This document shows positions 1 to 64,000 of a stretch of DNA of 64,000 nt, in pieces (position 1 is the first letter of the stretch; the number at the start of each line of letters is the position of its first letter). Under the pieces are notes generated by a model. That model was not told the origin of the DNA. It did no database searches and worked only from the letters and a program-made list of their open reading frames with translations. The stretch covers positions 2,008,640 to 2,072,639 of the forward strand of contig NZ_KQ031391.1 in assembly GCF_000966285.1 (NCBI RefSeq). The letters are read 5' to 3'. This DNA comes from Pseudofrankia sp. DC12. Its GTDB lineage: Bacteria > Actinomycetota > Actinomycetes > Frankiales > Frankiaceae. Made by a program: the position numbers and the translations under genes.

Positions 1-667
1 CCCCGCCGCCGTCGACGAGGCCCTGCTCGCGCTGCGCGAGGCGGCCAAGACCGAGGCCAACCTGGTGCCCGCCACCCTGGCCTGCGCCCGCGCAGGCGTC
101 ACGACCGGCGAATGGTCAGGGGTGCTGCGCGAGGTCTTCGGCGAGTACCGCGCCCCGACCGGCGTCTCCGGCGTGGCCGTCGGCGCCACGGCCGGGGCCG
201 GTGGCGGCGAGCTCGCCCTCGTCCGGGCCCGCGTCACGGCGACCGGCGACGAGCTGGGCCGCCGGCTGAAGGTCCTCATCGGCAAGCCCGGCCTCGACGG
301 CCACTCCAATGGAGCCGAACAGATCGCCGTACGCGCCCGCGACGCCGGCTTCGAGGTCGTCTACCAGGGCATCCGCCTCACACCCGAGCAGATCGTCGCC
401 GCCGCCGTGCAGGAGGACGTCCACCTCGTCGGCCTGTCGATCCTGTCCGGCTCACACCTGGAGCTGGTCCCCCAGGTCCTCGACGGCCTGCGCGCCGCCG
501 GCCTCGGTGATGTCCCGGTCGTCGTCGGCGGCATCATCCCCGACCGCGACGCCGACACGCTGCGCGCCGCCGGCGTGGCTGCCGTCTACACCCCCAAGGA
601 CTACGGCCTCACCGACATCATGTCCGGCTTCGTCGACATCATCCGCGCGGCGAACAGCCTCCCCTAG
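1..667 (+). CDS. meaA: Ethylmalonyl-CoA mutase (MeaA type), C-terminal part
   Basis: This is the 3' end of a coenzyme B12-dependent acyl-CoA mutase; the frame is open from the window edge, so the start lies outside. The cobalamin-binding domain is complete: the D-x-H-x-x-G motif is in KPGLDGHSNGAEQ (about bases 286-324), followed by LSILSGSH and VVVGGIIP, and the tail has YTPKDYG. The GLDGHSNGAEQ and SGSH signatures are those I associate with MeaA/ethylmalonyl-CoA mutase rather than methylmalonyl-CoA mutase. The enzyme would convert ethylmalonyl-CoA to methylsuccinyl-CoA in the ethylmalonyl-CoA pathway of acetyl-CoA assimilation. A cobalamin adenosyltransferase about 1 kb downstream fits its cofactor need. 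The substrate assignment is family inference; another acyl-CoA mutase of this subgroup is the alternative. Confidence 0.85.
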   Translation, partial: PAAVDEALLALREAAKTEANLVPATLACARAGVTTGEWSGVLREVFGEYRAPTGVSGVAVGATAGAGGGELALVRARVTATGDELGRRLKVLIGKPGLDGHSNGAEQIAVRARDAGFEVVYQGIRLTPEQIVAAAVQEDVHLVGLSILSGSHLELVPQVLDGLRAAGLGDVPVVVGGIIPDRDADTLRAAGVAAVYTPKDYGLTDIMSGFVDIIRAANSLP

Positions 668-781
668 CCGCCCTGGACCCCCAGCGGCACCGATCCATAC
701 CTCATGGCGGCGCTCCCGCTGGGTTCCGCGACCACAGGGGATCATTGGGTGGGGACAGGTCGAGTGGTGAGGGGCCCGCGG

Positions 782-1603
782 ATGCGGGTGCGCGAGGCCA
801 TCAGCGCGTCGTTCAAGAGCTCCAACGAGGACGCCTACGGCAGCCGGGACGACGGCCTCTGGGTGATCGACGGTGCGACCCCGCTCGACGAGGCTCCGCT
901 GGTCGCGGGCGTCAGCCCGGCAGCCTGGCTCAGCCACACGGCGAGCGAGATACTTCGCGACCTTCCCTGGGTGGGGCGCTCACTTCCGGACGTCATGCGG
1001 TCCCTGATCGGCCAGCTGGCCGATCAGGGCGCCGCGTACGGCTTGGCCGGCCGGGAGTTCCCGACGGCGGCCATCTCGCTGGTTCGCCGCATGGGTGACC
1101 GGGTGGAGGTCTGCTCGCTTGGGGACTGCACGGTGCTGATCGACGTCGAGGGCAAGCCGATCGAGGTGATGGATCCCCAGTTCGAGGGAGCCGAGGACGC
1201 GGCGCTGGCTTGGGTCCACGACCGACTGGACCGCGGCGTCGCCGCCGCGACCGTCTACCAGGAGATCCGGGTACAGCTGCACCAGCGACGTCTGGAGCGC
1301 AACTCGCCGGCTGGGTTGTGGATCCTGGCCGCGGCGCCCGAGGCCGCGCGGCACGTGGCGATCGACTCGTTCCCCGCGCCGCCCGACACGAACGTCGTGC
1401 TGATGTCCGACGGCTTCGCTCGTGCGCTGTGGCCCTTCGGCCTCGTGGGGGACGCCGGCGAGCTGTGGGACCGGATTGTCGCGGGCGGCGCGGCCCAACT
1501 GCTGGCCGAGCTGCGGGCCGCCGAGGCCGCGGACCCGGACTGCGTCCGGACGCCCAGGTTTGGTGCCCATGACGACGCGACCATGGTGTGGGCCGAGATC
1601 TGA
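782..1603 (+). CDS. PP2C-like Ser/Thr phosphatase domain protein
   Basis: A 273-residue protein with the layout of the PP2C/SpoIIE phosphatase superfamily: NEDAYG and VIDGAT near the N-terminus (the first metal-binding Asp), SLGDCTVLID in the middle, SDGFARAL, and a terminal DDATMVWAEI. It probably removes phosphate from serine/threonine of an unknown partner. The ATG at 782 was chosen because similarity begins there and an AGGGG ribosome site lies 7 bases upstream; GTG at 764, behind GGGGACAGG, is an equally reasonable longer start. It sits between two B12-related genes on the same strand, but no functional tie is known to me. It could instead be a degenerate PP2C fold acting as a sensor. 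Confidence 0.7.
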   Translation: MRVREAISASFKSSNEDAYGSRDDGLWVIDGATPLDEAPLVAGVSPAAWLSHTASEILRDLPWVGRSLPDVMRSLIGQLADQGAAYGLAGREFPTAAISLVRRMGDRVEVCSLGDCTVLIDVEGKPIEVMDPQFEGAEDAALAWVHDRLDRGVAAATVYQEIRVQLHQRRLERNSPAGLWILAAAPEAARHVAIDSFPAPPDTNVVLMSDGFARALWPFGLVGDAGELWDRIVAGGAAQLLAELRAAEAADPDCVRTPRFGAHDDATMVWAEI

Positions 1604-1697
1604 GCCGATGGCCGAGTCTCACTGGTCCCCAGCGACGGCGTCTGTGACCCATGCCTGGGCGACGCGCCGGGACCGGTGGCGCCCCTAGGGTAGGCGT

Positions 1698-2270
1698 ATG
1701 GCTGTCCATCTGACGCGGATTTACACCAGGACCGGCGACGACGGGACGACGGCGCTCGGTGACCTGTCCCGAACGTCGAAGACCGACCCGCGGCTGACGG
1801 CCTACGCGGACACGGACGAGACGAACGCGGCGATCGGGGTGGCGCTGGCTCTCGGCAACCTGCCGGACGAGGTCCGCGCGGTGCTCGGCCAGGTACAGAA
1901 CGACTTGTTCGACGTCGGCGCGGACCTCGCGACGCCGATCGTGCCCGACCCCAGGTACCCGCCGCTGCGGGTGACCCAGAACTACGTCGACCGGCTGGAA
2001 GCAGCCTGCGACACGTTCAACGAGGACCTGCCGAAGCTGGACTCGTTCATCCTGCCCGGCGGCACCCCTGGCGCTGCTCTCCTGCATGTGGCCCGAACCG
2101 TCGCCAGGCGCGCGGAGCGCAACGTGTGGGCGCTTCTCGCGGTGGACAGCGACCGGACGAACTCCCTGACGGCCCAGTACCTCAACCGTCTGTCAGACCT
2201 GCTCTTCATCCTCAGCCGCGTCGCGAACCCCGGTGGCGACGTCCTCTGGAAGCCCGGCGGCAACGCCTGA
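1698..2270 (+). CDS. pduO: PduO-type cob(I)alamin adenosyltransferase
   Basis: ATP:cob(I)alamin adenosyltransferase of the PduO/MMAB family, 190 residues, the usual length. It transfers the adenosyl group of ATP to cob(I)alamin, giving the coenzyme of acyl-CoA mutases. Visible family features are the N-terminal YTRTGDDGTTAL ATP-binding loop, the ADTDETNAAIG helix start, FILPGGTPGAA, the basic stretch RTVARRAERN and the late LNRLSDLLFILSR. Proximity to the B12-dependent mutase gene suggests it supplies that enzyme. Its last 78 bases overlap the 3' end of a convergent gene. Confidence 0.92.
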   Translation: MAVHLTRIYTRTGDDGTTALGDLSRTSKTDPRLTAYADTDETNAAIGVALALGNLPDEVRAVLGQVQNDLFDVGADLATPIVPDPRYPPLRVTQNYVDRLEAACDTFNEDLPKLDSFILPGGTPGAALLHVARTVARRAERNVWALLAVDSDRTNSLTAQYLNRLSDLLFILSRVANPGGDVLWKPGGNA

Positions 2271-2624
2271 CAGCTCGTCCAGCCCGCGCTGGTGCTCACT
2301 GCCGGTGTCGAAGAAACGGTCCAGGTACTCGTCGGGTTCGAGGGGACTGCCGCGCATCAGCGAGAAGATCTCCGCACCGACACCGGGCTCGTCGAAGAGC
2401 TTGTAGGCCTGCGCGAGGCCCAGGTAGCGACCGACGGGATAGTCCTGGATCACGGCGTCATAGCGGCGGGCCTCTGCCCCGGCAAGGGCGATCGCCTCGT
2501 CGAACCCTCCAGCCCGCCAGAGGGTGATCCGTTCCTCGTACACCCGATGCCCGGCGTCATCAGCTTCGAAGCCGGTGTCGAAGACACAGCGCACCGCGTA
2601 CCAGCTCATGTCCTCGGATGCCAT
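2193..2624 (-). CDS. DUF4288-family protein
   Basis: A 143-residue protein starting at ATG 2624, with a second in-frame ATG at 2609. The core WYAVRCVFDTGF, YEERITLWRAGGFDEAI, AEARRYD and YLGLAQAYKLFD looks like the DUF4288 family, small cytosolic proteins of unknown role. No signal peptide or membrane helix is visible. The 3' end overlaps the convergent adenosyltransferase gene by 78 bases, so either the last ~26 residues are real and tightly packed or the stop has drifted. It lies just downstream of the toxin-antitoxin pair on the same strand and may be co-transcribed with it. Confidence 0.6.
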   Translation of the reverse strand: MASEDMSWYAVRCVFDTGFEADDAGHRVYEERITLWRAGGFDEAIALAGAEARRYDAVIQDYPVGRYLGLAQAYKLFDEPGVGAEIFSLMRGSPLEPDEYLDRFFDTGSEHQRGLDELSGVAAGLPEDVATGVRDAAEDEEQV

Positions 2625-2718
2625 CCGCGGATCGTTGCATGACGCCGCCTGGGCGCCAAACGACTTCAGGCAGGCCACGTTCCCGCTGGAACGTGCGCAG
2701 TTTCGTCCGCCGGCAAAT

Positions 2719-3030
2719 CTACGGTCGGTAAGCGTCTCGGCGATGTCTGATCGAATGAATCTCCACCGAGTGTTTCGACGCGTCGATCCGGTAGATAATC
2801 CGGTAGGTGCCGCGACGAGCCGAGTAGTAGCCGTCAAACGGCTCGTCCAGCGGCTTGCCAACTCGGTGGGGATTCGGAGCAATCGCGCGTTGGATGGTCT
2901 CCATCGCCGCAACCGCAACCTCGAGTGGCAGGTCTTCCTGAAGGTTTCGACGCGCTCGGCGGGACATCACCACCTCGTACGGCGCCGCCTGTCCGGACTG
3001 ATCGCCCGATCGGCCGCCATCCGGGGGCAT
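2719..3030 (-). CDS. RelE/ParE-family toxin
   Basis: A 103-residue toxin of the RelE/ParE superfamily. Matching features are YEVVMSRRARRNLQEDLP at the start of the fold, the beta-strand segment DGYYSARRGTYRIIYRID, and the terminal IRHRRDAYR with conserved basic residues. RelE members cleave mRNA on the ribosome and ParE members act on gyrase; sequence alone does not separate them, but the late HRRDAYR favours the RelE-like mRNase group. Its ATG overlaps the antitoxin stop by one base (TGATG), the usual coupling of these modules. The first ~17 residues are outside the conserved fold, so a later start is possible. Confidence 0.85.
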   Translation of the reverse strand: MPPDGGRSGDQSGQAAPYEVVMSRRARRNLQEDLPLEVAVAAMETIQRAIAPNPHRVGKPLDEPFDGYYSARRGTYRIIYRIDASKHSVEIHSIRHRRDAYRP

Positions 3031-3314
3031 CAGCTGGTTCCACCCCGGCGCCGCTCCAGGTCGGCTCGCACCTCGTCGAGCTTGAACGTATCGCCGGCGG
3101 CGAAGTCCTCCCGAGACTGACGGAGGTCCGCGAGGGTCTCGCTGTCCGAGAGAACGTCGAGGGTCTCCTGCATCGACTCGTACTCTGCGACAGAGATCAG
3201 CATCACATCGGCACGGCCGTTGCGGGTGATCGTGAAGTGGTCGTGCTCCCGAGCCACTCGGTCTGCCAGCTCGGCGATTCGAGTCTTGGCCTCGGTGATC
3301 GGAATGGTCTCCAT
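3030..3314 (-). CDS. Phd/YefM-family antitoxin
   Basis: Antitoxin partner of the RelE-like toxin. From ATG 3314 it is 94 residues and begins METIPITEAKTRIAEL, the N-terminal DNA-binding start of the Phd/YefM fold, followed by FTITRNGRADVMLISVAEYE; the C-terminal half is charged, as expected for the toxin-binding tail. An ATG at 3323 is also in frame but falls inside a candidate -10 hexamer (TATTAT on the minus strand, 3322-3327), so 3314 is preferred and the mRNA may be nearly leaderless. It would neutralise the toxin and autorepress through the palindrome just upstream. Confidence 0.87.
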   Translation of the reverse strand: METIPITEAKTRIAELADRVAREHDHFTITRNGRADVMLISVAEYESMQETLDVLSDSETLADLRQSREDFAAGDTFKLDEVRADLERRRGGTS

Positions 3315-3333
3315 AGCGACCATAATAGCAACC

Positions 3334-3349
3334 GGTCTGAATTCAGACC
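3334..3349. promoter_or_regulatory. Toxin-antitoxin operator palindrome
   Basis: GGTCTGAATTCAGACC is a perfect 16-bp palindrome centred about 27 bases upstream of the antitoxin ATG and a few bases upstream of the candidate -10 box. Phd/YefM antitoxins bind such palindromes to autoregulate. Binding is inferred; the symmetry is seen. Confidence 0.65.
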
Positions 3350-3566
3350 AGGATATGGCCCTGTCGTACTCACGCAACCAAGATCGCTGTCTAGGCCCTG
3401 GCGTGGCCGTCGCAGGGCTCCAATCGCAACCACCAGAGGGCCGAAATGGCGATCTTCAGGGTGGGCGGGCGGCGGACCTCGACGCGGGCCGCCGAGGATC
3501 TTCCGCGCGGGCGACTGACGCCGGGAGGATCAGGACAGAATCGCGGCTCGGCCGGGCAACGACGAA

Positions 3567-3598
3567 GCGGGGCACGTTCGGAATCGAACGTGCCCCGC
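3567..3598 (-). terminator. Terminator hairpin after the ATP synthase operon
   Basis: A perfect 14-bp inverted repeat (3567-3580 with 3585-3598) around the loop GAAT lies 24 bases beyond the atpC stop. There is only a weak T-rich tail, as is common for actinobacterial hairpin terminators. It may serve both strands. Confidence 0.75.
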
Positions 3599-3621
3599 CT
3601 CGTGGAGCGAGCGCCGAGCCG

Positions 3622-3884
3622 TCAGGACTTCGCGACGGCCGATTCCGCGAGGATGCTGACGCCGTCGTGGGTGACGGAGATGAAGCCGCCGCCGACGGTG
3701 TAGAGCAGGTCGCCACCCGGAGTCTCGACCTTGACGTCGGCGCCGTCCTTGAGCACGCCCAGGAGCGGGACGTGGCGGGGCCAGACGCCGAGGTCACCGT
3801 CGGTCGTCGTGGCGAGGACGAAGTTCGCCTCGCCTTCCCAGACCTTCTCCTCCGGGGAGACGACCGCGACCCGCATCGACGGCA

Positions 3885-3885
<1 letters not shown>
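3622..3885 (-). CDS. atpC: ATP synthase F1 epsilon subunit
   Basis: Epsilon subunit of the F1 part, in the central stalk; it couples rotation to catalysis and can inhibit ATP hydrolysis. The 87-residue product from ATG 3885 (MPSMRVAVVSPEEKVWEGEA) contains the beta-sandwich domain with GDLGVWPRHVPLLG and ends soon after it, so the C-terminal helical domain is very short, as in other actinobacteria. The start overlaps the atpD stop by one base (TAATG), arguing for translational coupling and against the longer in-frame extension. It is the last gene of the operon, followed by a strong hairpin. Confidence 0.95.
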
Positions 3886-5770
<1,885 letters not shown>

Positions 5771-6667
5771 CTAGCCGGCGTCCGCCAGCGCGTTCGCGCC
5801 GCCGACGATCTCCGAGATCTCCTGGGTGATCGCCTCCTGGCGGGCCCGGTTGGCCAGCCGGGTGTAGGTACGGATCAGCTCGGTGGCGTTGTCCGTCGCG
5901 GACTTCATTGCCCGCTGGCGGGACGCCGACTCGGAGGCGGCCGCCTCCAGCAGCGCGACGTACAGGCGGCTCTCGACGTACCGGGGCAGCAGCGCGTCGA
6001 GCACCCCCTCGGCCGACGGCTCGAACTCGTAGACGGGCAGGGGGCCACCGGGCGGCGGTTCCGCTGACTCGGTCAGCTTCATCGGCAGCAGCCGGTGCGC
6101 GCCCGGGGTCTGCGTCAGCGCGCTGACGTACTCGGTGTAGACGACGTGGATCTCGCCCACGCCACCGTCGGCCTCGGGCACGGCGAACGCGGCGAGCAGC
6201 TCGTCCGCGACCGCCTTCGCGTCCGCGTACGTGGGCTGCTCGGTGAAGCCGGTGAACTCGCCGGCCATCGCCCGGTTGCGGAAGCGGTAGTACGTGACGC
6301 CCTTGCGTCCGACCACGTACAGCGCCACCGACTTGCCCTCGTCGTCCAGCAGCTCCATCAGCTCGCCGGCACGCCGGATCGCGTTGGAGCTGTAGCCGCC
6401 GGCGAGGCCACGGTCGGAGGTGACGACCACCACGGCGGCCCGGGTGACCCCGGACCGCTCGGTGGTGAGCGGGTGCTTGATCGTCGACTGTGAGGCGACC
6501 GCGGAGATCACCCGGGTGATCTCCTGCGCGTACGGCCGCGAGGCCGCCACGCGCGTCCGGGCCTTGACGATCCGGGACGCGGCGATCAGCTCCATCGCCC
6601 GGGTGATCTTCTTCGTCGACTGGACCGTGCGGATGCGCCGCCGGTACTGGCGAAGTTGGCCAGCCAT
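5771..6667 (-). CDS. atpG: ATP synthase F1 gamma subunit
   Basis: Gamma subunit, the rotating shaft inside the F1 alpha/beta ring, 298 residues. The N-terminal coiled helix begins [25 protein letters not shown] in the typical way (quoted here only as a marker of the start; key residues are the TKKITRAM block), and the C-terminal helix contains [19 protein letters not shown], which faces the catalytic subunits. Only 4 bases separate it from atpA. Both ends are conserved, so the gene appears intact despite the long downstream spacer. Confidence 0.96.
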
Positions 6668-6671
6668 CCGA

Positions 6672-8330
6672 TCAGGCCTCTTCGACCGAGTGCACCGGGC
6701 GGTGCACCGTGATCTCCTCGGGCTGGACCTCGCCAGGCGCGAGCGCGTCGAGCGCGGCCTCGTTGACGACCAAGGGCGAGCCGCCGCTCAGCGTGAACTG
6801 GGCCTTGAACGCGTCGATCGCCTTCGCCAGGTCGGCGGTCGTCGCCTCCTCGAGCTTGCCCGTCGCCGAGATGACGTCGTAGATCCCCGGGTACGAGCGG
6901 CCGACGAAGTCCAGGAACTCCGTCTCGAACCGGCGGACGTCCGCGACCGGCACCTCGTCGAGCTGGCCGGTCGTGCCGGCCCAGAGCGAGACGACCTGCC
7001 GGTCGACCGCGAAGGGCTGGTTCTGCGGCTGCTTGAGCAGCTCGACGAGGCGGGAGCCGCGGGCGAGCTGGTCACGGGACGCCTTGTCCAGGTCGGAGCC
7101 GAAGGCCGAGAAGGCCTCCAGCTCGCGGTACTGGGCCAGGTCGAGCCGCAGCCGGCCGGCGACCGACTTCATCGCCTTCACCTGGGCGGAGCCACCGACT
7201 CGGGAGACCGAGGTGCCGACGTTGATGGCCGGGCGGACACCCTGGTTGAACAGGTCCGACTCCAGGAAGATCTGGCCGTCGGTGATCGAGATGACGTTCG
7301 TCGGGATGTAGGCCGAGATGTCGCTGCCCTTGGTCTCGATGATCGGCAGACCGGTCAGCGAGCCGCCGCCCAGCTCGTCGGAGAGCTTGGCGCAACGCTC
7401 AAGCAGGCGCGAGTGCAGGTAGAAGACGTCGCCCGGGTAGGCCTCACGGCCCGGCGGGCGGCGCAGCAGCAGCGAGATGGCCCGGTAGGCCTCGGCCTGC
7501 TTCGAGAGGTCGTCGAAGACGATCAGCGAGTGCTGGCCGTTGTACATCCAGTGCTGGGCGATCGCCGAGCCGCTGTACGGGGCCATGAACTTGAAGCCGG
7601 CCGGCTCGTCCGCCGGGGCCGCGACGATGGTGGTGTACGCCAGCGCGCCGGACTCCTCCAGCGTGTTGACGACCTCACGGATGGTCGACTTCTTCTGGCC
7701 GACGGCGACGTAGACGCACTTGACCTGCTTCTTCGGGTCGCCGCTCTCCCAGTTGGCCCGCTGGTTGATGATCGCGTCGATGGCGACCGTGGTCTTGCCG
7801 GTCTGCCGGTCGCCGATGATCAGCTGGCGCTGGCCGCGGCCGATCGCGGTCATCGCGTCGATGGCCTTGATGCCGGTCTGCAGCGGCTCCTTGACGGGCT
7901 GCCGCTGCACGACGGTCGGGGCCTGGAGCTCCAGGGCGCGCTCGCCCTCGGTGGCGATCGGGCCGAGGCCGTCGATCGGGCGGCCCAGCGGGTCGACGAC
8001 CCGGCCGAGGTAGCCGTCACCGACCGGCACCGACAGGATGCGCCCGGTCCGGCGGACCTCCTGGCCCTCCTCGATGTGCGATCCCTCGCCGAGGATGACG
8101 CAGCCGATCTCGCCGACCTCGAGGTTGAGCGCGAGGCCGAGCACGCCGCCGTGGAACTCCAGCAGCTCGTTGGTCATCGCGTGCGGGAGGCCTTCCACCC
8201 GCGCGATACCGTCACCGGTCAGAATGACGCGGCCGACCTCCTCCCGGTCGGCGGAGGTGGCCTCGAAGGATTCGACGTAGTCCCGGAGGGCGTCGCGAAT
8301 CTCCTCCGGCCTGATGGTCAGCTCAGTCAT
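6672..8330 (-). CDS. atpA: ATP synthase F1 alpha subunit
   Basis: Regulatory alpha subunit of F1, 552 residues. The nucleotide-binding loop GDRQTGKT, the [12 protein letters not shown] segment and the signature [14 protein letters not shown] are present. It alternates with beta in the catalytic hexamer. The C-terminal extension after EQITVHRP-like residues is short and acidic, as in related actinobacteria. A 191-base spacer with a hairpin separates it from atpH upstream. Confidence 0.97.
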
Positions 8331-8385
8331 CGCTTCGGTCCTTCATTGCTGGGCATGGAGTTTGCCGCCCGAGCATGGGCAAGGT

Positions 8386-8404
8386 CCGGCCTCGGCGAGG
8401 CCGG
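8386..8404. repeat. Inverted repeat in the atpH-atpA spacer
   Basis: CCGGCCTCG and CGAGGCCGG form a perfect 9-bp inverted repeat around a single base within the 191-base gap 8331-8521. No gene is seen in this gap. It could be an mRNA-stability or processing hairpin that sets subunit ratios; it lacks a T tract, so full termination is unlikely. Confidence 0.4.
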
Positions 8405-8521
8405 CTGGTTACTGTCCGGCCTTGTCGAGACCGGAGCGATCGAATTCGGGGCGGACCAGAGACAAGGGCCACGCCGGCGGCGGGCGCCGGCGGCGGGGCC
8501 ACGAGTCGTCGTGTTCACGCG

Positions 8522-9370
8522 CTACCGGGTCAGAGCCTGACGGGCGGCGGCGAGCCGGCGCAGCACGGAGCCGTCGACCACCTCGTCACCGACGCGCACG
8601 ACGACACCGCCGAGCACCGCCGGGTCGAGGTCGGCCTGCAGCTGGATCTCGCGGCCGAAGTAACGGGACAGCGCGGACCGCAGCCGGGCGAACTGGTCGT
8701 CGCTGAGCGGCACCGCGGTGCGCACCACCCCGACCACCCGGTTACGGCGGCCGGCGGCGATCCGGCTGAACTCCTCCAGCCGGCGGGACAGGTCCCCGAA
8801 CTCACGATCGGCGACCGCCTGCTTCGCCAGTCGGACCGTCACCGCGTTCGCCTTGTCGGCGAGCAGCCGCTCGACGAGGCCGTCCTTGGCCGACGCCGGC
8901 GCCGCCGGGTCGGTCAGCGCGAGGGAAAGCTGCGGGTTGCGGTCGAGAATCCGACCGAACCGGAACAGCTCGTCCTCGACCTCGTCCAGCGCGCCCGACG
9001 TCTCGGCGTCCACCAGGAGCGCCTCGACCGCCAGCTCGATCAGACCGAGCCGCAGGTCGAGCGCCCGCGCCCACCGGCCGGCGACGGCCGACTTCAGGAC
9101 AGCGAGCGACGACGGCGCGATCTGCCCGCCGAACAGCCGGTCGGCGAGGCCCTCGCGGGCGGCCGCCGGCATGCTCGGGTCGTACAGCGCTCGGCGCAAC
9201 GTCAGGTCCGCGCCGAGCAGGTCGGCGACGGCCCGCAGGTCGGACCCGATCTGGCCGGCCGCCGCGACGGTCGACTGACGGGCCGCGGCCCCGCCCTCCG
9301 GCGGGACCGCGGTGAGCTCGTCGAGCGTGGCCCGCGCCGCGGCGAGAGCCGCCCGGCTGGGTCCCTCCAC
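8522..9370 (-). CDS. atpH: ATP synthase F1 delta subunit
   Basis: Delta subunit of the peripheral stalk, 282 residues, long for the family (about 180) because of an actinobacterial N-terminal extension; the conserved domain occupies the C-terminal part. Recognisable blocks are LADRLFGGQIAPSSLAVL and, near the end, LDPAVLGGVVVRVGDEVVDGSV, the delta/OSCP C-terminal signature. It connects F1 to the b subunits. The atpF stop lies just 3 bases upstream. Confidence 0.94.
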   Translation of the reverse strand: MEGPSRAALAAARATLDELTAVPPEGGAAARQSTVAAAGQIGSDLRAVADLLGADLTLRRALYDPSMPAAAREGLADRLFGGQIAPSSLAVLKSAVAGRWARALDLRLGLIELAVEALLVDAETSGALDEVEDELFRFGRILDRNPQLSLALTDPAAPASAKDGLVERLLADKANAVTVRLAKQAVADREFGDLSRRLEEFSRIAAGRRNRVVGVVRTAVPLSDDQFARLRSALSRYFGREIQLQADLDPAVLGGVVVRVGDEVVDGSVLRRLAAARQALTR

Positions 9371-9372
9371 CG

Positions 9373-9951
9373 TCAGCCTCCCGACCCGGCAGGCGCGGCA
9401 GCGGCTGCGTCACCGGCGTCGAGCGAAGCGATGAAGTCGTCGATCAGCTGACCATGCTCTTCCGGACGCGCCAGCTCGTGACCGACGATCTTGGTCGCCA
9501 GCTCAAGCGCGACCCCGCCCAGCTCGCCGCGCAGCTGCGAGACGATCTGCGACCGCTCGGCGACGAGCTGTGCCTCGCCACGGGCCCGGATCTCGGCGAC
9601 CTCACGGTCGGCCTGGGCCCGCAGCTCCGCCACGATCTGACGGCCCTGGACGGCCGCCTCGTCACGGATGCGCGCCGCCTCCGACCGGGCGTCGGCCAGC
9701 TGGGCGCGGTACTGCTCCAGCACGGCCTGCGCTTCCGCCTGGGCGGACGAGGCGCGGGCCAGGCCGCCCTCGATCCGCTCGGTGCGCTCCGCGTAGAACT
9801 TCTGGATCTGCGGCTTGACCTTCCAGAAGAAGAAGGCGACCAGCAGACCGAACGAAATGGTTCCGATGATGAGCTCGCCAAGCGGCGGAACGAGGACGTT
9901 CTCGTCCGTCTTTTCCGCGGCCGCGAGCAGGACGCTCGACGTGACGCTCAC
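9373..9951 (-). CDS. atpF: ATP synthase F0 subunit b
   Basis: Peripheral stalk b subunit, 192 residues. One membrane helix (about residues 25-45, ELIIGTISFGLLVAFFFW) is followed by a long charged coiled coil rich in Ala, Glu, Arg and Gln that reaches up to delta. The C-terminal tail is Ala/Gly-rich and may be disordered. It sits 12 bases after atpE, in the standard order B-E-F-H-A-G-D-C. Confidence 0.95.
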   Translation of the reverse strand: MSVTSSVLLAAAEKTDENVLVPPLGELIIGTISFGLLVAFFFWKVKPQIQKFYAERTERIEGGLARASSAQAEAQAVLEQYRAQLADARSEAARIRDEAAVQGRQIVAELRAQADREVAEIRARGEAQLVAERSQIVSQLRGELGGVALELATKIVGHELARPEEHGQLIDDFIASLDAGDAAAAAPAGSGG

Positions 9952-9963
9952 ACTCGTCCTCGG

Positions 9964-10215
<252 letters not shown>

Positions 10216-10267
10216 TTATCCTGTCGGGCACCGGAACTCACCGGTGCGAGTGGGGGTGTCCGAAAAA

Positions 10268-11155
10268 TCAGGAGTGCGCGGCGGCGGTGGCCAGCGCGGG
10301 CTGCGGCAGCCCGGGGTCCTCGATGCTGTGGTCCTCGTCGTGGTCGCCGCCGCCGTGCGCGGCCAGTGCTCCGCCGATGTAGGCGGCGGTGAGCACGGTG
10401 ATGATGTACGCCTGCAGCAGGTCGATCACCAGCTCGAACCCGGTCATGATGACCGTCATGACGAACGAGACCGCGCCGAAGACGTAGGGCGGGCGCTGGA
10501 TCATGTACTCCGCGCCCAGCGAGAAGATCAGCAGCAGCATGTGGCCGGCGAACATGTTGGCGAACAGCCGGACCGCCAGCGTGAACGGCCGGACGATCAG
10601 CGTCGACAGGATCTCGATCGGCGCGAGGACGAGGCGGATCGGCAGCATCGCCTGCGGCGCCGGGTCGACCATCTCCTTGAAATACGCACCCGCGCCGTTG
10701 GCCTTGATGCCGGCGTAGTTGAACATCACCCAGGTGATGAGCGCCAGGATCATCGGGATCGCGATGCGCGAGGTCGCCGGGAACTGGGCCACCGGGATGA
10801 TCGACAGAACGTTGCAGACCAGGACGAAACTGAACAGCACCATCAGGTACGGCGTGTAGCGCGCACCGGACTTGCCGATGATGTCCCGGGCGATCTGGGT
10901 GTCGATGAAGTCGTAGATCGACTCCACGAAGTTCTGCAGGCCGCGCGGCACGACCGAGGCGCGGCGGTAGGCGAGCCAGAACAGGACCCCGACGAACAGC
11001 GCCGCGAAGATGACCAGCGCGGTGGCCTTGTTCAGGTATAGGTCGATCGGACCCAGGTGCGCGTCAAACCAGTGCGGCGGGTTGAAGACCGCCGTGGTGG
11101 GACCCTGGAAGCCCTCGTCACTAGCGGCGAGGACGGGCACGCAACACACCTCCAT
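10268..11155 (-). CDS. atpB: ATP synthase F0 subunit a
   Basis: Subunit a, the stator channel for protons, 295 residues with five to six membrane helices. The essential helix with the conserved arginine is visible in [17 protein letters not shown]. The C-terminus is His/Asp-rich ([10 protein letters not shown]), a tail typical of actinobacterial a subunits but not catalytic. It is the first gene after a 755-base spacer, so it probably has its own promoter. Confidence 0.95.
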
Positions 11156-11910
11156 GATCCAAATTTCTACGCACTGTCACCAGGCGACACGGGCTCGCCC
11201 CGGCGGAAAGGGATCCCACCCTATCGGTGCACTCCGCCCGACCGCCACGGATGCACTCATCGTGACCGAAGCTCGGGCACACGATGTCACAGAGCGGAAG
11301 ATCAGGCGACCAGTTGCCGATTGGCATCCGTCGGCCGTGCCACCGGAGCCGCCGGGAGCGCGACCGGCCCTGCCGGCGGCGCGGCCCGGCAGTCATCGCG
11401 ACCCAGGCGGACAGACACGCGACCAACACGGTGATCGCGCGACCGTCCGACCGTGTCACACTGACCACCGGAACCGCGACCATCGCATGATCGCCCACCC
11501 GTTGGCTGATGTCACGTCTGAAGACCTCCGGATGCGCGAGCACCGTTCGTTCGCGCATCCCTCGGTCGCTCGGCGCGGCCCAGCGGGGACTCGTCTCCAC
11601 CGGGGGCCGACGGCGTCGGCGCCCGGTACCGCGAATACTATCCACACCTTCGCCTACGCGGCACGCGCTGCGATCCACCCCGCGCCGGTTTCATCTACAC
11701 GTTGCCGACACGTTTCGTTCTGTTGTGCCCGCCTTGGCGTAACGCACCCGGGCGTTCACGCCGGGCGACAGGGCCGGTCGGGGTCTAGCCAGACGAACGC
11801 GGCGAGCATCCGACCGAACAGCTACCGTCAGCGATGCCGCAACCAGGACGCGCCGCAGATGATTACGGTTTGCAACGTTGATGCGACGCCTCATCCCCGG
11901 CCGTGGGAGG
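11156..11910 (-). other. Spacer upstream of atpB
   Basis: 755 bases with no convincing gene: the longest open frame (11121-11678, minus) has low-complexity, Arg-rich composition and runs into atpB. A perfect 10-bp inverted repeat (GGATGCGCGA, 11530-11539, with TCGCGCATCC, 11551-11560) could be an attenuator or the terminator of atpZ. The region probably carries the main atpB promoter and leader. Confidence 0.45.
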
Positions 11911-12267
11911 CTAGCGGCGCATCGCCTGGTAGATCACCAGGTAGATCGCGGCCGCGATGCCGAGGACGATGCCGATCGGCAGGAACACGTTGTGCAGATG
12001 GGCGAGCCGGTCGATGCCCCAGCCGACGAAGCCCCAGAAGGCCATGCCGGCGCCCAGCGTCCCGATCACGTTCCAGGCCAGACCCGCGTTGCCGTCCGTG
12101 TCAGCCGGCCGGCGCGGCCCGGCCCGCCGGCCGCCAGCGCGGGACGCCTGGCGGCCAGGTGACCCGGCCTGGCCCGGGCCGGCCAGCCCGTCCGGCCCGT
12201 CCGGGCGTCGCGGGCCAGCATCCGTGCCGGAGTCCTCCTTGCCGCTCGGAACCTCGTTGTTCGTCAT
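11911..12267 (-). CDS. atpZ: AtpZ/AtpI-family membrane protein
   Basis: A 118-residue protein from ATG 12267 (MTNNEVPSGKEDSG). The first ~65 residues are a Pro/Arg/Gly-rich hydrophilic tail; the rest has two membrane helices, with NVIGTLGAGMAFWGFVGWGI and FLPIGIVLGIAAAIYLVIY, and the pattern of the AtpZ/ATPase_gene1 family. These proteins assist F0 assembly or form a cation channel with AtpI. It is 10 bases from the next gene upstream and precedes the atp operon, as expected. Confidence 0.8.
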   Translation of the reverse strand: MTNNEVPSGKEDSGTDAGPRRPDGPDGLAGPGQAGSPGRQASRAGGRRAGPRRPADTDGNAGLAWNVIGTLGAGMAFWGFVGWGIDRLAHLHNVFLPIGIVLGIAAAIYLVIYQAMRR

Positions 12268-12277
12268 GACGCCCAGC

Positions 12278-12805
12278 TCACCGGCCCGCCGCGCGCTGCT
12301 CCGCGGCGGCGCCGGCCGGACCGGCGGAGCTCTGGTCGGCCCTCGCGGGCCGGCCGGCCTGGGCCAGCGCCGCCTGGCGGGCCGCGAAGGCGGCCGGGTC
12401 GAAGAACGGCACCCTGGTGTGCGTCGCCACCCAGAGCTCAGCGCCCATCCAGCCGAAGACACCGACGAGGACAGTCCAGGCCAGGGTCAGCAGGTGGATG
12501 GCCTCGACCCCGTCCAGCGCGACCAGCAGGATGCCCAGCAACCCGATCTGGCCGGTGTAGGTGCCGAGGGCGGCCGGCAGCAAAAGGTGCGGCGCCCGGC
12601 GGGCGACCAGCGCGACGGCGAGCTTGCCCATCGAGAAGAACCCGGCGACGACGGCACTGCCTATCAGTGCCCCGGCGGCTCCGGCCCCGCCGAACAGGGC
12701 GGCGCCGAGCGCGATCGCAGGGACGGCGATCACCGCGCTGATCACCAAGCCAAGCCGCAACACCGGCATCCCGATCAGCGCCTGGTCTCCCGGTCCCTTC
12801 GCCAC
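12278..12805 (-). CDS. atpI: ATP synthase protein I-like membrane protein
   Basis: A 175-residue protein with four hydrophobic helices in residues ~15-135, followed by a Gln/Ala-rich cytosolic tail. Length, position between wecA and atpZ, and helix pattern match the AtpI (ATP synthase I) family, thought to act as a chaperone in c-ring assembly. Similarity in this family is weak, so the name rests mainly on context. Confidence 0.65.
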   Translation of the reverse strand: MAKGPGDQALIGMPVLRLGLVISAVIAVPAIALGAALFGGAGAAGALIGSAVVAGFFSMGKLAVALVARRAPHLLLPAALGTYTGQIGLLGILLVALDGVEAIHLLTLAWTVLVGVFGWMGAELWVATHTRVPFFDPAAFAARQAALAQAGRPARADQSSAGPAGAAAEQRAAGR

Positions 12806-12923
12806 CCGCGCTCCTCATCCATCGCTCGTCGTCGTCCGTTCGTCGTCGGCCCTCACCCCACGGTAACGGCCAGGACCGGCGCTGCCCCGGCCGAGCCGGC
12901 CAGACCGATCGCCGCGAAGCCGG

Positions 12924-14090
12924 TCAGGCCGAGGTGGAGGTACTGGCCGGAGCGGCGCCGGCGTCGCGGCGGGCGGTCCGCTGGCCGAGCAGGAGCAGCA
13001 CCACCAGCCCCAGCAGGCCCACCCCCAGGGTGGCGAGCAGGATCGGCAGCGGCGCGGACGAGAACGACGCGGCCACCCCGCCGAAACCGACCAGCGCGGC
13101 CCAGAAGTACATGAACAGCACGGCCCGGACCTGCGACTTCCCGATCTCCAGCATCCGGTGGTGCAGGTGCATCTTGTCCGGCGAGAACGGCGACCGACCG
13201 GCCCTGGTCCGCCGGATGACCGCCAGCCCCAGGTCGAGGAACGGCACCGCCAGCACGGCGAGCGGGATGGCCAGCGGGATGAGCGACGGCAGCGACCGGG
13301 ACGGCCCGGCATAGCCGCCATAGGCGACCTGCCCGGTGACCGAGATCATCGACGACGCCGACAGCAGGCCGATCAGCATGGACCCCGAGTCACCCATGAA
13401 GAGCCTGGCCGGGTTGAAGTTGTGTGGCAGGAAGCCGACGCACACCCCGGCGGTCACCGCCGCGAGCAGCGCCGCGGGCGCGGCCCGGGAGAAGCCGTCG
13501 ACGACCGCGAGCGAGTAGGCGAAGTAGAACGTCGCCCCGGCGGCGATGGCGGTGACGCCCGCCGCGAGGCCGTCGAGGCCGTCGATGAAGTTGATCGCGT
13601 TGATCAGGACGACGATGGAGAAGATCGAGATCGGCACGGCCGTCTCCGGGCCGAGGCTGACCGTCGTCTCGCTGTTCCAGTTGATCGCGAACGAGAACTG
13701 CACCCCGAGCTGAACCATCACCGCCGCGGCCACCATCTGCCCGGCGAGCTTGGTCAGGGAGTCCAGCTCCCACTTGTCGTCGGCCACCCCGAGCAGGCAG
13801 ATCAGCGTCGCGGCGACGAGGACCGCGCGCGGCTCCGACCAGTCCCGCGAGACCTGGGACAGGAACGGAAGCCGGTCGGCGACCCCGAGCCCCGCGTAGA
13901 GGCCCGCGAGCATCGCCAGGCCACCGAGCCGCGCTGTCGGCTTGGCGTGCACGTCCCGGTCCCGGACACCCGCGACCGCGCCGATCCGCAGCGCCAGCGC
14001 CCGCGCGACCGGCGTCGCGAGGAACGTGACGGCGGCCGCCACGACGAAGACGAGCAGGTACTCACGCACGGGTCCGCCCCATGCGCGCAT
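12924..14090 (-). CDS. wecA: Undecaprenyl-phosphate GlcNAc-1-phosphate transferase
   Basis: A polytopic membrane enzyme of the MraY/WecA family, 388 residues, with about 10-11 membrane helices. It transfers a sugar 1-phosphate from a UDP-sugar to decaprenyl/undecaprenyl phosphate, the first step of arabinogalactan-type or other wall polymer linkers. Family motifs are present: HAKPTARLGG, GVADDKWELD (the DDxxD metal site), NAINFIDGLDGLAAG and GDSGSM. The neighbourhood tsaC-wecA-atpI is the standard actinobacterial order. MraY itself is unlikely because no murein cluster is near. Confidence 0.9.
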   Translation of the reverse strand: MRAWGGPVREYLLVFVVAAAVTFLATPVARALALRIGAVAGVRDRDVHAKPTARLGGLAMLAGLYAGLGVADRLPFLSQVSRDWSEPRAVLVAATLICLLGVADDKWELDSLTKLAGQMVAAAVMVQLGVQFSFAINWNSETTVSLGPETAVPISIFSIVVLINAINFIDGLDGLAAGVTAIAAGATFYFAYSLAVVDGFSRAAPAALLAAVTAGVCVGFLPHNFNPARLFMGDSGSMLIGLLSASSMISVTGQVAYGGYAGPSRSLPSLIPLAIPLAVLAVPFLDLGLAVIRRTRAGRSPFSPDKMHLHHRMLEIGKSQVRAVLFMYFWAALVGFGGVAASFSSAPLPILLATLGVGLLGLVVLLLLGQRTARRDAGAAPASTSTSA

Positions 14091-14201
14091 TGTCCCAGCG
14101 AACGCGCGGCGCGCCGGGCCGGGCTAGGGCCCGCGGGCCACCGCCGGTGCGCGCCGCGCCGGCCAGACGGCCGGGCCGGCCGGTCACCCGGCCGGCGTAC
14201 G

Positions 14202-14858
14202 TCACGAGGAGACCTCCGAGGCCGCCTCGACCAGCGGGAGTACCGCACGCAGCGTCGGCAGGTCGATCGCGCCGAGCCGCACGACCCGGGGGACGTCGGT
14301 GGTGCAGTCGACGATGGTCGACGCGACGCCGTGAGTCGAGGGGCCGGCGTCCAGGTAGACGTCGACCTGCTCGCCCAGCTGCGCGACCGCCTCGTCGGCC
14401 GTGGTCGCAGCCGGCTGGCCGCTGAGGTTGGCGCTGGAGACGGCCATCGGCCCCGTGCGGCCGAGCAGGTCGATCGCGACCGGGTGCAGCGGCATCCGCA
14501 CCGCGACCGTGCCCCGGCTCTCACCGAGGTCCCAGCGCAGCGACGGCGCCTGGCGCACGATCACGGTCAGGCCGCCGGGCCAGAACGCCCGGGTGAGCTC
14601 GCGCACCGGCATCGAGACATGGTTGACCAGGCCGTCCAGGGTGCGCCAGGACCCGATCAGCACCGGCACCGGCATGTTCCGGCCCCGGTTCTTGGTGGCG
14701 AGCAGGGCGCGCACCGCTGAGGCGTCGAAGGCGTCGGCGCCGAGGCCGTACACCGTGTCCGTGGGCAGGACGACCAGATCACCGCGGCCGACCGCGCTCG
14801 CGGCCATCTCCAGGCCCGCCTGCCGAGCCGCCGCGTCCGTGCAGTCGAAGCGCCGCAT
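14202..14858 (-). CDS. tsaC: L-threonylcarbamoyl-AMP synthase (Sua5/YrdC)
   Basis: YrdC-domain enzyme, 218 residues. It makes threonylcarbamoyl-AMP from threonine, bicarbonate and ATP for the t6A37 modification of ANN-decoding tRNAs. Conserved blocks are VVLPTDTVYGLGADA, the basic TKNRGRNMP, FWPGGLTV, VRMPLHP and SSANLSG. It is a short, single-domain YrdC form without the Sua5 C-terminal domain. It lies downstream of prmC and upstream of wecA, all in one direction. Confidence 0.93.
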   Translation of the reverse strand: MRRFDCTDAAARQAGLEMAASAVGRGDLVVLPTDTVYGLGADAFDASAVRALLATKNRGRNMPVPVLIGSWRTLDGLVNHVSMPVRELTRAFWPGGLTVIVRQAPSLRWDLGESRGTVAVRMPLHPVAIDLLGRTGPMAVSSANLSGQPAATTADEAVAQLGEQVDVYLDAGPSTHGVASTIVDCTTDVPRVVRLGAIDLPTLRAVLPLVEAASEVSS

Positions 14859-15065
14859 CGTTCGTCCCTCACAGCCATTCCGTCGCCGCGACCGCCACGA
14901 GGCCCCGCGCTCGGCTCGGCCGGACTCGGCCGGCGACGCACGCCGCGGATCCCGGAAGCGCTACGTACGCGCCCAACCTACTGCCTTGCCCGGACGGCCC
15001 CGTCGTCCGCGGGTTCCCCGCGGCGCCACACGATCGTCCACTCCGGGCGGGCACGACCCGGATCC

Positions 15066-16004
15066 CTACCGACGGGCCGTGACAAACCGGTCTCTGCCGG
15101 CGAGGTCGCGGCGGGTGGCGATCTCGCTCCAGCCGCCGGCCGCGGCGAGCGGCGCGCGGACGGCCGCGCCCTGCCCGTCCGCGTGCTCCATCGCGAACAG
15201 CCCACCCGGCCGCAGCAGGACCGCGGCCGCGACGGCCACGGCCCGGGGCCCGGCCAGCCCGTCGCCGCCGCCACCCCACAACGCCCACGGCGGGTCGTGG
15301 CGGCCCACCTCAGGCTCCACGACGGCCCGGTCCGCGTCGGGCAGGTAGGGCGGGTTCGAGACGACCGCGTCGACGCGCCCGAGCAGCCCGGCGAGTGCTT
15401 CCAGCACGGGCAGCCGGGCCCAGGCGACGGCTGAGTCGGGCCCAATGCCGGTCGGGGGGATGCCCAGGACGTCGGCGGCGTGGACCCGCACCGGGAGGCC
15501 CGTGGTGGCGACGTTGCGGCGCAGGTAGCCGAGCGCGTCCGGGTCGGCCTCGACTGCGTGCACCTCGGCGCCGGGAACCTCGTCGGCCAACGCCAGCGCG
15601 ATCGCGCCCGACCCGGCGCACAGGTCCACGCAGACCGGCCCATCGCCTGGGCCACGACGGCCGCCGGGCGCCGACGCCGCCTCGGCCGCGAGCGCCTCGA
15701 CGGCCCAGCCCACCACCGTCTCCGTCTCGGGCCGGGGAACGAAGACCCCTGGGCCGACGGCGAGTGTGAGGTGGCGGAAATGGGCCTCGCCGGTCAGGTG
15801 CTGCAACGGTGCCCGGCCGGCCCGGCGGCCGACCAGGTCCCAGAAGCGGTCGAGCGCCTCGGCCGGGACCTCCCGGACCAGCGGAAGCCGCCCGCGGGGC
15901 ACTCCGAGCACGTGCGCCGCGAGCAGCTGGGCGTCCGTCCGCGGGCTGGCGACGCCGGCCGTCTCCAGCCGGCGGGTGGCCGCGGCGAGCTCGGCCGTCA
16001 GCAG
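15066..16004 (-). CDS. prmC: Release factor glutamine methyltransferase, CTG start
   Basis: PrmC methylates the glutamine of the GGQ motif in release factors using SAM. The catalytic domain has VFVPRPETETVV, the SAM site VDLCAGSGAIALALA and the substrate motif SNPPYLP. The only ATG/GTG/TTG in frame on this side is GTG 15911, which would delete about 30 N-terminal residues that match the PrmC helical domain (LETAGVASPRTDAQLLAAHV). No ATG, GTG or TTG occurs between there and well inside prfA. I therefore place the start at CTG 16004 (or CTG 16001), 4 bases beyond the prfA stop, where re-initiation by coupling is plausible. The gene lies directly behind its substrate gene prfA. Confidence 0.85.
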   Translation of the reverse strand: MLTAELAAATRRLETAGVASPRTDAQLLAAHVLGVPRGRLPLVREVPAEALDRFWDLVGRRAGRAPLQHLTGEAHFRHLTLAVGPGVFVPRPETETVVGWAVEALAAEAASAPGGRRGPGDGPVCVDLCAGSGAIALALADEVPGAEVHAVEADPDALGYLRRNVATTGLPVRVHAADVLGIPPTGIGPDSAVAWARLPVLEALAGLLGRVDAVVSNPPYLPDADRAVVEPEVGRHDPPWALWGGGGDGLAGPRAVAVAAAVLLRPGGLFAMEHADGQGAAVRAPLAAAGGWSEIATRRDLAGRDRFVTARR

Positions 16005-16008
16005 GCGG

Positions 16009-17091
16009 TCAGTCGTCGTCGGAGTCCCCGGCCAGGCGGGCCTGGAGGTCGGCGGCGGCCAGCGCGTCGAGCACGTCGTCGAGGTCGCCGTCGAGGACCG
16101 CTTCGAGGTTGTGGGCCTTGTAGTTGACCCGGTGGTCGGCGATCCGGTTCTCCGGGAAGTTGTAGGTGCGCACCTTGTCGGAGCGATCCATCGTGCGGAC
16201 CTGGCTCGCGCGGGCCGCCGACTTCTCCGACTCGGCCTTCTCCCGGGCGACCGTCAGCAGCCGGGCGCGCAGGATGCGCAGCGCCGACTCCTTGTTCTGC
16301 AGCTGGCTCTTCTCGTTCTGGCAGGAGACGACGACACCCGTCGGCACGTGGGTGACCCGAACCGCGGAGTCGGTGGTGTTGACGCTCTGGCCGCCCGGTC
16401 CGGAGGACCGGAACACGTCGATACGCAGGTCGTTCGGGTCGATCTGGACGTCGACCTCCTCGGCTTCCGGCATCACCAGCACGCCGGCCGCGGAGGTGTG
16501 GATCCGCCCGGCCGACTCGGTGACCGGCACTCGCTGGACGCGGTGCACGCCGCCTTCGAACCGCAGCCGGCCATACACACCTGGCTGGCCCGGCGGGACG
16601 TGGCCGCGGTACTTCACGGCGACGCTGACGTCCCGGTAGCCGCCCAGGTCGCTGGGATTGGCCTCGAGAATCTCGGTCTTCCAGCCGCGCCGCTCGGCGT
16701 AGCGCAGGTACATCCGCAGCAGGTCGCCCGCGAACAGTGCGGACTCCTCGCCGCCGGCGCCTGCCTTGACCTCGAGGATCGCGTCCCGGCCGTCATCCGG
16801 GTCGGTCGGGGCGAGCAGCGTGCGCAGGCGCTGCCGCCGGTCCTGGATGGCCGTCTCCAGGTCGGCCATCTCGGCGCGGAACGACGGGTCCTCCACGGCC
16901 AGCTCCCGCGCCGTCTCCAGGTCGCCGTTCGCCTGGTCGATCTCCCGGGCCAGGTCGACGACCGGGGCCAGCTCGGCGTACCGGCGGCCCAGCGCGCGCG
17001 CCTCGGCGGCGTCGTTGTGCACCGCCGGGTCCGCGAGCCGCTTCTCGATCACGGCATGCTCATCGAGCAGCTTTTCCAACGCCGATGGCAT
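16009..17091 (-). CDS. prfA: Peptide chain release factor 1
   Basis: RF1, 360 residues, recognises UAA/UAG in the ribosomal A site and triggers peptide release. The GGQ loop is in [18 protein letters not shown], and [16 protein letters not shown] follows as in all RF1/RF2. The N-terminal coiled domain is complete from [17 protein letters not shown]. It is followed within a few bases by prmC, which modifies its GGQ glutamine. Confidence 0.96.
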
Positions 17092-17136
17092 CAGTTACCT
17101 CTTCACAGCACCAGTAGGACGGCGGGGCCAAAGCAA

Positions 17137-17171
17137 GCGGCGCCCGCCCGCAAAACCCGGACGAGCGCCGC
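17137..17171 (-). terminator. Candidate terminator between rpmE and prfA
   Basis: GCGGCGC (17137-17143) pairs perfectly with GCGCCGC (17165-17171). On the minus strand the stem is followed by TTGCTTT, so it resembles an intrinsic terminator ten bases after the rpmE stop. The 21-base loop is long, which lowers confidence. Confidence 0.5.
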
Positions 17172-17180
17172 GCTACCGAC

Positions 17181-17417
17181 CTAATTGGTGCCGGAGGCCT
17201 TCTGGCCCGGCTGGCGCTTGCCGAAGCGACGCTCGAACTTCTCCACCCGGCCGCCGACGTCGAGGATCTTCTGCTTGCCGGTGTAGAACGGGTGGCACTG
17301 CGAGCAGACCTCGGCGTGGATCGTGCCGCCCGCCTTGGTGCTCTTGGTGGTGAACGTGCTCCCGCACGTACAGACCACGGTGGTGTCCTCGTACGTCGGG
17401 TGAATGTCAGCCTTCAT
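17181..17417 (-). CDS. rpmE: 50S ribosomal protein L31, zinc-binding form
   Basis: L31 of the large ribosomal subunit, 78 residues from ATG 17417 ([12 protein letters not shown]). Four cysteines in VVCTCGS and EVCSQCHPF mark the zinc-containing C+ form, so this copy would be the one used under zinc sufficiency and the zinc-free paralogue, if any, lies elsewhere. The start is set by the conserved MKxxIHP; a longer in-frame extension is not conserved and a GAGAAGAGGGACC ribosome site precedes ATG 17417. Confidence 0.95.
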
Positions 17418-17584
17418 GGTGGTCCCTCTTCTCACGTTGGCCGCCGGGTCGCCGCCGCATGTCGCGACGACGTGAACCGGAGCCTGATACCAGCCCAAGT
17501 TTGCCAGACCTTCGACCGGGCCAGCGGCGCGCCCACGACCCGCCGCCAGCCCTGTAACACCGGCTGCCCACGCCCTAGTCCCGC

Positions 17585-17608
17585 GGTCCCGCGCCGGAGC
17601 GCGGGACC
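17585..17608 (-). terminator. Rho-gene terminator hairpin
   Basis: GGTCCCGCGC and GCGCGGGACC form a perfect 10-bp stem closed by the tetraloop CGGA, 27 bases beyond the rho stop. There is no T tract, as is usual in this group. Confidence 0.65.
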
Positions 17609-17634
17609 TGGGCCCAGGCCGCGGGCGGCGTCCG

Positions 17635-19803
17635 CTAGTCGCTGGCCGGCGTCGTCTTCGCGATCTGCATCAGGAACTCGTAGTTCGTCCGCGTCTGCTT
17701 GAGCTGGCCGAGCAGGAGCTCGATGGCCTGCTGTGACTCACGGGTGTGCAGCACCCGCCGCAGCTTGTGCATGATCGCCAGCTCGTCGGGCGCGAGCAGG
17801 ATCTCATCCTTACGGGTGCTGGACGCGTCGACGTCCACCGCCGGGAAGATCCTCTTGTCCGCGATCTTGCGGTCGAGCTTGAGCTCGGCGTTACCGGTGC
17901 CCTTGAACTCCTCGAAGATGACCGTGTCCATCGTGGAGCCGGTCTCGACGAGGGCCGTGGCGATGATGGTCAGCGAGCCGCCGTTCTCGATGTTGCGGGC
18001 CGCGCCGAGGAATCGCTTCGGCGGGTAGAGCGCGGTGGAGTCCACACCACCGGACAGGATGCGGCCGGATGCCGGAGCCGCCAGGTTGTAGGCGCGGCCG
18101 AGCCGGGTGATCGAGTCCAGCAGCACGACGACGTCCTGGCCCAGCTCCACGAGCCGCTTGGCCCGCTCGATGGACAGCTCCGCCACATTGGTGTGGTCCG
18201 ACGGCGGGCGGTCGAAGGTCGAGGCGATGACCTCGCCCTTCACCGACCGCTGCATGTCGGTGACCTCCTCCGGCCGCTCGTCGACGAGCACGACCATGAG
18301 GTGGCATTCCGGGTTGTTCGTGGTGATCGCGTTGGCGATCGCCTGGAGCACCATCGTCTTGCCGGCCTTCGGCGGGCTGACGATCAGCGCCCGCTGGCCC
18401 TTGCCGATCGGCATCACCAGGTCGATGACCCGGGTGGTCATGACGTGCGGCTCGGTCTCCATCCGCAGGCGGTCCTGCGGGTAGAGCGGGGTCAGCTTGG
18501 TGAACTCGGGGCGCCCGCGGGCCTCCTCCGGGTCCATCCCGTTGATGGTGTCCAGCCGGACGAGCGCGTTGTACTTGTCGCGGCGCGCCTCGCCCTCCTG
18601 CGGGGCCCGCACGACGCCGGTGATGGCGTCGCCGCGGCGCAGGCCGTGCCGGCGGACCTGGGCGAGGCTGACGTAGACGTCGGCCGGCCCGGTCAGGTAG
18701 CCGCTGGTGCGGACGAAAGCGTAGTTGTCCAGGACGTCGAGAATGCCGGCGACCGGGATGAGGACGTCGTCCTCGCGCACCACCGGCTCGTTGTCGGTGG
18801 TGCCGCCCTGGCCGCGGCCACGGTTGCGGCCGCGCTCGCGGAACCGGCCGCGCCGCCGGTTGCCGTCCTCGTCGTCATCCTGCGGCTGCTGCTGGGCGGC
18901 GCGGGGGCTCTGGCGGTCGTTCGTGCGCTCGGACTGCCGGTCCGGGCGGTCGGACTGCCGGTCCGACCGGTCGGACTGCCGGTCCGACCGGTCGGACTGC
19001 TGGCGGTCCTGTCGGGAGCCCTGGCGGTCGGCCTGCCGGCCGTTGGAGCGCTCCGGGCGCTCGGCCCGCTCGGGACGCTCCCCGCGGTCCGCCCGCTCGG
19101 GACGCTCACCCCGGTCCGCCCGCTCACCCCGGTCCGCCCGCTCGCCGCGGTCGGCGCGCTCGCCCCGCTCGGGACGCTCGCCTCGCTCCGGGCGCTCGCC
19201 ACGGTCGCGGCGGTCCTCACGGGCTCGGGGGGTACTGATCGTGCTCGTGGTGCTCGTGGTGCCCGTGGTGCCCGTGGTGCTGGTGGGGGTCGCCGCGGCG
19301 GGTTGGTCGGCGGCGGGCGGCTCGGTGGCGGGCGGCTCGGTGGCTTCCCGGGCCGGCGCCTCGACGAGTTCGGCCTGCTCGGGGCTGACGATGCCGCGGG
19401 TGACCCGCCGGCTCCTGGCCCGAGGCGCGGCCGGCTCGGCGGCCGGGGACTCAGGCTCGGCGCCGACGCCGTTCGCCATGGGCGCCAAGCCGTTCTGCAC
19501 GTTCTGGATGGCGGCGATCAGCTGCCCCTTCCGGAGCCGGCCGGTGCCCTGAATCCCCAACGAACTCGCCATGGACTGCAGCTCTGGCAGGAGCATGGCC
19601 TGGAGGCCGGTACCGCTACGGCGACGGCGCGGATTGGCCGAGCCTGGAGTCGCGTCGTCCGCCGGCGCCTGGCCGGCCCCACCCTCTACCAGCACCGGAG
19701 CCGGAGCAGCCGGCGCAAGGACGGCCGGCTGGCTGACGGGGAGCGGTGCGGGCGCCGCGGACTCACGTGCGCTCTCAGGCAGCACGTCGGTGGTGTCGCT
19801 CAA
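17635..19803 (-). CDS. rho: Transcription termination factor Rho
   Basis: Rho hexameric RNA helicase, 722 residues against about 420 in E. coli. It starts with TTG at 19803, behind GGAAGG. Domains: disordered Ala/Pro-rich residues 1-65; Rho_N helical domain about 66-105; a 230-residue hydrophilic insertion (about 110-340) with tandem Arg/Asp/Glu/Gly repeats; the RNA-binding cold-shock-like domain ([15 protein letters not shown]); then the ATPase core with [10 protein letters not shown] (Walker A) and [10 protein letters not shown]. High-GC actinobacteria commonly carry such insertions, which broaden RNA binding. Its long 5' leader may mediate autoregulation. Confidence 0.96.
18928..19218 (-). 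repeat. Tandem repeats encoding the Rho insertion
   Basis: This part of rho encodes residues about 196-292: repeats of [12 protein letters not shown] followed by repeats of DRQSDRS. The DNA shows matching direct repeats, for example multiple near-identical 15- to 18-base units around 18930-19010 and 19080-19200. Such arrays can change length by slippage or recombination. Confidence 0.85.
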
Positions 19804-20635
19804 GGTTTTCCTTCCCTGAAGGAACCGGCTCCTCTCGAGCCGGGTGATGCGTATGGACCCCCGTCACCTGGCTCCACCGTGTACATGGCTGACAGATGCG
19901 GGAGATATCGCCGCTGACCGGGCCGCATGACGCGCCCGTCGACGCCACAAAGGCCGACGCCCGAACGAACCCGGATTCCCCGGTGGATCCGGGGGTCGTC
20001 GCCCCCGGGAGACATCGCGGGCCAACCCGGAATGCCGACCAGAGGTCAGCGACCAGGCTCGCCCGCCACATCGCCGGTGTCGAGCCGAGGCAACGGCGGC
20101 GAGGCGCGGGCACCGGAATCCTGCACCAGGACGGACTAGAGAGAGCTCCAGCCAGACCGGCGGGGCGAGCACGCGCCGCGGCGCGGCGGGTGCAGCCATC
20201 AGACTATCCAGACGGAGACACCTCGGCAACAACCTGGGGTTGTCATGACGCCGGGGTGGCGCTTTCGCCCATCAGCGGGCCGATCGCCGCCCCCTCGCGC
20301 ATCGGGCCACAAGCTCGACCCGAAACCGCGGTTCTCGTGCTTCCACAGTACCCGCCGTCGCCAGTACCGAAGCGGCGGCCACCAAAGGTCACCCAGGTCA
20401 CGCCGCAAAGCAGGCTGCTTCAGGTCAATGTCCCCGAACCGCTGCTCGGTCACCAGGCAGTCGCCAGCCCGGCCACCCGCCGCCGGCGAGAGGCCGACGG
20501 GCGACGCGTGGAGCGGACCAGACCGGGCACCGTCAGAGACCGTCGCGAAGCTGACAGCGCCCACCACGCGCCCGATATTCCCGGATCGCCCGTCCGCCGC
20601 ATCCTCGAGTGGCGGCCCGCCTCGCGGGACGCGTG
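19804..20635 (-). other. rho leader / thrB-rho spacer
   Basis: 832 bases without a recognisable gene. A 7-bp hairpin with a 5-base loop (19825-19831 with 19837-19843) stands immediately upstream of the rho ribosome site, and a short CCCGC/GCGGG hairpin (20616-20628) follows the thrB stop. The region most likely holds the rho promoter and a long regulatory leader. Open frames inside are Arg/Pro-rich and not conserved to my eye. Confidence 0.45.
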
Positions 20636-21769
20636 CTATCGGCTCCCGGCCGAGGTGACCTGGACGCCGTCGCGGTCGACGGCGAGCGGGAGGACGGCGA
20701 AGCCGGGCGCGGGCACGCCAACCGCGGCGGCGGCCTGCCCACCTCCAACGGCGAGTGCGAGCACGGTCGGGCCGGAGCCGGAGAGCACGCTCGCCACGCC
20801 CGCAGCCCGCAGCCGTTCGACGAGCGCGGCCGACTCGGGCACGGCGGGCAGCCGGTACGGCTGGTGCAGCCGGTCCTCGGTGGCCGCCAGCATCAGCCGG
20901 CCGCGCGCGCCGACGTCGGCCGCCGGTTCGCCCAGGGTGCCCGGCGTGGCTACGGGCGAGGTGAGCGCGAGGGCGAGCAGACCGGCGCGGCCGGCCGAGA
21001 ACGACGCGTCCGCGTGTGCCAGCCGTTCCGGCAGCCGGCCACGGGAGTCCGCGGTCGACGTTCGGACCGACGGCACGAACGCGACCGGGCGCAGCTCGGT
21101 GACCGGCTCGGCGCGGTGGACCGCCACGCCATCGGGCCCGGTCCAGGCGACGGTGAAGCCGCCGAACAGCGCGGCGGCGACGTTGTCCGGGTGCCCCTCG
21201 ATCGCGGTCGCCACCCGCAGTGCCCCGGACCGGTCGAACGCGTTGGCCCCGCTGGTGAGGCCGCCATCGGCGGGCGAACCTGAGGTGCCATCCGCGCCGG
21301 CCAAGTACGCGGCAGGGTCGAGAGCCCAGGCGGCGGCCACGCCGGCGACGATCGCAGCGGCGGACGAGCCGAGACCGCGGCCGTGCGGGATCCGGTTGAC
21401 GCAGCGCACCTCCAGGCCCGGCTGCGGCCGGCCCAGCTCGTCGAACGTGGCGCGGATAGCGCCCACGACCAGGTTGTCCTCGCCGTCGGAGACCTGCTCG
21501 GCGCCCGTGACGCTGACCGAGAGTCCGTGACGGCGCAGCGTCACCTCGACGTCGTCGTAGTAGCCGAGGGCCAGCCCGTAGGCGTCGAAGCCCGGGCCGA
21601 GGTTCGCGCTCGTGGCCGGCACCCGGACCCGGACGCCGACACTCGGCCCGTCCTCGTCCAGCTCAGCGCCCGGCTGCCCAGCGGTGGGCGCCGCGCCGCT
21701 CGCCGCCGTCATGGCATCAGCCAGGCCCGCCGCCCCGCTGGCGGACGAGCGGCCGAAGACCCCGGTCAA
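20636..21769 (-). CDS. thrB: Homoserine kinase
   Basis: GHMP-family kinase that phosphorylates homoserine for threonine synthesis, 377 residues. VRVPATSANLGPGFD marks the N-terminal strand, and the phosphate-binding loop is IPHGRGLGSSAAAIVAG. The first ~45 residues are Ala/Gly-rich and unconserved, so a start at an internal ATG (for example codon 20) is possible. It lies 64 bases after thrC in the hom-thrC-thrB order. Confidence 0.93.
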   Translation of the reverse strand: MTGVFGRSSASGAAGLADAMTAASGAAPTAGQPGAELDEDGPSVGVRVRVPATSANLGPGFDAYGLALGYYDDVEVTLRRHGLSVSVTGAEQVSDGEDNLVVGAIRATFDELGRPQPGLEVRCVNRIPHGRGLGSSAAAIVAGVAAAWALDPAAYLAGADGTSGSPADGGLTSGANAFDRSGALRVATAIEGHPDNVAAALFGGFTVAWTGPDGVAVHRAEPVTELRPVAFVPSVRTSTADSRGRLPERLAHADASFSAGRAGLLALALTSPVATPGTLGEPAADVGARGRLMLAATEDRLHQPYRLPAVPESAALVERLRAAGVASVLSGSGPTVLALAVGGGQAAAAVGVPAPGFAVLPLAVDRDGVQVTSAGSR

Positions 21770-21833
21770 GGCCTGGCCCGGTCCGTCGCCACCAAGGGCC
21801 GTCGCACCAGGACCGGCGCGGAAGGGGCAGGGG

Positions 21834-23000
21834 TCACCGCCGCAGCCCGAGCGCCTCGGCCGCGCCAGCGACGGTCGGCCGGATGGTCTCCGGCTTGGCC
21901 GCGCCGCTGATCGCCCAGTCGGGGTCCTTCAGCCCGTTGCCGGTGACCGTGCACACGATCCGCTGGCCTGGGTCGATCGTGCCGGCCTCGTGCGCGGCGA
22001 GCAGCCCGGCGACGCTGGCGGCACTGGACGGCTCGACAAACACGCCCTCGGTGCGGGCGAGCAGCCGGTAGGCGGCCAGGATCTGCCGGTCGTTCACCGC
22101 GTCGATCAGCCCGCCGGACGAGTCCCGCGCGTCGACGGCGAAGTCCCAGGAGGCCGGGTTGCCGATCCGGATCGCGGTCGCGATCGTCTGCGGCGAGGTG
22201 ACGACGCTGCCGCGCACGATCGGCGCGGCGCCGGCGGCCTGGAAGCCGAACATCCGCGGCCGCCCGGTGCCCGCTTCCTTGTCCGCCTCCAGGTATCCGC
22301 GCCAGTAGGCGGTGATGTTGCCCGCGTTCCCGACGGGAAGGCAGTGGATGTCGGGGGCCGCCCCGAGCGCCTCGATGATCTCGAAAGACGCGGTCTTCTG
22401 GCCCTCGAGCCGCAGCGGGTTGACCGAGTTGACCAGCGTCACCGGGTAGGCCTCGGCCAGGTCCCTCGCCACCCGCAGGCAGTCGTCGAACGAGCCGTCG
22501 AGCTGCAGCAGCCGGGAGCCGTGCACCAGCGCCTGAGCCATCTTGCCCAGCGCGATCTTCCCGCTCGGGACCAGCACGGCGCAGATCATCCCGGCCCGCG
22601 CCGCGTAGGCCGCCGCCGAGGCGCTGGTGTTGCCGGTGGACGCGCAGATGACGGCCTTGGAGCCCTCGCCGGCGGCGGCGCTGATCGCCATCGTCATGCC
22701 GCGGTCCTTGAACGAGCCGGTCGGGTTCGCGCCCTCGACCTTCAGATGCACGTCGCAGCCGGTGACCTCGGACAGGTGGCTGGCGGGGACGAGCGGGGTG
22801 CCGCCCTCCAGCAGGGTGATGACCGGGGCGTCCGCCGGCAGCGGGAGCCGGTCGCGGTACTCCTCGATGATCCCGCGCCAGGGCCGGCGGGCCGGCCGGC
22901 CCGGCCCGGCGAACAGGTTCGACGCACCGGCGATGTCCACTCCTGCGCTCCCGTTCGTGTGCCCGTCCACCGGCCGCGCCGATGACGTGGTGGTGGTCAT
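21834..23000 (-). CDS. thrC: Threonine synthase
   Basis: PLP-dependent lyase converting O-phosphohomoserine to threonine, 388 residues. The PLP lysine is in [12 protein letters not shown], and the phosphate cradle in [10 protein letters not shown]. The N-terminal ~35 residues are variable. Its ATG overlaps the hom stop by four bases (ATGA), so hom and thrC are translationally coupled. Confidence 0.95.
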
Positions 23001-24280
23001 GGCTCACCTCCCTCGACCCGCAGCACCCCGGCCACCGCGCGGACGATGTCCAGGTTCCGCAGGTCCTCAACTGTCGCCGCCAGCGCGGAGTCCGCGGCGG
23101 CGTGGGTCACCAGCACCAGGCTGGCATCGTCGCCTCGGCCCTCCTGCCGCACGCTGCGGATGGACACGCCGTGGTGCGCGAACGCGCCGGCCACCGTGGC
23201 CAGGACACCGGTCTTGTCCGTGACGTCGAGATTGACGTGGTAACTGGTGATGGTCTCACCCATCGGAAGGACGGGCAGGTCGGCGTAGGCGGACTCCCCC
23301 GGGCCGCGTCGGCCGGCGACCCGGTTGCGGGCGACCGCGACGAGGTCACCGAGCACCGCCGACGCCGTCGGCGAGCCACCGGCGCCCCGGCCGTAGAACA
23401 TCAGCTGCCCGGCGGCCTCCGCCTCGACGAACACCGCGTTGAACGCCTCGCGAACACTGGCCAGCGGGTGGGAGCGGGGCACCATCGCCGGGTGCACCCG
23501 GACGCTCACCCCCTGCCGTTCGGAGGAGCGCTCGGCGATGGCCAGCGCCTTCACGGTGCAGCCCATCGCCTTGGCGCTCGCGATGTCGGCGGCGGTGACG
23601 GTCGCGATGCCCTCGCGGTGCACGTCGGCGAGCGTGACCCGGGTGTGGAACGCGAGCTGGGCGAGGATCGCCGCCTTGGCCGCGGCGTCGTAGCCGTCGA
23701 TGTCGGCTGTCGGGTCGGCCTCCGCATAGCCGAGGGCGCTCGCCTCGTCCAGCGCGTCGGTGAAGGACGCGCCGGTCTCATCCATCCTGGTGAGGATGTA
23801 GTTCGTGGTGCCGTTGACGATGCCCAGCACCCGACGGACCCGGTCGCCGGCGAGGCTCTCGCGCAACGGCCGCAGCAGCGGTATCGCCCCGGCGACCGCG
23901 GCCTCGTAGTACAGGTCGACGTCGGCCGCCGTGGCCGCGTCGTGCAGGGTCGAGCCGTCCGAGGCGAGCAGCGCCTTGTTCGCGCTGACGACGGACTTCC
24001 CGGCGTCGAGGGCCGCGAGCAGCCAGGTACGGACCGGCTCGATGCCCCCGACGACCTCGACGACGATGTCCACGTCGTCGCGGGCGACCAGCCCGGCGGC
24101 GTCGGTGCTGAACAGCTCCGGCCCGACCGGGACGTCCCGGTCGCGGTCGAGGCGCCGCACGGCGATGCCGGCGAGCTCCAGCGGCTCACCGACCCGCGCC
24201 GTGAGGTCGGCGGCCTGCTCGACCAGCAGCCGTGCCACCTCGGAGCCGACGACGCCACAGCCCAGCAGCGCGACCTTCAT
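22997..24280 (-). CDS. hom: Homoserine dehydrogenase
   Basis: NAD(P)H-dependent enzyme reducing aspartate semialdehyde to homoserine, the branch point to threonine and methionine, 427 residues. The Rossmann start [17 protein letters not shown], the segment SANKALLA, and the catalytic region [10 protein letters not shown] and [19 protein letters not shown] are typical. A C-terminal ACT domain (from about residue 350, [15 protein letters not shown]) suggests threonine feedback. It overlaps the lysA stop by four bases. Confidence 0.96.
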
Positions 24281-25719
24281 CGCCTGGCCTCCCCCGGTTT
24301 CGGCCCGGCGGCGTCCGCGCCGGCCGGATCGTCGACGTCCAGGCGCAGCAGGTCGTCCTCCGTCTCACGCCGGACGACGACCCGCGCGACGCCGGCGCGG
24401 ACGGCGACGACCGGTGGGCGGCCGACGTGGTTGTAGTTGCTGGCCATCGAGCGGTGGTAGGCGCCGGTGGCCGGGATGGCAAGCAGGTCGCCGGGCGCGA
24501 CGTCGGCGGGCAGCGACACGTCGTGCGCCACCACGTCGCCGGACTCGCAGTGCTTCCCGACCAGGGTGACGACGTGGTGCTCGGCCGCGCCCGGGCGCGA
24601 GACCAGCCGGGCAGTGTAGCGGGCGTCGTAGAGGGCGGTGCGGATGTTGTCGCTCATGCCGCCGTCCACGCTGACGTAGGTGCGCAGGCCGGGCAGCTCC
24701 TTGACGGTGCCGACGCGGTAGAGGGTGATCGTGGTCGGGCCGGCCATCGCCCGGCCCGGCTCGACCGCCAGCCGCGGAACGGCGAGCCCAGCGCTCGCGC
24801 ACTCCTTGCCGACGATCGTGTGCAGCCGGTCGGCGACGTCCGCGACCGGCAGCGGCGCGTCCTCGCCCGTGTAGGCGATGCCCAGGCCGCCGCCGAGGTC
24901 GAGCTCGGGCAGCTCGACGCCGTGGGTGTCGCGGACGGTGGCGAGCAGGCCGACCATCCGGTGCGCGGCCAGGCCGAAACCGGCCGTGTCGAAGATCTGC
25001 GAGCCGATGTGGGCGTGCAGGCCGACAAGCTCCAGCCCGTCCGCGGCGGCCAGCACCCGGCCGATGGCGGCGAGCGCGGCGCCGCTGGCCAGCGAGAAGC
25101 CGAACTTCTGGTCCTCCTGGCCGGTGGCGATGTACTCGTGGGTGTGCGCCTCGACGCCCGGGGTGACGCGGATCAGCACACGCTGGCGGACCCCCGCGGC
25201 GCGGGCCACGGAGGAGAGCCGCTCGATCTCGGCGAAGGAGTCGAGCACGATCCTGCCCACGCCGTAGGCGACCGCCCGGCGCAGCTCCTCGACGGACTTG
25301 TTGTTGCCGTGGAAGAGCAGCCGGGCCGGCGGGAAGTCCACCGACGCGGCGACGGCCAGCTCGCCGCCGGTGCAGACGTCCAGGCTGAGCCCCTCGTCCG
25401 CGACCCAGCGGGCCACCGCCCGGCACAGGAAGGCCTTGCCGGCGTAGTACACGTCCCCGTCCGGGAAGCCGGACCGCCACGCCTGCGCGCGGGCCCGGAA
25501 GTCGTCCTCGTCGAGGAAGAAGGCCGGCGTGCCGAACTCGTCCGCCAGCTCGTCGACCCGCAGGCCACCGACCCGCAGCACCCCGTCGGAGTCGAGCGCG
25601 GCCGTGGCCGGCCACACCTGTTCCTCCAACGGCGCCACGGGTGTCGCCACCGGCGTCGTCGCCAAGGCGCCCGAGGCTTGCGACATCACATTCACATCCA
25701 TTCGGGGCCCAGAAATCAC
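24277..25719 (-). CDS. lysA: Diaminopimelate decarboxylase
   Basis: PLP enzyme converting meso-diaminopimelate to lysine, 480 residues. Key blocks are VYYAGKAF (PLP lysine), [15 protein letters not shown] and [10 protein letters not shown]. The start is uncertain: GTG 25719 opens the longest frame, while ATG 25701 and ATG 25686 lie inside the unconserved N-terminus and none has a clear ribosome site. The operon order lysA-hom-thrC-thrB is standard in actinobacteria. Confidence 0.94.
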
Positions 25720-25759
25720 AGTTGGGCCTAGCTGTCACATTCGGGTCTAGCGCTCAGGG

Positions 25760-27436
25760 TCACATGCGTTCCGGGGCCGAGACGCCCAGCAGCCGCAGCC
25801 CGTTCGCGAGAACCACCTTCGTGGCCTCGACCAGCAGCAGCCGGGCACCGGTCAGCGGCGTCGGCTCCTCGTCCCCGCGCGGCAGGACTCGGCAGGCGTC
25901 GTTGAACCGGTGATAGGTGCCGGCCAGCTCCTCCAGGTACCGGGCTACCCGGTGCGGCGCCCGCAACGACGCGGCCGACGCGACCACGGTCGGCAGCTCG
26001 CCGAGCGCCCGCAGCAGGTCACCCTCTCGGGGATGCTCCAGCAGCGACACGTCGATCCCGTCGAGGACCGCGCCCGGACCGTCCGCCGGGGTGATCCCCA
26101 ACGCGGCGGCGTTGCGCAGCAGCGAGGCGATCCTCGCGTGCGCGTACTGGACGTAGAACACCGGGTTGTCGTTCGTCTGCTTCGCGATCAGGTCGAGGTC
26201 GAGGTCGAGCGACGAGTCGAGAGACGAGCGGACCAGCGAGTAACGAGCGGCGTCCACGCCGACGACGTCGACCAGGTCGGCAAGCGTGAGGAAGTTGCCG
26301 GCCCGCTTGGACATCTTCACCGGCTCGCCGCCCTGCGTCAGCGTCACCAGCTGGCCGATGATCACGTCAAGCGACTCGTTCGGGTCGTCGCCGTAGCAGG
26401 CCGCGAGGGCCTTGAGCCGGCCGACGTAGCCGTGGTGGTCGGCGCCGAGCAGCATGACGATCTTCTCGAAGCCCCGGCGGCGCTTGTCCCGGTAGTACGC
26501 CGCGTCGGCCGTGAAATAGGTGGGCTGACCGTCCGACTTGATCAGCGCGCGATCCTTGTCGTCGCCGAAGTCGGTGGTGCGCAGGAACACCGCGCCGTCC
26601 GCCTCGTAGACGTGGCCCTGGGCCCGCAGGTCGACGACCGCCGCCTCGAGCTCGCCTGCGTCATGCATCGAGCGCTCGGACTTCCAGACGTCGAAGTGGA
26701 CGCCGAAGCCTTCGAGCGTGGCGGTGATCTCGGCCAGCATCAGCGCGAGCCCGTCCCGGGTCGTGACGGCGAGCGCGGCCGCGTCGTCCCCGGCCAGGAG
26801 GCCGGGGTGCTCCGCCAGCAGGCTCGCGGCGATCTCCGCGATGTACGCGCCGTGGTAGCCGTCCTCGGGCGTCGGCTCGCCCTTCGCCGCGGCCAGCACC
26901 GACGCGCCGAACCGGGCGATCTGCACGCCGGCGTCGTTGACGTAGTACTCGGCGGCCGTGTCGTAGCCAGCCGCGTCGAAGATGCGCACCAGCGCGTCGC
27001 CCACCGCGGCCCACCGGGTCGAGGCGAGGGTGACCGGGCCGGTCGGGTTCGCCGAGACGAACTCGACGTTCACCCGGGTCCCCCTGCGCTCGGGCGCCCG
27101 GCCGTAGGCCTCGCTGGCCCGCACGATCGTGCGGGCCAGCTCGCCGAGCGCGTCCGAGGCAAGCTTGATGTTCAGGAAGCCGGGGCCGGCCACGTCGACC
27201 GTCGCGACTCCCGGGTCCTTGCGCAGCCGGTCCGCGAGCAGCTCGGCGACCTCGCGCGGGGGTCGCCGGGCCGCCTTCGCGAGCTGGAGCGCCGCCGGGG
27301 AGGCGTAGTCGCCGTGCTCCGGGTTCTTCGGGCGCTCCACCGGAACCGTCACGGGGACGGCGACGTCGATCGCACCGTCCGCCACCGCGGCGCGGACGGC
27401 CGACACGATGACGTCGGCAAGGTCGGCGGGAGTCAT
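25760..27436 (-). CDS. argS: Arginyl-tRNA synthetase with altered HIGH motif
   Basis: Class I synthetase charging tRNA-Arg, 558 residues. The KMSKS loop is intact ([10 protein letters not shown]), as are the family segments [13 protein letters not shown] and [11 protein letters not shown] and the C-terminal anticodon-binding domain ending in [11 protein letters not shown]. The HIGH-box position reads [18 protein letters not shown]; homologues I recall have H-[IV]-G-[HG] where this protein has T-L-A-S. It lies just upstream of lysA. The gene otherwise looks complete and is presumably functional. Confidence 0.93.
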
Positions 27437-27551
27437 GCCGCGATGCTATCGGCGCGGTCGGACAGTAGTCGCCGGCACAAATCCGGGCGTGAGGCCGAGT
27501 CCGCCCGGCGCGGCGGGCCGCGGAGCCTCGGGGCGGCCTTCGCGAGCGGCC

Positions 27552-27587
27552 GCCGGGCCGTCAGGAGCGCCCGTGCACCAGCCCGGC
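27552..27587 (-). terminator. Candidate terminator after the response regulator
   Basis: GCCGGGC (27552-27558) pairs with GCCCGGC (27581-27587) across a 22-base loop, nine bases beyond the stop of the response-regulator gene. GC-rich background makes such pairs common, so this is tentative. Confidence 0.3.
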
Positions 27588-27595
27588 CCGCGGGC

Positions 27596-27982
27596 TCAGA
27601 CGCGCTGTCCCGCGACCAGTCGCTGCACCACGCCGACCAGGTCGTCCGGGTCGAACGGCTTGGTCAGGTAGTAGTCGACCCCGACCCGGGCGCCGCGGCG
27701 CAGGTCCGCCTCGCGGGTGGCGGCGGTCAGCACGACGAGCTTGATGTCCGCGGTCGCCGGGTCCTCCCGCAGCCGGCTCGCGACCTCCCAGCCGTCGACC
27801 CGAGGCATCATGATGTCCAACGTCACCACGGCCGGAGCGATCTCACGGATGCGTTCCAGGCAGTCCTGGCCGTCCACCGCCTCATGGACCTCGAAACCCT
27901 CCAGCTCCAGGTTCACGACCACGAGCTGGCGCAGCGTCGGGTCGTCGTCGACGACCAGGACACGCGGGGGTTCAAGGTGCAC
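27596..27982 (-). CDS. Single-domain response regulator (CheY-like)
   Basis: A 128-residue receiver domain with no output domain. All phosphorylation-site residues are visible: the acidic pair in VLVVDDDP, the phosphoacceptor Asp in VVTLDIMMP, Thr in VVLTAAT and Lys in YLTKPFD. It would accept phosphate from an unlinked histidine kinase and act by protein contact. No kinase gene is nearby. It ends a core region and stands divergently to tRNA-Arg. Confidence 0.9.
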   Translation of the reverse strand: MHLEPPRVLVVDDDPTLRQLVVVNLELEGFEVHEAVDGQDCLERIREIAPAVVTLDIMMPRVDGWEVASRLREDPATADIKLVVLTAATREADLRRGARVGVDYYLTKPFDPDDLVGVVQRLVAGQRV

Positions 27983-28101
27983 GGCGGAAGCTTACGGCGA
28001 GCCCGCGCCCCGGTCCGGCGATCGGACCTGGTACGGTATGCCTCGTTGCCAAGGCGATCCGGCGGCGGGACCGTATGTTCGAGGCGGTCCGCGGCTTGTA
28101 C

Positions 28102-28173
28102 GCCCCCGTAGCTCAGGGGATAGAGCACTGCCCTCCGGAGGCAGGTGCGCAGGTTCGAATCCTGCCGGGGGCA
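28102..28173 (+). tRNA. tRNA-Arg (anticodon CCG)
   Basis: Full cloverleaf can be drawn: acceptor stem GCCCCCG (28102-28108) with CGGGGGC (28166-28172), discriminator A 28173, anticodon stem CTGCC/GGCAG with loop CTCCGGA and anticodon CCG at 28135-28137, and T-arm GCAGG-TTCGAAT-CCTGC. CCA is not encoded. It reads CGG codons. A recombinase relic abuts its 3' end, making it a likely former integration site. Confidence 0.97.
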
Positions 28174-28921
28174 CTCCGTAGAAGGAGGCAACCTTCTGCG
28201 AGATTTTGACCATGCCTGTGTCCCTCCACCCTGTTTCCTCCTGCCGGTCGGTCTCATCGGGCCGACTCGGTTCTACAGTCATGGCTTGACGTGCAATCTT
28301 TGCGGCGGGTTGTACGGTCTCGCCTCGAAGCGTGATGCGACAGGTGGCCCTGCTGGTGTAGCGGTTGTAGCGGATCTCGAACCGGAGCGCCTCGAAGAGG
28401 CGGCGGTTCAGGTCGTCCGGCAGCCCTGCGAGGTCGATCTTCCCGATCCGCTTCTTGTGATCGTCGGCGTGGTCGTGACTGGTTGTGATCGTGCTGGCGA
28501 GGAGGTCGCGGCGGTACCCGCCGAACACACATTCCGCGAGGAAGATGTTGATGCCGTCGAGCAGGTGCTCCTCGCGGCGCGAGAAACTCGATGCGCCTGG
28601 GTGCCCGGACGGGACGTATCCCTTCTTCGGGGCGCACACGTAGTAGCTGACCTTCGCGTGGGTCTTGCCGTACATCCGCCGCCCGCACAGCTCGCAGAAG
28701 ATGTAGCTGCGTAGCCGGTAGACCCTTTTGGTCTGGGGGTGCCGGTTGACGCCGCCTTCGCCGCGGGACCCTCTACGGTGGGCGATGATTTGTTGGGCGT
28801 CGACGAAGCCTTCGAGTGAGACGAACGCCTCATGGACCGCGCGCGGCGACCAGATCCAGTTCTCCACAGGGTTGGCACGGTTGGTGGCGGCGCCCTTACG
28901 GTTACGCCGGCACCAGACCAT
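28174..28921 (-). pseudogene. Large serine recombinase relic
   Basis: Remains of a large serine recombinase lying tail-to-tail with tRNA-Arg. The frame starts in the middle of the Recombinase domain (TGHMVWCRRNRKG, ENWIWSPRAVHEAF) and contains the zinc ribbon FCELCGRRMYG...YYVCAP and the C-terminal ECVFGGYRRDLLAS and LPDDLNRRLFEALRFEI blocks. The catalytic N-terminal resolvase domain is absent and the upstream residues lie in another frame. The long coiled coil normally found between the last two blocks is almost entirely missing (about residues 148-160). The open frame then runs antisense through the tRNA, which shows that the native stop is lost. It cannot be catalytically active. Confidence 0.8.
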
Positions 28922-29346
28922 GTGGCCGGTGTGCTTCTGTCCTTGTTTCCTGGGTTGGCTCTTTCATGCGCCACGTCCGGCCGGCGGGTCGAATATTCCC
29001 TCGGCGGTGATCCCCGCAATGGTCAGGTCGTGAGAGACGCGGTCGCGGCCGATGGCGACATAGGGGCGGCCCCGCCCGTGGGCGTCGCGGCGGGCCGTCT
29101 CGGCCACGGAGAACGGATGACCCAACGGCCGGCCGCCGAGCCGAGCGGCGGTGCCGTGGTCACGCAGCCTCCGCTCCGGCGGGGGTGTCACCTCGCAGTC
29201 CAAGGCGCCGTGCGGCAGTCCGGACCGGGCTTGGACTGGCCGACCGGCCGGCAGCCGGCGACGTGTCCCTACCCCGACATCCACAACCTACCCATTGCGC
29301 TAACGTACAGTTGCACAACAATCTGGTTGCAGATGGGAGTCTTAGC
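28922..29346. other. Gene-free gap with possible ArsR-controlled promoter
   Basis: No gene recognised. Shortly before the next gene lie TTGCGC (29295-29300) and AACAAT (29317-29322), 16 bases apart, as a possible plus-strand promoter, and a hyphenated palindrome GTTG-CA-CAAC (29310-29319) overlapping it. The ArsR-type regulator of the downstream operon may bind there. The left part may contain decayed recombinase sequence. Confidence 0.35.
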
Positions 29347-29919
29347 ATGGAGATCTTCGACGCGCTCGACGGCGCGGTCACCTCGACCGCTGGCATCATC
29401 AAGACCGTGCGCCCCGACCAGCTGGATGCCACCACACCCTGCACTGAGTGGGACGTGCGCGCGCTGCTCAACCACCTCGTCGGCACGCTGTGGCTCGGCG
29501 AGGCCCTGTTCACCGACGCCGCGCCGCGCCACCCGATGGCACCCGGCGGCCTGCCCGCCACCGACCTGGTCGGCGACGACCCGGCGACGGCGTACGCGAC
29601 CGGGTCCGCCGCGCTGCTGGCCGCGGCCCGCGTCGGCGACACCCTCACCCGCCTGCACACGACCCCGCTAGGAGACATGCCCGGCCCAGCCCTCGCGGGG
29701 CTGACCACGCTCGACATTCTCGTGCACGGCTGGGACCTCGCCACCGCCACCGGCCAGCCCGTCAGCCTCGACGATGACCTCGCCAGCCACGTCCTCGCGT
29801 TCGCCAGCCAGGCCATCACCGACGACTTCCGCGGCACCGCGATCGGGCCGGCACTCCCGGTCGCCGCGACCGCCCCGGTCACCGACCGGCTGGTGGGATT
29901 CCTCGGCCGCCAGTCATGA
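29347..29919 (+). CDS. TIGR03086/DinB-like metal-binding protein
   Basis: A 190-residue helical-bundle protein of the maleylpyruvate isomerase/TIGR03086 group (DinB superfamily). Typical blocks are CTEWDVRALLNHLVG near the N-terminus and LDILVHGWDLATATG in the middle, whose histidines would hold a metal. Related enzymes use mycothiol in transfer reactions; the substrate here is unknown. ATG 29347 is supported by GGGAG upstream. It overlaps the next gene by four bases and heads a three-gene operon. Confidence 0.8.
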   Translation: MEIFDALDGAVTSTAGIIKTVRPDQLDATTPCTEWDVRALLNHLVGTLWLGEALFTDAAPRHPMAPGGLPATDLVGDDPATAYATGSAALLAAARVGDTLTRLHTTPLGDMPGPALAGLTTLDILVHGWDLATATGQPVSLDDDLASHVLAFASQAITDDFRGTAIGPALPVAATAPVTDRLVGFLGRQS

Positions 29920-30281
29920 ACCCCGACGTGGCCCTCAAAGCGCTCGCCGAACCGAACCGGCGCGACATCCTGCGGCTGGTCTCGACCACCCCCCGGTCCG
30001 TCGGTGAGATCGCCGACCAACTCGCCATCACCTCCCAGGCCGTCTCCCGACACCTGAAGGTGCTGCACGAAGCCGGCCTGGTCGACGAGCGCCGCGAGGG
30101 CACACGTCACCTCTTCCTCGTCCGCCCCGACGGCTTCGCCGCTGTCCAGGACTTCCTCGACGACTTCTGGACCCACCACCTCGGCCAACTCAAAACCGCC
30201 CTCGAACGCCCCCGCGGGCAGCGAGAGCCGAACGAGCCGACGCCCGACGCCTCCGAACCAGGGCGGCGCCGCGATGGCTGA
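29916..30281 (+). CDS. ArsR-family transcriptional regulator
   Basis: A 121-residue winged-helix repressor. The N-terminal LKALAEPNRRDILRLV and the recognition region LAITSQAVSRHLKVLHEAGLV are classic ArsR; no metal-binding cysteine pair is visible, so it may respond to an organic ligand or to its partners. ATGA overlap with the preceding gene and an 8-base overlap with the following SRPBCC gene make this a compact operon. The grouping of ArsR with an AHSA1-type SRPBCC protein is widespread in actinobacteria. Confidence 0.92.
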   Translation: MNPDVALKALAEPNRRDILRLVSTTPRSVGEIADQLAITSQAVSRHLKVLHEAGLVDERREGTRHLFLVRPDGFAAVQDFLDDFWTHHLGQLKTALERPRGQREPNEPTPDASEPGRRRDG

Positions 30282-30768
30282 CCCCTACAGCACCGAGATC
30301 AACATTGATGCCCCCGTCGAGGACGTGTTCCGCCACCTCACCGACCCCGCTCACATGATCCGCTGGATGGGCCAGCACGCCACCCTCGACCCCAGCCCCG
30401 GCGGCACCTTCCACCTCGACGTCAACGGCGTCCCCGTCCGCGGCCACTACCGGATCGTCGAACCACCCCACCGCATCGTCGTCACCTGGGGCGTCGCCGG
30501 CAGCACCGACCTACCCCCAGGTGCGACCGAAGTCGAGTTCACTCTTGACGCCACCCCCACCGGCACCCGCCTGCGCCTCGAACACCGCAACCTGCCCGAC
30601 AGCCAGACCTCCGTCCACGCCAGCGGCTGGAACCACTTCCTGGCCCGCCTCCACCACGCCGCCACCGGCCACGACCCAGGCCCCGACCCCTGGCAGCAAC
30701 GGGCGGCCCGCCCGCCCCTGGACCGTGTAAGGAACGGCGCGACGACGGCACCTGGCGGGACTCTCTAG
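30274..30768 (+). CDS. SRPBCC/AHSA1-family protein
   Basis: A 164-residue START-like protein. Signature residues are INIDAPVEDVFRHLTDP at the N-terminus and PPHRIVVTWG in the middle, with HASGWNHFLARL in the last helix. The fold encloses a hydrophobic pocket for a small ligand; its biochemical role is unknown. It may sense or sequester the ligand that controls the ArsR protein encoded just upstream. The tail after about residue 140 is low complexity. Confidence 0.88.
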   Translation: MADPYSTEINIDAPVEDVFRHLTDPAHMIRWMGQHATLDPSPGGTFHLDVNGVPVRGHYRIVEPPHRIVVTWGVAGSTDLPPGATEVEFTLDATPTGTRLRLEHRNLPDSQTSVHASGWNHFLARLHHAATGHDPGPDPWQQRAARPPLDRVRNGATTAPGGTL

Positions 30769-30819
30769 GCTGGCTTCTAAAGGCCCGGCGCTGGCTGGGT
30801 GGTGGGAAGGGCGTCCGCG

Positions 30820-31479
30820 GTGGCGAAGCAGGAGCTGGCCGAGGCCCAGCGCGAGCACTGGCAGCGGACCTACGGCGAGCATCCCGCCATGTACGGGCAG
30901 GAACCTTCAGAGCCAGCTGTTCACGCCGCGCAGGTCTTCCGCGCGGCGGGCGCCCGAAGGGTGCTGGAGCTGGGTGCCGGCCACGGCCGTGACGCGCTGT
31001 ATCTCGGCCGCGCGGGCTTCACCGTGGTGGCCACCGACTTCAGTGTGGTGGGCCTGGAGCAGTTGCGCTCGGCTGCTGGCAGTCAGGGCACGGCGGAGCG
31101 GATCCTCACGGCCGCCCAGGACGTCCGCGAGCCACTACCGCTCAGGGACGGATCCGTGGACGCGGTGTTCGCGCACATGCTGCTGAGCATGGCCCTGACC
31201 ACCGCGCAGATCCACACGGTGATCGTGCAGGTACGCCGGGTGCTACGACCGGGCGGCGTCCTCGTCTACACCGTGCGCCACACCGGCGACGCCCACTACC
31301 GGGCCGGGACCAGCCACGGCGACGACATCTGGGAACACGGCGGCTTCGCCGTCCACTTCTTCCCCCGCGACCTGATCGACGACCTCGCGACCGGCTGGGC
31401 CCTGAACGAGGTACACGCCTTCGAGGAAGGCGGCCTGCCCCGGCGGCTGTGGCGCATCACCCAGACACTGCCCCGATAG
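30820..31479 (+). CDS. SAM-dependent methyltransferase
   Basis: Class I methyltransferase, 219 residues from GTG 30820 (AKQELAEAQREHW), preceded by GGGAAGGG; GTG 30799 is the alternative. The SAM-binding motif I is VLELGAGHGRDALYLG and motif II ends in VVATDFS; the post-motif region VRRVLRPGGVLVYTVRH is typical. The substrate is unknown. It stands on its own in the island, 51 bases after the SRPBCC gene, and may belong to that transcript. Confidence 0.85.
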   Translation: MAKQELAEAQREHWQRTYGEHPAMYGQEPSEPAVHAAQVFRAAGARRVLELGAGHGRDALYLGRAGFTVVATDFSVVGLEQLRSAAGSQGTAERILTAAQDVREPLPLRDGSVDAVFAHMLLSMALTTAQIHTVIVQVRRVLRPGGVLVYTVRHTGDAHYRAGTSHGDDIWEHGGFAVHFFPRDLIDDLATGWALNEVHAFEEGGLPRRLWRITQTLPR

Positions 31480-31572
31480 CCGCCCAGGCCACGCCAGCGC
31501 TCTGGAACTCGATCACGCAGAAGGGACACCGGCAGGGCACACAACGGCTCCGAGGGGGTCCGGCCGGAGCGG

Positions 31573-32781
31573 TCAGGCACCCAGACCGGACTCGGTGCTC
31601 CCGCGCCCTGGCGCACGGCCACGGCGCGCGAACGCGAGAGCCGCACCGGCGGCGAGCAGTGCCGCGAGCGCCGCGAAACCGAAGGCGAGCGTGGTGAGGG
31701 AGGCGACGGTCGCGACGAGCAGCGGACCGCCCGCGTCGCCGAGTTCACGGCCGAGCTCGGCGGCGCCCATGGTCTGGCCCAGACGTGCGGGAGCGGTGCT
31801 CGCGGCCAGCGCCGCGAAACCCAGCGGCGTGATCAGACCAACCCCCACGCCGATCAGCGCGGCGCCGACAAGCACTCCCGTCAGGCCCGGCAGCGTCGCG
31901 CCGGTCAGCCCTGCGGCGGTGACCGCCAGGCCCGCGGCCAGACCGGAACAGGCCGTCAGACGCCGCTGATCGAGGGCACGCCCGGCCCGCGGCTGGACGA
32001 CGGCCGCGCAGGCGGCGAGCACAGAGACGGCCGCGCCGGTAGCCGGCGCGCCCAGCCCGGCCGCCCGACCTGAAACCGGCAGGAAACCGACCCCGACGGA
32101 AAGGGCCGCCGTCGCGCCGGCCAGCGCGGCGGTCGGCGCGAGGAAGCCCGTGTCAGCCAACCGCCGGGCCAGATCCGCCACGGTCTGCCGAGACCTCGGC
32201 AGCGGCGCCACGACCGGCACGGCCAGCGCCGCCCACCCGGCGACCGTGACGCCGAGGACGGCCAGCACCGTGAACAGCAGCCGCATACCCCCCGCCCACA
32301 CCAGCACCCCGCCCAGCAGCGGCCCGAGGGTATAGCCGATCGACTTGTAGAACCCATAGGAGCCGAACGCCCGGCCGTGTTTCGCCGCCGGGTTCAGCCG
32401 GGCGACCAGCGCCGAGGCCGACGGGGAAAAGGCCGACGCCGCGGCGCCCTGGCCAAGACGCGCGGCCCACAGCCAGCCAGGACTGTCCGCCACCGCATAC
32501 AGCGCAGACGCGAGAGCAGAGGCCATCAGCCCACCGAGAAGAACCGGCCGGGCACCGACGCGGTCCGCGAGACCACCGAACACCGGTTTGAGCAGCACCT
32601 CAGCCCCGTCATACAGAGCAAGCAGCCCACCGAGCACCAAAAGCGACCTGACGGCGTGCCCCGAGGCCGCGCCAAGGTTCGCGGCGATGCCATGCGCGCC
32701 GAACGCGGTGGTGAAACCGGCCGCATACAGCGGCCACATCTGCCCGGCCGGCGCCGCGGGCGCCGACGCTGACCGGGTCAT
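31573..32781 (-). CDS. MFS transporter
   Basis: Major facilitator protein of 402 residues with about 12 hydrophobic helices. The loop 2-3 motif is FGGLADRVGARPVLLGG, and YGFYKSIGYTLGPLLGG lies in helix 5, the antiporter-motif position, so it is probably a proton-coupled exporter. The substrate is not predictable. Its ATG overlaps the end of an upstream frame (ATGA at 32778-32781), whose last residues VREVYTEGVLRAPRDR may be the tail of a lost gene. Confidence 0.88.
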   Translation of the reverse strand: MTRSASAPAAPAGQMWPLYAAGFTTAFGAHGIAANLGAASGHAVRSLLVLGGLLALYDGAEVLLKPVFGGLADRVGARPVLLGGLMASALASALYAVADSPGWLWAARLGQGAAASAFSPSASALVARLNPAAKHGRAFGSYGFYKSIGYTLGPLLGGVLVWAGGMRLLFTVLAVLGVTVAGWAALAVPVVAPLPRSRQTVADLARRLADTGFLAPTAALAGATAALSVGVGFLPVSGRAAGLGAPATGAAVSVLAACAAVVQPRAGRALDQRRLTACSGLAAGLAVTAAGLTGATLPGLTGVLVGAALIGVGVGLITPLGFAALAASTAPARLGQTMGAAELGRELGDAGGPLLVATVASLTTLAFGFAALAALLAAGAALAFARRGRAPGRGSTESGLGA

Positions 32782-33118
32782 CGGTCACGCGGCGCGCGCA
32801 AGACGCCCTCGGTGTAGACCTCGCGCACCGCGCGCACCCCCTCAGCTGACGGCTGGCCTCGGTCGACTCCGGAGCGCCTCACCGCCACCCCGCTGCTGGC
32901 CGAATGGCCAGGCTCGCTTCCCCCTCTACGGGAGCGCCGGCTCCTACAGGAGCACAGGACGCTGGCTGGCCCGCCGAGGCAGGGCCGGGGAGCCGGCGGC
33001 GGTCCCCGGGATCGGCAAAGGATCACGCAGGCGAGGGCTGCCACTGCTACCCGGCGCGCTCTGCGCATCAGCCGCTCTCCCCAAACTCCGGGGTTTTGGT
33101 CGCTGGCCAGGGGGATGA
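32782..33118. other. Gene-free stretch before the intron fragment
   Basis: 337 bases in which I see no conserved protein, RNA or repeat. The only hint is a short minus-strand frame ending in overlap with the MFS start codon. It is probably degenerate DNA at an insertion or deletion scar. Confidence 0.4.
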
Positions 33119-33430
33119 CGAGGGACTTTCCCGGGTAACGCTGACGCGAAAACGGAAGGTCCCGCGACGGGTGGTCACTTACGCGCGCAGGCACGACAAT
33201 GCCCGCTGTGCAGGGAGCCGCTGCTTTTCGACAGCGACCCGCCCGACTCCCCCAGCCAGTGGGAGCAGTGGTACGCCGCCGTCCGCAGGAAAATGACCTA
33301 CCAGGTCACCCGCACCAGCAGCGACAATCGGACGACACCCCGCCTCGTGCATGCCGACTGCGCCCACCGTCACCACGACGCGGCACAGATCGGCGCGGAT
33401 CAGCCCATCCAGAGACCCGACCGCCCTTGA
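33119..33430 (+). pseudogene. Group II intron reverse transcriptase/maturase, C-terminal relic
   Basis: The frame is open from 33119 (in-frame stop just before) to TGA 33430. Its last ~80 residues match the C-terminal zinc/HNH-like domain of actinobacterial intron-encoded proteins: RAQARQCPLCREPLL, then PPDSPSQWEQWYAAVRR and LVHADCAHRH, giving the CxxC and HxxC pairs. Residues 1-20 look random, so the conserved part starts near 33180. Reverse transcriptase and maturase domains are absent. Confidence 0.78.
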
Positions 33431-33439
33431 CGGCTGCTT

Positions 33440-33515
33440 GAGCCGGATGCGGGGATGACCCGCACGTCCGGATCTGAGGGGGCCCCGGCGCAGCAATGCG
33501 CTGGGGCTACCCGAC
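33440..33515 (+). ncRNA. Group II intron domains V and VI
   Basis: Domain V is 33440-33474: lower helix GAGCCGGAT with GTCCGGATC (one G-A mismatch at 33442/33472), two-base AC bulge 33464-33465, upper helix GCGGG/CCCGC, and a five-base loop GATGA where GNRA is usual. Domain VI is 33478-33512: a 12-bp stem closed by GCAA, then unpaired A33509, then CCC pairing with GGG 33478-33480. A33509 lies 7 bases from the 3' end, the place of the branch-point adenosine. Confidence 0.85.
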
Positions 33516-33519
33516 ACCT

Positions 33520-33560
33520 CACCGGCGAGAAGCGCCGAAGACGTCTCTCCTTCGCCGGTG
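33520..33560 (-). terminator. Candidate hairpin after the P-type ATPase relic
   Basis: CACCGGCGA (33520-33528) pairs with TCGCCGGTG (33552-33560) around a 23-base loop, 18 bases beyond the stop of the relic on the minus strand. It may be the old terminator of that gene. Confidence 0.4.
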
Positions 33561-33578
33561 GGCAACCGGTCGAAGGAC

Positions 33579-33953
33579 TTACCTCGCTGGGAGAACCGGT
33601 GGGAGGTCGGCGGTGCGGGCGGAGACCACCGTCGTCGGCCCGGGCGCAGTGACGGTGTGGGGCAGGCGCAGGCGCTTGAGCAGGACGGCGTTGACGGCGA
33701 CGAGGACGCTGGAGCCGGACATGGCCAAAGCGGCGAGCAGCACGAACGCGGCGAGCAGCGCCGCGGCCTCGTAGAAGACCTCACCCCCGCCCGTCAGCGT
33801 GACGACCAGCGAATAGACCCAGCCCGTGCCGATCGCGACCAGCACCATCATGTCCAACGTCCGAGCCCGCACCGCCCGCATTGCACCGTCGAAGAAGATC
33901 CACGACGACCAGAAGACCACCGGCAGGCCGCCTACCCGCTCCGCCATCTTCAT
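33579..33953 (-). pseudogene. P1B-type heavy-metal ATPase, internally deleted
   Basis: A 124-residue frame made of two distant pieces of a copper-type P1B ATPase. The first half is the early membrane region (VVFWSSWIFFDGA, RARTLDMMVLVAIGTGWVYS, GGGEVFYEAAALLAAFVLL). Directly after it comes the last part of the protein, LAMSGSSVLVAVNAVLLKRLRLP. Everything between is absent, including the CPC metal site, the phosphorylation DKTGT and the ATP-binding domain. The N-terminal metal-binding domain is missing too. Its ATG overlaps the glycosyltransferase stop (ATGA). It cannot transport by the normal mechanism. Confidence 0.82.
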
Positions 33954-34705
33954 TCTTTCCAGGGGGGCCCGGCGGCGAGCAGGGAGGCGCGCTGCCAGAT
34001 AAGCAAATACTGACTCCCCCCCCCCGAAAATTTGTCGTTGTGGCGGGAAAGCTGTGCGTCATGGCGGCGGTAGCGCAGGGTGGGGACGTCGAGCAGGATT
34101 CCGGTGGCGAGCGCCGATCCGGCGATGAGGGCCGCGGTGTCCTCGACGCCGCGCAGCGCGGCCCAGCCCCCGACCGCGAGGAGCAGGGTTCGCCGCCACA
34201 TCACGCCTGCCGGATGTACGGGTGGCAGGGCCCGGTCGGGAAGCGCGGCGGCCCAGGCGACGGCAAGCGCTCCGCGGGCCAACGGCCCCGCGGGCACGGC
34301 CAGTGAGGCCGTGTGCAGGCTGCCGTCCGGGTGCAGGTCGCGGGCATGGCCGACCGCATAGCCGGCCGTGGGATGAGCGGCGAGCGCACCGCTGAGGGCG
34401 GCGAGCGCGCCGGGTTCGAGCTCGTCGTCGGCGTCGAGGTTCTGGACTAGCGGCGCGGTGCACTCGCCGAGGGCGATGTTGCGGGCGACCGCGGGCCCTT
34501 CGATGGTGCCGTGCGCGGCGATCCGGACCCGGCCGTCGCAGGACGCTCCGCAGCCGGCCAGAGCAGCCAGGACCTCGGCGGGTGGGCCGTCGATCTGGAC
34601 CCGCCAAGTCCAGTGGGGATGGCGCTGGCGGCGCAGCGAGTCCCACGCCGCTGGCAGGTAGGCCGCGTACTGCGCGTGCACCGCGGTGACCACGTCCACC
34701 CACAT
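33950..34705 (-). CDS. Family 2 glycosyltransferase with poly-G tract
   Basis: A GT-A fold glycosyltransferase, 251 residues from ATG 34705 (MWVDVVTAVHAQYAAYLP). The N-terminal strand, the basic region and the nucleotide-sugar metal motif in QNLDADDELEPGAL are visible, followed by VMWRRTLLLAVGGW. The acceptor is unknown. A run of ten G in the coding strand (34016-34025) lies near the 3' end, after which only about 22 residues remain; a one-base slip would change or extend the C-terminus. It is divergent from the next gene and abuts the ATPase relic, so its 3' end may itself be a deletion joint. Confidence 0.7.
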   Translation of the reverse strand: MWVDVVTAVHAQYAAYLPAAWDSLRRQRHPHWTWRVQIDGPPAEVLAALAGCGASCDGRVRIAAHGTIEGPAVARNIALGECTAPLVQNLDADDELEPGALAALSGALAAHPTAGYAVGHARDLHPDGSLHTASLAVPAGPLARGALAVAWAAALPDRALPPVHPAGVMWRRTLLLAVGGWAALRGVEDTAALIAGSALATGILLDVPTLRYRRHDAQLSRHNDKFSGGGSQYLLIWQRASLLAAGPPWKE

Positions 34706-34779
34706 GTTCGCAGTATGTACCGGCCCGACCCGATTCCGTTGTGGTAGATATGCCAGGAAGATCCGGCGGAGGGGGCCAC

Positions 34780-36018
34780 GTGGACGTTGCATCCATCGAC
34801 GCGCGGCTCGGTCAGGCGGTCTCGGCGGCCGACTCCCGCGAGCTGGACCGGGTCTGTGAGACCGTGGCCGCTGAACTGGTCGAGGCGAACCTCGAACCTC
34901 CGTTCCGCATCGCGTCCGCGGACTTCGTCACCGATCCCTGGCTGATCTGCGCCGACCGGTACTGGCGCCGCCGGCTGCTCGCCGAACCCACCGTCGAGGT
35001 CGCCGCCCGCTGCGCCCGCTGGCTGCACGAGCAGACCGAGGCGGCTGCCCGCGCGGACATCGTCGAGAAGTGGGCGCTGGGGTACGCCTTCATCACGAAG
35101 GACAGTGTCGAGTCCCGCCACGACCTCACCCTCGCCACCGGCCGGATCGTCGAGGCCTACCAGGGCTCCGCGGACATCTGCTATTTCGCCACGCTGTATC
35201 ACGCCGGCAAGCTGCGTTCGAACTTCTGGTTCGACGAGCTCCACCAGTTCCTTGAGTCCTCTCTGCTCGCCGTCGCCGCCGGCGGGCACCGCGACGACCC
35301 GCTGTTCACAGCGCTGCGGGCGTTCGCCGCGTTCGGCAGCCGCACCATCACCACCAGCCATGCCCTGAACCTTCTCGACACCGCCTGGGACGCCACGAGC
35401 CGGTCGCGCGCCGTCGTCGATGTCTGCCTCAACGCCCTGTCGGCCGCCCCACCGTTCCCCGGCCAGGGCGAACAGCTCCGCCGCCGCGCCACCAACGCCG
35501 TCGCCGAGTACCCCGACGACCACCTGTTCCACTTCCGCCTCGCCAGGGGACAGCGCCTGTGCGCCGACTACACCGACGCGCTCGCCACCATCGACACCGC
35601 GCTGCGCCTGCTGCCCGCGATCGGCTCCCGGATCAGCCACGAACTCCTGCAAGGGCAGTACCTGCGGGAACGCGAGATGGCCCAGGAAGGACTCGACCGC
35701 GCCACCTGGACCCGCCACCAGCAGACCCGCTGGCGCGACCAGGACACCGCCAACCGCGACCTGCGCCGAACCCTCCAGGCCTCCGCGGTCCGCGCCGTCG
35801 AACTCGTCACCATCTTCACCGCCGCCATCGCGTTCGCCATCGGCTCCCTCCAGATCACCCTCACCGGCACCATGCCGCTGCGCGACCGCGCGGTCCTGCT
35901 CGCCATCCTCGGCGCCGGGCTCCTCCTGTTCGCCGCCGTCATCGTCGCCGGCACCTGGATCATCACCGGCCGCCACCACCCCGGCCCCACAGCGCCGGAC
36001 AGGCACGGCCAGGCCTAG
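34780..36018 (+). CDS. Membrane-anchored protein of unknown function
   Basis: A 412-residue protein that I do not recognise. GTG 34780 is chosen because GGAGGGGG lies 5-7 bases upstream; an ATG-type start 39 bases earlier has none. Residues 1-335 are soluble and mostly helical, with a tetratricopeptide-like pattern around 250-310 (YPDDHLFHFRLARGQRL, YTDALATIDTALRLLPAI). Two membrane helices follow at about 340-359 and 370-394, with a short positively charged tail, so the large domain should face the cytosol. There is no signal peptide. It is divergent from the glycosyltransferase gene. Confidence 0.75.
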   Translation: MDVASIDARLGQAVSAADSRELDRVCETVAAELVEANLEPPFRIASADFVTDPWLICADRYWRRRLLAEPTVEVAARCARWLHEQTEAAARADIVEKWALGYAFITKDSVESRHDLTLATGRIVEAYQGSADICYFATLYHAGKLRSNFWFDELHQFLESSLLAVAAGGHRDDPLFTALRAFAAFGSRTITTSHALNLLDTAWDATSRSRAVVDVCLNALSAAPPFPGQGEQLRRRATNAVAEYPDDHLFHFRLARGQRLCADYTDALATIDTALRLLPAIGSRISHELLQGQYLREREMAQEGLDRATWTRHQQTRWRDQDTANRDLRRTLQASAVRAVELVTIFTAAIAFAIGSLQITLTGTMPLRDRAVLLAILGAGLLLFAAVIVAGTWIITGRHHPGPTAPDRHGQA

Positions 36019-36100
36019 GCCCGGACCGGCGCGCGGCTGACTAGTTGTGGACGTACCGAACCCGGTGGTCCGGAGGGCTTCGGCAAGACCGCTCATGCTG

Positions 36101-38866
36101 TCAGCCGAGCAGGTCAGCGCGTTCCGGCCCGCCGACAGCCTGACCGGTGCCGGATACGGCGGACGTTCCAGCTTCTTCCCGCTCCACCTCCGCTGGCTTC
36201 GGGGACGGGCGGGTGCCCAGGTAGGCGTCCAGCACCTCGGGCCGGGTCAGGACGTCGCCCGGCTCCCCGGTTGAGAGGACCTGGCCGGACCGCAGCACGG
36301 TGACGACGTCGCAACAGGAAGCGATGAGGTCCACACGGTGCTCGACGAGCAGCACCGCCACACCGCGATCGGCGACCGACCGGATCAGCCGGCCCAGCTC
36401 AGCCGCCTCGTTGGTGTCCAGGCCCGCGGCCGGCTCGTCGAGGAGCAGCACGGACGGCCCGGCGGCGATGGCCCGCGCGATCGCCACCAGTCTGCGGCGG
36501 CCGAACGGCAGCGCCTCGGGAGCGAGGCCGAGGTCGGCGGCGAGGCCGCACTGCTCGACCGCGTCCAGCGCGTCCGCGCTCAGGCGGACCCGCCCCGGGT
36601 ACACGAGGTCGGTGAGGTAGCGCAGGCGCCGGCCGTCGTCGCAGGAGACGGCGAGGTTCTCCCGCACCGTCAGGTCGGAGAAGAGCTCAAGGGACTGGAA
36701 CGAGCGGACCAGGCCACCGCGGGCCCGGCGGCGCGCGCTCCAGCCGTCGACCGCGGTGTCCCCGAGCCAGACAGAGCCCGCGGACGGGCTGACGAACCCC
36801 GTGACGGCGTCGATGAGGGTGGTCTTGCCGGCGCCGTTCGGCCCGATGAGGCCGTGCACCTGCCCCGGCCCGACCCGCAGCGAGACATCCGTGAGCGCGT
36901 GTACGCCACCGAAGCCGACGCACAGCCCGTCGATGCGCAGCGCGCGTCCCTCGAAGCGCCGCCGCTGCGCCCGGTCCCGCCGCTCGGCCGGCTCCGCGGC
37001 AGCCGGCACGCCGGCCGCGCCGGCCCGGCGGCGCAGGCGTGCCAGCGTCCGCCGGTTCAGCTCGACCAGCCCGTCCGGCGCCATCCGCAGGCCGGCCAAC
37101 AGGAACAGCCCGCCGGCCAGCGGAAGATAGACGTTGATGTCCGGCACTCCGTGCAGCAGCTGGCTGGTCACCCCGCCCGGCATCAGCAGCGAGCCGACCA
37201 GCGCGCCGCCGATCATCCCGACGCCCCCGGCCACGGTCACGCCGACCACGACCAGCGAGGTGAACACCGCGAACTGCGGGGTGAGCACCACGAACTGCTG
37301 GTAGGCCAGCAGCACCCCGCCGAGGGCCGCTATCGCCGCCGCGACCGTGAACGCGTAGAGCTTGGCGCCGTAGACTCCGATGCCGAGCGCCGCCGCCGCC
37401 CGCTCGTTCGAGCGCACCGCGAGCAGCCGCCGCCCCACGGCGCCGCGCCGCAGGTTGGACACTGCGACCGCGACCACGACCAGCGCCCCCAGGGCGACCA
37501 GCGCGTAACGTTCCGGGTGCGCCAGCGGGTCGATGTTCCAGCCGAACAGCGTCGGCGCGGCGACGGGCAGCCCGGCGGTGCCCCCGTTGACATCGTTGTT
37601 GTCCAGCACGAGCTGGTAGAGCACGTCGGCGAGGCCCAGGGTGACGACGGCCAGTGTCACCCCCCTGGTGCGCAGTGAGGGCAGCCCGATGACCGCGCCG
37701 ATCGCGGCGGTGGCCAGCACGGCCAGCGGCACGGCGAGCGCGAACGGCACGGTTGCGGAGAGCTTTGCCGCGACCAGCGCCCCGACACCGGCCAGGACGT
37801 ACTGGGCGAGGGAGAGCTGCCCGGCGAACCCGGTCACGACGACGACCGAGAGGCACACGACCGCCGTCAGGACGGTGGAGCTGAACGCGGCCGACCACTG
37901 CGCGGACAGGCCGAACAGCACCAGCACGCACAGCCCTCCGAGCAGGACAGCCAGCGCGCCCGGGCGCAGCCGCCCGCTCCCGGCCGCGGGCAGCCGGTCG
38001 AGGAGATGGCTGCGCAGCGGCAGTCCTCGCCCCCGCAGCACCAGCCAGCCGATGACCGCCAGGAACGGCACCGCGGTCGACCAGCCCGGGTTGTCGACGT
38101 ACCGCTGCAGCCAGCCCTGCGCCACCCCGATGCCCAGCGCCGCCGCGAACGCCAGCGGGAACGACGCGAAGCCACCGATCATCGCGGCGGCCAGCGCCGG
38201 CAGCACCAGCAGCACGAGCTGGGTCGGCTCGAGGTAGATGATCGGGCCGATCATCGTGCCGGCGATCCCGGCCAGCGCCGAGCCCAGCCCCCAGTTCAGC
38301 GCGGCGACCCGGCCAGGGGAGTGGCCCAGGCTCGCCGCCGCCTGGGGGTTCTCGGCGACCGCCGAGGTGACCCGCCCGAACCGGGTGTGCCGGTAGACGG
38401 CCCAGAGGCCCGCGGTGGCCGCGCAGCCGATCAGCACGATCGCGTAGCGGTCCAGGCCGACCGGGGTGCCCTTGACGATCTCGATGGTCCGGGTCGGCAG
38501 CCACGACGGTGCCGGCCGGACGTCGATCCCGTAGCAGAGGATCACCACCGACTGCAGGACCATGAGCACCCCGAGCGTGGCGACGACCCTGGTCAGGCCC
38601 GAGGAGCGGCGCAACGGCCGGATGACGGCCGTGAACACGCCGATTCCCAGCAGGCCGCTGAGGAGCACGGCGCCCACCACCGCGGCCGCCAGCGGCGCTC
38701 CCCAGTCCGCGAGCTGGTAGTAGCTGTACGCGCCCACCATCGTGAAGGCGCCCTGGGCCAGGTTGAGGATGCCCGAGGCCCGGTAGGTCAGGACCAGAGC
38801 CTGCGCGACCAAGGCGAAGACCGCCCCCGAGGCCAGCCCGAGCAGAGCGAACCGTAAGACGTCCAT
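36101..38866 (-). CDS. LivH-LivM-LivG fused ABC transporter
   Basis: One 921-residue polypeptide combining three components of a branched-chain-amino-acid-type ABC importer. Residues about 1-280 are the LivH permease, 300-605 the LivM permease and 640-880 the LivG ATPase with GPNGAGKTT (Walker A, about 674-682), LPFGRRR (signature, about 786) and LLLDEPAAGLD (Walker B). The C-terminal ~30 residues are a variable tail. With the separate LivF and binding protein it makes a full importer. Given the neighbouring catabolic genes, an aromatic acid or related carboxylate is a likelier cargo than leucine; that is inference. Confidence 0.9.
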   Translation of the reverse strand: MDVLRFALLGLASGAVFALVAQALVLTYRASGILNLAQGAFTMVGAYSYYQLADWGAPLAAAVVGAVLLSGLLGIGVFTAVIRPLRRSSGLTRVVATLGVLMVLQSVVILCYGIDVRPAPSWLPTRTIEIVKGTPVGLDRYAIVLIGCAATAGLWAVYRHTRFGRVTSAVAENPQAAASLGHSPGRVAALNWGLGSALAGIAGTMIGPIIYLEPTQLVLLVLPALAAAMIGGFASFPLAFAAALGIGVAQGWLQRYVDNPGWSTAVPFLAVIGWLVLRGRGLPLRSHLLDRLPAAGSGRLRPGALAVLLGGLCVLVLFGLSAQWSAAFSSTVLTAVVCLSVVVVTGFAGQLSLAQYVLAGVGALVAAKLSATVPFALAVPLAVLATAAIGAVIGLPSLRTRGVTLAVVTLGLADVLYQLVLDNNDVNGGTAGLPVAAPTLFGWNIDPLAHPERYALVALGALVVVAVAVSNLRRGAVGRRLLAVRSNERAAAALGIGVYGAKLYAFTVAAAIAALGGVLLAYQQFVVLTPQFAVFTSLVVVGVTVAGGVGMIGGALVGSLLMPGGVTSQLLHGVPDINVYLPLAGGLFLLAGLRMAPDGLVELNRRTLARLRRRAGAAGVPAAAEPAERRDRAQRRRFEGRALRIDGLCVGFGGVHALTDVSLRVGPGQVHGLIGPNGAGKTTLIDAVTGFVSPSAGSVWLGDTAVDGWSARRRARGGLVRSFQSLELFSDLTVRENLAVSCDDGRRLRYLTDLVYPGRVRLSADALDAVEQCGLAADLGLAPEALPFGRRRLVAIARAIAAGPSVLLLDEPAAGLDTNEAAELGRLIRSVADRGVAVLLVEHRVDLIASCCDVVTVLRSGQVLSTGEPGDVLTRPEVLDAYLGTRPSPKPAEVEREEAGTSAVSGTGQAVGGPERADLLG

Positions 38867-38891
38867 CAGTTGTCGAGTTCTCCGTTCCAGC

Positions 38892-39599
38892 TCAGGTCGC
38901 CGGGGAGATACCGGCCAGGTACTCGCGCTCCAGCCGGTCCGCCCCCGCCGCGTCGCCGGAAGCGACGACCTCGCCGCCGCGCAGCAGGTACCAGCGGTCG
39001 GCGACGCCCAGCGCGCGGCGGGCCTCCTGCTCGACCAGCAGCACCGCGACCCGCTGGACGCGCGCCGCGTCCTGCAGCGCCGCGAAGAGCCGCTCCACCA
39101 CGATCGGGGCGAGGCCGAGCGACAGCTCGTCGACCAGCAGCGCCGCCGGCCGCGCGGCGAGCGCCCTGGCCAGGGTCAGCATCTGCTGCTCGCCGCCGGA
39201 CAGCAGGCCTGCCCGGCGGCCGAGCAGCGGACGCAGCTCCGGGAAGATCTCCACCGCGGCGTCGACCCCGCCCCGCCCGAGCAGCAGGTTGTCCCGTACC
39301 GACATGCTCGCCAGCACGGACCGCTGCTCGGGGACAAAAGCCAGGCCGTCGCGGGCCAGCTGGTGCAGTGCGGACCTGGTGGGCCGGCCCAGCCAGCGCA
39401 CCTCCCCCGCGCCGCGGGGCAGCTCACCGACCAGCGCCAGCAGCGTGGTCGTCTTGCCGGCGCCGTTCGCGCCGAACAGTGCGACGATCTCGCCAGGGGC
39501 GACCCGCAGGGCGATGCCGCGGACCGCCGCCAGATCTCCGTAGCCTGCGGTCAGCCCGCGCGCTTCGAGCACGGGCGGCGGCCCGTCACCAGTGGGCAT
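38892..39599 (-). CDS. LivF-type ABC transporter ATPase
   Basis: Second ATPase of the importer, 235 residues. Walker A is GANGAGKTTTL, the signature is LLSGGEQQML and the switch region ends in VAVLLVEQEARRAL, the usual LivF pattern. It would pair with the LivG domain of the fused protein. The gene lies between the binding-protein gene and the fusion, with about 25-35 bases on either side, so all three are one transcript. Confidence 0.92.
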   Translation of the reverse strand: MPTGDGPPPVLEARGLTAGYGDLAAVRGIALRVAPGEIVALFGANGAGKTTTLLALVGELPRGAGEVRWLGRPTRSALHQLARDGLAFVPEQRSVLASMSVRDNLLLGRGGVDAAVEIFPELRPLLGRRAGLLSGGEQQMLTLARALAARPAALLVDELSLGLAPIVVERLFAALQDAARVQRVAVLLVEQEARRALGVADRWYLLRGGEVVASGDAAGADRLEREYLAGISPAT

Positions 39600-39632
39600 G
39601 TGATCTGCTCCCGGTCTTCGCCTGGCCGGCCG

Positions 39633-40871
39633 TCAGGACCCGGCTGCCAGGCCGGCGAACGGGTTCACCGCGGTGTCCGAGGAGGCGACGATCACGCCGT
39701 TCTCGATGTGGTTGTAGTAGACGGTCGGGTTGAACAGCCGCGGCGCGTCCGCCACCGGGGAGGTCTTCCCCACTGTCGAGTACGGCGCGGTGATGCCGAT
39801 GCCGATCGGCTTGTCCAGGCCGCGCAGTGCGGCCTGGACGGTGCTCGCGTTTACCGTGCCGAGCTTGCCGGCGAGCTTCTCGAACAGCACGAAGGCGCCC
39901 CAGGCGATCTCGGCGGACTCGTCCTTCCCGGTGCTGGGGCTGGCCGCGCTGAGCTCCTTGCCGAACTGCGCGATCGCCGGGTCGCTGGTCTCGCTGAGCG
40001 GCTTGACCTGGCTGGTCAGCAGGATGCCGTCGGCGGCGGAGCCCAGTGCCCGCAGGATCGCCGACGGGAAGACGCTGCTCACAGACGCGATCTTGCCGCC
40101 GTAGTGGGCCGCCCGGAGCGCCTGGACGACCTTCGGGATGCTGCTGGGCGGCAGCGCGAGGACGACGCCGTCCGGGGTGCCGGCGATGGCCTGGGCGACC
40201 GCGGCGGACGGGTCGGGAGTACCGGTCGGCACGGTCCCCACGGCGGTCAGCCGCAGCCCGGCCCGGGGTACCACATCCTCAACGATCTTACCGGCGTAGG
40301 AGCAGGCGGGGCTGTTGCAGACGACCAGGCCCAGCGTCTTGGCTCCCGCGTCGCGCAGCTCGGTGACCGCGCCGGTGTACCAGGCGGGAACACCGCCAGC
40401 GAGCGGGTACGACACCGGGCTGCTCAGCTCCTGCGAGAACAGCCCGATAGTCCCGATGGCCGGGATGCCGGCCCGTTCGAGGACGGAGTAGGTGCCGGGG
40501 AAGGACGTGAAGGCGCCGACCACCGCGGCGGCCTTCTCCTGCTGCGCCTGCCGCGCACACCCGGCCTCGGTGTTCGGGTCGTAGTTCGTGTCGCAGAAGA
40601 CCAGCTCAAGCCGGTGGCCCCGGATGCCGCCCGCGTCGTTGATCGCCCTTACCCGGGCCTCGGCCGCGGCCTTGACCTGCGGGAACGCGACCTTCGGGTT
40701 CGCGAGCGGCGCCCAGGACATGACCTTGATCGGCTCGCTCGAGGACGGCGTGCCGCCGCCGCCGCCGCTGCTGCCGCCTCCGCCGCCGCACCCAGCGAGC
40801 GTCACGGCTGCTGTGGCGGCAAGAGCGACCAACATCCGCCGACGGCGGAACGACAGTAAGGCAACCTCCAT
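39633..40871 (-). CDS. Lipoprotein substrate-binding protein of the ABC importer
   Basis: LivK-type binding protein of 412 residues. A signal sequence (RRRRMLVALAATAAVTLAGC) ends in the lipobox LAGC, so it is anchored outside the membrane by lipidated Cys; a Gly/Ser linker follows. The two-lobed fold contains INDAGGIRGHRLELVFCDTNYD and VGAFTSFPGT. It captures the ligand and delivers it to the Liv permeases. It heads the importer operon and has a 200-base leader. The pocket does not reveal the ligand by eye. Confidence 0.92.
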   Translation of the reverse strand: MEVALLSFRRRRMLVALAATAAVTLAGCGGGGGSSGGGGGTPSSSEPIKVMSWAPLANPKVAFPQVKAAAEARVRAINDAGGIRGHRLELVFCDTNYDPNTEAGCARQAQQEKAAAVVGAFTSFPGTYSVLERAGIPAIGTIGLFSQELSSPVSYPLAGGVPAWYTGAVTELRDAGAKTLGLVVCNSPACSYAGKIVEDVVPRAGLRLTAVGTVPTGTPDPSAAVAQAIAGTPDGVVLALPPSSIPKVVQALRAAHYGGKIASVSSVFPSAILRALGSAADGILLTSQVKPLSETSDPAIAQFGKELSAASPSTGKDESAEIAWGAFVLFEKLAGKLGTVNASTVQAALRGLDKPIGIGITAPYSTVGKTSPVADAPRLFNPTVYYNHIENGVIVASSDTAVNPFAGLAAGS

Positions 40872-40873
40872 GA

Positions 40874-40890
40874 ATGCCTCCTAAAGGCAT
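40874..40890 (-). promoter_or_regulatory. Hairpin enclosing the livK-like ribosome site
   Basis: ATGCCT and AGGCAT form a 6-bp stem with a 5-base loop three bases before the start codon. The ribosome site AGGAGG (minus strand, 40877-40882) lies partly in the loop and partly in the stem, so folding could lower translation. No ligand-binding structure is evident. Confidence 0.35.
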
Positions 40891-41080
40891 GAAAGTGGAT
40901 GAGGCGATGAGAGTGGTTCGACGGAACTCGTCGACAGCCCTGTCCCGTGACGGCCGGCGACGGCCGATCTTCATGACACGAGGCGACCGTCGGGCACAGC
41001 CGGCTCGGTCGCGTGAGCTGATGCGGTGCGTGCGGCCAGCCGCCTGGTCGACCGCTCGGCGCCCATCGGGTCAGATGACG

Positions 41081-41121
41081 GGATTTCGATGGACTTTACG
41101 TTCCCTCGTAATCTGCGTCAA
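41081..41121 (-). promoter_or_regulatory. Importer promoter with weak IclR-type operator (site D)
   Basis: Minus-strand -35 TTGACG (41116-41121) and -10 TAAAGT (41093-41098) are 17 bases apart. The 28-base segment 41081-41108 agrees with operator B at 18 positions: the left arm ATTTCG and the core before CG are kept, while the right arm reads CGTTCC instead of CGAnAT. The -10 box sits at the same place in the motif as in site A. Transcription would start near 41086, giving a ~215-base leader. Confidence 0.5.
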
Positions 41122-41324
41122 GAGCGACTGGGCGAACACGCGCGGGACCCGGCCGGGGCCCCCGGTGGGACAGCCACGAACAGAAAGCCAAGGTCCCAGC
41201 GGCTGAATGACGGCGCGCTCCAGGACTGGCCACGCCCGCGCGCTCGCGGGCCGCCCGGCACGATCACCGAAGTCTCGTGGCTAACCACGACACGTCGCAT
41301 GCCGAGGTCCGGGGATGCAGCCCG

Positions 41325-42122
41325 TCAGACCGAGAACGGCTCGCAGTAGGGCCGCAGGTCGATCTCCAGAGTCCAGGCGCTGCGCGGCTGCACGAGCAGC
41401 TGCCAGAACGTCTCGGCAATCGCGTCGATGCCGATCATGCCGTCGACCGGGCGCCGGTCCTTCGCGTCCGGGAACTGGCTGTTGAGCCGGTCGCCGTCGA
41501 TCGGGCCGTGCGGGATCACGTTGGCGACGTGGATGTTGCGCGGCGCGAACTCCCGGGCGAGCGCCTGCACGAGCGCGCGCTGCCCGAACTTCGCCGACGC
41601 GTAGGCGGCCAGCTTCGGCCGCCCGACCAGGCCGGAGACCGACCCGGTGAACAGGATCGCCCCGCCGCCGCGGGCCGTCATCCGCCGGGCCGCCTCCCTG
41701 GCGACCAGGAAGCTGCCGAGGCAGTTCGTCCGCCAGACGCTCTCGAAGAACTGGGCGTCCATGTCCAGGATGCTGGGCCGCCACTGCGAGCCGCCCGCAT
41801 TGTAGACGCAGACCAGGGGCGGGCCGAGCTCGTCGAGCTTGGCGAGCGGGCCGGCGAGCCCCGCCTCGGTGCCGGCGTCGGCGACGGCGCTGGCCGCCGT
41901 GCCGCCCTTGTCCTCGATGTCCGCGACGACGGCGGCGAGCTTCTCCTCGGTCCGCCCGGTCACCAGGACGTGCATGCCGCCGGCCGCGAGCCGCCGCGCG
42001 ATCGCCGCGCCGGTCCCCTGGCGCGCGCCGACCCCGATCACCCACGCCACGCCGCCGGCCGGCGGCGGGCCGCCCAGCACCGGCCAGCCCGTGAACCGCT
42101 GTGCCTCATCCGTCGGTGCCAT
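41325..42122 (-). CDS. Short-chain dehydrogenase/reductase
   Basis: SDR of 265 residues, last gene of the ring-cleavage operon. The cofactor loop is altered from TGxxxGIG to GVGARQGTG, and the usual NNAG reads VYNAGG; the catalytic Ser and YxxxK are present (FTGSVSGLVG, YASAKFG). It probably oxidises or reduces a hydroxyl/keto group in the pathway with NAD(P). Transcript continuity is inferred from the 42-base gap to the upstream aldolase gene. Confidence 0.85.
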   Translation of the reverse strand: MAPTDEAQRFTGWPVLGGPPPAGGVAWVIGVGARQGTGAAIARRLAAGGMHVLVTGRTEEKLAAVVADIEDKGGTAASAVADAGTEAGLAGPLAKLDELGPPLVCVYNAGGSQWRPSILDMDAQFFESVWRTNCLGSFLVAREAARRMTARGGGAILFTGSVSGLVGRPKLAAYASAKFGQRALVQALAREFAPRNIHVANVIPHGPIDGDRLNSQFPDAKDRRPVDGMIGIDAIAETFWQLLVQPRSAWTLEIDLRPYCEPFSV

Positions 42123-42164
42123 CTGCGTCCTCTTGTCGACCTCGTGGTCCGCCCAGCCGCCTGC

Positions 42165-42845
42165 TCACGACGGCCGGTGCCTGGTCTGCAGCCGGTGGTA
42201 GCCGAACTGCTCACGTGCCGCGCGCAGGGTCGCCCCGGCTTCGACGGCCGCGCGGATCCGTTCCTCCGCATCGTGGATCTCCCGGGCGGCCGCGACCACT
42301 TCGCCGGCCTTGGCGGCCGGGATAACGACGACGCCGTCGCCGTCACCGAGCAGCCAGTCGCCGGGCTCGACGCGCACCCCGCCGACGCAGACCGGCTCGC
42401 CGGTCGCCTCGACCCGCACCCGGTCCTTGCCGGTCCGCATCCAGTTCCCGCGCGCGAAGATGGGGTAGCCGAGGGTGATCGACCGGTCGACGTCCCGGCA
42501 GACGCCGTCGATAACCGTGCCGGCGATCCCGGCCCGCGCGGCGGCCGCGGTCAGCAGGTCGCCCCACACGGTCACGTCGAGGCGCCCCTGGTTGTCCAGG
42601 ACGACGACCTGGCCGGGGCCGAGATCGTCGATGTAGTCCCCGACCGTGCCGGGGTCGGTCCCGACCGGCCCGTAGCGCAGGGTCCAGGCCTGCCCCAGCA
42701 GCCGGAACGACCGGTCCAGCGGCCTGATTCCCAGACACTGCCCGGTGAGGCCAAGCCGGTCCAGCGCGTCGCTGACGTCGGTGCAGCTGAGCTCGGCCAG
42801 GGCGGCGGCGGTCCGCGCCGCCTCGGTGCTCTCGATGGTTGTCAC
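42165..42845 (-). CDS. RraA-family aldolase-like protein 1
   Basis: Protein of 226 residues in the RraA/HMG-CHA aldolase family. Known members cleave 4-hydroxy-4-methyl-2-oxoglutarate or 4-carboxy-4-hydroxy-2-oxoadipate to pyruvate plus pyruvate or oxaloacetate with a divalent metal. The Arg-Asp active-site pair is in DGVCRDVDR and the family sequence GYPIFARG follows; LGDGDGVVVIP is the late strand. GTG 42845 is chosen because it overlaps the previous stop (GTGA); the upstream open frame is not conserved. It is the third of three tandem paralogues in transcription order. Confidence 0.87.
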   Translation of the reverse strand: MTTIESTEAARTAAALAELSCTDVSDALDRLGLTGQCLGIRPLDRSFRLLGQAWTLRYGPVGTDPGTVGDYIDDLGPGQVVVLDNQGRLDVTVWGDLLTAAAARAGIAGTVIDGVCRDVDRSITLGYPIFARGNWMRTGKDRVRVEATGEPVCVGGVRVEPGDWLLGDGDGVVVIPAAKAGEVVAAAREIHDAEERIRAAVEAGATLRAAREQFGYHRLQTRHRPS

Positions 42846-43504
42846 GACCGTTCCCGCAACATCGTCTCGTAGCTGGCGCCCATCACCTGCGACACGGGGA
42901 CTCCCTGCCTGACCTGGTCGGCCATCAGCCGCTCGCGCTCGGCGATCCGGCTGGCGGCGGCGACGACCTCCTCGGCCCGCGCGGCCGGGACGAACACGAC
43001 GCCACTGCCATCGGCGATCACATAGTCGCCCGGCGTCACTGCGACGCCGCAGATCCGTACCGGGACGTTCCAGTCCTCCTCGGCGACCCGGCCCCGCGCG
43101 GTCAGCGGCACCGCGGCCCTGGCGAACACCGGCAGGCCCAGCTCCCGGCTCTCGTCGACGTCGCGGCACGCACCGTCCACGATGACGGCGCGCACCCCGC
43201 GCCGCACCGCGGCGAGCGCGAGAGTCCCGCCCCAGCCCGACACCCCCGCGCGGCCTCCGTTGTCCACGACGATCACGTCACCGGGCCCTGCGGCCTCGAC
43301 CGCCGCGGTGCCCAGGTGCTGGCGGCTCGGCCCGGCGCCGGCGGCCTCGATCAGGCGCACCGTGAGAACCCGGCCGGCGGCCCGGGCCGGGCCGGTCAGG
43401 CAGGACAAGCCGAGCGCCACGCCGGTCAGGCCAAGCTGGTCGAGCGCGTCCGAGACGGCGCAGGTGTCGAGCGCCGCGAGCTGCTCGGTCAGGTCGTCAG
43501 CCAT
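42842..43504 (-). CDS. RraA-family aldolase-like protein 2
   Basis: Second tandem RraA paralogue, 220 residues from ATG 43504, behind GAGGAG. The active-site pair is in DGACRDVDE, followed by GLPVFARA and IADGSGVVFVP. It shares the fold with its two neighbours but is clearly diverged from them in sequence, so this is not a recent duplication. It may be a second aldolase with different substrate preference, or an oligomer partner. Its stop overlaps the start of paralogue 1 (GTGA). Confidence 0.87.
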   Translation of the reverse strand: MADDLTEQLAALDTCAVSDALDQLGLTGVALGLSCLTGPARAAGRVLTVRLIEAAGAGPSRQHLGTAAVEAAGPGDVIVVDNGGRAGVSGWGGTLALAAVRRGVRAVIVDGACRDVDESRELGLPVFARAAVPLTARGRVAEEDWNVPVRICGVAVTPGDYVIADGSGVVFVPAARAEEVVAAASRIAERERLMADQVRQGVPVSQVMGASYETMLRERS

Positions 43505-43585
43505 CGTGCTCCTCATCCCGGTCAGCCTGCTTGTCGTTCTGGGCGGGCCGCTCGTCCTCGCCGGGCACGGCGACGAAGCGGCGGA

Positions 43586-44260
43586 TCACTGCTGGCCTCC
43601 CCCGGCCGGCAGCCGGTAGATGTCGATCGTCGACTCGCCGGCCGCGAGCCGGGCGAAGATGGCCTGCTCGGCGGCCTCCCGATCCTGGGCGGCGCGCACG
43701 GCCGCCGCGGCGGTGGCGGCCGGCAGCACGACGACGCCGTCGGCGTCGGCCACGACCAGGTCGCCCCGGCACACCGTCACCGCGCCGATCCGCACCGGCG
43801 CGCCGACGGCGCCGCGCCCGTCCGGGTCCTTCGTGGTGCCGCGGATGCACAGCGAGGCGGCGAACGTCGGGAAGCCCCGGCGCTCGAGCGCCTCGGCGTC
43901 GCGGACGCCGCCGTCGATGACAAGCCCGGTGATGCCACGCCGCAGCGCGGCGGCCGCCATCACCTCGCCCCAGTGCCCGTGCTGCCGGGGGTCACCGCCC
44001 GGCCCGAAGCCGACGACCAGCACGTCGCCCGGCTCGGCCGTGTAGATCGCGCGGTGCAGCCAGAGGTTGTCCCCCGGCGGGGACAGCACCGGCAGCGCGC
44101 GGCCGGCGAGCCGCATCCCCGGCCGGACCGGGCCGAGCCCGGCGGGCAGCGCGCCTGCCTTCCCGGCCGCCTCGTGCAGGGTCGCGGCGGGCAGCTCGGC
44201 GGCGGCACGCACCAGGCCCGCCGCCATGGTCCCGGCGACGGTGCTCCCGCGGGCGGTCAC
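43586..44260 (-). CDS. RraA-family aldolase-like protein 3
   Basis: First of the three in transcription order, 224 residues from GTG 44260, which overlaps the LigJ-like stop (GTGA). Active-site pair in DGGVRDAEA, then GFPTFAAS. N-terminal residues LHEAAGKAGALP and the segment PPGDNLWLHRAIYTAEPGD resemble the CHA-aldolase (LigK/ProA) branch more than the other two copies do. Directly following a LigJ-like hydratase, this is the best candidate for the actual 4-carboxy-4-hydroxy-2-oxoadipate aldolase. The 81 bases after its stop hold no gene. Confidence 0.87.
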   Translation of the reverse strand: MTARGSTVAGTMAAGLVRAAAELPAATLHEAAGKAGALPAGLGPVRPGMRLAGRALPVLSPPGDNLWLHRAIYTAEPGDVLVVGFGPGGDPRQHGHWGEVMAAAALRRGITGLVIDGGVRDAEALERRGFPTFAASLCIRGTTKDPDGRGAVGAPVRIGAVTVCRGDLVVADADGVVVLPAATAAAAVRAAQDREAAEQAIFARLAAGESTIDIYRLPAGGGQQ

Positions 44261-45336
44261 GAGCCCAGCCTCGTGAACACCCGGCGCGCGTTGTGCTCGT
44301 AGATCTGGGCGCGGTCGTCGTCGGTCAGGGCGCCGATGCGGTCGATCGTGTACTTGAAGTCCTCGAACGACCGTCCCGTCCGCGGGTTGACGGCGCCGCC
44401 GCTGCCCGGCCGCTCCGTGCCGAACAGGCACCGGTCCGGCCCGACCGTCCTGAACAACAGCTCGAGGGAGTGCTCGCTGTGGACGTCCGTGTCGAACCAC
44501 AGCTGGCGCAGCGCGTCGTCGTAGCTGGCGAGGTCCGCCGGCGGCTCCGGCAGCTCGGTGCCCTCCAGGCCGGCGAGCTCAAGGTCGCGGAAGTACTGCG
44601 CGATGTGCTTCTTCCTGGTCGCCAGGTCCAGCCAGAAGTGCGCCCGCCAGCGGCCGATCTGGTAGGGGATGGACCCGCCGCCGTGACTGATGATGATCTT
44701 CAGGTCGGGGAACCGGTCGAACACCTCGGAATGGGTGAGCGAGGTGACCGCCAGGCTCTCCTCGGTGGCGAAGTGCTCGTCGTAGGTCTCCCGGCCGCGG
44801 CAGCCGGCGCTGTGCACGAGGGCCGGCGCGTCCAGCTCGACCAGCTTCGCCCAGAGCGGGTACCAGTACGGGTCGGACAACCGCGGCGACCGGCCGCCGC
44901 CCTCGTCGGGGTCCGGGTTCAGCAGCACCCCGACGAAGCCGAGCTCGCCGACGGTGCGGTCCAGCTCGGGGAAGACGATGTCGACCGGCTCCCCCGCGAC
45001 CTGGGGCAGGCCGGCCATCCCGCGGTAGCGGTCGGGGTGCAGGCAGACGGTGCGGTGGATCAGGTCGTTCTGCAGCTCGACCCACAGCCGCACGTCGCGC
45101 GCGACCGGGTGGGAGTGCATGAGCGCGAACGGCCGGGGCGAGAGGAACTGGACGTCGGTGCCCACCTGGTCCATCAGGGTCACCCCGCGGTGCGCGGCCG
45201 CCTCGATCTCCGCGTCCTTGATGTACCGGTCGACGTACCACTCCTTCGAGTGCTGGCCGTTCGACGCCTGCAGCACGGTCCGCACGGCGAAGACGGCCGG
45301 CGGAGTGATGAGATGCCCGTGGATGTCGATGATCAT
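44257..45336 (-). CDS. LigJ-like 4-oxalomesaconate hydratase (amidohydrolase family)
   Basis: Metal-dependent amidohydrolase-superfamily protein, 359 residues. The N-terminal metal motif is IIDIHGHL, a further histidine is in APALVHSAG and HGGGSIPYQIGRWR is the strong family block; FGTERPGSGGAVNPRTG near the end resembles LigJ. LigJ hydrates 4-oxalomesaconate to 4-carboxy-4-hydroxy-2-oxoadipate in the protocatechuate/gallate 4,5-cleavage pathway, exactly between a ring-cleavage dioxygenase and an RraA-type aldolase, both of which are adjacent. A related decarboxylase of the ACMSD type is the alternative. Confidence 0.78.
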   Translation of the reverse strand: MIIDIHGHLITPPAVFAVRTVLQASNGQHSKEWYVDRYIKDAEIEAAAHRGVTLMDQVGTDVQFLSPRPFALMHSHPVARDVRLWVELQNDLIHRTVCLHPDRYRGMAGLPQVAGEPVDIVFPELDRTVGELGFVGVLLNPDPDEGGGRSPRLSDPYWYPLWAKLVELDAPALVHSAGCRGRETYDEHFATEESLAVTSLTHSEVFDRFPDLKIIISHGGGSIPYQIGRWRAHFWLDLATRKKHIAQYFRDLELAGLEGTELPEPPADLASYDDALRQLWFDTDVHSEHSLELLFRTVGPDRCLFGTERPGSGGAVNPRTGRSFEDFKYTIDRIGALTDDDRAQIYEHNARRVFTRLGS

Positions 45337-45350
45337 GTTGAGGCTCCGTC

Positions 45351-46355
45351 TCAGGCGGCGGGGTGCCAGGCAAGGAAGGCGAGCCCGATCCCCGTTCCGG
45401 CCGGCGTGCGGCGCACGGGGATGTACTCGGTGTCGGTGACGGTGAGCCCGGCCAGCGCGCCCGCGGCCATGACCCAGTTGAGGATCTCCGAGTTGCCGGA
45501 GCGCAGGCCGCTTGGCGGCAGCGCCCGCAGCGCCTCGGCATCGCCAGTCTCCAGGGCGCGGATCACCCTGCGGTCGAGCTCCTCGTCCACGGCGAAGTGG
45601 CTCAGGCCGCCGGAGGCCACGATCGCGACCCGTTCGGCGCCCGGCCGGGCGGCCAGCACCTGGCCGATGACCGTGCCGACGTCGTAGCAGCGGCTGGGCC
45701 GGGGAACGTTCGGCGGGTAGTAGGTGTTGAGCAGCACCGGCAGGACCGGGATCGGGCGATCACCGCACAGGCGGTGCAGGACGAACCCGTAGGCGTGGCC
45801 GAAGCCGGCCTGGTAGGGGTCGCGGACCTCGCTGGCGACCGCGACGTCCACGCCCGCCCCGACCAGCCCGTCGACCAGGCTGTCGGACAGCTCCCGGGCG
45901 ACCGGGTGCCGGTGGACGGCGTCCATCTTGTAGCCCTTGTTCGCCTCGCGGTACCAGGCCGGCAGGCCCGGGCTGACCTCGTTCTTCGGGTGCATGACGA
46001 GCTCCGGCCCGGTGTAGACGGCGATGGCCGGCAGGTGCGCCCGGCTGAACAGCTCCTCCTGGTCGTCGCCGATGATGACCAGCGCGTCCGGCGCGGCGGC
46101 CTCGATGGCCCGCGCGAGCCGGTCCAGCGCCTGCCGGGCCCGGCTCGCCTGCACGGCGAACCGCTGCGCGGTCGCGCTGTCCTGGTACCGGCCGCCGGCC
46201 TCGTGCTCCAGCTCGGGATAGGACACCACCCGGCCGTCCGCCAGGAACAGCTTTTGCTTGCGGTAGTCGTCCCTGGCCCGGTCCGCCCACAGCGCGGGGC
46301 CGATCGCCAGCAGCGGGCTGTGCGACGTCCCGATCCCCAGCACGATCTCAGCCAT
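45351..46355 (-). CDS. Class III extradiol ring-cleavage dioxygenase (LigB type)
   Basis: Fe(II) dioxygenase of the LigB superfamily, 334 residues. The start IVLGIGTSHSPLL carries the first iron His; VIIGDDQEELF is a family block; the late ASGGLSHF has another conserved His. The length and the N-terminus resemble the gallate/3-O-methylgallate dioxygenase branch, which needs no separate alpha subunit, and no ligA-like gene is seen. It would open a catecholic acid next to a carboxylate or methoxy group. The exact substrate is unknown. GGAGGGA precedes the ATG. Confidence 0.85.
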   Translation of the reverse strand: MAEIVLGIGTSHSPLLAIGPALWADRARDDYRKQKLFLADGRVVSYPELEHEAGGRYQDSATAQRFAVQASRARQALDRLARAIEAAAPDALVIIGDDQEELFSRAHLPAIAVYTGPELVMHPKNEVSPGLPAWYREANKGYKMDAVHRHPVARELSDSLVDGLVGAGVDVAVASEVRDPYQAGFGHAYGFVLHRLCGDRPIPVLPVLLNTYYPPNVPRPSRCYDVGTVIGQVLAARPGAERVAIVASGGLSHFAVDEELDRRVIRALETGDAEALRALPPSGLRSGNSEILNWVMAAGALAGLTVTDTEYIPVRRTPAGTGIGLAFLAWHPAA

Positions 46356-46433
46356 GCCTGTCCCTCCGCGCGCGGAATCCGCCGGGCAGCGGCGAGCGGC
46401 CGCCCGCGCGTCCCGAGCCAGCGTGAACGTCCA

Positions 46434-47402
46434 TCAGAGGTCGAGCACCAGCCGGGCGCTCCTGGAACCGGAGCAGCAGATCATCATGGTGCCGCCGGCT
46501 TCCTTCTCCTGGTCGGTGAGCACCTCGTCGCGGTGGTCAGGCTCGCCGCCGAGGACCGGCGTCTCGCAGGAGCCGCAGACGCCTTCGGTGCACGAGTAGT
46601 AGCAGGCGATCCCGGCTTCGAGCAGCGTCTCCAGGATGGTCCGGCCCGCGGGCACCCGGACCGTCCGCCCGGTGCGCGCCAGCTCCACCTCGAAGCCGCC
46701 CTCGGTAGCCGGCGCCTGGGCCGCGGCGAAGTACTCGACGTGCCGGCGCTCGGCGGGCACGCCGGCGGCCTGCTTCTCGAATGCCTCCAGCATCGGCAGC
46801 GGCCCGCAGCAGTAGACGTGCGTTGCGTCGCCCAGCCCGGCCAGCACGCCGGCGAGGTCGAGCACCTTGCCGCCGTCCTCCTCGTCGACGTGCAGGCGCA
46901 CCCGGTCGGGCCGGTCACCGGCGAGCGCGCGTAGCTCCTCCAGGAAGGCAGCCTGTCCCCTGGTCCGCACGGCCAGGTGCAGGGTCCACTCGCGGCCGAG
47001 GGCGGCCAGCCGGCGCGCCATGCCCAGCAGCGGGGTGACCCCGATCCCGCCCGCGATGAGCACGCTGTCCGCGGCGTCCTCGACGAGCGGGAAGTTGTTG
47101 CGCGGCGCGGACACCTCGAGGAGCTGTCCCGGACGGAGGCTGTCGTGGATCCACGCCGAGCCGCCGCGGCTGTGCGCGTCCCGGTTGACCGCGACGACGT
47201 ACCGGTACCAGTCCCCCTGGTCGCCGCACAGCGAATAGCCGCGGACCAGGCCGTTCGGCAGGCTCAGGTCGACGTGCGCCCCGGCGGTGAACGGCGGCAG
47301 AGCGGATCCGTCGGGGCGCACGAGCTCGCAGGACAGCACGCCGTCCGCCTCCCACCGGACCGTCCGGACGCGCAGTTCCAGGTTCTCAGTGGACCCGCTC
47401 AT
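46434..47402 (-). CDS. Phthalate-dioxygenase-type reductase
   Basis: Electron-transfer reductase of 322 residues with three modules in order: flavin domain (RGYSLCGD, residues about 60-67), NAD domain (AGGIGVTPLLGMARRL, with CCGPLPMLEAF) and a C-terminal plant-type [2Fe-2S] ferredoxin with CYYSCTEGVCGSC plus a fourth Cys in MMICCSG. This order is that of phthalate dioxygenase reductase/VanB. It passes electrons from NADH to the Rieske oxygenase encoded two genes upstream. Its start overlaps the dehydrogenase stop by 17 bases. Confidence 0.92.
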   Translation of the reverse strand: MSGSTENLELRVRTVRWEADGVLSCELVRPDGSALPPFTAGAHVDLSLPNGLVRGYSLCGDQGDWYRYVVAVNRDAHSRGGSAWIHDSLRPGQLLEVSAPRNNFPLVEDAADSVLIAGGIGVTPLLGMARRLAALGREWTLHLAVRTRGQAAFLEELRALAGDRPDRVRLHVDEEDGGKVLDLAGVLAGLGDATHVYCCGPLPMLEAFEKQAAGVPAERRHVEYFAAAQAPATEGGFEVELARTGRTVRVPAGRTILETLLEAGIACYYSCTEGVCGSCETPVLGGEPDHRDEVLTDQEKEAGGTMMICCSGSRSARLVLDL

Positions 47403-48579
47403 GTGGAGCCGTCACCTCCCTCGGATCGAGCAACACTTCGCGTCGCTCACGGGCGGACTGTGCGATGGCGAGCGCCGTACGGACGGTCTCCCGGCCGAAG
47501 GAGCCGTCATGGAACGCGGGGCGGCCATGGACCACGGCGTCGACCAGCTCCTGCAGGACGTCTCCGCGCCCCGGCCACCAGGGCCGGCCCGGCACCGCGA
47601 CCCGCTCGACGCCGCGCTCGGTGTAGGCGGTCACCTCATCCGTGCCGCAGCGGAAGTCCGCGTGCGCGCAGGTGACCACCAGCTCGCCGAAGTGCGGCTG
47701 GTGCGCCGGGGGCACGGCCGGGCGGGCGCCGTACCCGAGGTGCCGGGCCCGCGCCCGCGCCTCCGCGCTGGCCGACATCCCACGCAGCGCGCGGCGGGCC
47801 GAGCCGTGCGCCGGCGACCGGCGGCCGCCGCCCTCGGCGACCCAGCCGTGCAGCTCGTCGCTGTCGAAGTGGTCGTAGCCGCTGTAGACCAGGCTCGCCG
47901 CCCCGTGGTCGGCGAACTCGACCAGCGCGGCGCAGGCGCCCTCCACGGGCCGGGCCGGGTCGAGCACCGACGCGACGGCCCGGACCGCCCGCACCGGCTG
48001 GGCCGCGATCGTGCGGGCGACGTCGATCTGGTGCGGCACCTGGTTGTACAGGATCCCGCCGCCGCGGGCGCTGTCCAGCTCCTCCGGCCGCCGTGGCCGG
48101 TACAGGAAGTCGGTGTAGTTCCACAGCGCGACCATGCCGAGCGGGCCGTAGCTCCCCGAGGCCACCAGGTCCCGGATGACCAGAACCGCGGGGTCGAACC
48201 CGTGGGTGTGGCCCACGACCAGCATGGTCCCGGCCGCGGCGGCAGCGGCGATCATCTCGTCGCAGTGGGCGGCGTCCAGGGCCATGGGCTTCTCGACGAT
48301 GACATGCTTGCCGGCCGCGGCGGCGGCGAGGGTGTGCTCCCGGTGCAGCTGGTGCGGGGTCGCGACGTACACCGCGTCGACCTCGGGCCTGGTGAGCAGG
48401 CCGTCGATGTCGGCGTAGGTGGGCAGGCCTTCGCCGGCCTCGAACCGCCGGCGCAGCTCGGGGCTGGGCTCGGCGGCGCCGACGAGCTGGACGCCAGGGT
48501 GGGTGCGCGCGGCGGCGGCCATCACGCCCCCGGCGAGGCCGAGGCCGATCAGCCCGAGACCGAGCGGACGGTGCGTCAT
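47386..48579 (-). CDS. Gfo/Idh/MocA oxidoreductase, likely cis-dihydrodiol dehydrogenase
   Basis: Protein of 397 residues from ATG 48579 (MTHRPLGLGLIGLGLAGG), an NAD(P)-binding Rossmann start; the longer frame to 48615 has no support. The family motif EKPMALDAAHCDEM carries the conserved EKP, and YNQVPHQIDVART lies in the substrate domain. Phthalate 4,5-cis-dihydrodiol dehydrogenase (Pht4/OphB) belongs to this family and is normally encoded with a phthalate-type Rieske oxygenase, as here. It would rearomatise the diol to a catechol. Confidence 0.8.
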   Translation of the reverse strand: MTHRPLGLGLIGLGLAGGVMAAAARTHPGVQLVGAAEPSPELRRRFEAGEGLPTYADIDGLLTRPEVDAVYVATPHQLHREHTLAAAAAGKHVIVEKPMALDAAHCDEMIAAAAAAGTMLVVGHTHGFDPAVLVIRDLVASGSYGPLGMVALWNYTDFLYRPRRPEELDSARGGGILYNQVPHQIDVARTIAAQPVRAVRAVASVLDPARPVEGACAALVEFADHGAASLVYSGYDHFDSDELHGWVAEGGGRRSPAHGSARRALRGMSASAEARARARHLGYGARPAVPPAHQPHFGELVVTCAHADFRCGTDEVTAYTERGVERVAVPGRPWWPGRGDVLQELVDAVVHGRPAFHDGSFGRETVRTALAIAQSARERREVLLDPREVTAPHERVH

Positions 48580-48586
48580 TCCCGCC

Positions 48587-49936
48587 TCACTCCGCCGGGA
48601 CCGGCGCGCGGGCACCCGACGCCCGCATCTCGTGGCCGTACTCGGCCATGAACGCGTCGAAGGCCGCGAGCGGGCTGAGCTTGCTGATCGCCCGGACGGC
48701 GAACAGCTCCGGGTCCGCGACGATGGCGGGCTCGACGCCCTTGCGCAACGCGTCGGCGAGGTTGAGCAGGATCCGGCGGACGGTCACGACCGCGCGGTCC
48801 GAGCTGACCAGGTGCTCGAACGACCGGTCGGCGACCCCGGGGCTGGTGCCGCCAATGCCGCGGGAGTTCTCCGCCAGCGCCCGGTCCTGGTCGTGCACGC
48901 CCCAGATCCCGGTGAAGTTGGCGGTCCGCTGCATCTCCCGGTCGATCAGGTAGTCGTTCTCCTTGTTCGCGACCGGCAGCCAGGTGTCGATCACGTAGCC
49001 GTCCGGGAGCTGGTACCGCCCCGGCTGCGTACGCGGCGGGAAGAGCGCGCCGCTGCGGTAGTACGAGGCCAGCTCGTCCTCGTCGATCGGGTGGTCGACG
49101 CGGTAGCCGAAGGTGAACACCGTCGTGCAGTTGTCATCCACCGGCACCCAGGCGCGCCCACCACCGGCGGCGAAAGCGCCGGGGCCGCGCGGGATCAGGC
49201 TGAACATCGGCAGGATGAGCTGGGTGACCCGCCAGAGGTACTGGCCCTCGTGGTCACGCCGGGCGCCGTAGACGAGGCCGTAGTCGGTCTGCCGCAGCTC
49301 GATGTGTGGCGCGGCGTCAGCCGACAGCTGCGCCCCGGTGACCTTCTGCTTCGTGGTGTCGCGGTCGAAGTCCCGGTGCAGCCAGCTGATGTGCGAGCTG
49401 TCGATCTCGCCTTCCAGCCCCTGGGACCAGTTGGTCCGCTGCAGCCACCGCGCGGCGAACGCGTGCCCCGGCGGCACGTGCGCGTACTCGAGGCCGGGGA
49501 ACCGCGGCTCGTGCTCCTTCGGCCCCAGGTAGGCCCAGACGACTCCGCCGGCCTCGCGCACCGGGTAGGCGGTGATACCGACCCTGTCGCGGATGTCCGG
49601 GGCGCCCGCCGGGACGTTCGGGGTCTCCAGGCACCGGCCCTCGGCGTCGAACTTCCAGCCGTGGTAGACACACCGGATTCCGCCGTCCTCGTTGCGGCCG
49701 AAGAACAACGGGGCGAGCCGGTGCGAGCAGTAGGCGCTGACGAGGCCGACCCGTCCGCTGCTGTCACGGAAGGCGACCAGGTCCTCGCCGAGGATGCGCA
49801 GCCGCACCGGGGGGCCGTCCGGGGCCTCGACCTCGGAGGTGAGCAGGGCGGGCAGCCAGAACCGCCGGAAGAGCTCGCCCATCGGCGTGCCCTTGCCCAC
49901 CCGGGACAGCTCCTCATTGGCCTCACCGCGCAGCAT
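48587..49936 (-). CDS. Rieske oxygenase large subunit, phthalate 4,5-dioxygenase type
   Basis: Terminal oxygenase of 449 residues. The Rieske centre is in YCSHRLAPLFFGR and CVYHGWKFD (CxH…CxxH), and the mononuclear iron histidines are in DSSHISWLHRD. The start MLRGEANEELSRVGKGTPMGEL and the whole layout match the phthalate 4,5-dioxygenase/PDO branch, which are alpha-only oxygenases, and no small subunit is present. It would introduce a cis-dihydrodiol or hydroxyl next to a carboxylate. It overlaps the preceding gene by 14 bases. Confidence 0.87.
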   Translation of the reverse strand: MLRGEANEELSRVGKGTPMGELFRRFWLPALLTSEVEAPDGPPVRLRILGEDLVAFRDSSGRVGLVSAYCSHRLAPLFFGRNEDGGIRCVYHGWKFDAEGRCLETPNVPAGAPDIRDRVGITAYPVREAGGVVWAYLGPKEHEPRFPGLEYAHVPPGHAFAARWLQRTNWSQGLEGEIDSSHISWLHRDFDRDTTKQKVTGAQLSADAAPHIELRQTDYGLVYGARRDHEGQYLWRVTQLILPMFSLIPRGPGAFAAGGGRAWVPVDDNCTTVFTFGYRVDHPIDEDELASYYRSGALFPPRTQPGRYQLPDGYVIDTWLPVANKENDYLIDREMQRTANFTGIWGVHDQDRALAENSRGIGGTSPGVADRSFEHLVSSDRAVVTVRRILLNLADALRKGVEPAIVADPELFAVRAISKLSPLAAFDAFMAEYGHEMRASGARAPVPAE

Positions 49937-50714
49937 GGCGATCCTCCGGCAGAACGTTGCGCTCGTCCTGGCGCAGCACGAGGCTCCACAGCTCCGACCC
50001 GGTCGGGTGCTGTTCTTCTTCGACGAGGTGGCCGACGAGGCCGGCGCACCGGCCGACCAGGCTGAGCCCGCGGGCCAGGTGCAGCGGCAGGCCCATGCTC
50101 AAGATCATCGCCCCGACGGCCCCGGCGGTATTGGCGGGCAGCCGCCGCCCGTACGCCGCGCGGCTCGCCTCGTCCATCGCCAGCAGCAGGCGCCAGTGGT
50201 GGCCGAAGTACCCGTTGCGTTCCGACACCGCCCGCAGCACCGGCACCCGCGGGTCCCCGTTGACGTGGATGTTGTGCCCGAGGCCGTACAGCGGCTGGCG
50301 GGCGGCCCGGCGCTCGGCCACGTACCGCTTGGCCACGCCGGCGATCTCGCCGTCCGGGCTGTCCCAGGTGAGCCCCGCCGCCGCCGCGCGCAGCATGACC
50401 GCGGCGTCCTGCATGGCGCCGAGCAGGACGCTGCCGGCGCCGAGCAGGCCGGCCGCCACGGCCGCCTGCGGGGCCTCGGGGGCGCCGGTGAAGGTCAGCC
50501 GGGCCGCGAGCGCGCTCGGGGTGAGCCCGTGGTCGGTGACCGTCACCAGGATCGTGTTGATCATTTCTTTCTCGTTGCCCTGACACCGGCGCCCGACGAC
50601 GACAAGCATCAGCATGTCGACGAAGTCGATCTGCCCGATCAGTTCGTTGGCCAGGTCGTGCCCGCGAACCGTGATCCGCTCGGGGGTCGTCTGGCCGATC
50701 TCGGTTTTGATCAA
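49923..50714 (-). CDS. Citryl-CoA-lyase-like protein (citrate-synthase fold)
   Basis: A 263-residue member of the citrate synthase superfamily, much shorter than citrate synthase (about 400). It keeps DHGLTPSALAARLTFTGAPE and the active-site region LYGLGHNIHVNGDPRVPVL; the large domain's last third is absent. Proteins like this are annotated citryl-CoA lyases, cleaving a 3-hydroxy-3-carboxyacyl-CoA to acetyl-CoA and a 2-oxoacid. Coupled by ATGA to an NDP-forming acyl-CoA ligase, it could cleave a thioester made by that ligase. The role in this pathway is inferred. Confidence 0.75.
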   Translation of the reverse strand: MIKTEIGQTTPERITVRGHDLANELIGQIDFVDMLMLVVVGRRCQGNEKEMINTILVTVTDHGLTPSALAARLTFTGAPEAPQAAVAAGLLGAGSVLLGAMQDAAVMLRAAAAGLTWDSPDGEIAGVAKRYVAERRAARQPLYGLGHNIHVNGDPRVPVLRAVSERNGYFGHHWRLLLAMDEASRAAYGRRLPANTAGAVGAMILSMGLPLHLARGLSLVGRCAGLVGHLVEEEQHPTGSELWSLVLRQDERNVLPEDRHAAR

Positions 50715-52819
50715 AACTCTCCCTCCAGCTCGCCCGTGACCACCAGCACAGCGTCGAGGGCGAGCACGCCCTGGCCGGCGGGCAGCACGCGGACCGGGTT
50801 CAGCTCAAGCTCGACCACCTGGCTGGGGTACCGCTCCACCACCCGGGACACCGCCACCAGCAGCGCCGCGAGCGCGTCCACGTCGTACGGCCCGGCTCCC
50901 CGCACCCCGCGCAGCAGCGCCGCGCAGCGCGGCTCGTCGATGAGCGCGCGGGCCTGCGCGAGGTCCAGCGGGAGCAGCCTGCGCGCGGCGTCGTCGAACA
51001 GCTCCACGAGAACGCCGCCGAGGCCAAAGGTGAGGACCGGCCCGAAGACGGGATCCCCGGTCACGCCCACCAGCACGTCGAGGCCCGCCGGCGCCATCGG
51101 CTCGACGAGGGTCCCCAGCAGGCCGGCGTCGGGCCGGGCCGCCCGCGCGGCGGCCAGGACCCGCTCGTGGCCGGCCCGCACCTGCGCCGCGTCCTCCAGT
51201 CCCAGCGCCACGCCGCCGACGTCGGACTTGTGGGTGATCTGCTCGCTCACCACCTTGACGACCACCGGATAGCCCACTCGTCCGGCGATCGCGACGGCCT
51301 CGTCCGCGCAGCCCGCGACCCCCGAGACCGGCACCGCCACGCCGTGGCGGCCGAGCAGCTCCTTGGCCGCCGGCTCGGTCAGGGTCACCCGGCCCTCGCC
51401 CGAGGCGGGCGTGCCCAGCGGCCGCCACCCGTCCGCCGGCCGCCACTGGCCGCGCCACACCCAGCGTCGCAGCGCGGCCACGCCGTTGCGCACGCTGCGG
51501 ACGGGTACCAGGCCGCCGTCGACCAGCTCGGCGTAGCCGGGCCCGAGCCGGTCGCTCATCCAGACCGGGAGGATCGGGGTGTCGGTCTGCCGCTGCACGG
51601 CGGCGATCGACGCCGCGATCGTGCCAGTCAGCTCCGCGTAGTCGCACGGGAAGGGGTACAGCACGACGCCGACGTCCGGGTCGTCGGCGACCGCCTGGAG
51701 GCTCGCGTGGCCGATCTCCGGGCGAGTGAGGATGTCCGAGGTGGCGTCCACCGGGTTGCCGACCGCGGCGTAGTCCGGCAGCACCGCGCGCAGCGTCGTG
51801 TCGGTTGCCGAGGTGAACGTCGCCAGCTCGAGCCCGGCCTGGCCGACCGCGTCGGCCGACAGCGCACACCCCCCGCCGGAGAACCCGTAGACGGCCACCC
51901 GCTCGCCGCCGGTGGGCCGCCTGCGCGCGAACAGGGCCGCGGACTCGATCAGCTCGTCCATGTCGTCCACCTCGACGACCCCGATCTGGCGCAGCACCGC
52001 GCTGTTCACCGCGGCGGCCCCGGACAGCGAGCCGGTGTGCGAGGCGACGGCGCGCGCGCCGTAGTCCGAACGCCCCACCTTCAGCGCCACCACCGGCTTG
52101 CCCCGTTCCGCCGCGTACAGCGCGGCGTCGACGAAGGCCGGGCCGTTGCGGACGCCCTCTATGGCCGTGGCGATCACGCTGATGTCGTCGGCGTCGGCGA
52201 GGTAGCGGACGAAATCGGCGACCGTCAGGTCCACCTCGTTCCCGGTGGACGCCCACAGCCCCACGCCGACGCCGCGCTCCATCGCCTGCAGGAAGCAGCG
52301 GCCGATTCCCCCGCCCTGGGTGGCCAGGCCGATCGGGCCAGGACGCTGGTCGAGGTGGAAGGACGGGGAGAACATGAACCCGATGCGCTTGTTGAGGTTG
52401 CACAGTCCGGGCGAGTTCGGCCCGTACAGGCGCATCCCGGCCGCGCGGCCGATCCGCGCCATCTCGGCCTCGGCGGCTCTGCCCTCGGGGCCGGTCTCGC
52501 CGAAGCCGGACGTGAAGACGATCGCGTACCTCACGCCACGATCGGCGCACTCGCGCAGCACCGGGAGCGTCTGGGCGGCCGGGACGAGCAGCATCGCCGC
52601 GTCGGGCGCCTCGGGCAGGTCAAGCACGCTCGGGTAGCAGGCCAGACCGTGCACGGTCTGCCTGGTCCGGCTGACCAGGTATGGCCGCCCGGTGAAGTCG
52701 GAGTGGTCGAGCAGGTTCTCCACCGCCCTGGCGCCGAGGCTGCCAGCCCGGTCCGACGCTCCGACCACCACGACGGACGCGGGGTCCACGAGCCGGGACA
52801 GGTCCGCGCCGCCGCCCAT
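50711..52819 (-). CDS. NDP-forming acyl-CoA ligase
   Basis: A 702-residue fused alpha/beta acetate-CoA-ligase-type enzyme (ADP/GDP-forming). ATG 52819 is set by AAGGAG upstream; the longer frame lacks support. N-terminal CoA-binding domain (VVVVGASDRAGSLG), succinyl-CoA-ligase-like domain with the likely phosphohistidine in ASHTGSLSGAAA, and C-terminal ATP-grasp (EPAAKELLGRHGVAVP, VVKVVSEQITHKSDVGG). It makes a CoA thioester from a carboxylic acid with ATP. It is the first gene of the operon; its promoter and operator are just upstream. Confidence 0.88.
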   Translation of the reverse strand: MGGGADLSRLVDPASVVVVGASDRAGSLGARAVENLLDHSDFTGRPYLVSRTRQTVHGLACYPSVLDLPEAPDAAMLLVPAAQTLPVLRECADRGVRYAIVFTSGFGETGPEGRAAEAEMARIGRAAGMRLYGPNSPGLCNLNKRIGFMFSPSFHLDQRPGPIGLATQGGGIGRCFLQAMERGVGVGLWASTGNEVDLTVADFVRYLADADDISVIATAIEGVRNGPAFVDAALYAAERGKPVVALKVGRSDYGARAVASHTGSLSGAAAVNSAVLRQIGVVEVDDMDELIESAALFARRRPTGGERVAVYGFSGGGCALSADAVGQAGLELATFTSATDTTLRAVLPDYAAVGNPVDATSDILTRPEIGHASLQAVADDPDVGVVLYPFPCDYAELTGTIAASIAAVQRQTDTPILPVWMSDRLGPGYAELVDGGLVPVRSVRNGVAALRRWVWRGQWRPADGWRPLGTPASGEGRVTLTEPAAKELLGRHGVAVPVSGVAGCADEAVAIAGRVGYPVVVKVVSEQITHKSDVGGVALGLEDAAQVRAGHERVLAAARAARPDAGLLGTLVEPMAPAGLDVLVGVTGDPVFGPVLTFGLGGVLVELFDDAARRLLPLDLAQARALIDEPRCAALLRGVRGAGPYDVDALAALLVAVSRVVERYPSQVVELELNPVRVLPAGQGVLALDAVLVVTGELEGEF

Positions 52820-52835
52820 GTGCACTCCTTCATCG

Positions 52836-52876
52836 CTATTTCGTAAGAGTCTACGATATTTCGTGAAACCTGCCAA
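52836..52876 (-). promoter_or_regulatory. Promoter of the ring-cleavage operon with IclR-type operator (site A)
   Basis: Minus-strand -35 TTGGCA (52871-52876), 17-base spacer, -10 TAGACT (52848-52853). The operator 52836-52863 has ATTTCG, ten bases, CGATAT and covers the -10 box. A start near 52841 would leave only ~20 bases of leader, containing AAGGAG. Occupancy by a protein here should block RNA polymerase. A second TATTTCG copy at 52857-52863 gives a 20-base direct repeat. Confidence 0.7.
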
Positions 52877-53077
52877 GCCTTCGGCATCACGCAGGCACGC
52901 GCCTGGCGGGCTCGACCGACCCACGACCGGCCACCCGGGTCCGACGGCGGCTCACCAATCGGAACTCAGGTGGCTCTTCACCCCGCGGGAGGCCTGACGA
53001 GGACTCGCGCCTAGGAACGGAATGTCGCGCAGAAGGTCAGTGGCTGGGGCACCGCGCTACCGGGCCGTCCCCGGCGC

Positions 53078-54259
53078 TCACAGCGACCTCGCGATGGTCT
53101 GGCGCATGATCTCCGACGTTCCTGCGTAGATCCGCAGGACCCGGTTCGACGTGTAGATACGCGCGAGCGGGGTCTCGTCCATGTAGCCCATCGCCCCGAA
53201 CAGCTGCATGCAGCCGTCGACCACCCGGCTGGACATCTCGCACAGGTAAAGCTTCGCGATGGAGCCCTCGATGGGCTCGGCGACTCCCGACCGGGTCCTG
53301 CGTACCAGCTCGTGCAGGCAGGACCGCCCCACCTCGATCTCGGTCCTCATGCTCGCCAGGGCGAACTGGCTGTTCTGGAAGTCGAAGACGGCCCGGCCGA
53401 ACGCGGTGCGCCGCCTGGTGAACTCCAGCGTCATCCGGAAGGCCAGCTCGGCCTGGCCGAGCGCGCGGAACCCGATCTGCAGCCGGTCGTAGCCCAGCGC
53501 GTTCATCATGATCTTCATCGCGTCGCCCTCGGCGCCGAGGCGGTGCGCCGCCGGCACCCGGACGTTGTCGAAGGCCAGCTCCGCGGTGTTGCCAGCGGGG
53601 AAGCCCAGCGTCTTCATCTTGCGCCTGCTCACCCCGGCCGTAGCCGGATCGACCAGGAACATCGACAGGCTCCGGCCGCGCCGTTCCCGGCTGGTCCTGG
53701 CCACGACGTAGAGGACGTCGGCGATGTCGCCGTTGGTGATGTAGGCCTTGGTGCCGGACAGCACGTAGTGGTCGCCGTCCCGCTCCGCGAAGGAGCGCAT
53801 GCCCAGCACGTCGCTGCCGGCGTCCGGCTCCGTGATGGCCATCGCCTGGATCGCCGCGCCGGAGCAGACGCCCGGCGCCCACGCGCGGATCAGCTCAGGG
53901 GATCCGCCTTCCAGTAGCGCGCCGACGGAGATGTCGGTGCAGAACAGGCTGCCGACGGTGCCGTAGCAGTGCGACTTGGCGATCTCATAGGACAGCAGCA
54001 CGTTCGCGATGGGGCTGCCCCCGGGGCCGCCATACTCCTCCGGGATCTGCGCGCCCAGGATCCCGGCGCGGCCGGCCTTCGCCCAGGCCTCGTGCCGGGC
54101 GGCGCTGTCGGTGCCCAGCTCGTGGTAGGCCGGCTCGATCTCCTTGTCCAGGAAGGTGCGCACGGTCTGGCGGTACAGCTCCTCCTCCACGCTGAACGGC
54201 GAGTGGTAGGCCAGCTCGGGGGGAACCGTGCCGCCGCGGGCAGCGTCGTCACCAGCCAT
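53078..54259 (-). CDS. Acyl-CoA dehydrogenase
   Basis: FAD-dependent enzyme of 393 residues from ATG 54259, behind GAGGAG. It has the ACAD blocks AMAITEPDAGSD, GTKAYITNGDIAD, the C-terminal FGAMGYMDETPLARIY and IYAGTSEIMRQ. The position of the catalytic Glu in many members (YEGT) is Ala here; in isovaleryl- and long-chain enzymes the base is in helix G instead, where this protein has YDRLQIG, i.e. Asp. It would desaturate an acyl-CoA produced by the neighbouring CoA-transferases. It is the last gene of that operon. Confidence 0.88.
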   Translation of the reverse strand: MAGDDAARGGTVPPELAYHSPFSVEEELYRQTVRTFLDKEIEPAYHELGTDSAARHEAWAKAGRAGILGAQIPEEYGGPGGSPIANVLLSYEIAKSHCYGTVGSLFCTDISVGALLEGGSPELIRAWAPGVCSGAAIQAMAITEPDAGSDVLGMRSFAERDGDHYVLSGTKAYITNGDIADVLYVVARTSRERRGRSLSMFLVDPATAGVSRRKMKTLGFPAGNTAELAFDNVRVPAAHRLGAEGDAMKIMMNALGYDRLQIGFRALGQAELAFRMTLEFTRRRTAFGRAVFDFQNSQFALASMRTEIEVGRSCLHELVRRTRSGVAEPIEGSIAKLYLCEMSSRVVDGCMQLFGAMGYMDETPLARIYTSNRVLRIYAGTSEIMRQTIARSL

Positions 54260-54284
54260 GTGGGTACTCCTCACGAAGTGCGGT

Positions 54285-56528
54285 TCAGGGTTCGGCGCGG
54301 ACGACGCCCGCCGCCAGCAGCACGTCGATCGCTGGCTCCGGGTAGCCGAGCTCGGCGAGGACCGGCCGCGTGTGCGCGCCGAACCCGGGCGCGGCCGGCC
54401 GGTCCCGGGTGTCGAGCGCGGTCCGCGAGAAGGTGACCAGCGGTCCCAGGCTGCCGGTGACGCGCCCGAGCCGGTCGTCGACGCGGTCCACGACCAGGTG
54501 CGCGGCGGCCGCGGCCGGGCTCGCGGTGAGCGCGGCCAGGCCGTCGCACCGGCACCGCTCAACCCAGACGCCCGCCGCGGCGAGCGCCGCGAGCAGCTCG
54601 CCGGTCTCCCACCGGGCGGCCGCCGCGTCGAAGCGCGCGGTCACCGCGGCGTCCCATGCGGCCCGCGGCGGCGGCTGCTCGCCGGGCAGCAGCACTCCCC
54701 AGAGCGCGCGTGCCTGAGCCTCGTCGCGCGCGGCGACGGCCACCCACCCGTCGGCCGTGCCGTACAGGTGCTCGGCCGGGTGCGCGCCGCGCAGGGTCGG
54801 GTCCGGCCCCGGCGCGCCGCGCAGCTCACCCCCGGAGGTGCGGCACAGGTCGGAGAGCAGGAACATCCCCGCGTTGAGCAGGCTGACCCAGGCGTTCCCG
54901 ACCCGGCCCGCCACCAGGCGCTCGTGCCAGGCCATCAGGACCCCGATGGCCCCCATCGCGCCGACGGCGTAGTCGAGGTACGGCGTCCGATACCACAGCG
55001 GCGGCCCCTGCGCGCCGCCGGCCCGCCGCTCGAGCCCGACGAGCGCCTGGATGATCATGTCGAACCCGGGGTCGTCCACGCGCGGCCCGGTGGGCCCGAA
55101 GGCGAAGGTCCGCAGCATCACGGCGTCCGGGTTGACCGCGCGCACCATCTCAGGGGACAGGCCCAGCCGCGCGGCGGCGGCGGGGCGCAGGTTGTGGGTG
55201 ACCACGTCGGCGTCGCGCAGCAGCCGACGCACCACCTCCCGGCCGGCCGGGGACTTCAGGTCCACGGCGATGGCCCGCTTCCCCGACTGGCAGGCGATGA
55301 AGTGCCGCTGCAGGCCGCGGTTCGGATCCCGGGACAGCGCCTCGACCTTGGTCACGGACGCGCCGAGGTCGCCCAGCAGCCTGGAGGCGAACGGGCCGGC
55401 GACGTAGCTGCCGAAGTCGAGGACCCGCACCCCCGCCAGCGGGCCGCCACCGCGGGCGGCCGGGGCGGCCGGGGCGGCGCGCCCGCCGGGGCGCTCCCGC
55501 GCGCCCGTCAGCCTGATCGGGCCGCCGACCACGGTGGCGCCCGCGCGCTCCACCAGCAGGCCGTTGGCGGCGGTCTGCTCGTCGGCCCAGAACTGCCCAG
55601 GCTCGAGCACCGGGGCCGCGGGCAGGCCGACGCTGCGGGCCGCGGCGAGGATGCCGGCGCGGCGCTTGCGGGCGACGTGCCGGGCGATCAGCGGCCGGTC
55701 ACCGAAGTAGGTCTGCGCCGTCGCGCCCAGCCTGGGAATCCCGCGGTCGGCCGGATCGACCGGCACGTCGATGTCGAGGATCCGGTACAGCTTCGCGACC
55801 GCCGACTCGACCCCCATCGCGAACTGGACGTACGTCCCGTCCGCACACCGGAAGATCAGGTGCTCGACATCCTTGGGCGTCACCTTGTGGAACTCGGCGT
55901 CGGCGCGCTCCGCCGACATCCACAGCGGCATCATGAACAGCGCGGTGCCCTGCTGCAGCGACGCCGTCACCACCTGGCCGCGGCCTCCGCCGGCCAGGTC
56001 CACGAGGGCGGCCCACACCCCGAGCGTGCCGAGGAGGGCCTGGCCGTAGGTGGGGAACGGCACGGCGAAGAACAGCGGCCGGTCGCTGTAGTGCTCCGCG
56101 ACGAGCCCGGTGCGCGCCTGCGCCAGCAGGTCGACCGCGGGCGCGCCGGGCGCGTGGCCGTCGACGTAGCCGGTCAGGTCGAGCACCACGAGCCGTGGGA
56201 AACGGGCGGCGAGGGCGGCGGCGTCATGGCGGGTCGCCACCGCCGGGTGGTCCTCGCCGCCAACCAGGCACACGTCGGCCCGGCTCAGCAGCTCGTCAAG
56301 GCCGTCCGCCGTCGCGGGGACGGCGGCGGCGCGCCAGGCGCGGTGCGCCGGATAGATCTCGTCGAACACGCCGTCGCCGGTCGGGGCGACGCGCTGGACC
56401 AGCGCGCCGCTGTCGGCGAGCAGGGCACTCACCATGGCCGCCGCCATGCCGGCGCCGAGGTCGACGACCCGCAGGCCGCGTCCGGCCGCGAAGCCGGCCT
56501 CGGCCTGGTCGTCCCCCTCGCGGGTCAC
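54285..56528 (-). CDS. Tandem-fused CaiB/BaiF CoA-transferase 1
   Basis: A 747-residue protein consisting of two family III CoA-transferase units. The start GTG 56528 follows GGGGAGG. The N-terminal unit (about residues 15-350, VVDLGAGMAAAMVSALLADSGA) keeps an Asp in AVDLLAQARTG; the C-terminal unit (about 365-747, VLDFGSYVAGPFASRLLGDLGA) has DDPGFDMIIQAL, the catalytic-Asp position. Family III enzymes are intertwined dimers, so a fused pair could form a heterodimer-like unit. It would activate a carboxylic acid using a CoA donor. Confidence 0.88.
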   Translation of the reverse strand: MTREGDDQAEAGFAAGRGLRVVDLGAGMAAAMVSALLADSGALVQRVAPTGDGVFDEIYPAHRAWRAAAVPATADGLDELLSRADVCLVGGEDHPAVATRHDAAALAARFPRLVVLDLTGYVDGHAPGAPAVDLLAQARTGLVAEHYSDRPLFFAVPFPTYGQALLGTLGVWAALVDLAGGGRGQVVTASLQQGTALFMMPLWMSAERADAEFHKVTPKDVEHLIFRCADGTYVQFAMGVESAVAKLYRILDIDVPVDPADRGIPRLGATAQTYFGDRPLIARHVARKRRAGILAAARSVGLPAAPVLEPGQFWADEQTAANGLLVERAGATVVGGPIRLTGARERPGGRAAPAAPAARGGGPLAGVRVLDFGSYVAGPFASRLLGDLGASVTKVEALSRDPNRGLQRHFIACQSGKRAIAVDLKSPAGREVVRRLLRDADVVTHNLRPAAAARLGLSPEMVRAVNPDAVMLRTFAFGPTGPRVDDPGFDMIIQALVGLERRAGGAQGPPLWYRTPYLDYAVGAMGAIGVLMAWHERLVAGRVGNAWVSLLNAGMFLLSDLCRTSGGELRGAPGPDPTLRGAHPAEHLYGTADGWVAVAARDEAQARALWGVLLPGEQPPPRAAWDAAVTARFDAAAARWETGELLAALAAAGVWVERCRCDGLAALTASPAAAAAHLVVDRVDDRLGRVTGSLGPLVTFSRTALDTRDRPAAPGFGAHTRPVLAELGYPEPAIDVLLAAGVVRAEP

Positions 56529-56544
56529 CGCCGTCCTCCCCTGG

Positions 56545-57375
56545 TCAGCGCGCGCGGAACACGGGTGCGCGCCGCTCGGCGAAGGCACGGTTGGCCTCCC
56601 GGAAATCCTCGGTCAGGTCGAGGCGGGACAGCTGCATCTGCTCGTCGAGCTGGGTGGCGAGCGGGACCCACTGCTTGCGGGTCACCCGGACCGAGTCCCG
56701 CGCCGCCAGCGGCGGGACCTTGAGCACCTCGTGGGCCAGCTCCTCGGCGGCGCGCAGGTGCTCGCCGGCCGGCACCAGCCGGTTGACCAGGCCGAGCCGG
56801 TACAGCTCCGCGGCCTCGATCCGCCGGCCGGTGATGAGCATCTCGGAGGCGATCTTCGAAGGCATGAAGGTATTGATCTTTGCCCAGGTGCGCGAGCCGG
56901 ACATGCCCGTCGTGGTCTCGCTGATCGCGAACCTGGCGTCCTCGGCGGCGACCACGAGGTCGCACTCGGCGGCGAGGTGCGCCCCACCGCCAAGCACGTA
57001 GCCGTGCACCGCGGCGATCACCGGCTTGTAGTTCGCCGTCCGCCCGAGCCAGCCCTCGCCGCCGGTGCCGCGCAGGTGCTGGGCGCCGCCGACATGCCCG
57101 CTGCGCACCGCGGCCAGAGCCTTCGCCCCGCGGGTCGCGTCGTCGGAGCCGAAGGAGAACGAGCTGTGCTCCTTCACGTCGAGCCCGGCGCAGAAGGCCC
57201 GGCCGGCGCCGTGGATGATGAGCACCCACAGGTCGTCGTCGAGGTCGAACGCGACCAGGGCCGCCCGGATCTCCGACTCCAGGTCGTCGTTGAGCGCGTT
57301 GAGCCGCTCGGGCCGGTTCAGCATCAGGTAGGCGAGACGCCCGTCCGTGGTGAACTCGATCGTCTTGTAGGTCAT
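56545..57375 (-). CDS. Enoyl-CoA hydratase/isomerase family protein
   Basis: Crotonase-fold protein, 276 residues. The oxyanion-hole regions (FCAGLDVKEH, GYVLGGGAHLAAECDL) are present. Of the two crotonase glutamates, the one in GxCEL is replaced (GAHL has His) while the second is kept in ISETTTG. Hydration, isomerisation or C-C cleavage are all possible. The gene lies between the two fused CoA-transferase genes with ~10-17-base gaps, so it belongs to their transcript. Confidence 0.88.
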   Translation of the reverse strand: MTYKTIEFTTDGRLAYLMLNRPERLNALNDDLESEIRAALVAFDLDDDLWVLIIHGAGRAFCAGLDVKEHSSFSFGSDDATRGAKALAAVRSGHVGGAQHLRGTGGEGWLGRTANYKPVIAAVHGYVLGGGAHLAAECDLVVAAEDARFAISETTTGMSGSRTWAKINTFMPSKIASEMLITGRRIEAAELYRLGLVNRLVPAGEHLRAAEELAHEVLKVPPLAARDSVRVTRKQWVPLATQLDEQMQLSRLDLTEDFREANRAFAERRAPVFRAR

Positions 57376-57384
57376 GCCGGTTCC

Positions 57385-59703
57385 TCAGCTAGTAGTGACG
57401 AACGGGGGCTCGCCGGATCCGCGCACGCCACCGCCGGCCGGGCGCGCCGGCTCGTCCGGCGCGAGCCCCAGCTCGGCGAGCACCTCGTGCGCGTGTTCCC
57501 CTGGCAGCGGCGCCGAGCGGTGCGTGCCCTGCCGCCCGGTCCGCTCCCCGACGTCGACGAGCGGACCGAAGCAGCCGGTGACCCGGCCGAACCGGAGGTC
57601 CGGCACGCTGATCACCAGAGCGGCCTGCCAGGCCGCGTCGTCCGCGAGCAGGGCGGCGAACGCGTCGTCGGCGCAGCGGGTGGCCCACACGCCGGCGTCG
57701 GCGAGCAGCCGCAGGAGCGCGTCCACGGGCCGGGTGGCGACGGCGGCCGCGACCACCGCGCGCGCCCCGGCCCCCCACCGGGCGCGTGCCCCGAGGCCGT
57801 CGAGGCCGAGCGCGGCCGCCAGGGCCTGGCTCATCCGCTCTCCGCGCGCGTCGATGGCGACCCAGCCGTCGGCCGCGCGGTACAGCGCCTCCGCGGGGTG
57901 GAAGCCAAGCCGGTCCGCCGCCAGCCGGGCTCGGCCGGCCAGCGAGCCGTCCGGCCGGCGGGCCACCTCGCCGCGCAGGAACAGCGCGGCGGACAGCAGA
58001 CTGGTGTGCACGTCCACGCCGGCTCCGGACTCCGCCCGCTCGTACAGGCCGGCGAGCAGGCCGATCGCGCCGAGCGCGCCGGCCGCGTAGTCGAGGTACG
58101 GCGACCGGTACCACAGCGGCCCGTTGCCGGCCCCGCCGGCGCGCGCCTCGTGGCCGCCCAGTGCCTGCATCACCATGTCGAAGCCGCTGCGCCCGGCACG
58201 CGGGCCGGCGCGGCCGTAGGCCGTGGTGTGCAGGTACACCAGGTCGGGGCGGGTGGCCCGCAGCGTCGCGGCGTCGACGCCGAGCCGTTCGGCCACACCC
58301 AGCCGGAAGTTGTGGTGCACGGCGTCGGCCGTCGCGACCAGGCGCCGCATGGTGTCCAGGCCGGCTGTCGTCTTGAGGTCCAGCACGATGGCCCGCTTGC
58401 CCCGGTTCGAGGCCAGGGTGTTGCGCAGGCCGGTCAGATTCGACAGCCCGGCCGGCGGCTCGACTTTGATCACGTCGGCGCCGAGGTCGGCCAGCAGCTT
58501 CGACGCGTACGGCCCGGCCACCCAGTTCCCCAGGTCCACCACCCGGATCCCGGCCAGCGGCGGATCCCCGTCGGCCGCCGCCACCGGGCTGTTCGCCGCT
58601 ACCGCCGCCACCGGCGGCGCCGGCCGGGCCGGGCCGGCGTCGCCGGGGCACCAGGTGAGGGTGACCGCGCCCGACGGCCACGCGTACCCGGCCGGGTCGA
58701 CCGTGACCAGCCCGGCCGCCCGCACCTGCGGGTCGTCGAAGCACTCCCCCGGCTCCAGCACCGGCTCCGCCGCGATCCCGACGGCGGCGAACGCCTCGAC
58801 CAGCTCAGCGCGGGGCATCTTCGCGAAGTAGGGTGCGAGCAGCTCGCGGTCGGCGAAGTAGTTCTCGGGGCCACGGGCGGGGTTCGCCGCGCCACGGTCC
58901 ACCGGGTCCACCGGCCCGGGGATCCCGAGCACCCGGTACACCTTGGCCAGCGCCCGCGGCACTCCCAGCACGATCTGGACGAACCCGCCGTCCGCGCACC
59001 GGAAGGCCAGATGCTGGACGTCCCGCGGTGGCACGGCGTCGAACGCTTCGTCGGGCCGTTCGGCGCTCAGCCACAGGTGTGGCCAGAACAACGCCAGGCC
59101 CTGCTGGAGGGACACCCGGACGCGCTGGCCACGCCCGGTCCGGCGCCGCTGGAGCAGCGCCGCCCACCCGCCCAGGGTGCCGAGCAGGGCCGCGCCGTAC
59201 AGCGTCGGCGCGAACGCGAACTGGGTGGGCTGGTCGCGGAACTGCTCGAACACGAACCCCGTCCGGGCCTGCACCAGCAGGTCGGTCGCGGGCGTCGGCT
59301 GCTCCCAGCCGGGCACGTAGCCGCCGACCTCCAGGACGACGAGCCGCGGGTGCCGGTCCTCGACGCCAGTCAGGCGCGGCGGCGCGGCGGCCTCGGGATG
59401 GTCCTCCCCGCCGACGAGGAGCACGTCCAGCGACGGGAGGATAGTGGGCAGGTCCTGCCGGCGGACCGGGGCCCAGTCCCGTGCCCACAGCGGCGCGGCC
59501 GGGTACTCGTCGGTGAAGGGGGAGTGCCCCGGCTCGGTGAGCTGGAGCACCGTGGCGCCGGCGTCCCGCAGCAGCCGGGCCACGACGGCGGTCGGCAGGC
59601 CGCTGCCGGCGTTGAGCACGCGGAGCCGGGCGGCCGCCGGCACCCGGCCGTCGTCAGGCGCGTGTCGCCGGCTTTCCACGGCGTGCCGAGGTGATCCGTC
59701 CAC
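57385..59703 (-). CDS. Tandem-fused CaiB/BaiF CoA-transferase 2
   Basis: A 772-residue protein of the same two-unit build as the copy on the other side of the hydratase gene, but clearly diverged. GTG 59703 has GGAAGG six bases upstream; GTG 59709 is too close to it. N-terminal unit with PATDLLVQARTGF, C-terminal unit with VVDLGNWVAGPYASKLLADLGA and RSGFDMVMQAL (catalytic-Asp position). It is the first gene of the CoA-transferase operon. The two fusions may act on different acids, or together. Confidence 0.87.
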   Translation of the reverse strand: MDGSPRHAVESRRHAPDDGRVPAAARLRVLNAGSGLPTAVVARLLRDAGATVLQLTEPGHSPFTDEYPAAPLWARDWAPVRRQDLPTILPSLDVLLVGGEDHPEAAAPPRLTGVEDRHPRLVVLEVGGYVPGWEQPTPATDLLVQARTGFVFEQFRDQPTQFAFAPTLYGAALLGTLGGWAALLQRRRTGRGQRVRVSLQQGLALFWPHLWLSAERPDEAFDAVPPRDVQHLAFRCADGGFVQIVLGVPRALAKVYRVLGIPGPVDPVDRGAANPARGPENYFADRELLAPYFAKMPRAELVEAFAAVGIAAEPVLEPGECFDDPQVRAAGLVTVDPAGYAWPSGAVTLTWCPGDAGPARPAPPVAAVAANSPVAAADGDPPLAGIRVVDLGNWVAGPYASKLLADLGADVIKVEPPAGLSNLTGLRNTLASNRGKRAIVLDLKTTAGLDTMRRLVATADAVHHNFRLGVAERLGVDAATLRATRPDLVYLHTTAYGRAGPRAGRSGFDMVMQALGGHEARAGGAGNGPLWYRSPYLDYAAGALGAIGLLAGLYERAESGAGVDVHTSLLSAALFLRGEVARRPDGSLAGRARLAADRLGFHPAEALYRAADGWVAIDARGERMSQALAAALGLDGLGARARWGAGARAVVAAAVATRPVDALLRLLADAGVWATRCADDAFAALLADDAAWQAALVISVPDLRFGRVTGCFGPLVDVGERTGRQGTHRSAPLPGEHAHEVLAELGLAPDEPARPAGGGVRGSGEPPFVTTS

Positions 59704-59790
59704 GACCACCCTTCCAGGTCCCGTCCCGGCGGCATGTCTAGGAGCGACGTCCCCGCCCAGGCGGGCTCAGGTCAGCCTCACCACTTTGCG

Positions 59791-59832
59791 GTATTTCGGA
59801 AGACATTACGACATGCCGTGGCACCCGGGCAA
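59791..59832 (-). promoter_or_regulatory. Promoter of the CoA-transferase operon with IclR-type operator (site B)
   Basis: Operator 59791-59818 reads ATTTCG, ten bases, CGACAT, then GCCG. A minus-strand -10 TAATGT (59803-59808) lies inside it and -35 TTGCCC (59827-59832) is 18 bases upstream. It is 88 bases before the start codon. Confidence 0.6.
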
Positions 59833-59859
59833 GACTTTGCCCACCCCTCGGACAGTGAT

Positions 59860-59892
59860 GCCCGGCGGCGGGAGGCGCCACCACCGCCGGGC
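59860..59892 (-). terminator. Candidate terminator of iclR
   Basis: GCCCGGCGG (59860-59868) pairs perfectly with CCGCCGGGC (59884-59892), 15-base loop, about 150 bases beyond the iclR stop and just upstream of promoter B. No gene is seen in 59833-60043. Confidence 0.4.
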
Positions 59893-60043
59893 GGCTCGCC
59901 ACCGTCGCGAGGCTGCGCGCCCGCACGGCGCGTGGAGATCGAGCCAGCCCGCCTCGGGTCACCGGCGGCGACGCGGACGGCCCCGTCGCCGCCGCGGCGA
60001 GCCAGGCGGTCCTGGCACGCCGCCGTGGCCGGCCCGGTAGGCG

Positions 60044-60871
60044 TCAGCCGTCGAAGACGGCGCCGCGGACCTCGAGGATGATGTCGCGCATCTGGTCGGG
60101 CCGCGCGGCGACGCGGCCCGTCGGACCGATCAGGCTCAGCCCGACCGGCTGGTCGCCGATCCGGCCGGCTACCGCGAACGAGCTGACACCCGTGGTGCCT
60201 TCGTCACTGGCGCGGTACCAGCCCAGCTCCCGGTGCTTCCTGATCTCCGCCTCGAACGCGCGCGGCTCGACGATGGTCTTCGGGGTCAGCTGCGCCAGCG
60301 GCTTGAGGCGCAGCAGCCGCCCCATCGTCTCGTCGTCGAGCTCGCCGAGCAGCGCCTTGCCGATCGACGTGCCGTGGACGCTGAAGAAGTCCCCGACGTT
60401 GAGCATGTACCGCAGCCGATGCCGGCCCTCGGAGACCGCCACGACCTTGATCTGCTCGCCGGCAAGCACCGCGCAACAGGACGTCTCCCCCGAACGCTGG
60501 GCGAGCAGGCTGGTCGCCTCGTTGCCGAAGGCCGCGAGCCCGTCGTTCGCGGCGATCATGGAGGCGACCGCCAGCAGCCGTCCGGTCGGGTAGAACCGCT
60601 TGGACGTAGCGGTCCGGCTGACGTACCCGAGCTCGTAGAGGGTGTTCAGCAGGTCCGAGCTGCTGCTCTCGGCCAGGTCGAGCAGCCGGGCGACCTCGGA
60701 CTTCGTGAGCTCCCGCTGCTCCCGGGCGAACACCTCGAACAGCGCCATCGCGCGCGCGGCCGCCGGTACCGTGGGACGGCCAGCGGCCGGCGCACCCCCG
60801 CCGGAGTGCCCACCGCCGCGCCCGGCGGGTCGCGGCGTGCCCTCCTGCAGGCTCTCGACTTGCCTAGCCAC
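60044..60871 (-). CDS. IclR-family transcriptional regulator
   Basis: A 275-residue IclR regulator from GTG 60871 (ARQVESLQEG). Residues 1-40 are a Gly/Pro-rich tail; the winged helix follows (LTKSEVARLLDLAESSSSDLLNTLYELGYV), then the effector domain with GTSIGKALLGELDD, RELGWYRASDEGTTGVSSFAVAG and a late PVGLSLIGPTGRV. IclR members commonly control aromatic-acid pathways (PcaR, PobR type). The operator copies around it suggest it autoregulates and controls the flanking operons. No other regulator is present in this region. Confidence 0.93.
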   Translation of the reverse strand: MARQVESLQEGTPRPAGRGGGHSGGGAPAAGRPTVPAAARAMALFEVFAREQRELTKSEVARLLDLAESSSSDLLNTLYELGYVSRTATSKRFYPTGRLLAVASMIAANDGLAAFGNEATSLLAQRSGETSCCAVLAGEQIKVVAVSEGRHRLRYMLNVGDFFSVHGTSIGKALLGELDDETMGRLLRLKPLAQLTPKTIVEPRAFEAEIRKHRELGWYRASDEGTTGVSSFAVAGRIGDQPVGLSLIGPTGRVAARPDQMRDIILEVRGAVFDG

Positions 60872-60923
60872 GGCCGCTGCCCATCCTTCGCGTCGGAGAC
60901 CTGGCACCAACGAATTACTCCCA

Positions 60924-60951
60924 GCATATCGGAGAAATCCACGACATGCCG
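60924..60951 (-). promoter_or_regulatory. IclR-type operator before iclR (site C)
   Basis: ATATCG, ten bases, CGACAT, then GCCG: 53 bases before the iclR GTG. The right half (ACGACATGCCG) is identical to site B. A possible minus-strand -10 TATGCT overlaps the left arm. Confidence 0.6.
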
Positions 60952-60987
60952 AATGGTCGCGCGTCGGGTGCTGGTGGCCGGTCCGCG

Positions 60988-61392
60988 TCAGCCGAGCGAC
61001 TCCCCCACCGCGGGCACGCTGCGGTAGGTCACCCACCGGGTGATCCGAGCCTCGGCGTCGAACGTGCCCAGCCCCGCGAACGAGGAGCGGACCGGCCCGC
61101 CCTCGTGCTCCCGGACGATGCCCTCGACCACGGACCGGTCGTCGGCCACGTGCAGCAGCTGGATCTCGTGGAACCACGACCGCGAGCCGCGCCGCTCCTT
61201 CAGCAGCGCGCGCACCGCCTCGCGTCCCCGCACCTCGGCCCGTTTCGGGCTGTCCGGGTCGAACGGCGGGTGGGAGTAAAAGGCGTCTTCCGTGAAGAGG
61301 TCCGCCACGGCGTCGAAGTCGCCCCGTTCGAGGCCCTTGACGTAGCCCAGCACCGCCGCGTGGATCCTGGCCCGGTCGGGGTAGCCGCTCAT
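60988..61392 (-). CDS. SnoaL-like (NTF2-fold) protein
   Basis: A 134-residue alpha+beta barrel protein. Typical features are VLGYVKGLERGDFDAVADLFTEDAFY at the N-terminus and FAGLGTFDAEARITRWVTYR at the end (only the pattern, with Asp and Glu in the first helix, matters). Members act as hydratases, isomerases, cyclases or ligand carriers. Between an SDR and a regulator of aromatic-type genes it is likely a small-molecule enzyme, but the reaction is unknown. Confidence 0.82.
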   Translation of the reverse strand: MSGYPDRARIHAAVLGYVKGLERGDFDAVADLFTEDAFYSHPPFDPDSPKRAEVRGREAVRALLKERRGSRSWFHEIQLLHVADDRSVVEGIVREHEGGPVRSSFAGLGTFDAEARITRWVTYRSVPAVGESLG

Positions 61393-61419
61393 GTCACTCC
61401 TAGGCTCTGCCGGCCGCCG

Positions 61420-62157
61420 TCACGGCATGAACTTCCCGCCGTTGACGTGCAGCGTCTGACCGGTGATGAAGCTGGCCTCCGGGGAGGCGAGGAACCGGAC
61501 GGCGCGGGCGGTCTCGGCCGCCTCCCCGGCCCGGCCCATCGGGATGCGGGAGGTGTCCAGCGGGGCGCGGGCCCGCGCGGTGCCCTCCGTCCGGGTGGGC
61601 CCCGGCGCCACGACGTTGACCCGCACCGTCGGGGCCCACTCGTGCGCGAGCGTCCGGCTCATGCCCACGACCCCCGCCTTGCTCGCCGAGTAGGCGACGA
61701 GGTTCGGGTTGGCCATCGACCCGGCGCCGGAGGAGATGTTGACGATGGCGCCGCCCCCGGTCGCCATCATGCTGGCCCCGGCCTCGCGGCAGACGAGGAA
61801 CGTCCCGGTGAGGTTGACGTCCAGGACGCGCTTCCACATCTCCTCGGCGGTGTCCACCGCCGGGGCGAACGGAAAGATCCCCGCGCAGTTGACGACGACG
61901 CCGATCCGGCCGTATTCGACGACGGCGAGCCGGACCAGCGCGCGCACGTCGTCCAGCCTGGTCACGTCAACCTTCACCGGCGTCGCGGGCACGCCGAGCT
62001 CGCGTTCGCAGCCGGCCGCGACGGCCCTGGCGTTGTCCAGGTCGACATCGGCCAGGACCAGCGGGCCGCCGAGGGTGGCCAGCTCCCGGGCGACGGCCAT
62101 GCCGATGCCGCGCCCGGCCCCCGTCACCAGCATCGCGGCCTTCAACGGTTCAGACAT
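61420..62157 (-). CDS. Short-chain dehydrogenase/reductase (FabG-like)
   Basis: Classical SDR of 245 residues from ATG 62157, preceded by GAAGAGGG. The cofactor loop is VTGAGRGIGMAVA, the NNAG-equivalent is VNCAGIF, and the catalytic Ser and YSASKAG are present; the C-terminal block TGQTLHVNGGKFM is typical. The Asp of VLADVDLD favours NAD. It would oxidise a secondary alcohol to a ketone. It lies 49 bases after the P450 gene. Confidence 0.92.
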   Translation of the reverse strand: MSEPLKAAMLVTGAGRGIGMAVARELATLGGPLVLADVDLDNARAVAAGCERELGVPATPVKVDVTRLDDVRALVRLAVVEYGRIGVVVNCAGIFPFAPAVDTAEEMWKRVLDVNLTGTFLVCREAGASMMATGGGAIVNISSGAGSMANPNLVAYSASKAGVVGMSRTLAHEWAPTVRVNVVAPGPTRTEGTARARAPLDTSRIPMGRAGEAAETARAVRFLASPEASFITGQTLHVNGGKFMP

Positions 62158-62205
62158 ACGCACCCTCTTCACCTGGCCGGGGCGGGACCGCTGGCCCGGG
62201 CACGC

Positions 62206-63450
62206 CTACGCCCACCGCACCGGGAACGAGGCGAGCCCGCGGGTCAGGAACGACGGGATCCACTCGAGCGCGTCGACGTCCGCTTCCAGCCTGGGCGCCT
62301 CGGCCAGGTGGGCGAAGGCAATGGTGGCCTCGAGGCGGGCGAGGCTCTGCCCGAGGCACAGATGGATTCCGCCGCCGAAGGCCACCTGGCGCGGGCCCGC
62401 ACGCCGGATGTTGAACGTGTGCGGGTCGTCGAACGCCGCCGGATCCCGGTTCGCGGCCGCGAGGATCGCGTAGACGGACTCGCCCGCCTGGATCGGCAGC
62501 CCGCCGAGCCCGGTGTCCTCGGGCGCGGTCCGGCGCAGGCTGTTGCGCGCGGGGCCCTCGCACCGCAGCATCTCCTCGACCGCCGACGGGATGACGCCCG
62601 GGTCGGACCGCAGCTCGGCGTAGGACGCGGGGTTCCGCAGCAGCAGGTACATGCCGTTGGAGATCAGGTTCCTGGTGGTGCTGAACCCCGCGGAATGCAG
62701 CAGCATGCAGTTCGCGATGATCTCCTCGTCCGTCAGGAACCGCCCTTCCTCGTCCCTGGCCGCCAGCAGCTGCGAGATGATGTCGGACCCGCCGGGACGC
62801 GCCCGGCGCTCCCGGATGAGCTCGGTGAAGAACGCGAAGCACTCCCGTGCGGTCGTCTCCCGCCGGGCGGCCACCTCCGCGGCCTGCGGCAGCGGCTCCA
62901 GCGACCCGATCAACGCGTCGCCCCAGGCGATGAACTCGCTTTCCAGGCTCAGCGGGACACCGACGAGCCGGCAGATCAGCCGCAGCGGGACCAGGTACGA
63001 GAAGTCCTGGATGAAGTCGAAGTGGTCCCGCCCGCGCAGCTCGGCCAGCAGGCCCCGCACGATGTCGCGGACGTCCGCCCGGCTCGCCTCCAGTGACTTC
63101 GGGGTGAACAGGCCGGCCAGCAGCCCGCGGAGCACGGTGTGCTTCGGCGGGTCCCGGAAGGCCAGGCTCTCGAGAAAGACGCGCTGGGTGGGGGTGACGC
63201 CCGGCGCGCCGGACATCTCCTCCCGGCTCCACCGCCGGTCCCGGACCAGCCCCTGCGTGGCCTGGTACGACGTGACGAGAACCGGTCCGGACGCGGTCCG
63301 GTAGACCGGCGCGTGCGCGCGCAGGCGGTCGAAGAAGGGGTACGGGTCCCGGGTGATCTCGGCCCGGTCGGGGTGGTCCGCGTTCAGGTACTGGGCCACC
63401 TCCTCGTCGATCGTCCAGTGGTGGTGCCGCAGGTCCACGTCAGCTGTCAT
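62206..63450 (-). CDS. Cytochrome P450
   Basis: Soluble bacterial P450 of 414 residues from ATG 63450, behind GAGGAGG. The I-helix reads HSAGFSTTRNLISN, with SAGFSTT in the place of AGxxTT; the K-helix ExxR is in VEEMLR; the heme loop is FGGGIHLCLGQSLAR with the axial Cys. Substrate unknown; it would hydroxylate a small molecule using a ferredoxin encoded elsewhere. It lies 16 bases downstream of the alcohol dehydrogenase gene. Confidence 0.94.
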   Translation of the reverse strand: MTADVDLRHHHWTIDEEVAQYLNADHPDRAEITRDPYPFFDRLRAHAPVYRTASGPVLVTSYQATQGLVRDRRWSREEMSGAPGVTPTQRVFLESLAFRDPPKHTVLRGLLAGLFTPKSLEASRADVRDIVRGLLAELRGRDHFDFIQDFSYLVPLRLICRLVGVPLSLESEFIAWGDALIGSLEPLPQAAEVAARRETTARECFAFFTELIRERRARPGGSDIISQLLAARDEEGRFLTDEEIIANCMLLHSAGFSTTRNLISNGMYLLLRNPASYAELRSDPGVIPSAVEEMLRCEGPARNSLRRTAPEDTGLGGLPIQAGESVYAILAAANRDPAAFDDPHTFNIRRAGPRQVAFGGGIHLCLGQSLARLEATIAFAHLAEAPRLEADVDALEWIPSFLTRGLASFPVRWA

Positions 63451-63466
63451 GTGGTTCAAGGCCTCC

Positions 63467-64000
63467 TCAGCCGAAGGTGAGCACCGGCTTGATCGTGCGC
63501 CCGCCGGCCGCGTCGGCCATGGCCGCGTCGATCCGCTCGAACGGGTAGACCTGGACAAGCCGGTCCACGGGGAGCCGGCCCTGCCGGTGCAGCCCGATCA
63601 GCGCGCGCAGGAACGCGGGGCTGCCGTCGCCCATCACGACGCCGCGCAGCCCCATGGCGCCCGAGACGAGCTGGACGAGCGGCAGCGCGAGCTGCTCGGT
63701 GGGCGCCGCCGCCCCCACGAGGCCGACCGTCCCGCCGCGGGCGAGACCGGACAGCGCTGCCCGCAGGACCTGGGTGCTCGCGGTGGTCTCGACGACGAAG
63801 TCGGCGCCGCCACCGGTGAGCTCCCGGATCGCCGCGCCCAGGTCGCCGGCCTCCCGGCCGTTGATCGTGCCGGTCGCGCCCAGCTCGCGGGCGAGTTCCA
63901 GCCGGGACGGGACCAGGTCCACGGCGACGATCCGGGTCGCGGCGGTGACGGCCGCGGCCATGACCGCGGACAGCCCGACGGCGCCGGCCCCGAGCACGAC
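63467..64000 (-). CDS. Zinc-type alcohol dehydrogenase, C-terminal part
   Basis: The frame is open to the window edge, so the catalytic zinc domain is outside. The visible part is the Rossmann domain starting VLGAGAVGLSAVMAA, with VAVDLVPSRLELARELGA, DFVVETTAS and the late RIDAAMADAAGGRTIKPVL. It is most like the aryl-alcohol/MDR class III-type dehydrogenases. It would oxidise an alcohol to an aldehyde, perhaps the P450 product. It is the first visible gene of the P450 operon. Confidence 0.88.
   Translation of the reverse strand, partial: VVLGAGAVGLSAVMAAAVTAATRIVAVDLVPSRLELARELGATGTINGREAGDLGAAIRELTGGGADFVVETTASTQVLRAALSGLARGGTVGLVGAAAPTEQLALPLVQLVSGAMGLRGVVMGDGSPAFLRALIGLHRQGRLPVDRLVQVYPFERIDAAMADAAGGRTIKPVLTFG

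Follow-up and report, generated by a model that had tools for sequence, protein, structure and literature searches.

A predicted LigZ/LigY-type ring-cleavage operon within a conserved actinobacterial cluster for probable aromatic acid catabolism

The window, a 64,000-nucleotide stretch of the Pseudofrankia sp. DC12 genome, carries eleven tightly packed genes on the minus strand between 52816 and 41325. The ligase and lyase-like genes overlap by 4 nt, the lyase-like and Rieske genes by 14 nt, the dehydrogenase and reductase genes by 17 nt, and the GTG start of RraA1 overlaps the LigY stop (GTGA), in keeping with the initial annotation of eleven genes with many overlaps. The region from 41325 to 52819 is the ring half of a cluster of about 26 kb and about 20 genes (41.3 to 67.4 kb) that runs beyond the window end. 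Its features are listed below with the basis of each assignment; the three identities of the ligase refer, in order, to Nonomuraea, Arthrobacter and Sphingomonas.

50711..52816, minus: NDP-forming acyl-CoA ligase, ACD type, 701 aa (Pfam; 78/73/60%)
49923..50714, minus: citrate-synthase-fold protein annotated citryl-CoA lyase (NCBIfam; 81/76% Nonomuraea/Arthrobacter)
48587..49936, minus: Rieske oxygenase, LigXa_C type (Pfam; nearest solved 9INA)
47386..48579, minus (start 48579 or 48615, uncertain): Gfo/Idh/MocA cis-dihydrodiol dehydrogenase, phthalate-diol type (PDB matches)
46434..47402, minus: Rieske-system reductase, NAD-binding and plant-type 2Fe-2S domains (73/62% Nonomuraea/Arthrobacter)
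45351..46355, minus: LigZ-type class III extradiol dioxygenase (SYK-6 LigZ match; tree)
44257..45336, minus: LigY-type meta-cleavage C-C hydrolase, amidohydrolase superfamily (E-values, tree, residues)
43586..44260, minus: RraA1, LigK/HMG-CHA-aldolase-like (NF006731)
42842..43516, minus: RraA2, orthologue of the first RraA gene of the SYK-6 DDVA locus
42165..42839, minus: RraA3, 61% orthologue of the second RraA gene of that locus
41325..42122, minus: SDR (75/76% to the Nonomuraea and Arthrobacter clusters)
53078..54250, minus: acyl-CoA dehydrogenase (77/61%)
54285..56588, minus: fused double CaiB-type CoA-transferase 1 (71/59/42%)
56545..57375, minus: crotonase-fold protein (89/85/60%)
57385..59709, minus: fused double CaiB-type CoA-transferase 2 (71/61/41%)
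60044..61177, minus: IclR-type regulator, IclR domains within 60044-60910 (61/57/53%)
61420..62172, minus: second SDR (76% Nonomuraea)
62206..63459, minus: cytochrome P450 (67% Nonomuraea)
63467..64000, minus, on to 64573 past the window: zinc alcohol dehydrogenase (70/67%)
64664-65866, outside the window: second P450 (55/45%)
65888-67390, outside the window: aldehyde dehydrogenase (67%)

Pfam and NCBIfam assign CoA_binding_2, Succ_CoA_lig and ATP-grasp_5 domains to the first protein, which identifies it as an NDP-forming acyl-CoA ligase, and Fer2 and NAD domains to the oxygenase reductase, both as first proposed. The other genes fall into the Gfo/Idh/MocA, LigB, Amidohydro_2, RraA-like (three proteins) and SDR families. 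The crotonase-fold protein, among the best conserved of the cluster, has a His at the position of the hydratase Glu144.

The cluster has orthologues in Nonomuraea wenchangensis and Arthrobacter hankyongi, which have nearly all of it, mostly at 55-89% protein identity; Sphingomonas tagetis has a part of it. Gene content and order agree in these two other actinobacterial lineages (62-84% identity), which indicates that the grouping is more than chance. The cluster looks mobile, as it is shared by distant hosts and absent from genomes related to that of the window. In Sphingomonas, the citrate-synthase-fold gene is absent from the genome and no reductase lies beside the cluster, thus neither is indispensable. 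Nonomuraea and Arthrobacter carry a second Rieske gene beside the CoA-transferases, nearest to phthalate dioxygenase, of which the window's own genome has no copy. No hint of the substrate came from where the three orthologue hosts had been isolated. The ligase was thought to open the operon; its link to the operon stands, but not the start, since the conserved cluster continues upstream past the window end.

The protein encoded next to the ligase has the citrate-synthase fold and matches the NCBIfam model NF004868, "citryl-CoA lyase", at 322 bits (cut-off 193), so its description as citryl-CoA-lyase-like holds for the family but not for the active site. Like citryl-CoA lyase and ATP-citrate lyase (ACLY), it keeps the His of DHG and of GxGH and the Arg of DPR, whereas the catalytic Asp (ACLY D1026, NVDG) is lost, with NTAG here and N-x-A/T-G in each of the 34 homologues compared. 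The residue that follows GxGH, Arg in ACLY (R976), is Asn here (GHN) and P, N, H, T or S in the homologues. In human ACLY, D1026A forms citryl-CoA and no acetyl-CoA, R976E shows background activity, and both residues are essential (PMC10115795). Given that both are missing here and in all the homologues compared, the protein is unlikely to cleave a citryl-type thioester. Its relatives adjoin CoA-transferases, acyl-CoA dehydrogenases and CoA ligases, company that suggests a role in acyl-CoA chemistry of the side chain. These two observations speak against the CoA-dependent finish originally suggested, in which a tertiary hydroxy-tricarboxylate is thioesterified and cleaved. The NF004868-named family occurs in 40 of the 297 genomes sampled from the window's class; published work that links citryl-CoA lyase to Rieske or extradiol genes was sought, and nothing relevant came up.

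The ligase and the lyase-like protein could form a pathway of their own that is only carried along with the cluster, as the pair or parts of it occur without nearby ring-cleavage genes in Paracoccus, Sagittula and Sulfitobacter plasmids, and Sphingomonas does without the lyase-like gene. This is unlikely, for there is close overlap with the Rieske gene, three genera share the position, and a LigB-type gene lies within 5 kb of 9 of 28 homologues. Nonomuraea and Arthrobacter retain both proteins, and Sphingomonas retains the ligase, which bears out their proposed link to the operon. They belong to the cluster, beside its CoA-transferases, acyl-CoA dehydrogenase and crotonase-fold protein.

The LigB domain of the extradiol dioxygenase was confirmed, and its nearest relative is LigZ of SYK-6 (36% identity over the full length, E 2e-56; the next LigB protein of SYK-6 is at 5e-14), with moderate support for its placement in the tree. 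A PDB sequence search with this protein gave no match. The amidohydrolase is closer to LigY (E 5e-81) than to LigJ (3e-53), lies in a LigY clade split from LigJ at 100/100 and is LigY-like in 11 of 30 diagnostic columns and LigJ-like in 4. It carries His6, His8, His179, His223 and Glu282, which we take to be the zinc and catalytic positions; they are shared with LigJ and hence do not discriminate. The protein is a predicted LigY-type C-C hydrolase and not a LigJ hydratase: E-values and tree lead us to reject the LigJ-like reading of the initial annotation, which leaves its 4,5-cleavage route to pyruvate and oxaloacetate unsupported.

Three RraA-like proteins are present as proposed, but they form three separate orthologous groups, and aldolase-like character is predicted for RraA1, which scores 171.6 bits with NF006731, short of the equivalog cut-off of 179, and has the G-x20-R-D motif. 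RraA2 and RraA3 correspond to two RraA genes that lie between ligZ and ligY in a SYK-6-like genome. The DDVA route proceeds from CHPD through HMG to two pyruvates (PMC12673573; PMC6874591), and its hydration step in SYK-6 is listed as not identified (PMC12673573). The RraA2/RraA3 pair is adjacent at all but one LigY locus with enough flanking sequence; RidA is present in most related loci and absent from this cluster. We know of no RraA-fold hydratase, and the hydration step may therefore be done elsewhere.

As the gene set ligZ-RraA-RraA-ligY is the same as at the SYK-6 DDVA locus, the substrate might be a 5,5'-dehydrodivanillate-like lignin dimer that is O-demethylated by the Rieske oxygenase and then cleaved by LigZ and LigY. 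What the DDVA pathway (ligXa/ligZ/ligY) shares with the cluster is the LigZ-type dioxygenase, the LigY-type hydrolase and the RraA2/RraA3 pair. Here, however, a dihydroxylating-type Rieske enzyme replaces the LigX demethylase, and its partner is a cis-dihydrodiol dehydrogenase, an enzyme for which demethylation has no use. The cluster shows no recognisable LigW-type decarboxylase and holds many alkyl and acyl-CoA genes, with the NDP-forming ligase, CoA-transferases and citrate-synthase-fold protein as additions. The Rieske protein also lies outside the LigXa branch (both branches are long), which leaves a LigXa demethylase unsupported and makes this substrate rather improbable.

A phthalate-type Rieske oxygenase had been named; the Rieske oxygenase stands, with a LigXa_C domain. 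Of the two carboxylate Args of phthalate dioxygenase (PDO), R244 is kept, and the R207 position has Gln in a gappy local alignment. The nearest solved relative is isophthalate dioxygenase (IPDO) of Comamonas testosteroni KF1 (9INA, 42%), which likewise has the LigXa_C domain and the carboxylate-anchoring Arg (R236 here, R234 in IPDO). In contrast, IPDO His257, Phe249 and Gly172 are Arg, Gly and Glu in the cluster enzyme, the Arg for His257 in all four orthologues, and the protein forms its own clade (100/100). The dehydrogenase is closest among solved proteins to 3moi (7e-107), named only "probable dehydrogenase", followed by 4,5-dihydroxyphthalate dehydrogenase 7wzd (1.6e-90). The match to the CHMS dehydrogenase PmdC is far weaker (2.8e-13), on which ground a LigC-type CHMS dehydrogenase is rejected and the dihydrodiol dehydrogenase upheld.

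The dehydrogenase thus belongs to the same Gfo/Idh/MocA branch as that of the phthalate 4,5-dioxygenase/cis-4,5-dihydrodiol dehydrogenase pathway, and a (substituted) phthalate could be used without prior decarboxylation: 4,5-dihydroxyphthalate would be cut beside the carboxyl-bearing carbon, the LigY-type enzyme would free formate or R-COOH, and the resulting 4-oxalomesaconate would pass to CHA, split by the CHA-aldolase-like RraA1 into pyruvate and oxaloacetate. The decarboxylase and CHMS dehydrogenase would then be unnecessary. The Rieske protein, without the PDO Arg207 equivalent and more like isophthalate dioxygenase, argues against this, and to our knowledge no such cleavage of 4,5-dihydroxyphthalate is known; we regard the route as quite improbable. 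More doubtful still is protocatechuate-type 4,5-cleavage, with LigJ hydratase, CHA aldolase and a CoA finish by ligase and citryl-CoA lyase, for although RraA1 comes near the CHA aldolase cut-off and NCBIfam names the lyase, the amidohydrolase is LigY, CHMS dehydrogenase and PDC hydrolase are lacking, and the lyase-like protein has neither ACLY-essential residue.

The locus is probably an operon for ring cleavage, part of a catabolic cluster that spreads horizontally and whose substrate would be an aromatic acid bearing an oxidisable side chain, likely a plant- or pollutant-like one. The ring is predicted to be opened as in the lignin-dimer pathway and not as phthalate or protocatechuate. The operon does not match plain phthalate or protocatechuate 4,5-cleavage, and the earlier suggestion of a different substrate is upheld. 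As first noted, the eleven genes include no recognisable 4,5-dihydroxyphthalate decarboxylase or CHMS dehydrogenase; a LigZ/LigY route needs neither, and their absence would leave no gap.

From gene content, conservation, the kinship of the LigY, LigZ, RraA2 and RraA3 proteins and the residues missing from the lyase-like protein, all read from sequence, we infer each reaction of the following route. Judging by its pocket residues, the Rieske oxygenase with its reductase would cis-dihydroxylate a benzoate that bears, in the meta position to its carboxyl, another acidic or bulky group, and the Gfo/Idh/MocA enzyme, by its family, would re-aromatise the diol to a 5-substituted protocatechuate. Proximal meta-cleavage by the LigZ-type dioxygenase would follow next to the substituent R, a site that 36% identity to characterised LigZ does not fix. 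The LigY-type hydrolase would release R-COOH and 4-carboxy-2-hydroxypenta-2,4-dienoate; RraA2 and RraA3 might hydrate or isomerise the latter to 4-hydroxy-4-methyl-2-oxoglutarate, the weakest step, and RraA1 would cleave this into two pyruvates. The side chain or R-COOH would be handled as CoA thioesters by the P450s, alcohol and aldehyde dehydrogenases, two fused CoA-transferases, acyl-CoA dehydrogenase, crotonase-fold protein, NDP-forming ligase and citrate-synthase-fold protein. Tentatively, the NF004868 family may be a new kind of citrate-synthase-fold enzyme that lacks the catalytic Asp and, paired with either a CoA ligase or a CoA-transferase, stands in for a thiolase by removing acetyl-CoA or some other unit from 3-hydroxyacyl-CoAs of the side chain, and RraA2 and RraA3 may at the same time supply the missing LigZ/LigY hydratase step; both together are possible and no more.

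LigZ/LigY ring cleavage, known from the breakdown of a lignin dimer by sphingomonads, would now be found in actinobacteria with another entry reaction, which would explain the absence of the expected decarboxylase and semialdehyde dehydrogenase. Many NCBI "citryl-CoA lyase" annotations may be wrong, as the residues are absent in every member examined, and RraA2 and RraA3 provide two candidate genes for the hydration step of SYK-6.

Eleven genes, several of them overlapping at their junctions by 4-17 nt (GTGA between the amidohydrolase and first RraA genes), make up the ring-cleavage operon, and the window sits within a single 6.9 Mb contig.

52816 down to 41325, minus strand: the eleven-gene operon
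49923-50714, minus strand: operon gene for a citrate-synthase-fold (lyase-like) protein, named citryl-CoA lyase in NCBIfam

Pfam and NCBIfam agreed with ten of the eleven gene identities in the initial annotation, the exception being the amidohydrolase, which had been called a LigJ-like hydratase and is LigY-like. Its best solved relatives were LigY (E 5e-81) and then LigJ (3e-53), and in a tree built with these two enzymes and with loci of several phyla the protein grouped with LigY and was split from LigJ at 100/100, so the LigJ identity was rejected. LigY is not a hydratase but the meta-cleavage product hydrolase of the 5,5'-dehydrodivanillate (DDVA) pathway, yielding R-COOH (R, ring substituent) and 4-carboxy-2-hydroxypentadienoate (CHPD) from the ring-fission product (PMC6874591, PMC12673573).

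A PDB sequence search with the dioxygenase returned no close relative. In a genome taken to be that of SYK-6 because its LigY is identical (238/238 residues), the best match was DDVA-locus LigZ (36% full length, E 2e-56), the second was a LigZ paralogue at a second locus, and the next LigB protein ranked after both (E 5e-14). In the LigZ tree, the phylogeny suggested earlier for the LigB-type protein, the focal protein and its orthologues joined Bradyrhizobium and sphingomonad proteins in a supported group beside SYK-6 LigZ, with weak deeper forks. As judged from the relationships of these two enzymes, the operon's predicted pathway is a variant of the LigZ/LigY kind, which replaces the protocatechuate-type 4,5-cleavage route first proposed. 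The SYK-6-like genome also carries a second LigY-LigZ-RraA-RraA-RraA locus (L133, L134) with its own Rieske gene (LigY identity 63%). On Acidovorax and Diaphorobacter plasmids (L024, L056), a LigZ-like gene is combined with genes for an HpcH-type aldolase, for a TPP enzyme and for amidohydrolases of the LigJ clade.

The Rieske protein contains a LigXa_C domain (Pfam), and its nearest solved relative (E 6.7e-92, 42% identity) is 9INA, an isophthalate dioxygenase in which R234 and H257 hold the two meta carboxylates (PMC12445078). In the alignment R234 is kept as R236, and H257 is replaced by Arg (R261) in the focal protein and all orthologues compared. The focal protein also differs from 9INA in having Gly for Phe249 and Glu for Gly172, and phthalate dioxygenase Arg207 lacks an Arg counterpart in it. 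Given these pocket residues and the phthalate-diol type of the operon's dehydrogenase, the Rieske enzyme would dihydroxylate a benzoate bearing a second, probably anionic, meta group, and the front end would yield a 5-substituted protocatechuate, the arrangement on which LigZ and LigY work in the DDVA pathway. This route would make 4,5-dihydroxyphthalate decarboxylase and CHMS dehydrogenase, both noted earlier as missing, superfluous. In Nonomuraea and Arthrobacter a second Rieske gene, closest to phthalate dioxygenase, adjoins CoA-transferase genes (L109:960-2312, L111:5542-6858); it is not found in the window's genome.

A scan of 84,980 genomes identified orthologous loci, their genes in the same order, in Nonomuraea wenchangensis (dioxygenase 76%), Arthrobacter hankyongi (71%) and Sphingomonas tagetis (58%). 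When some 100 kb of surrounding sequence was compared, conservation reached well past the operon.

Beyond 41325-52819, to 67.4 kb in window numbering: acyl-CoA dehydrogenase, two fused CoA-transferases, crotonase-fold protein, IclR regulator, SDRs, two P450s, zinc alcohol dehydrogenase, aldehyde dehydrogenase
56545-57375: the crotonase-fold protein (89/85/60% identity in Nonomuraea/Arthrobacter/Sphingomonas)
36101-40871, minus strand: branched-chain-type ABC transporter downstream of the operon
28102-28174: tRNA-Arg(ccg)
27992-28921: ORF overlapping the tRNA and resembling a recombinase zinc-ribbon remnant

Nearly all extended cluster genes occur in Nonomuraea, most in Arthrobacter (some tens of kilobases off on the same contig) and fewer in Sphingomonas. 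The crotonase-fold protein has His at the hydratase Glu144 position (GGGAHLA) and may therefore not be a hydratase. The transporter's permease and ATPase have matches of just 31-33% in the orthologous clusters. LigY-type matches at E 1e-60 or better occur in 4/394 genomes of the window's class, its own genome included and the only one in its genus; the cluster is thus rare and patchy, as expected from horizontal transfer. The tRNA and the remnant-like ORF near 28 kb are a possible integration site.

The ligase and lyase-like genes, which were said to begin the operon, also head it in Nonomuraea and Arthrobacter; Sphingomonas retains the ligase, and no lyase-like gene was found in its genome. 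NCBIfam places the lyase-like protein in NF004868. In an alignment with Hydrogenobacter citryl-CoA lyase and one bacterial ACLY, neither this protein nor any of its 33 homologues has the NVDG aspartate or the arginine that follows GxGH; an extra His stands two to three residues beyond the missing Arg in nearly all 34. Human ACLY D1026A forms citryl-CoA but not acetyl-CoA, and R976E has background activity; the ACLY citrate-synthase module has been argued to work allosterically (PMC10115795), so the residue argument is strong for ACLY but has somewhat less force for lyases that stand alone. On these residues, the family name "citryl-CoA lyase" looks doubtful. A CoA-transferase or CoA ligase lies within 2.5 kb at 23/28 NF004868 loci, an acyl-CoA dehydrogenase within 5 kb at 9/28, a LigB-type gene within 5 kb at 9/28, and a thiolase at at least 1/28 (one reference sequence used). 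The missing residues and acyl-CoA gene neighborhood disfavor the CoA-dependent finish envisaged for the ring-fission product, and from these neighbors we read the ligase and lyase-like protein as probably serving side-chain acyl-CoA chemistry. In many actinobacteria (L064-L067, L072, L078, L081), a CoA-transferase, a citrate-synthase-fold protein and a short LigB-type protein are adjacent, often with an IclR gene.

The RraA proteins split into three orthologous groups, of which RraA1 resembles CHA aldolase, scoring slightly under the curated NCBIfam cut-off. RraA2 and RraA3 are neighbors at nearly every LigY locus with enough flank (focal, Nonomuraea, Arthrobacter, Sphingomonas, Bradyrhizobium symbiosis plasmids, Rhodococcus koreensis, pNL1, pLA1, both SYK-6 loci); at one LigY locus (L150) they are separated yet inside the cluster, and at another (L136) neither occurs within the stretch read. 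On Novosphingobium plasmids pNL1 and pLA1 (L147, L148), LigY-RidA-RraA2-RraA3 lies amid PAH-type dioxygenase genes, and RraA3 is annotated as a diguanylate cyclase. At the SYK-6 DDVA locus the pair is placed between ligZ and ligY, whose locus tags (SLG_07720, SLG_07750) leave space for exactly two genes (PMC12997858). The CHPD hydration step in SYK-6 is given as not identified in a published comparison (PMC12673573), and we propose RraA2 and RraA3 as candidates for it.
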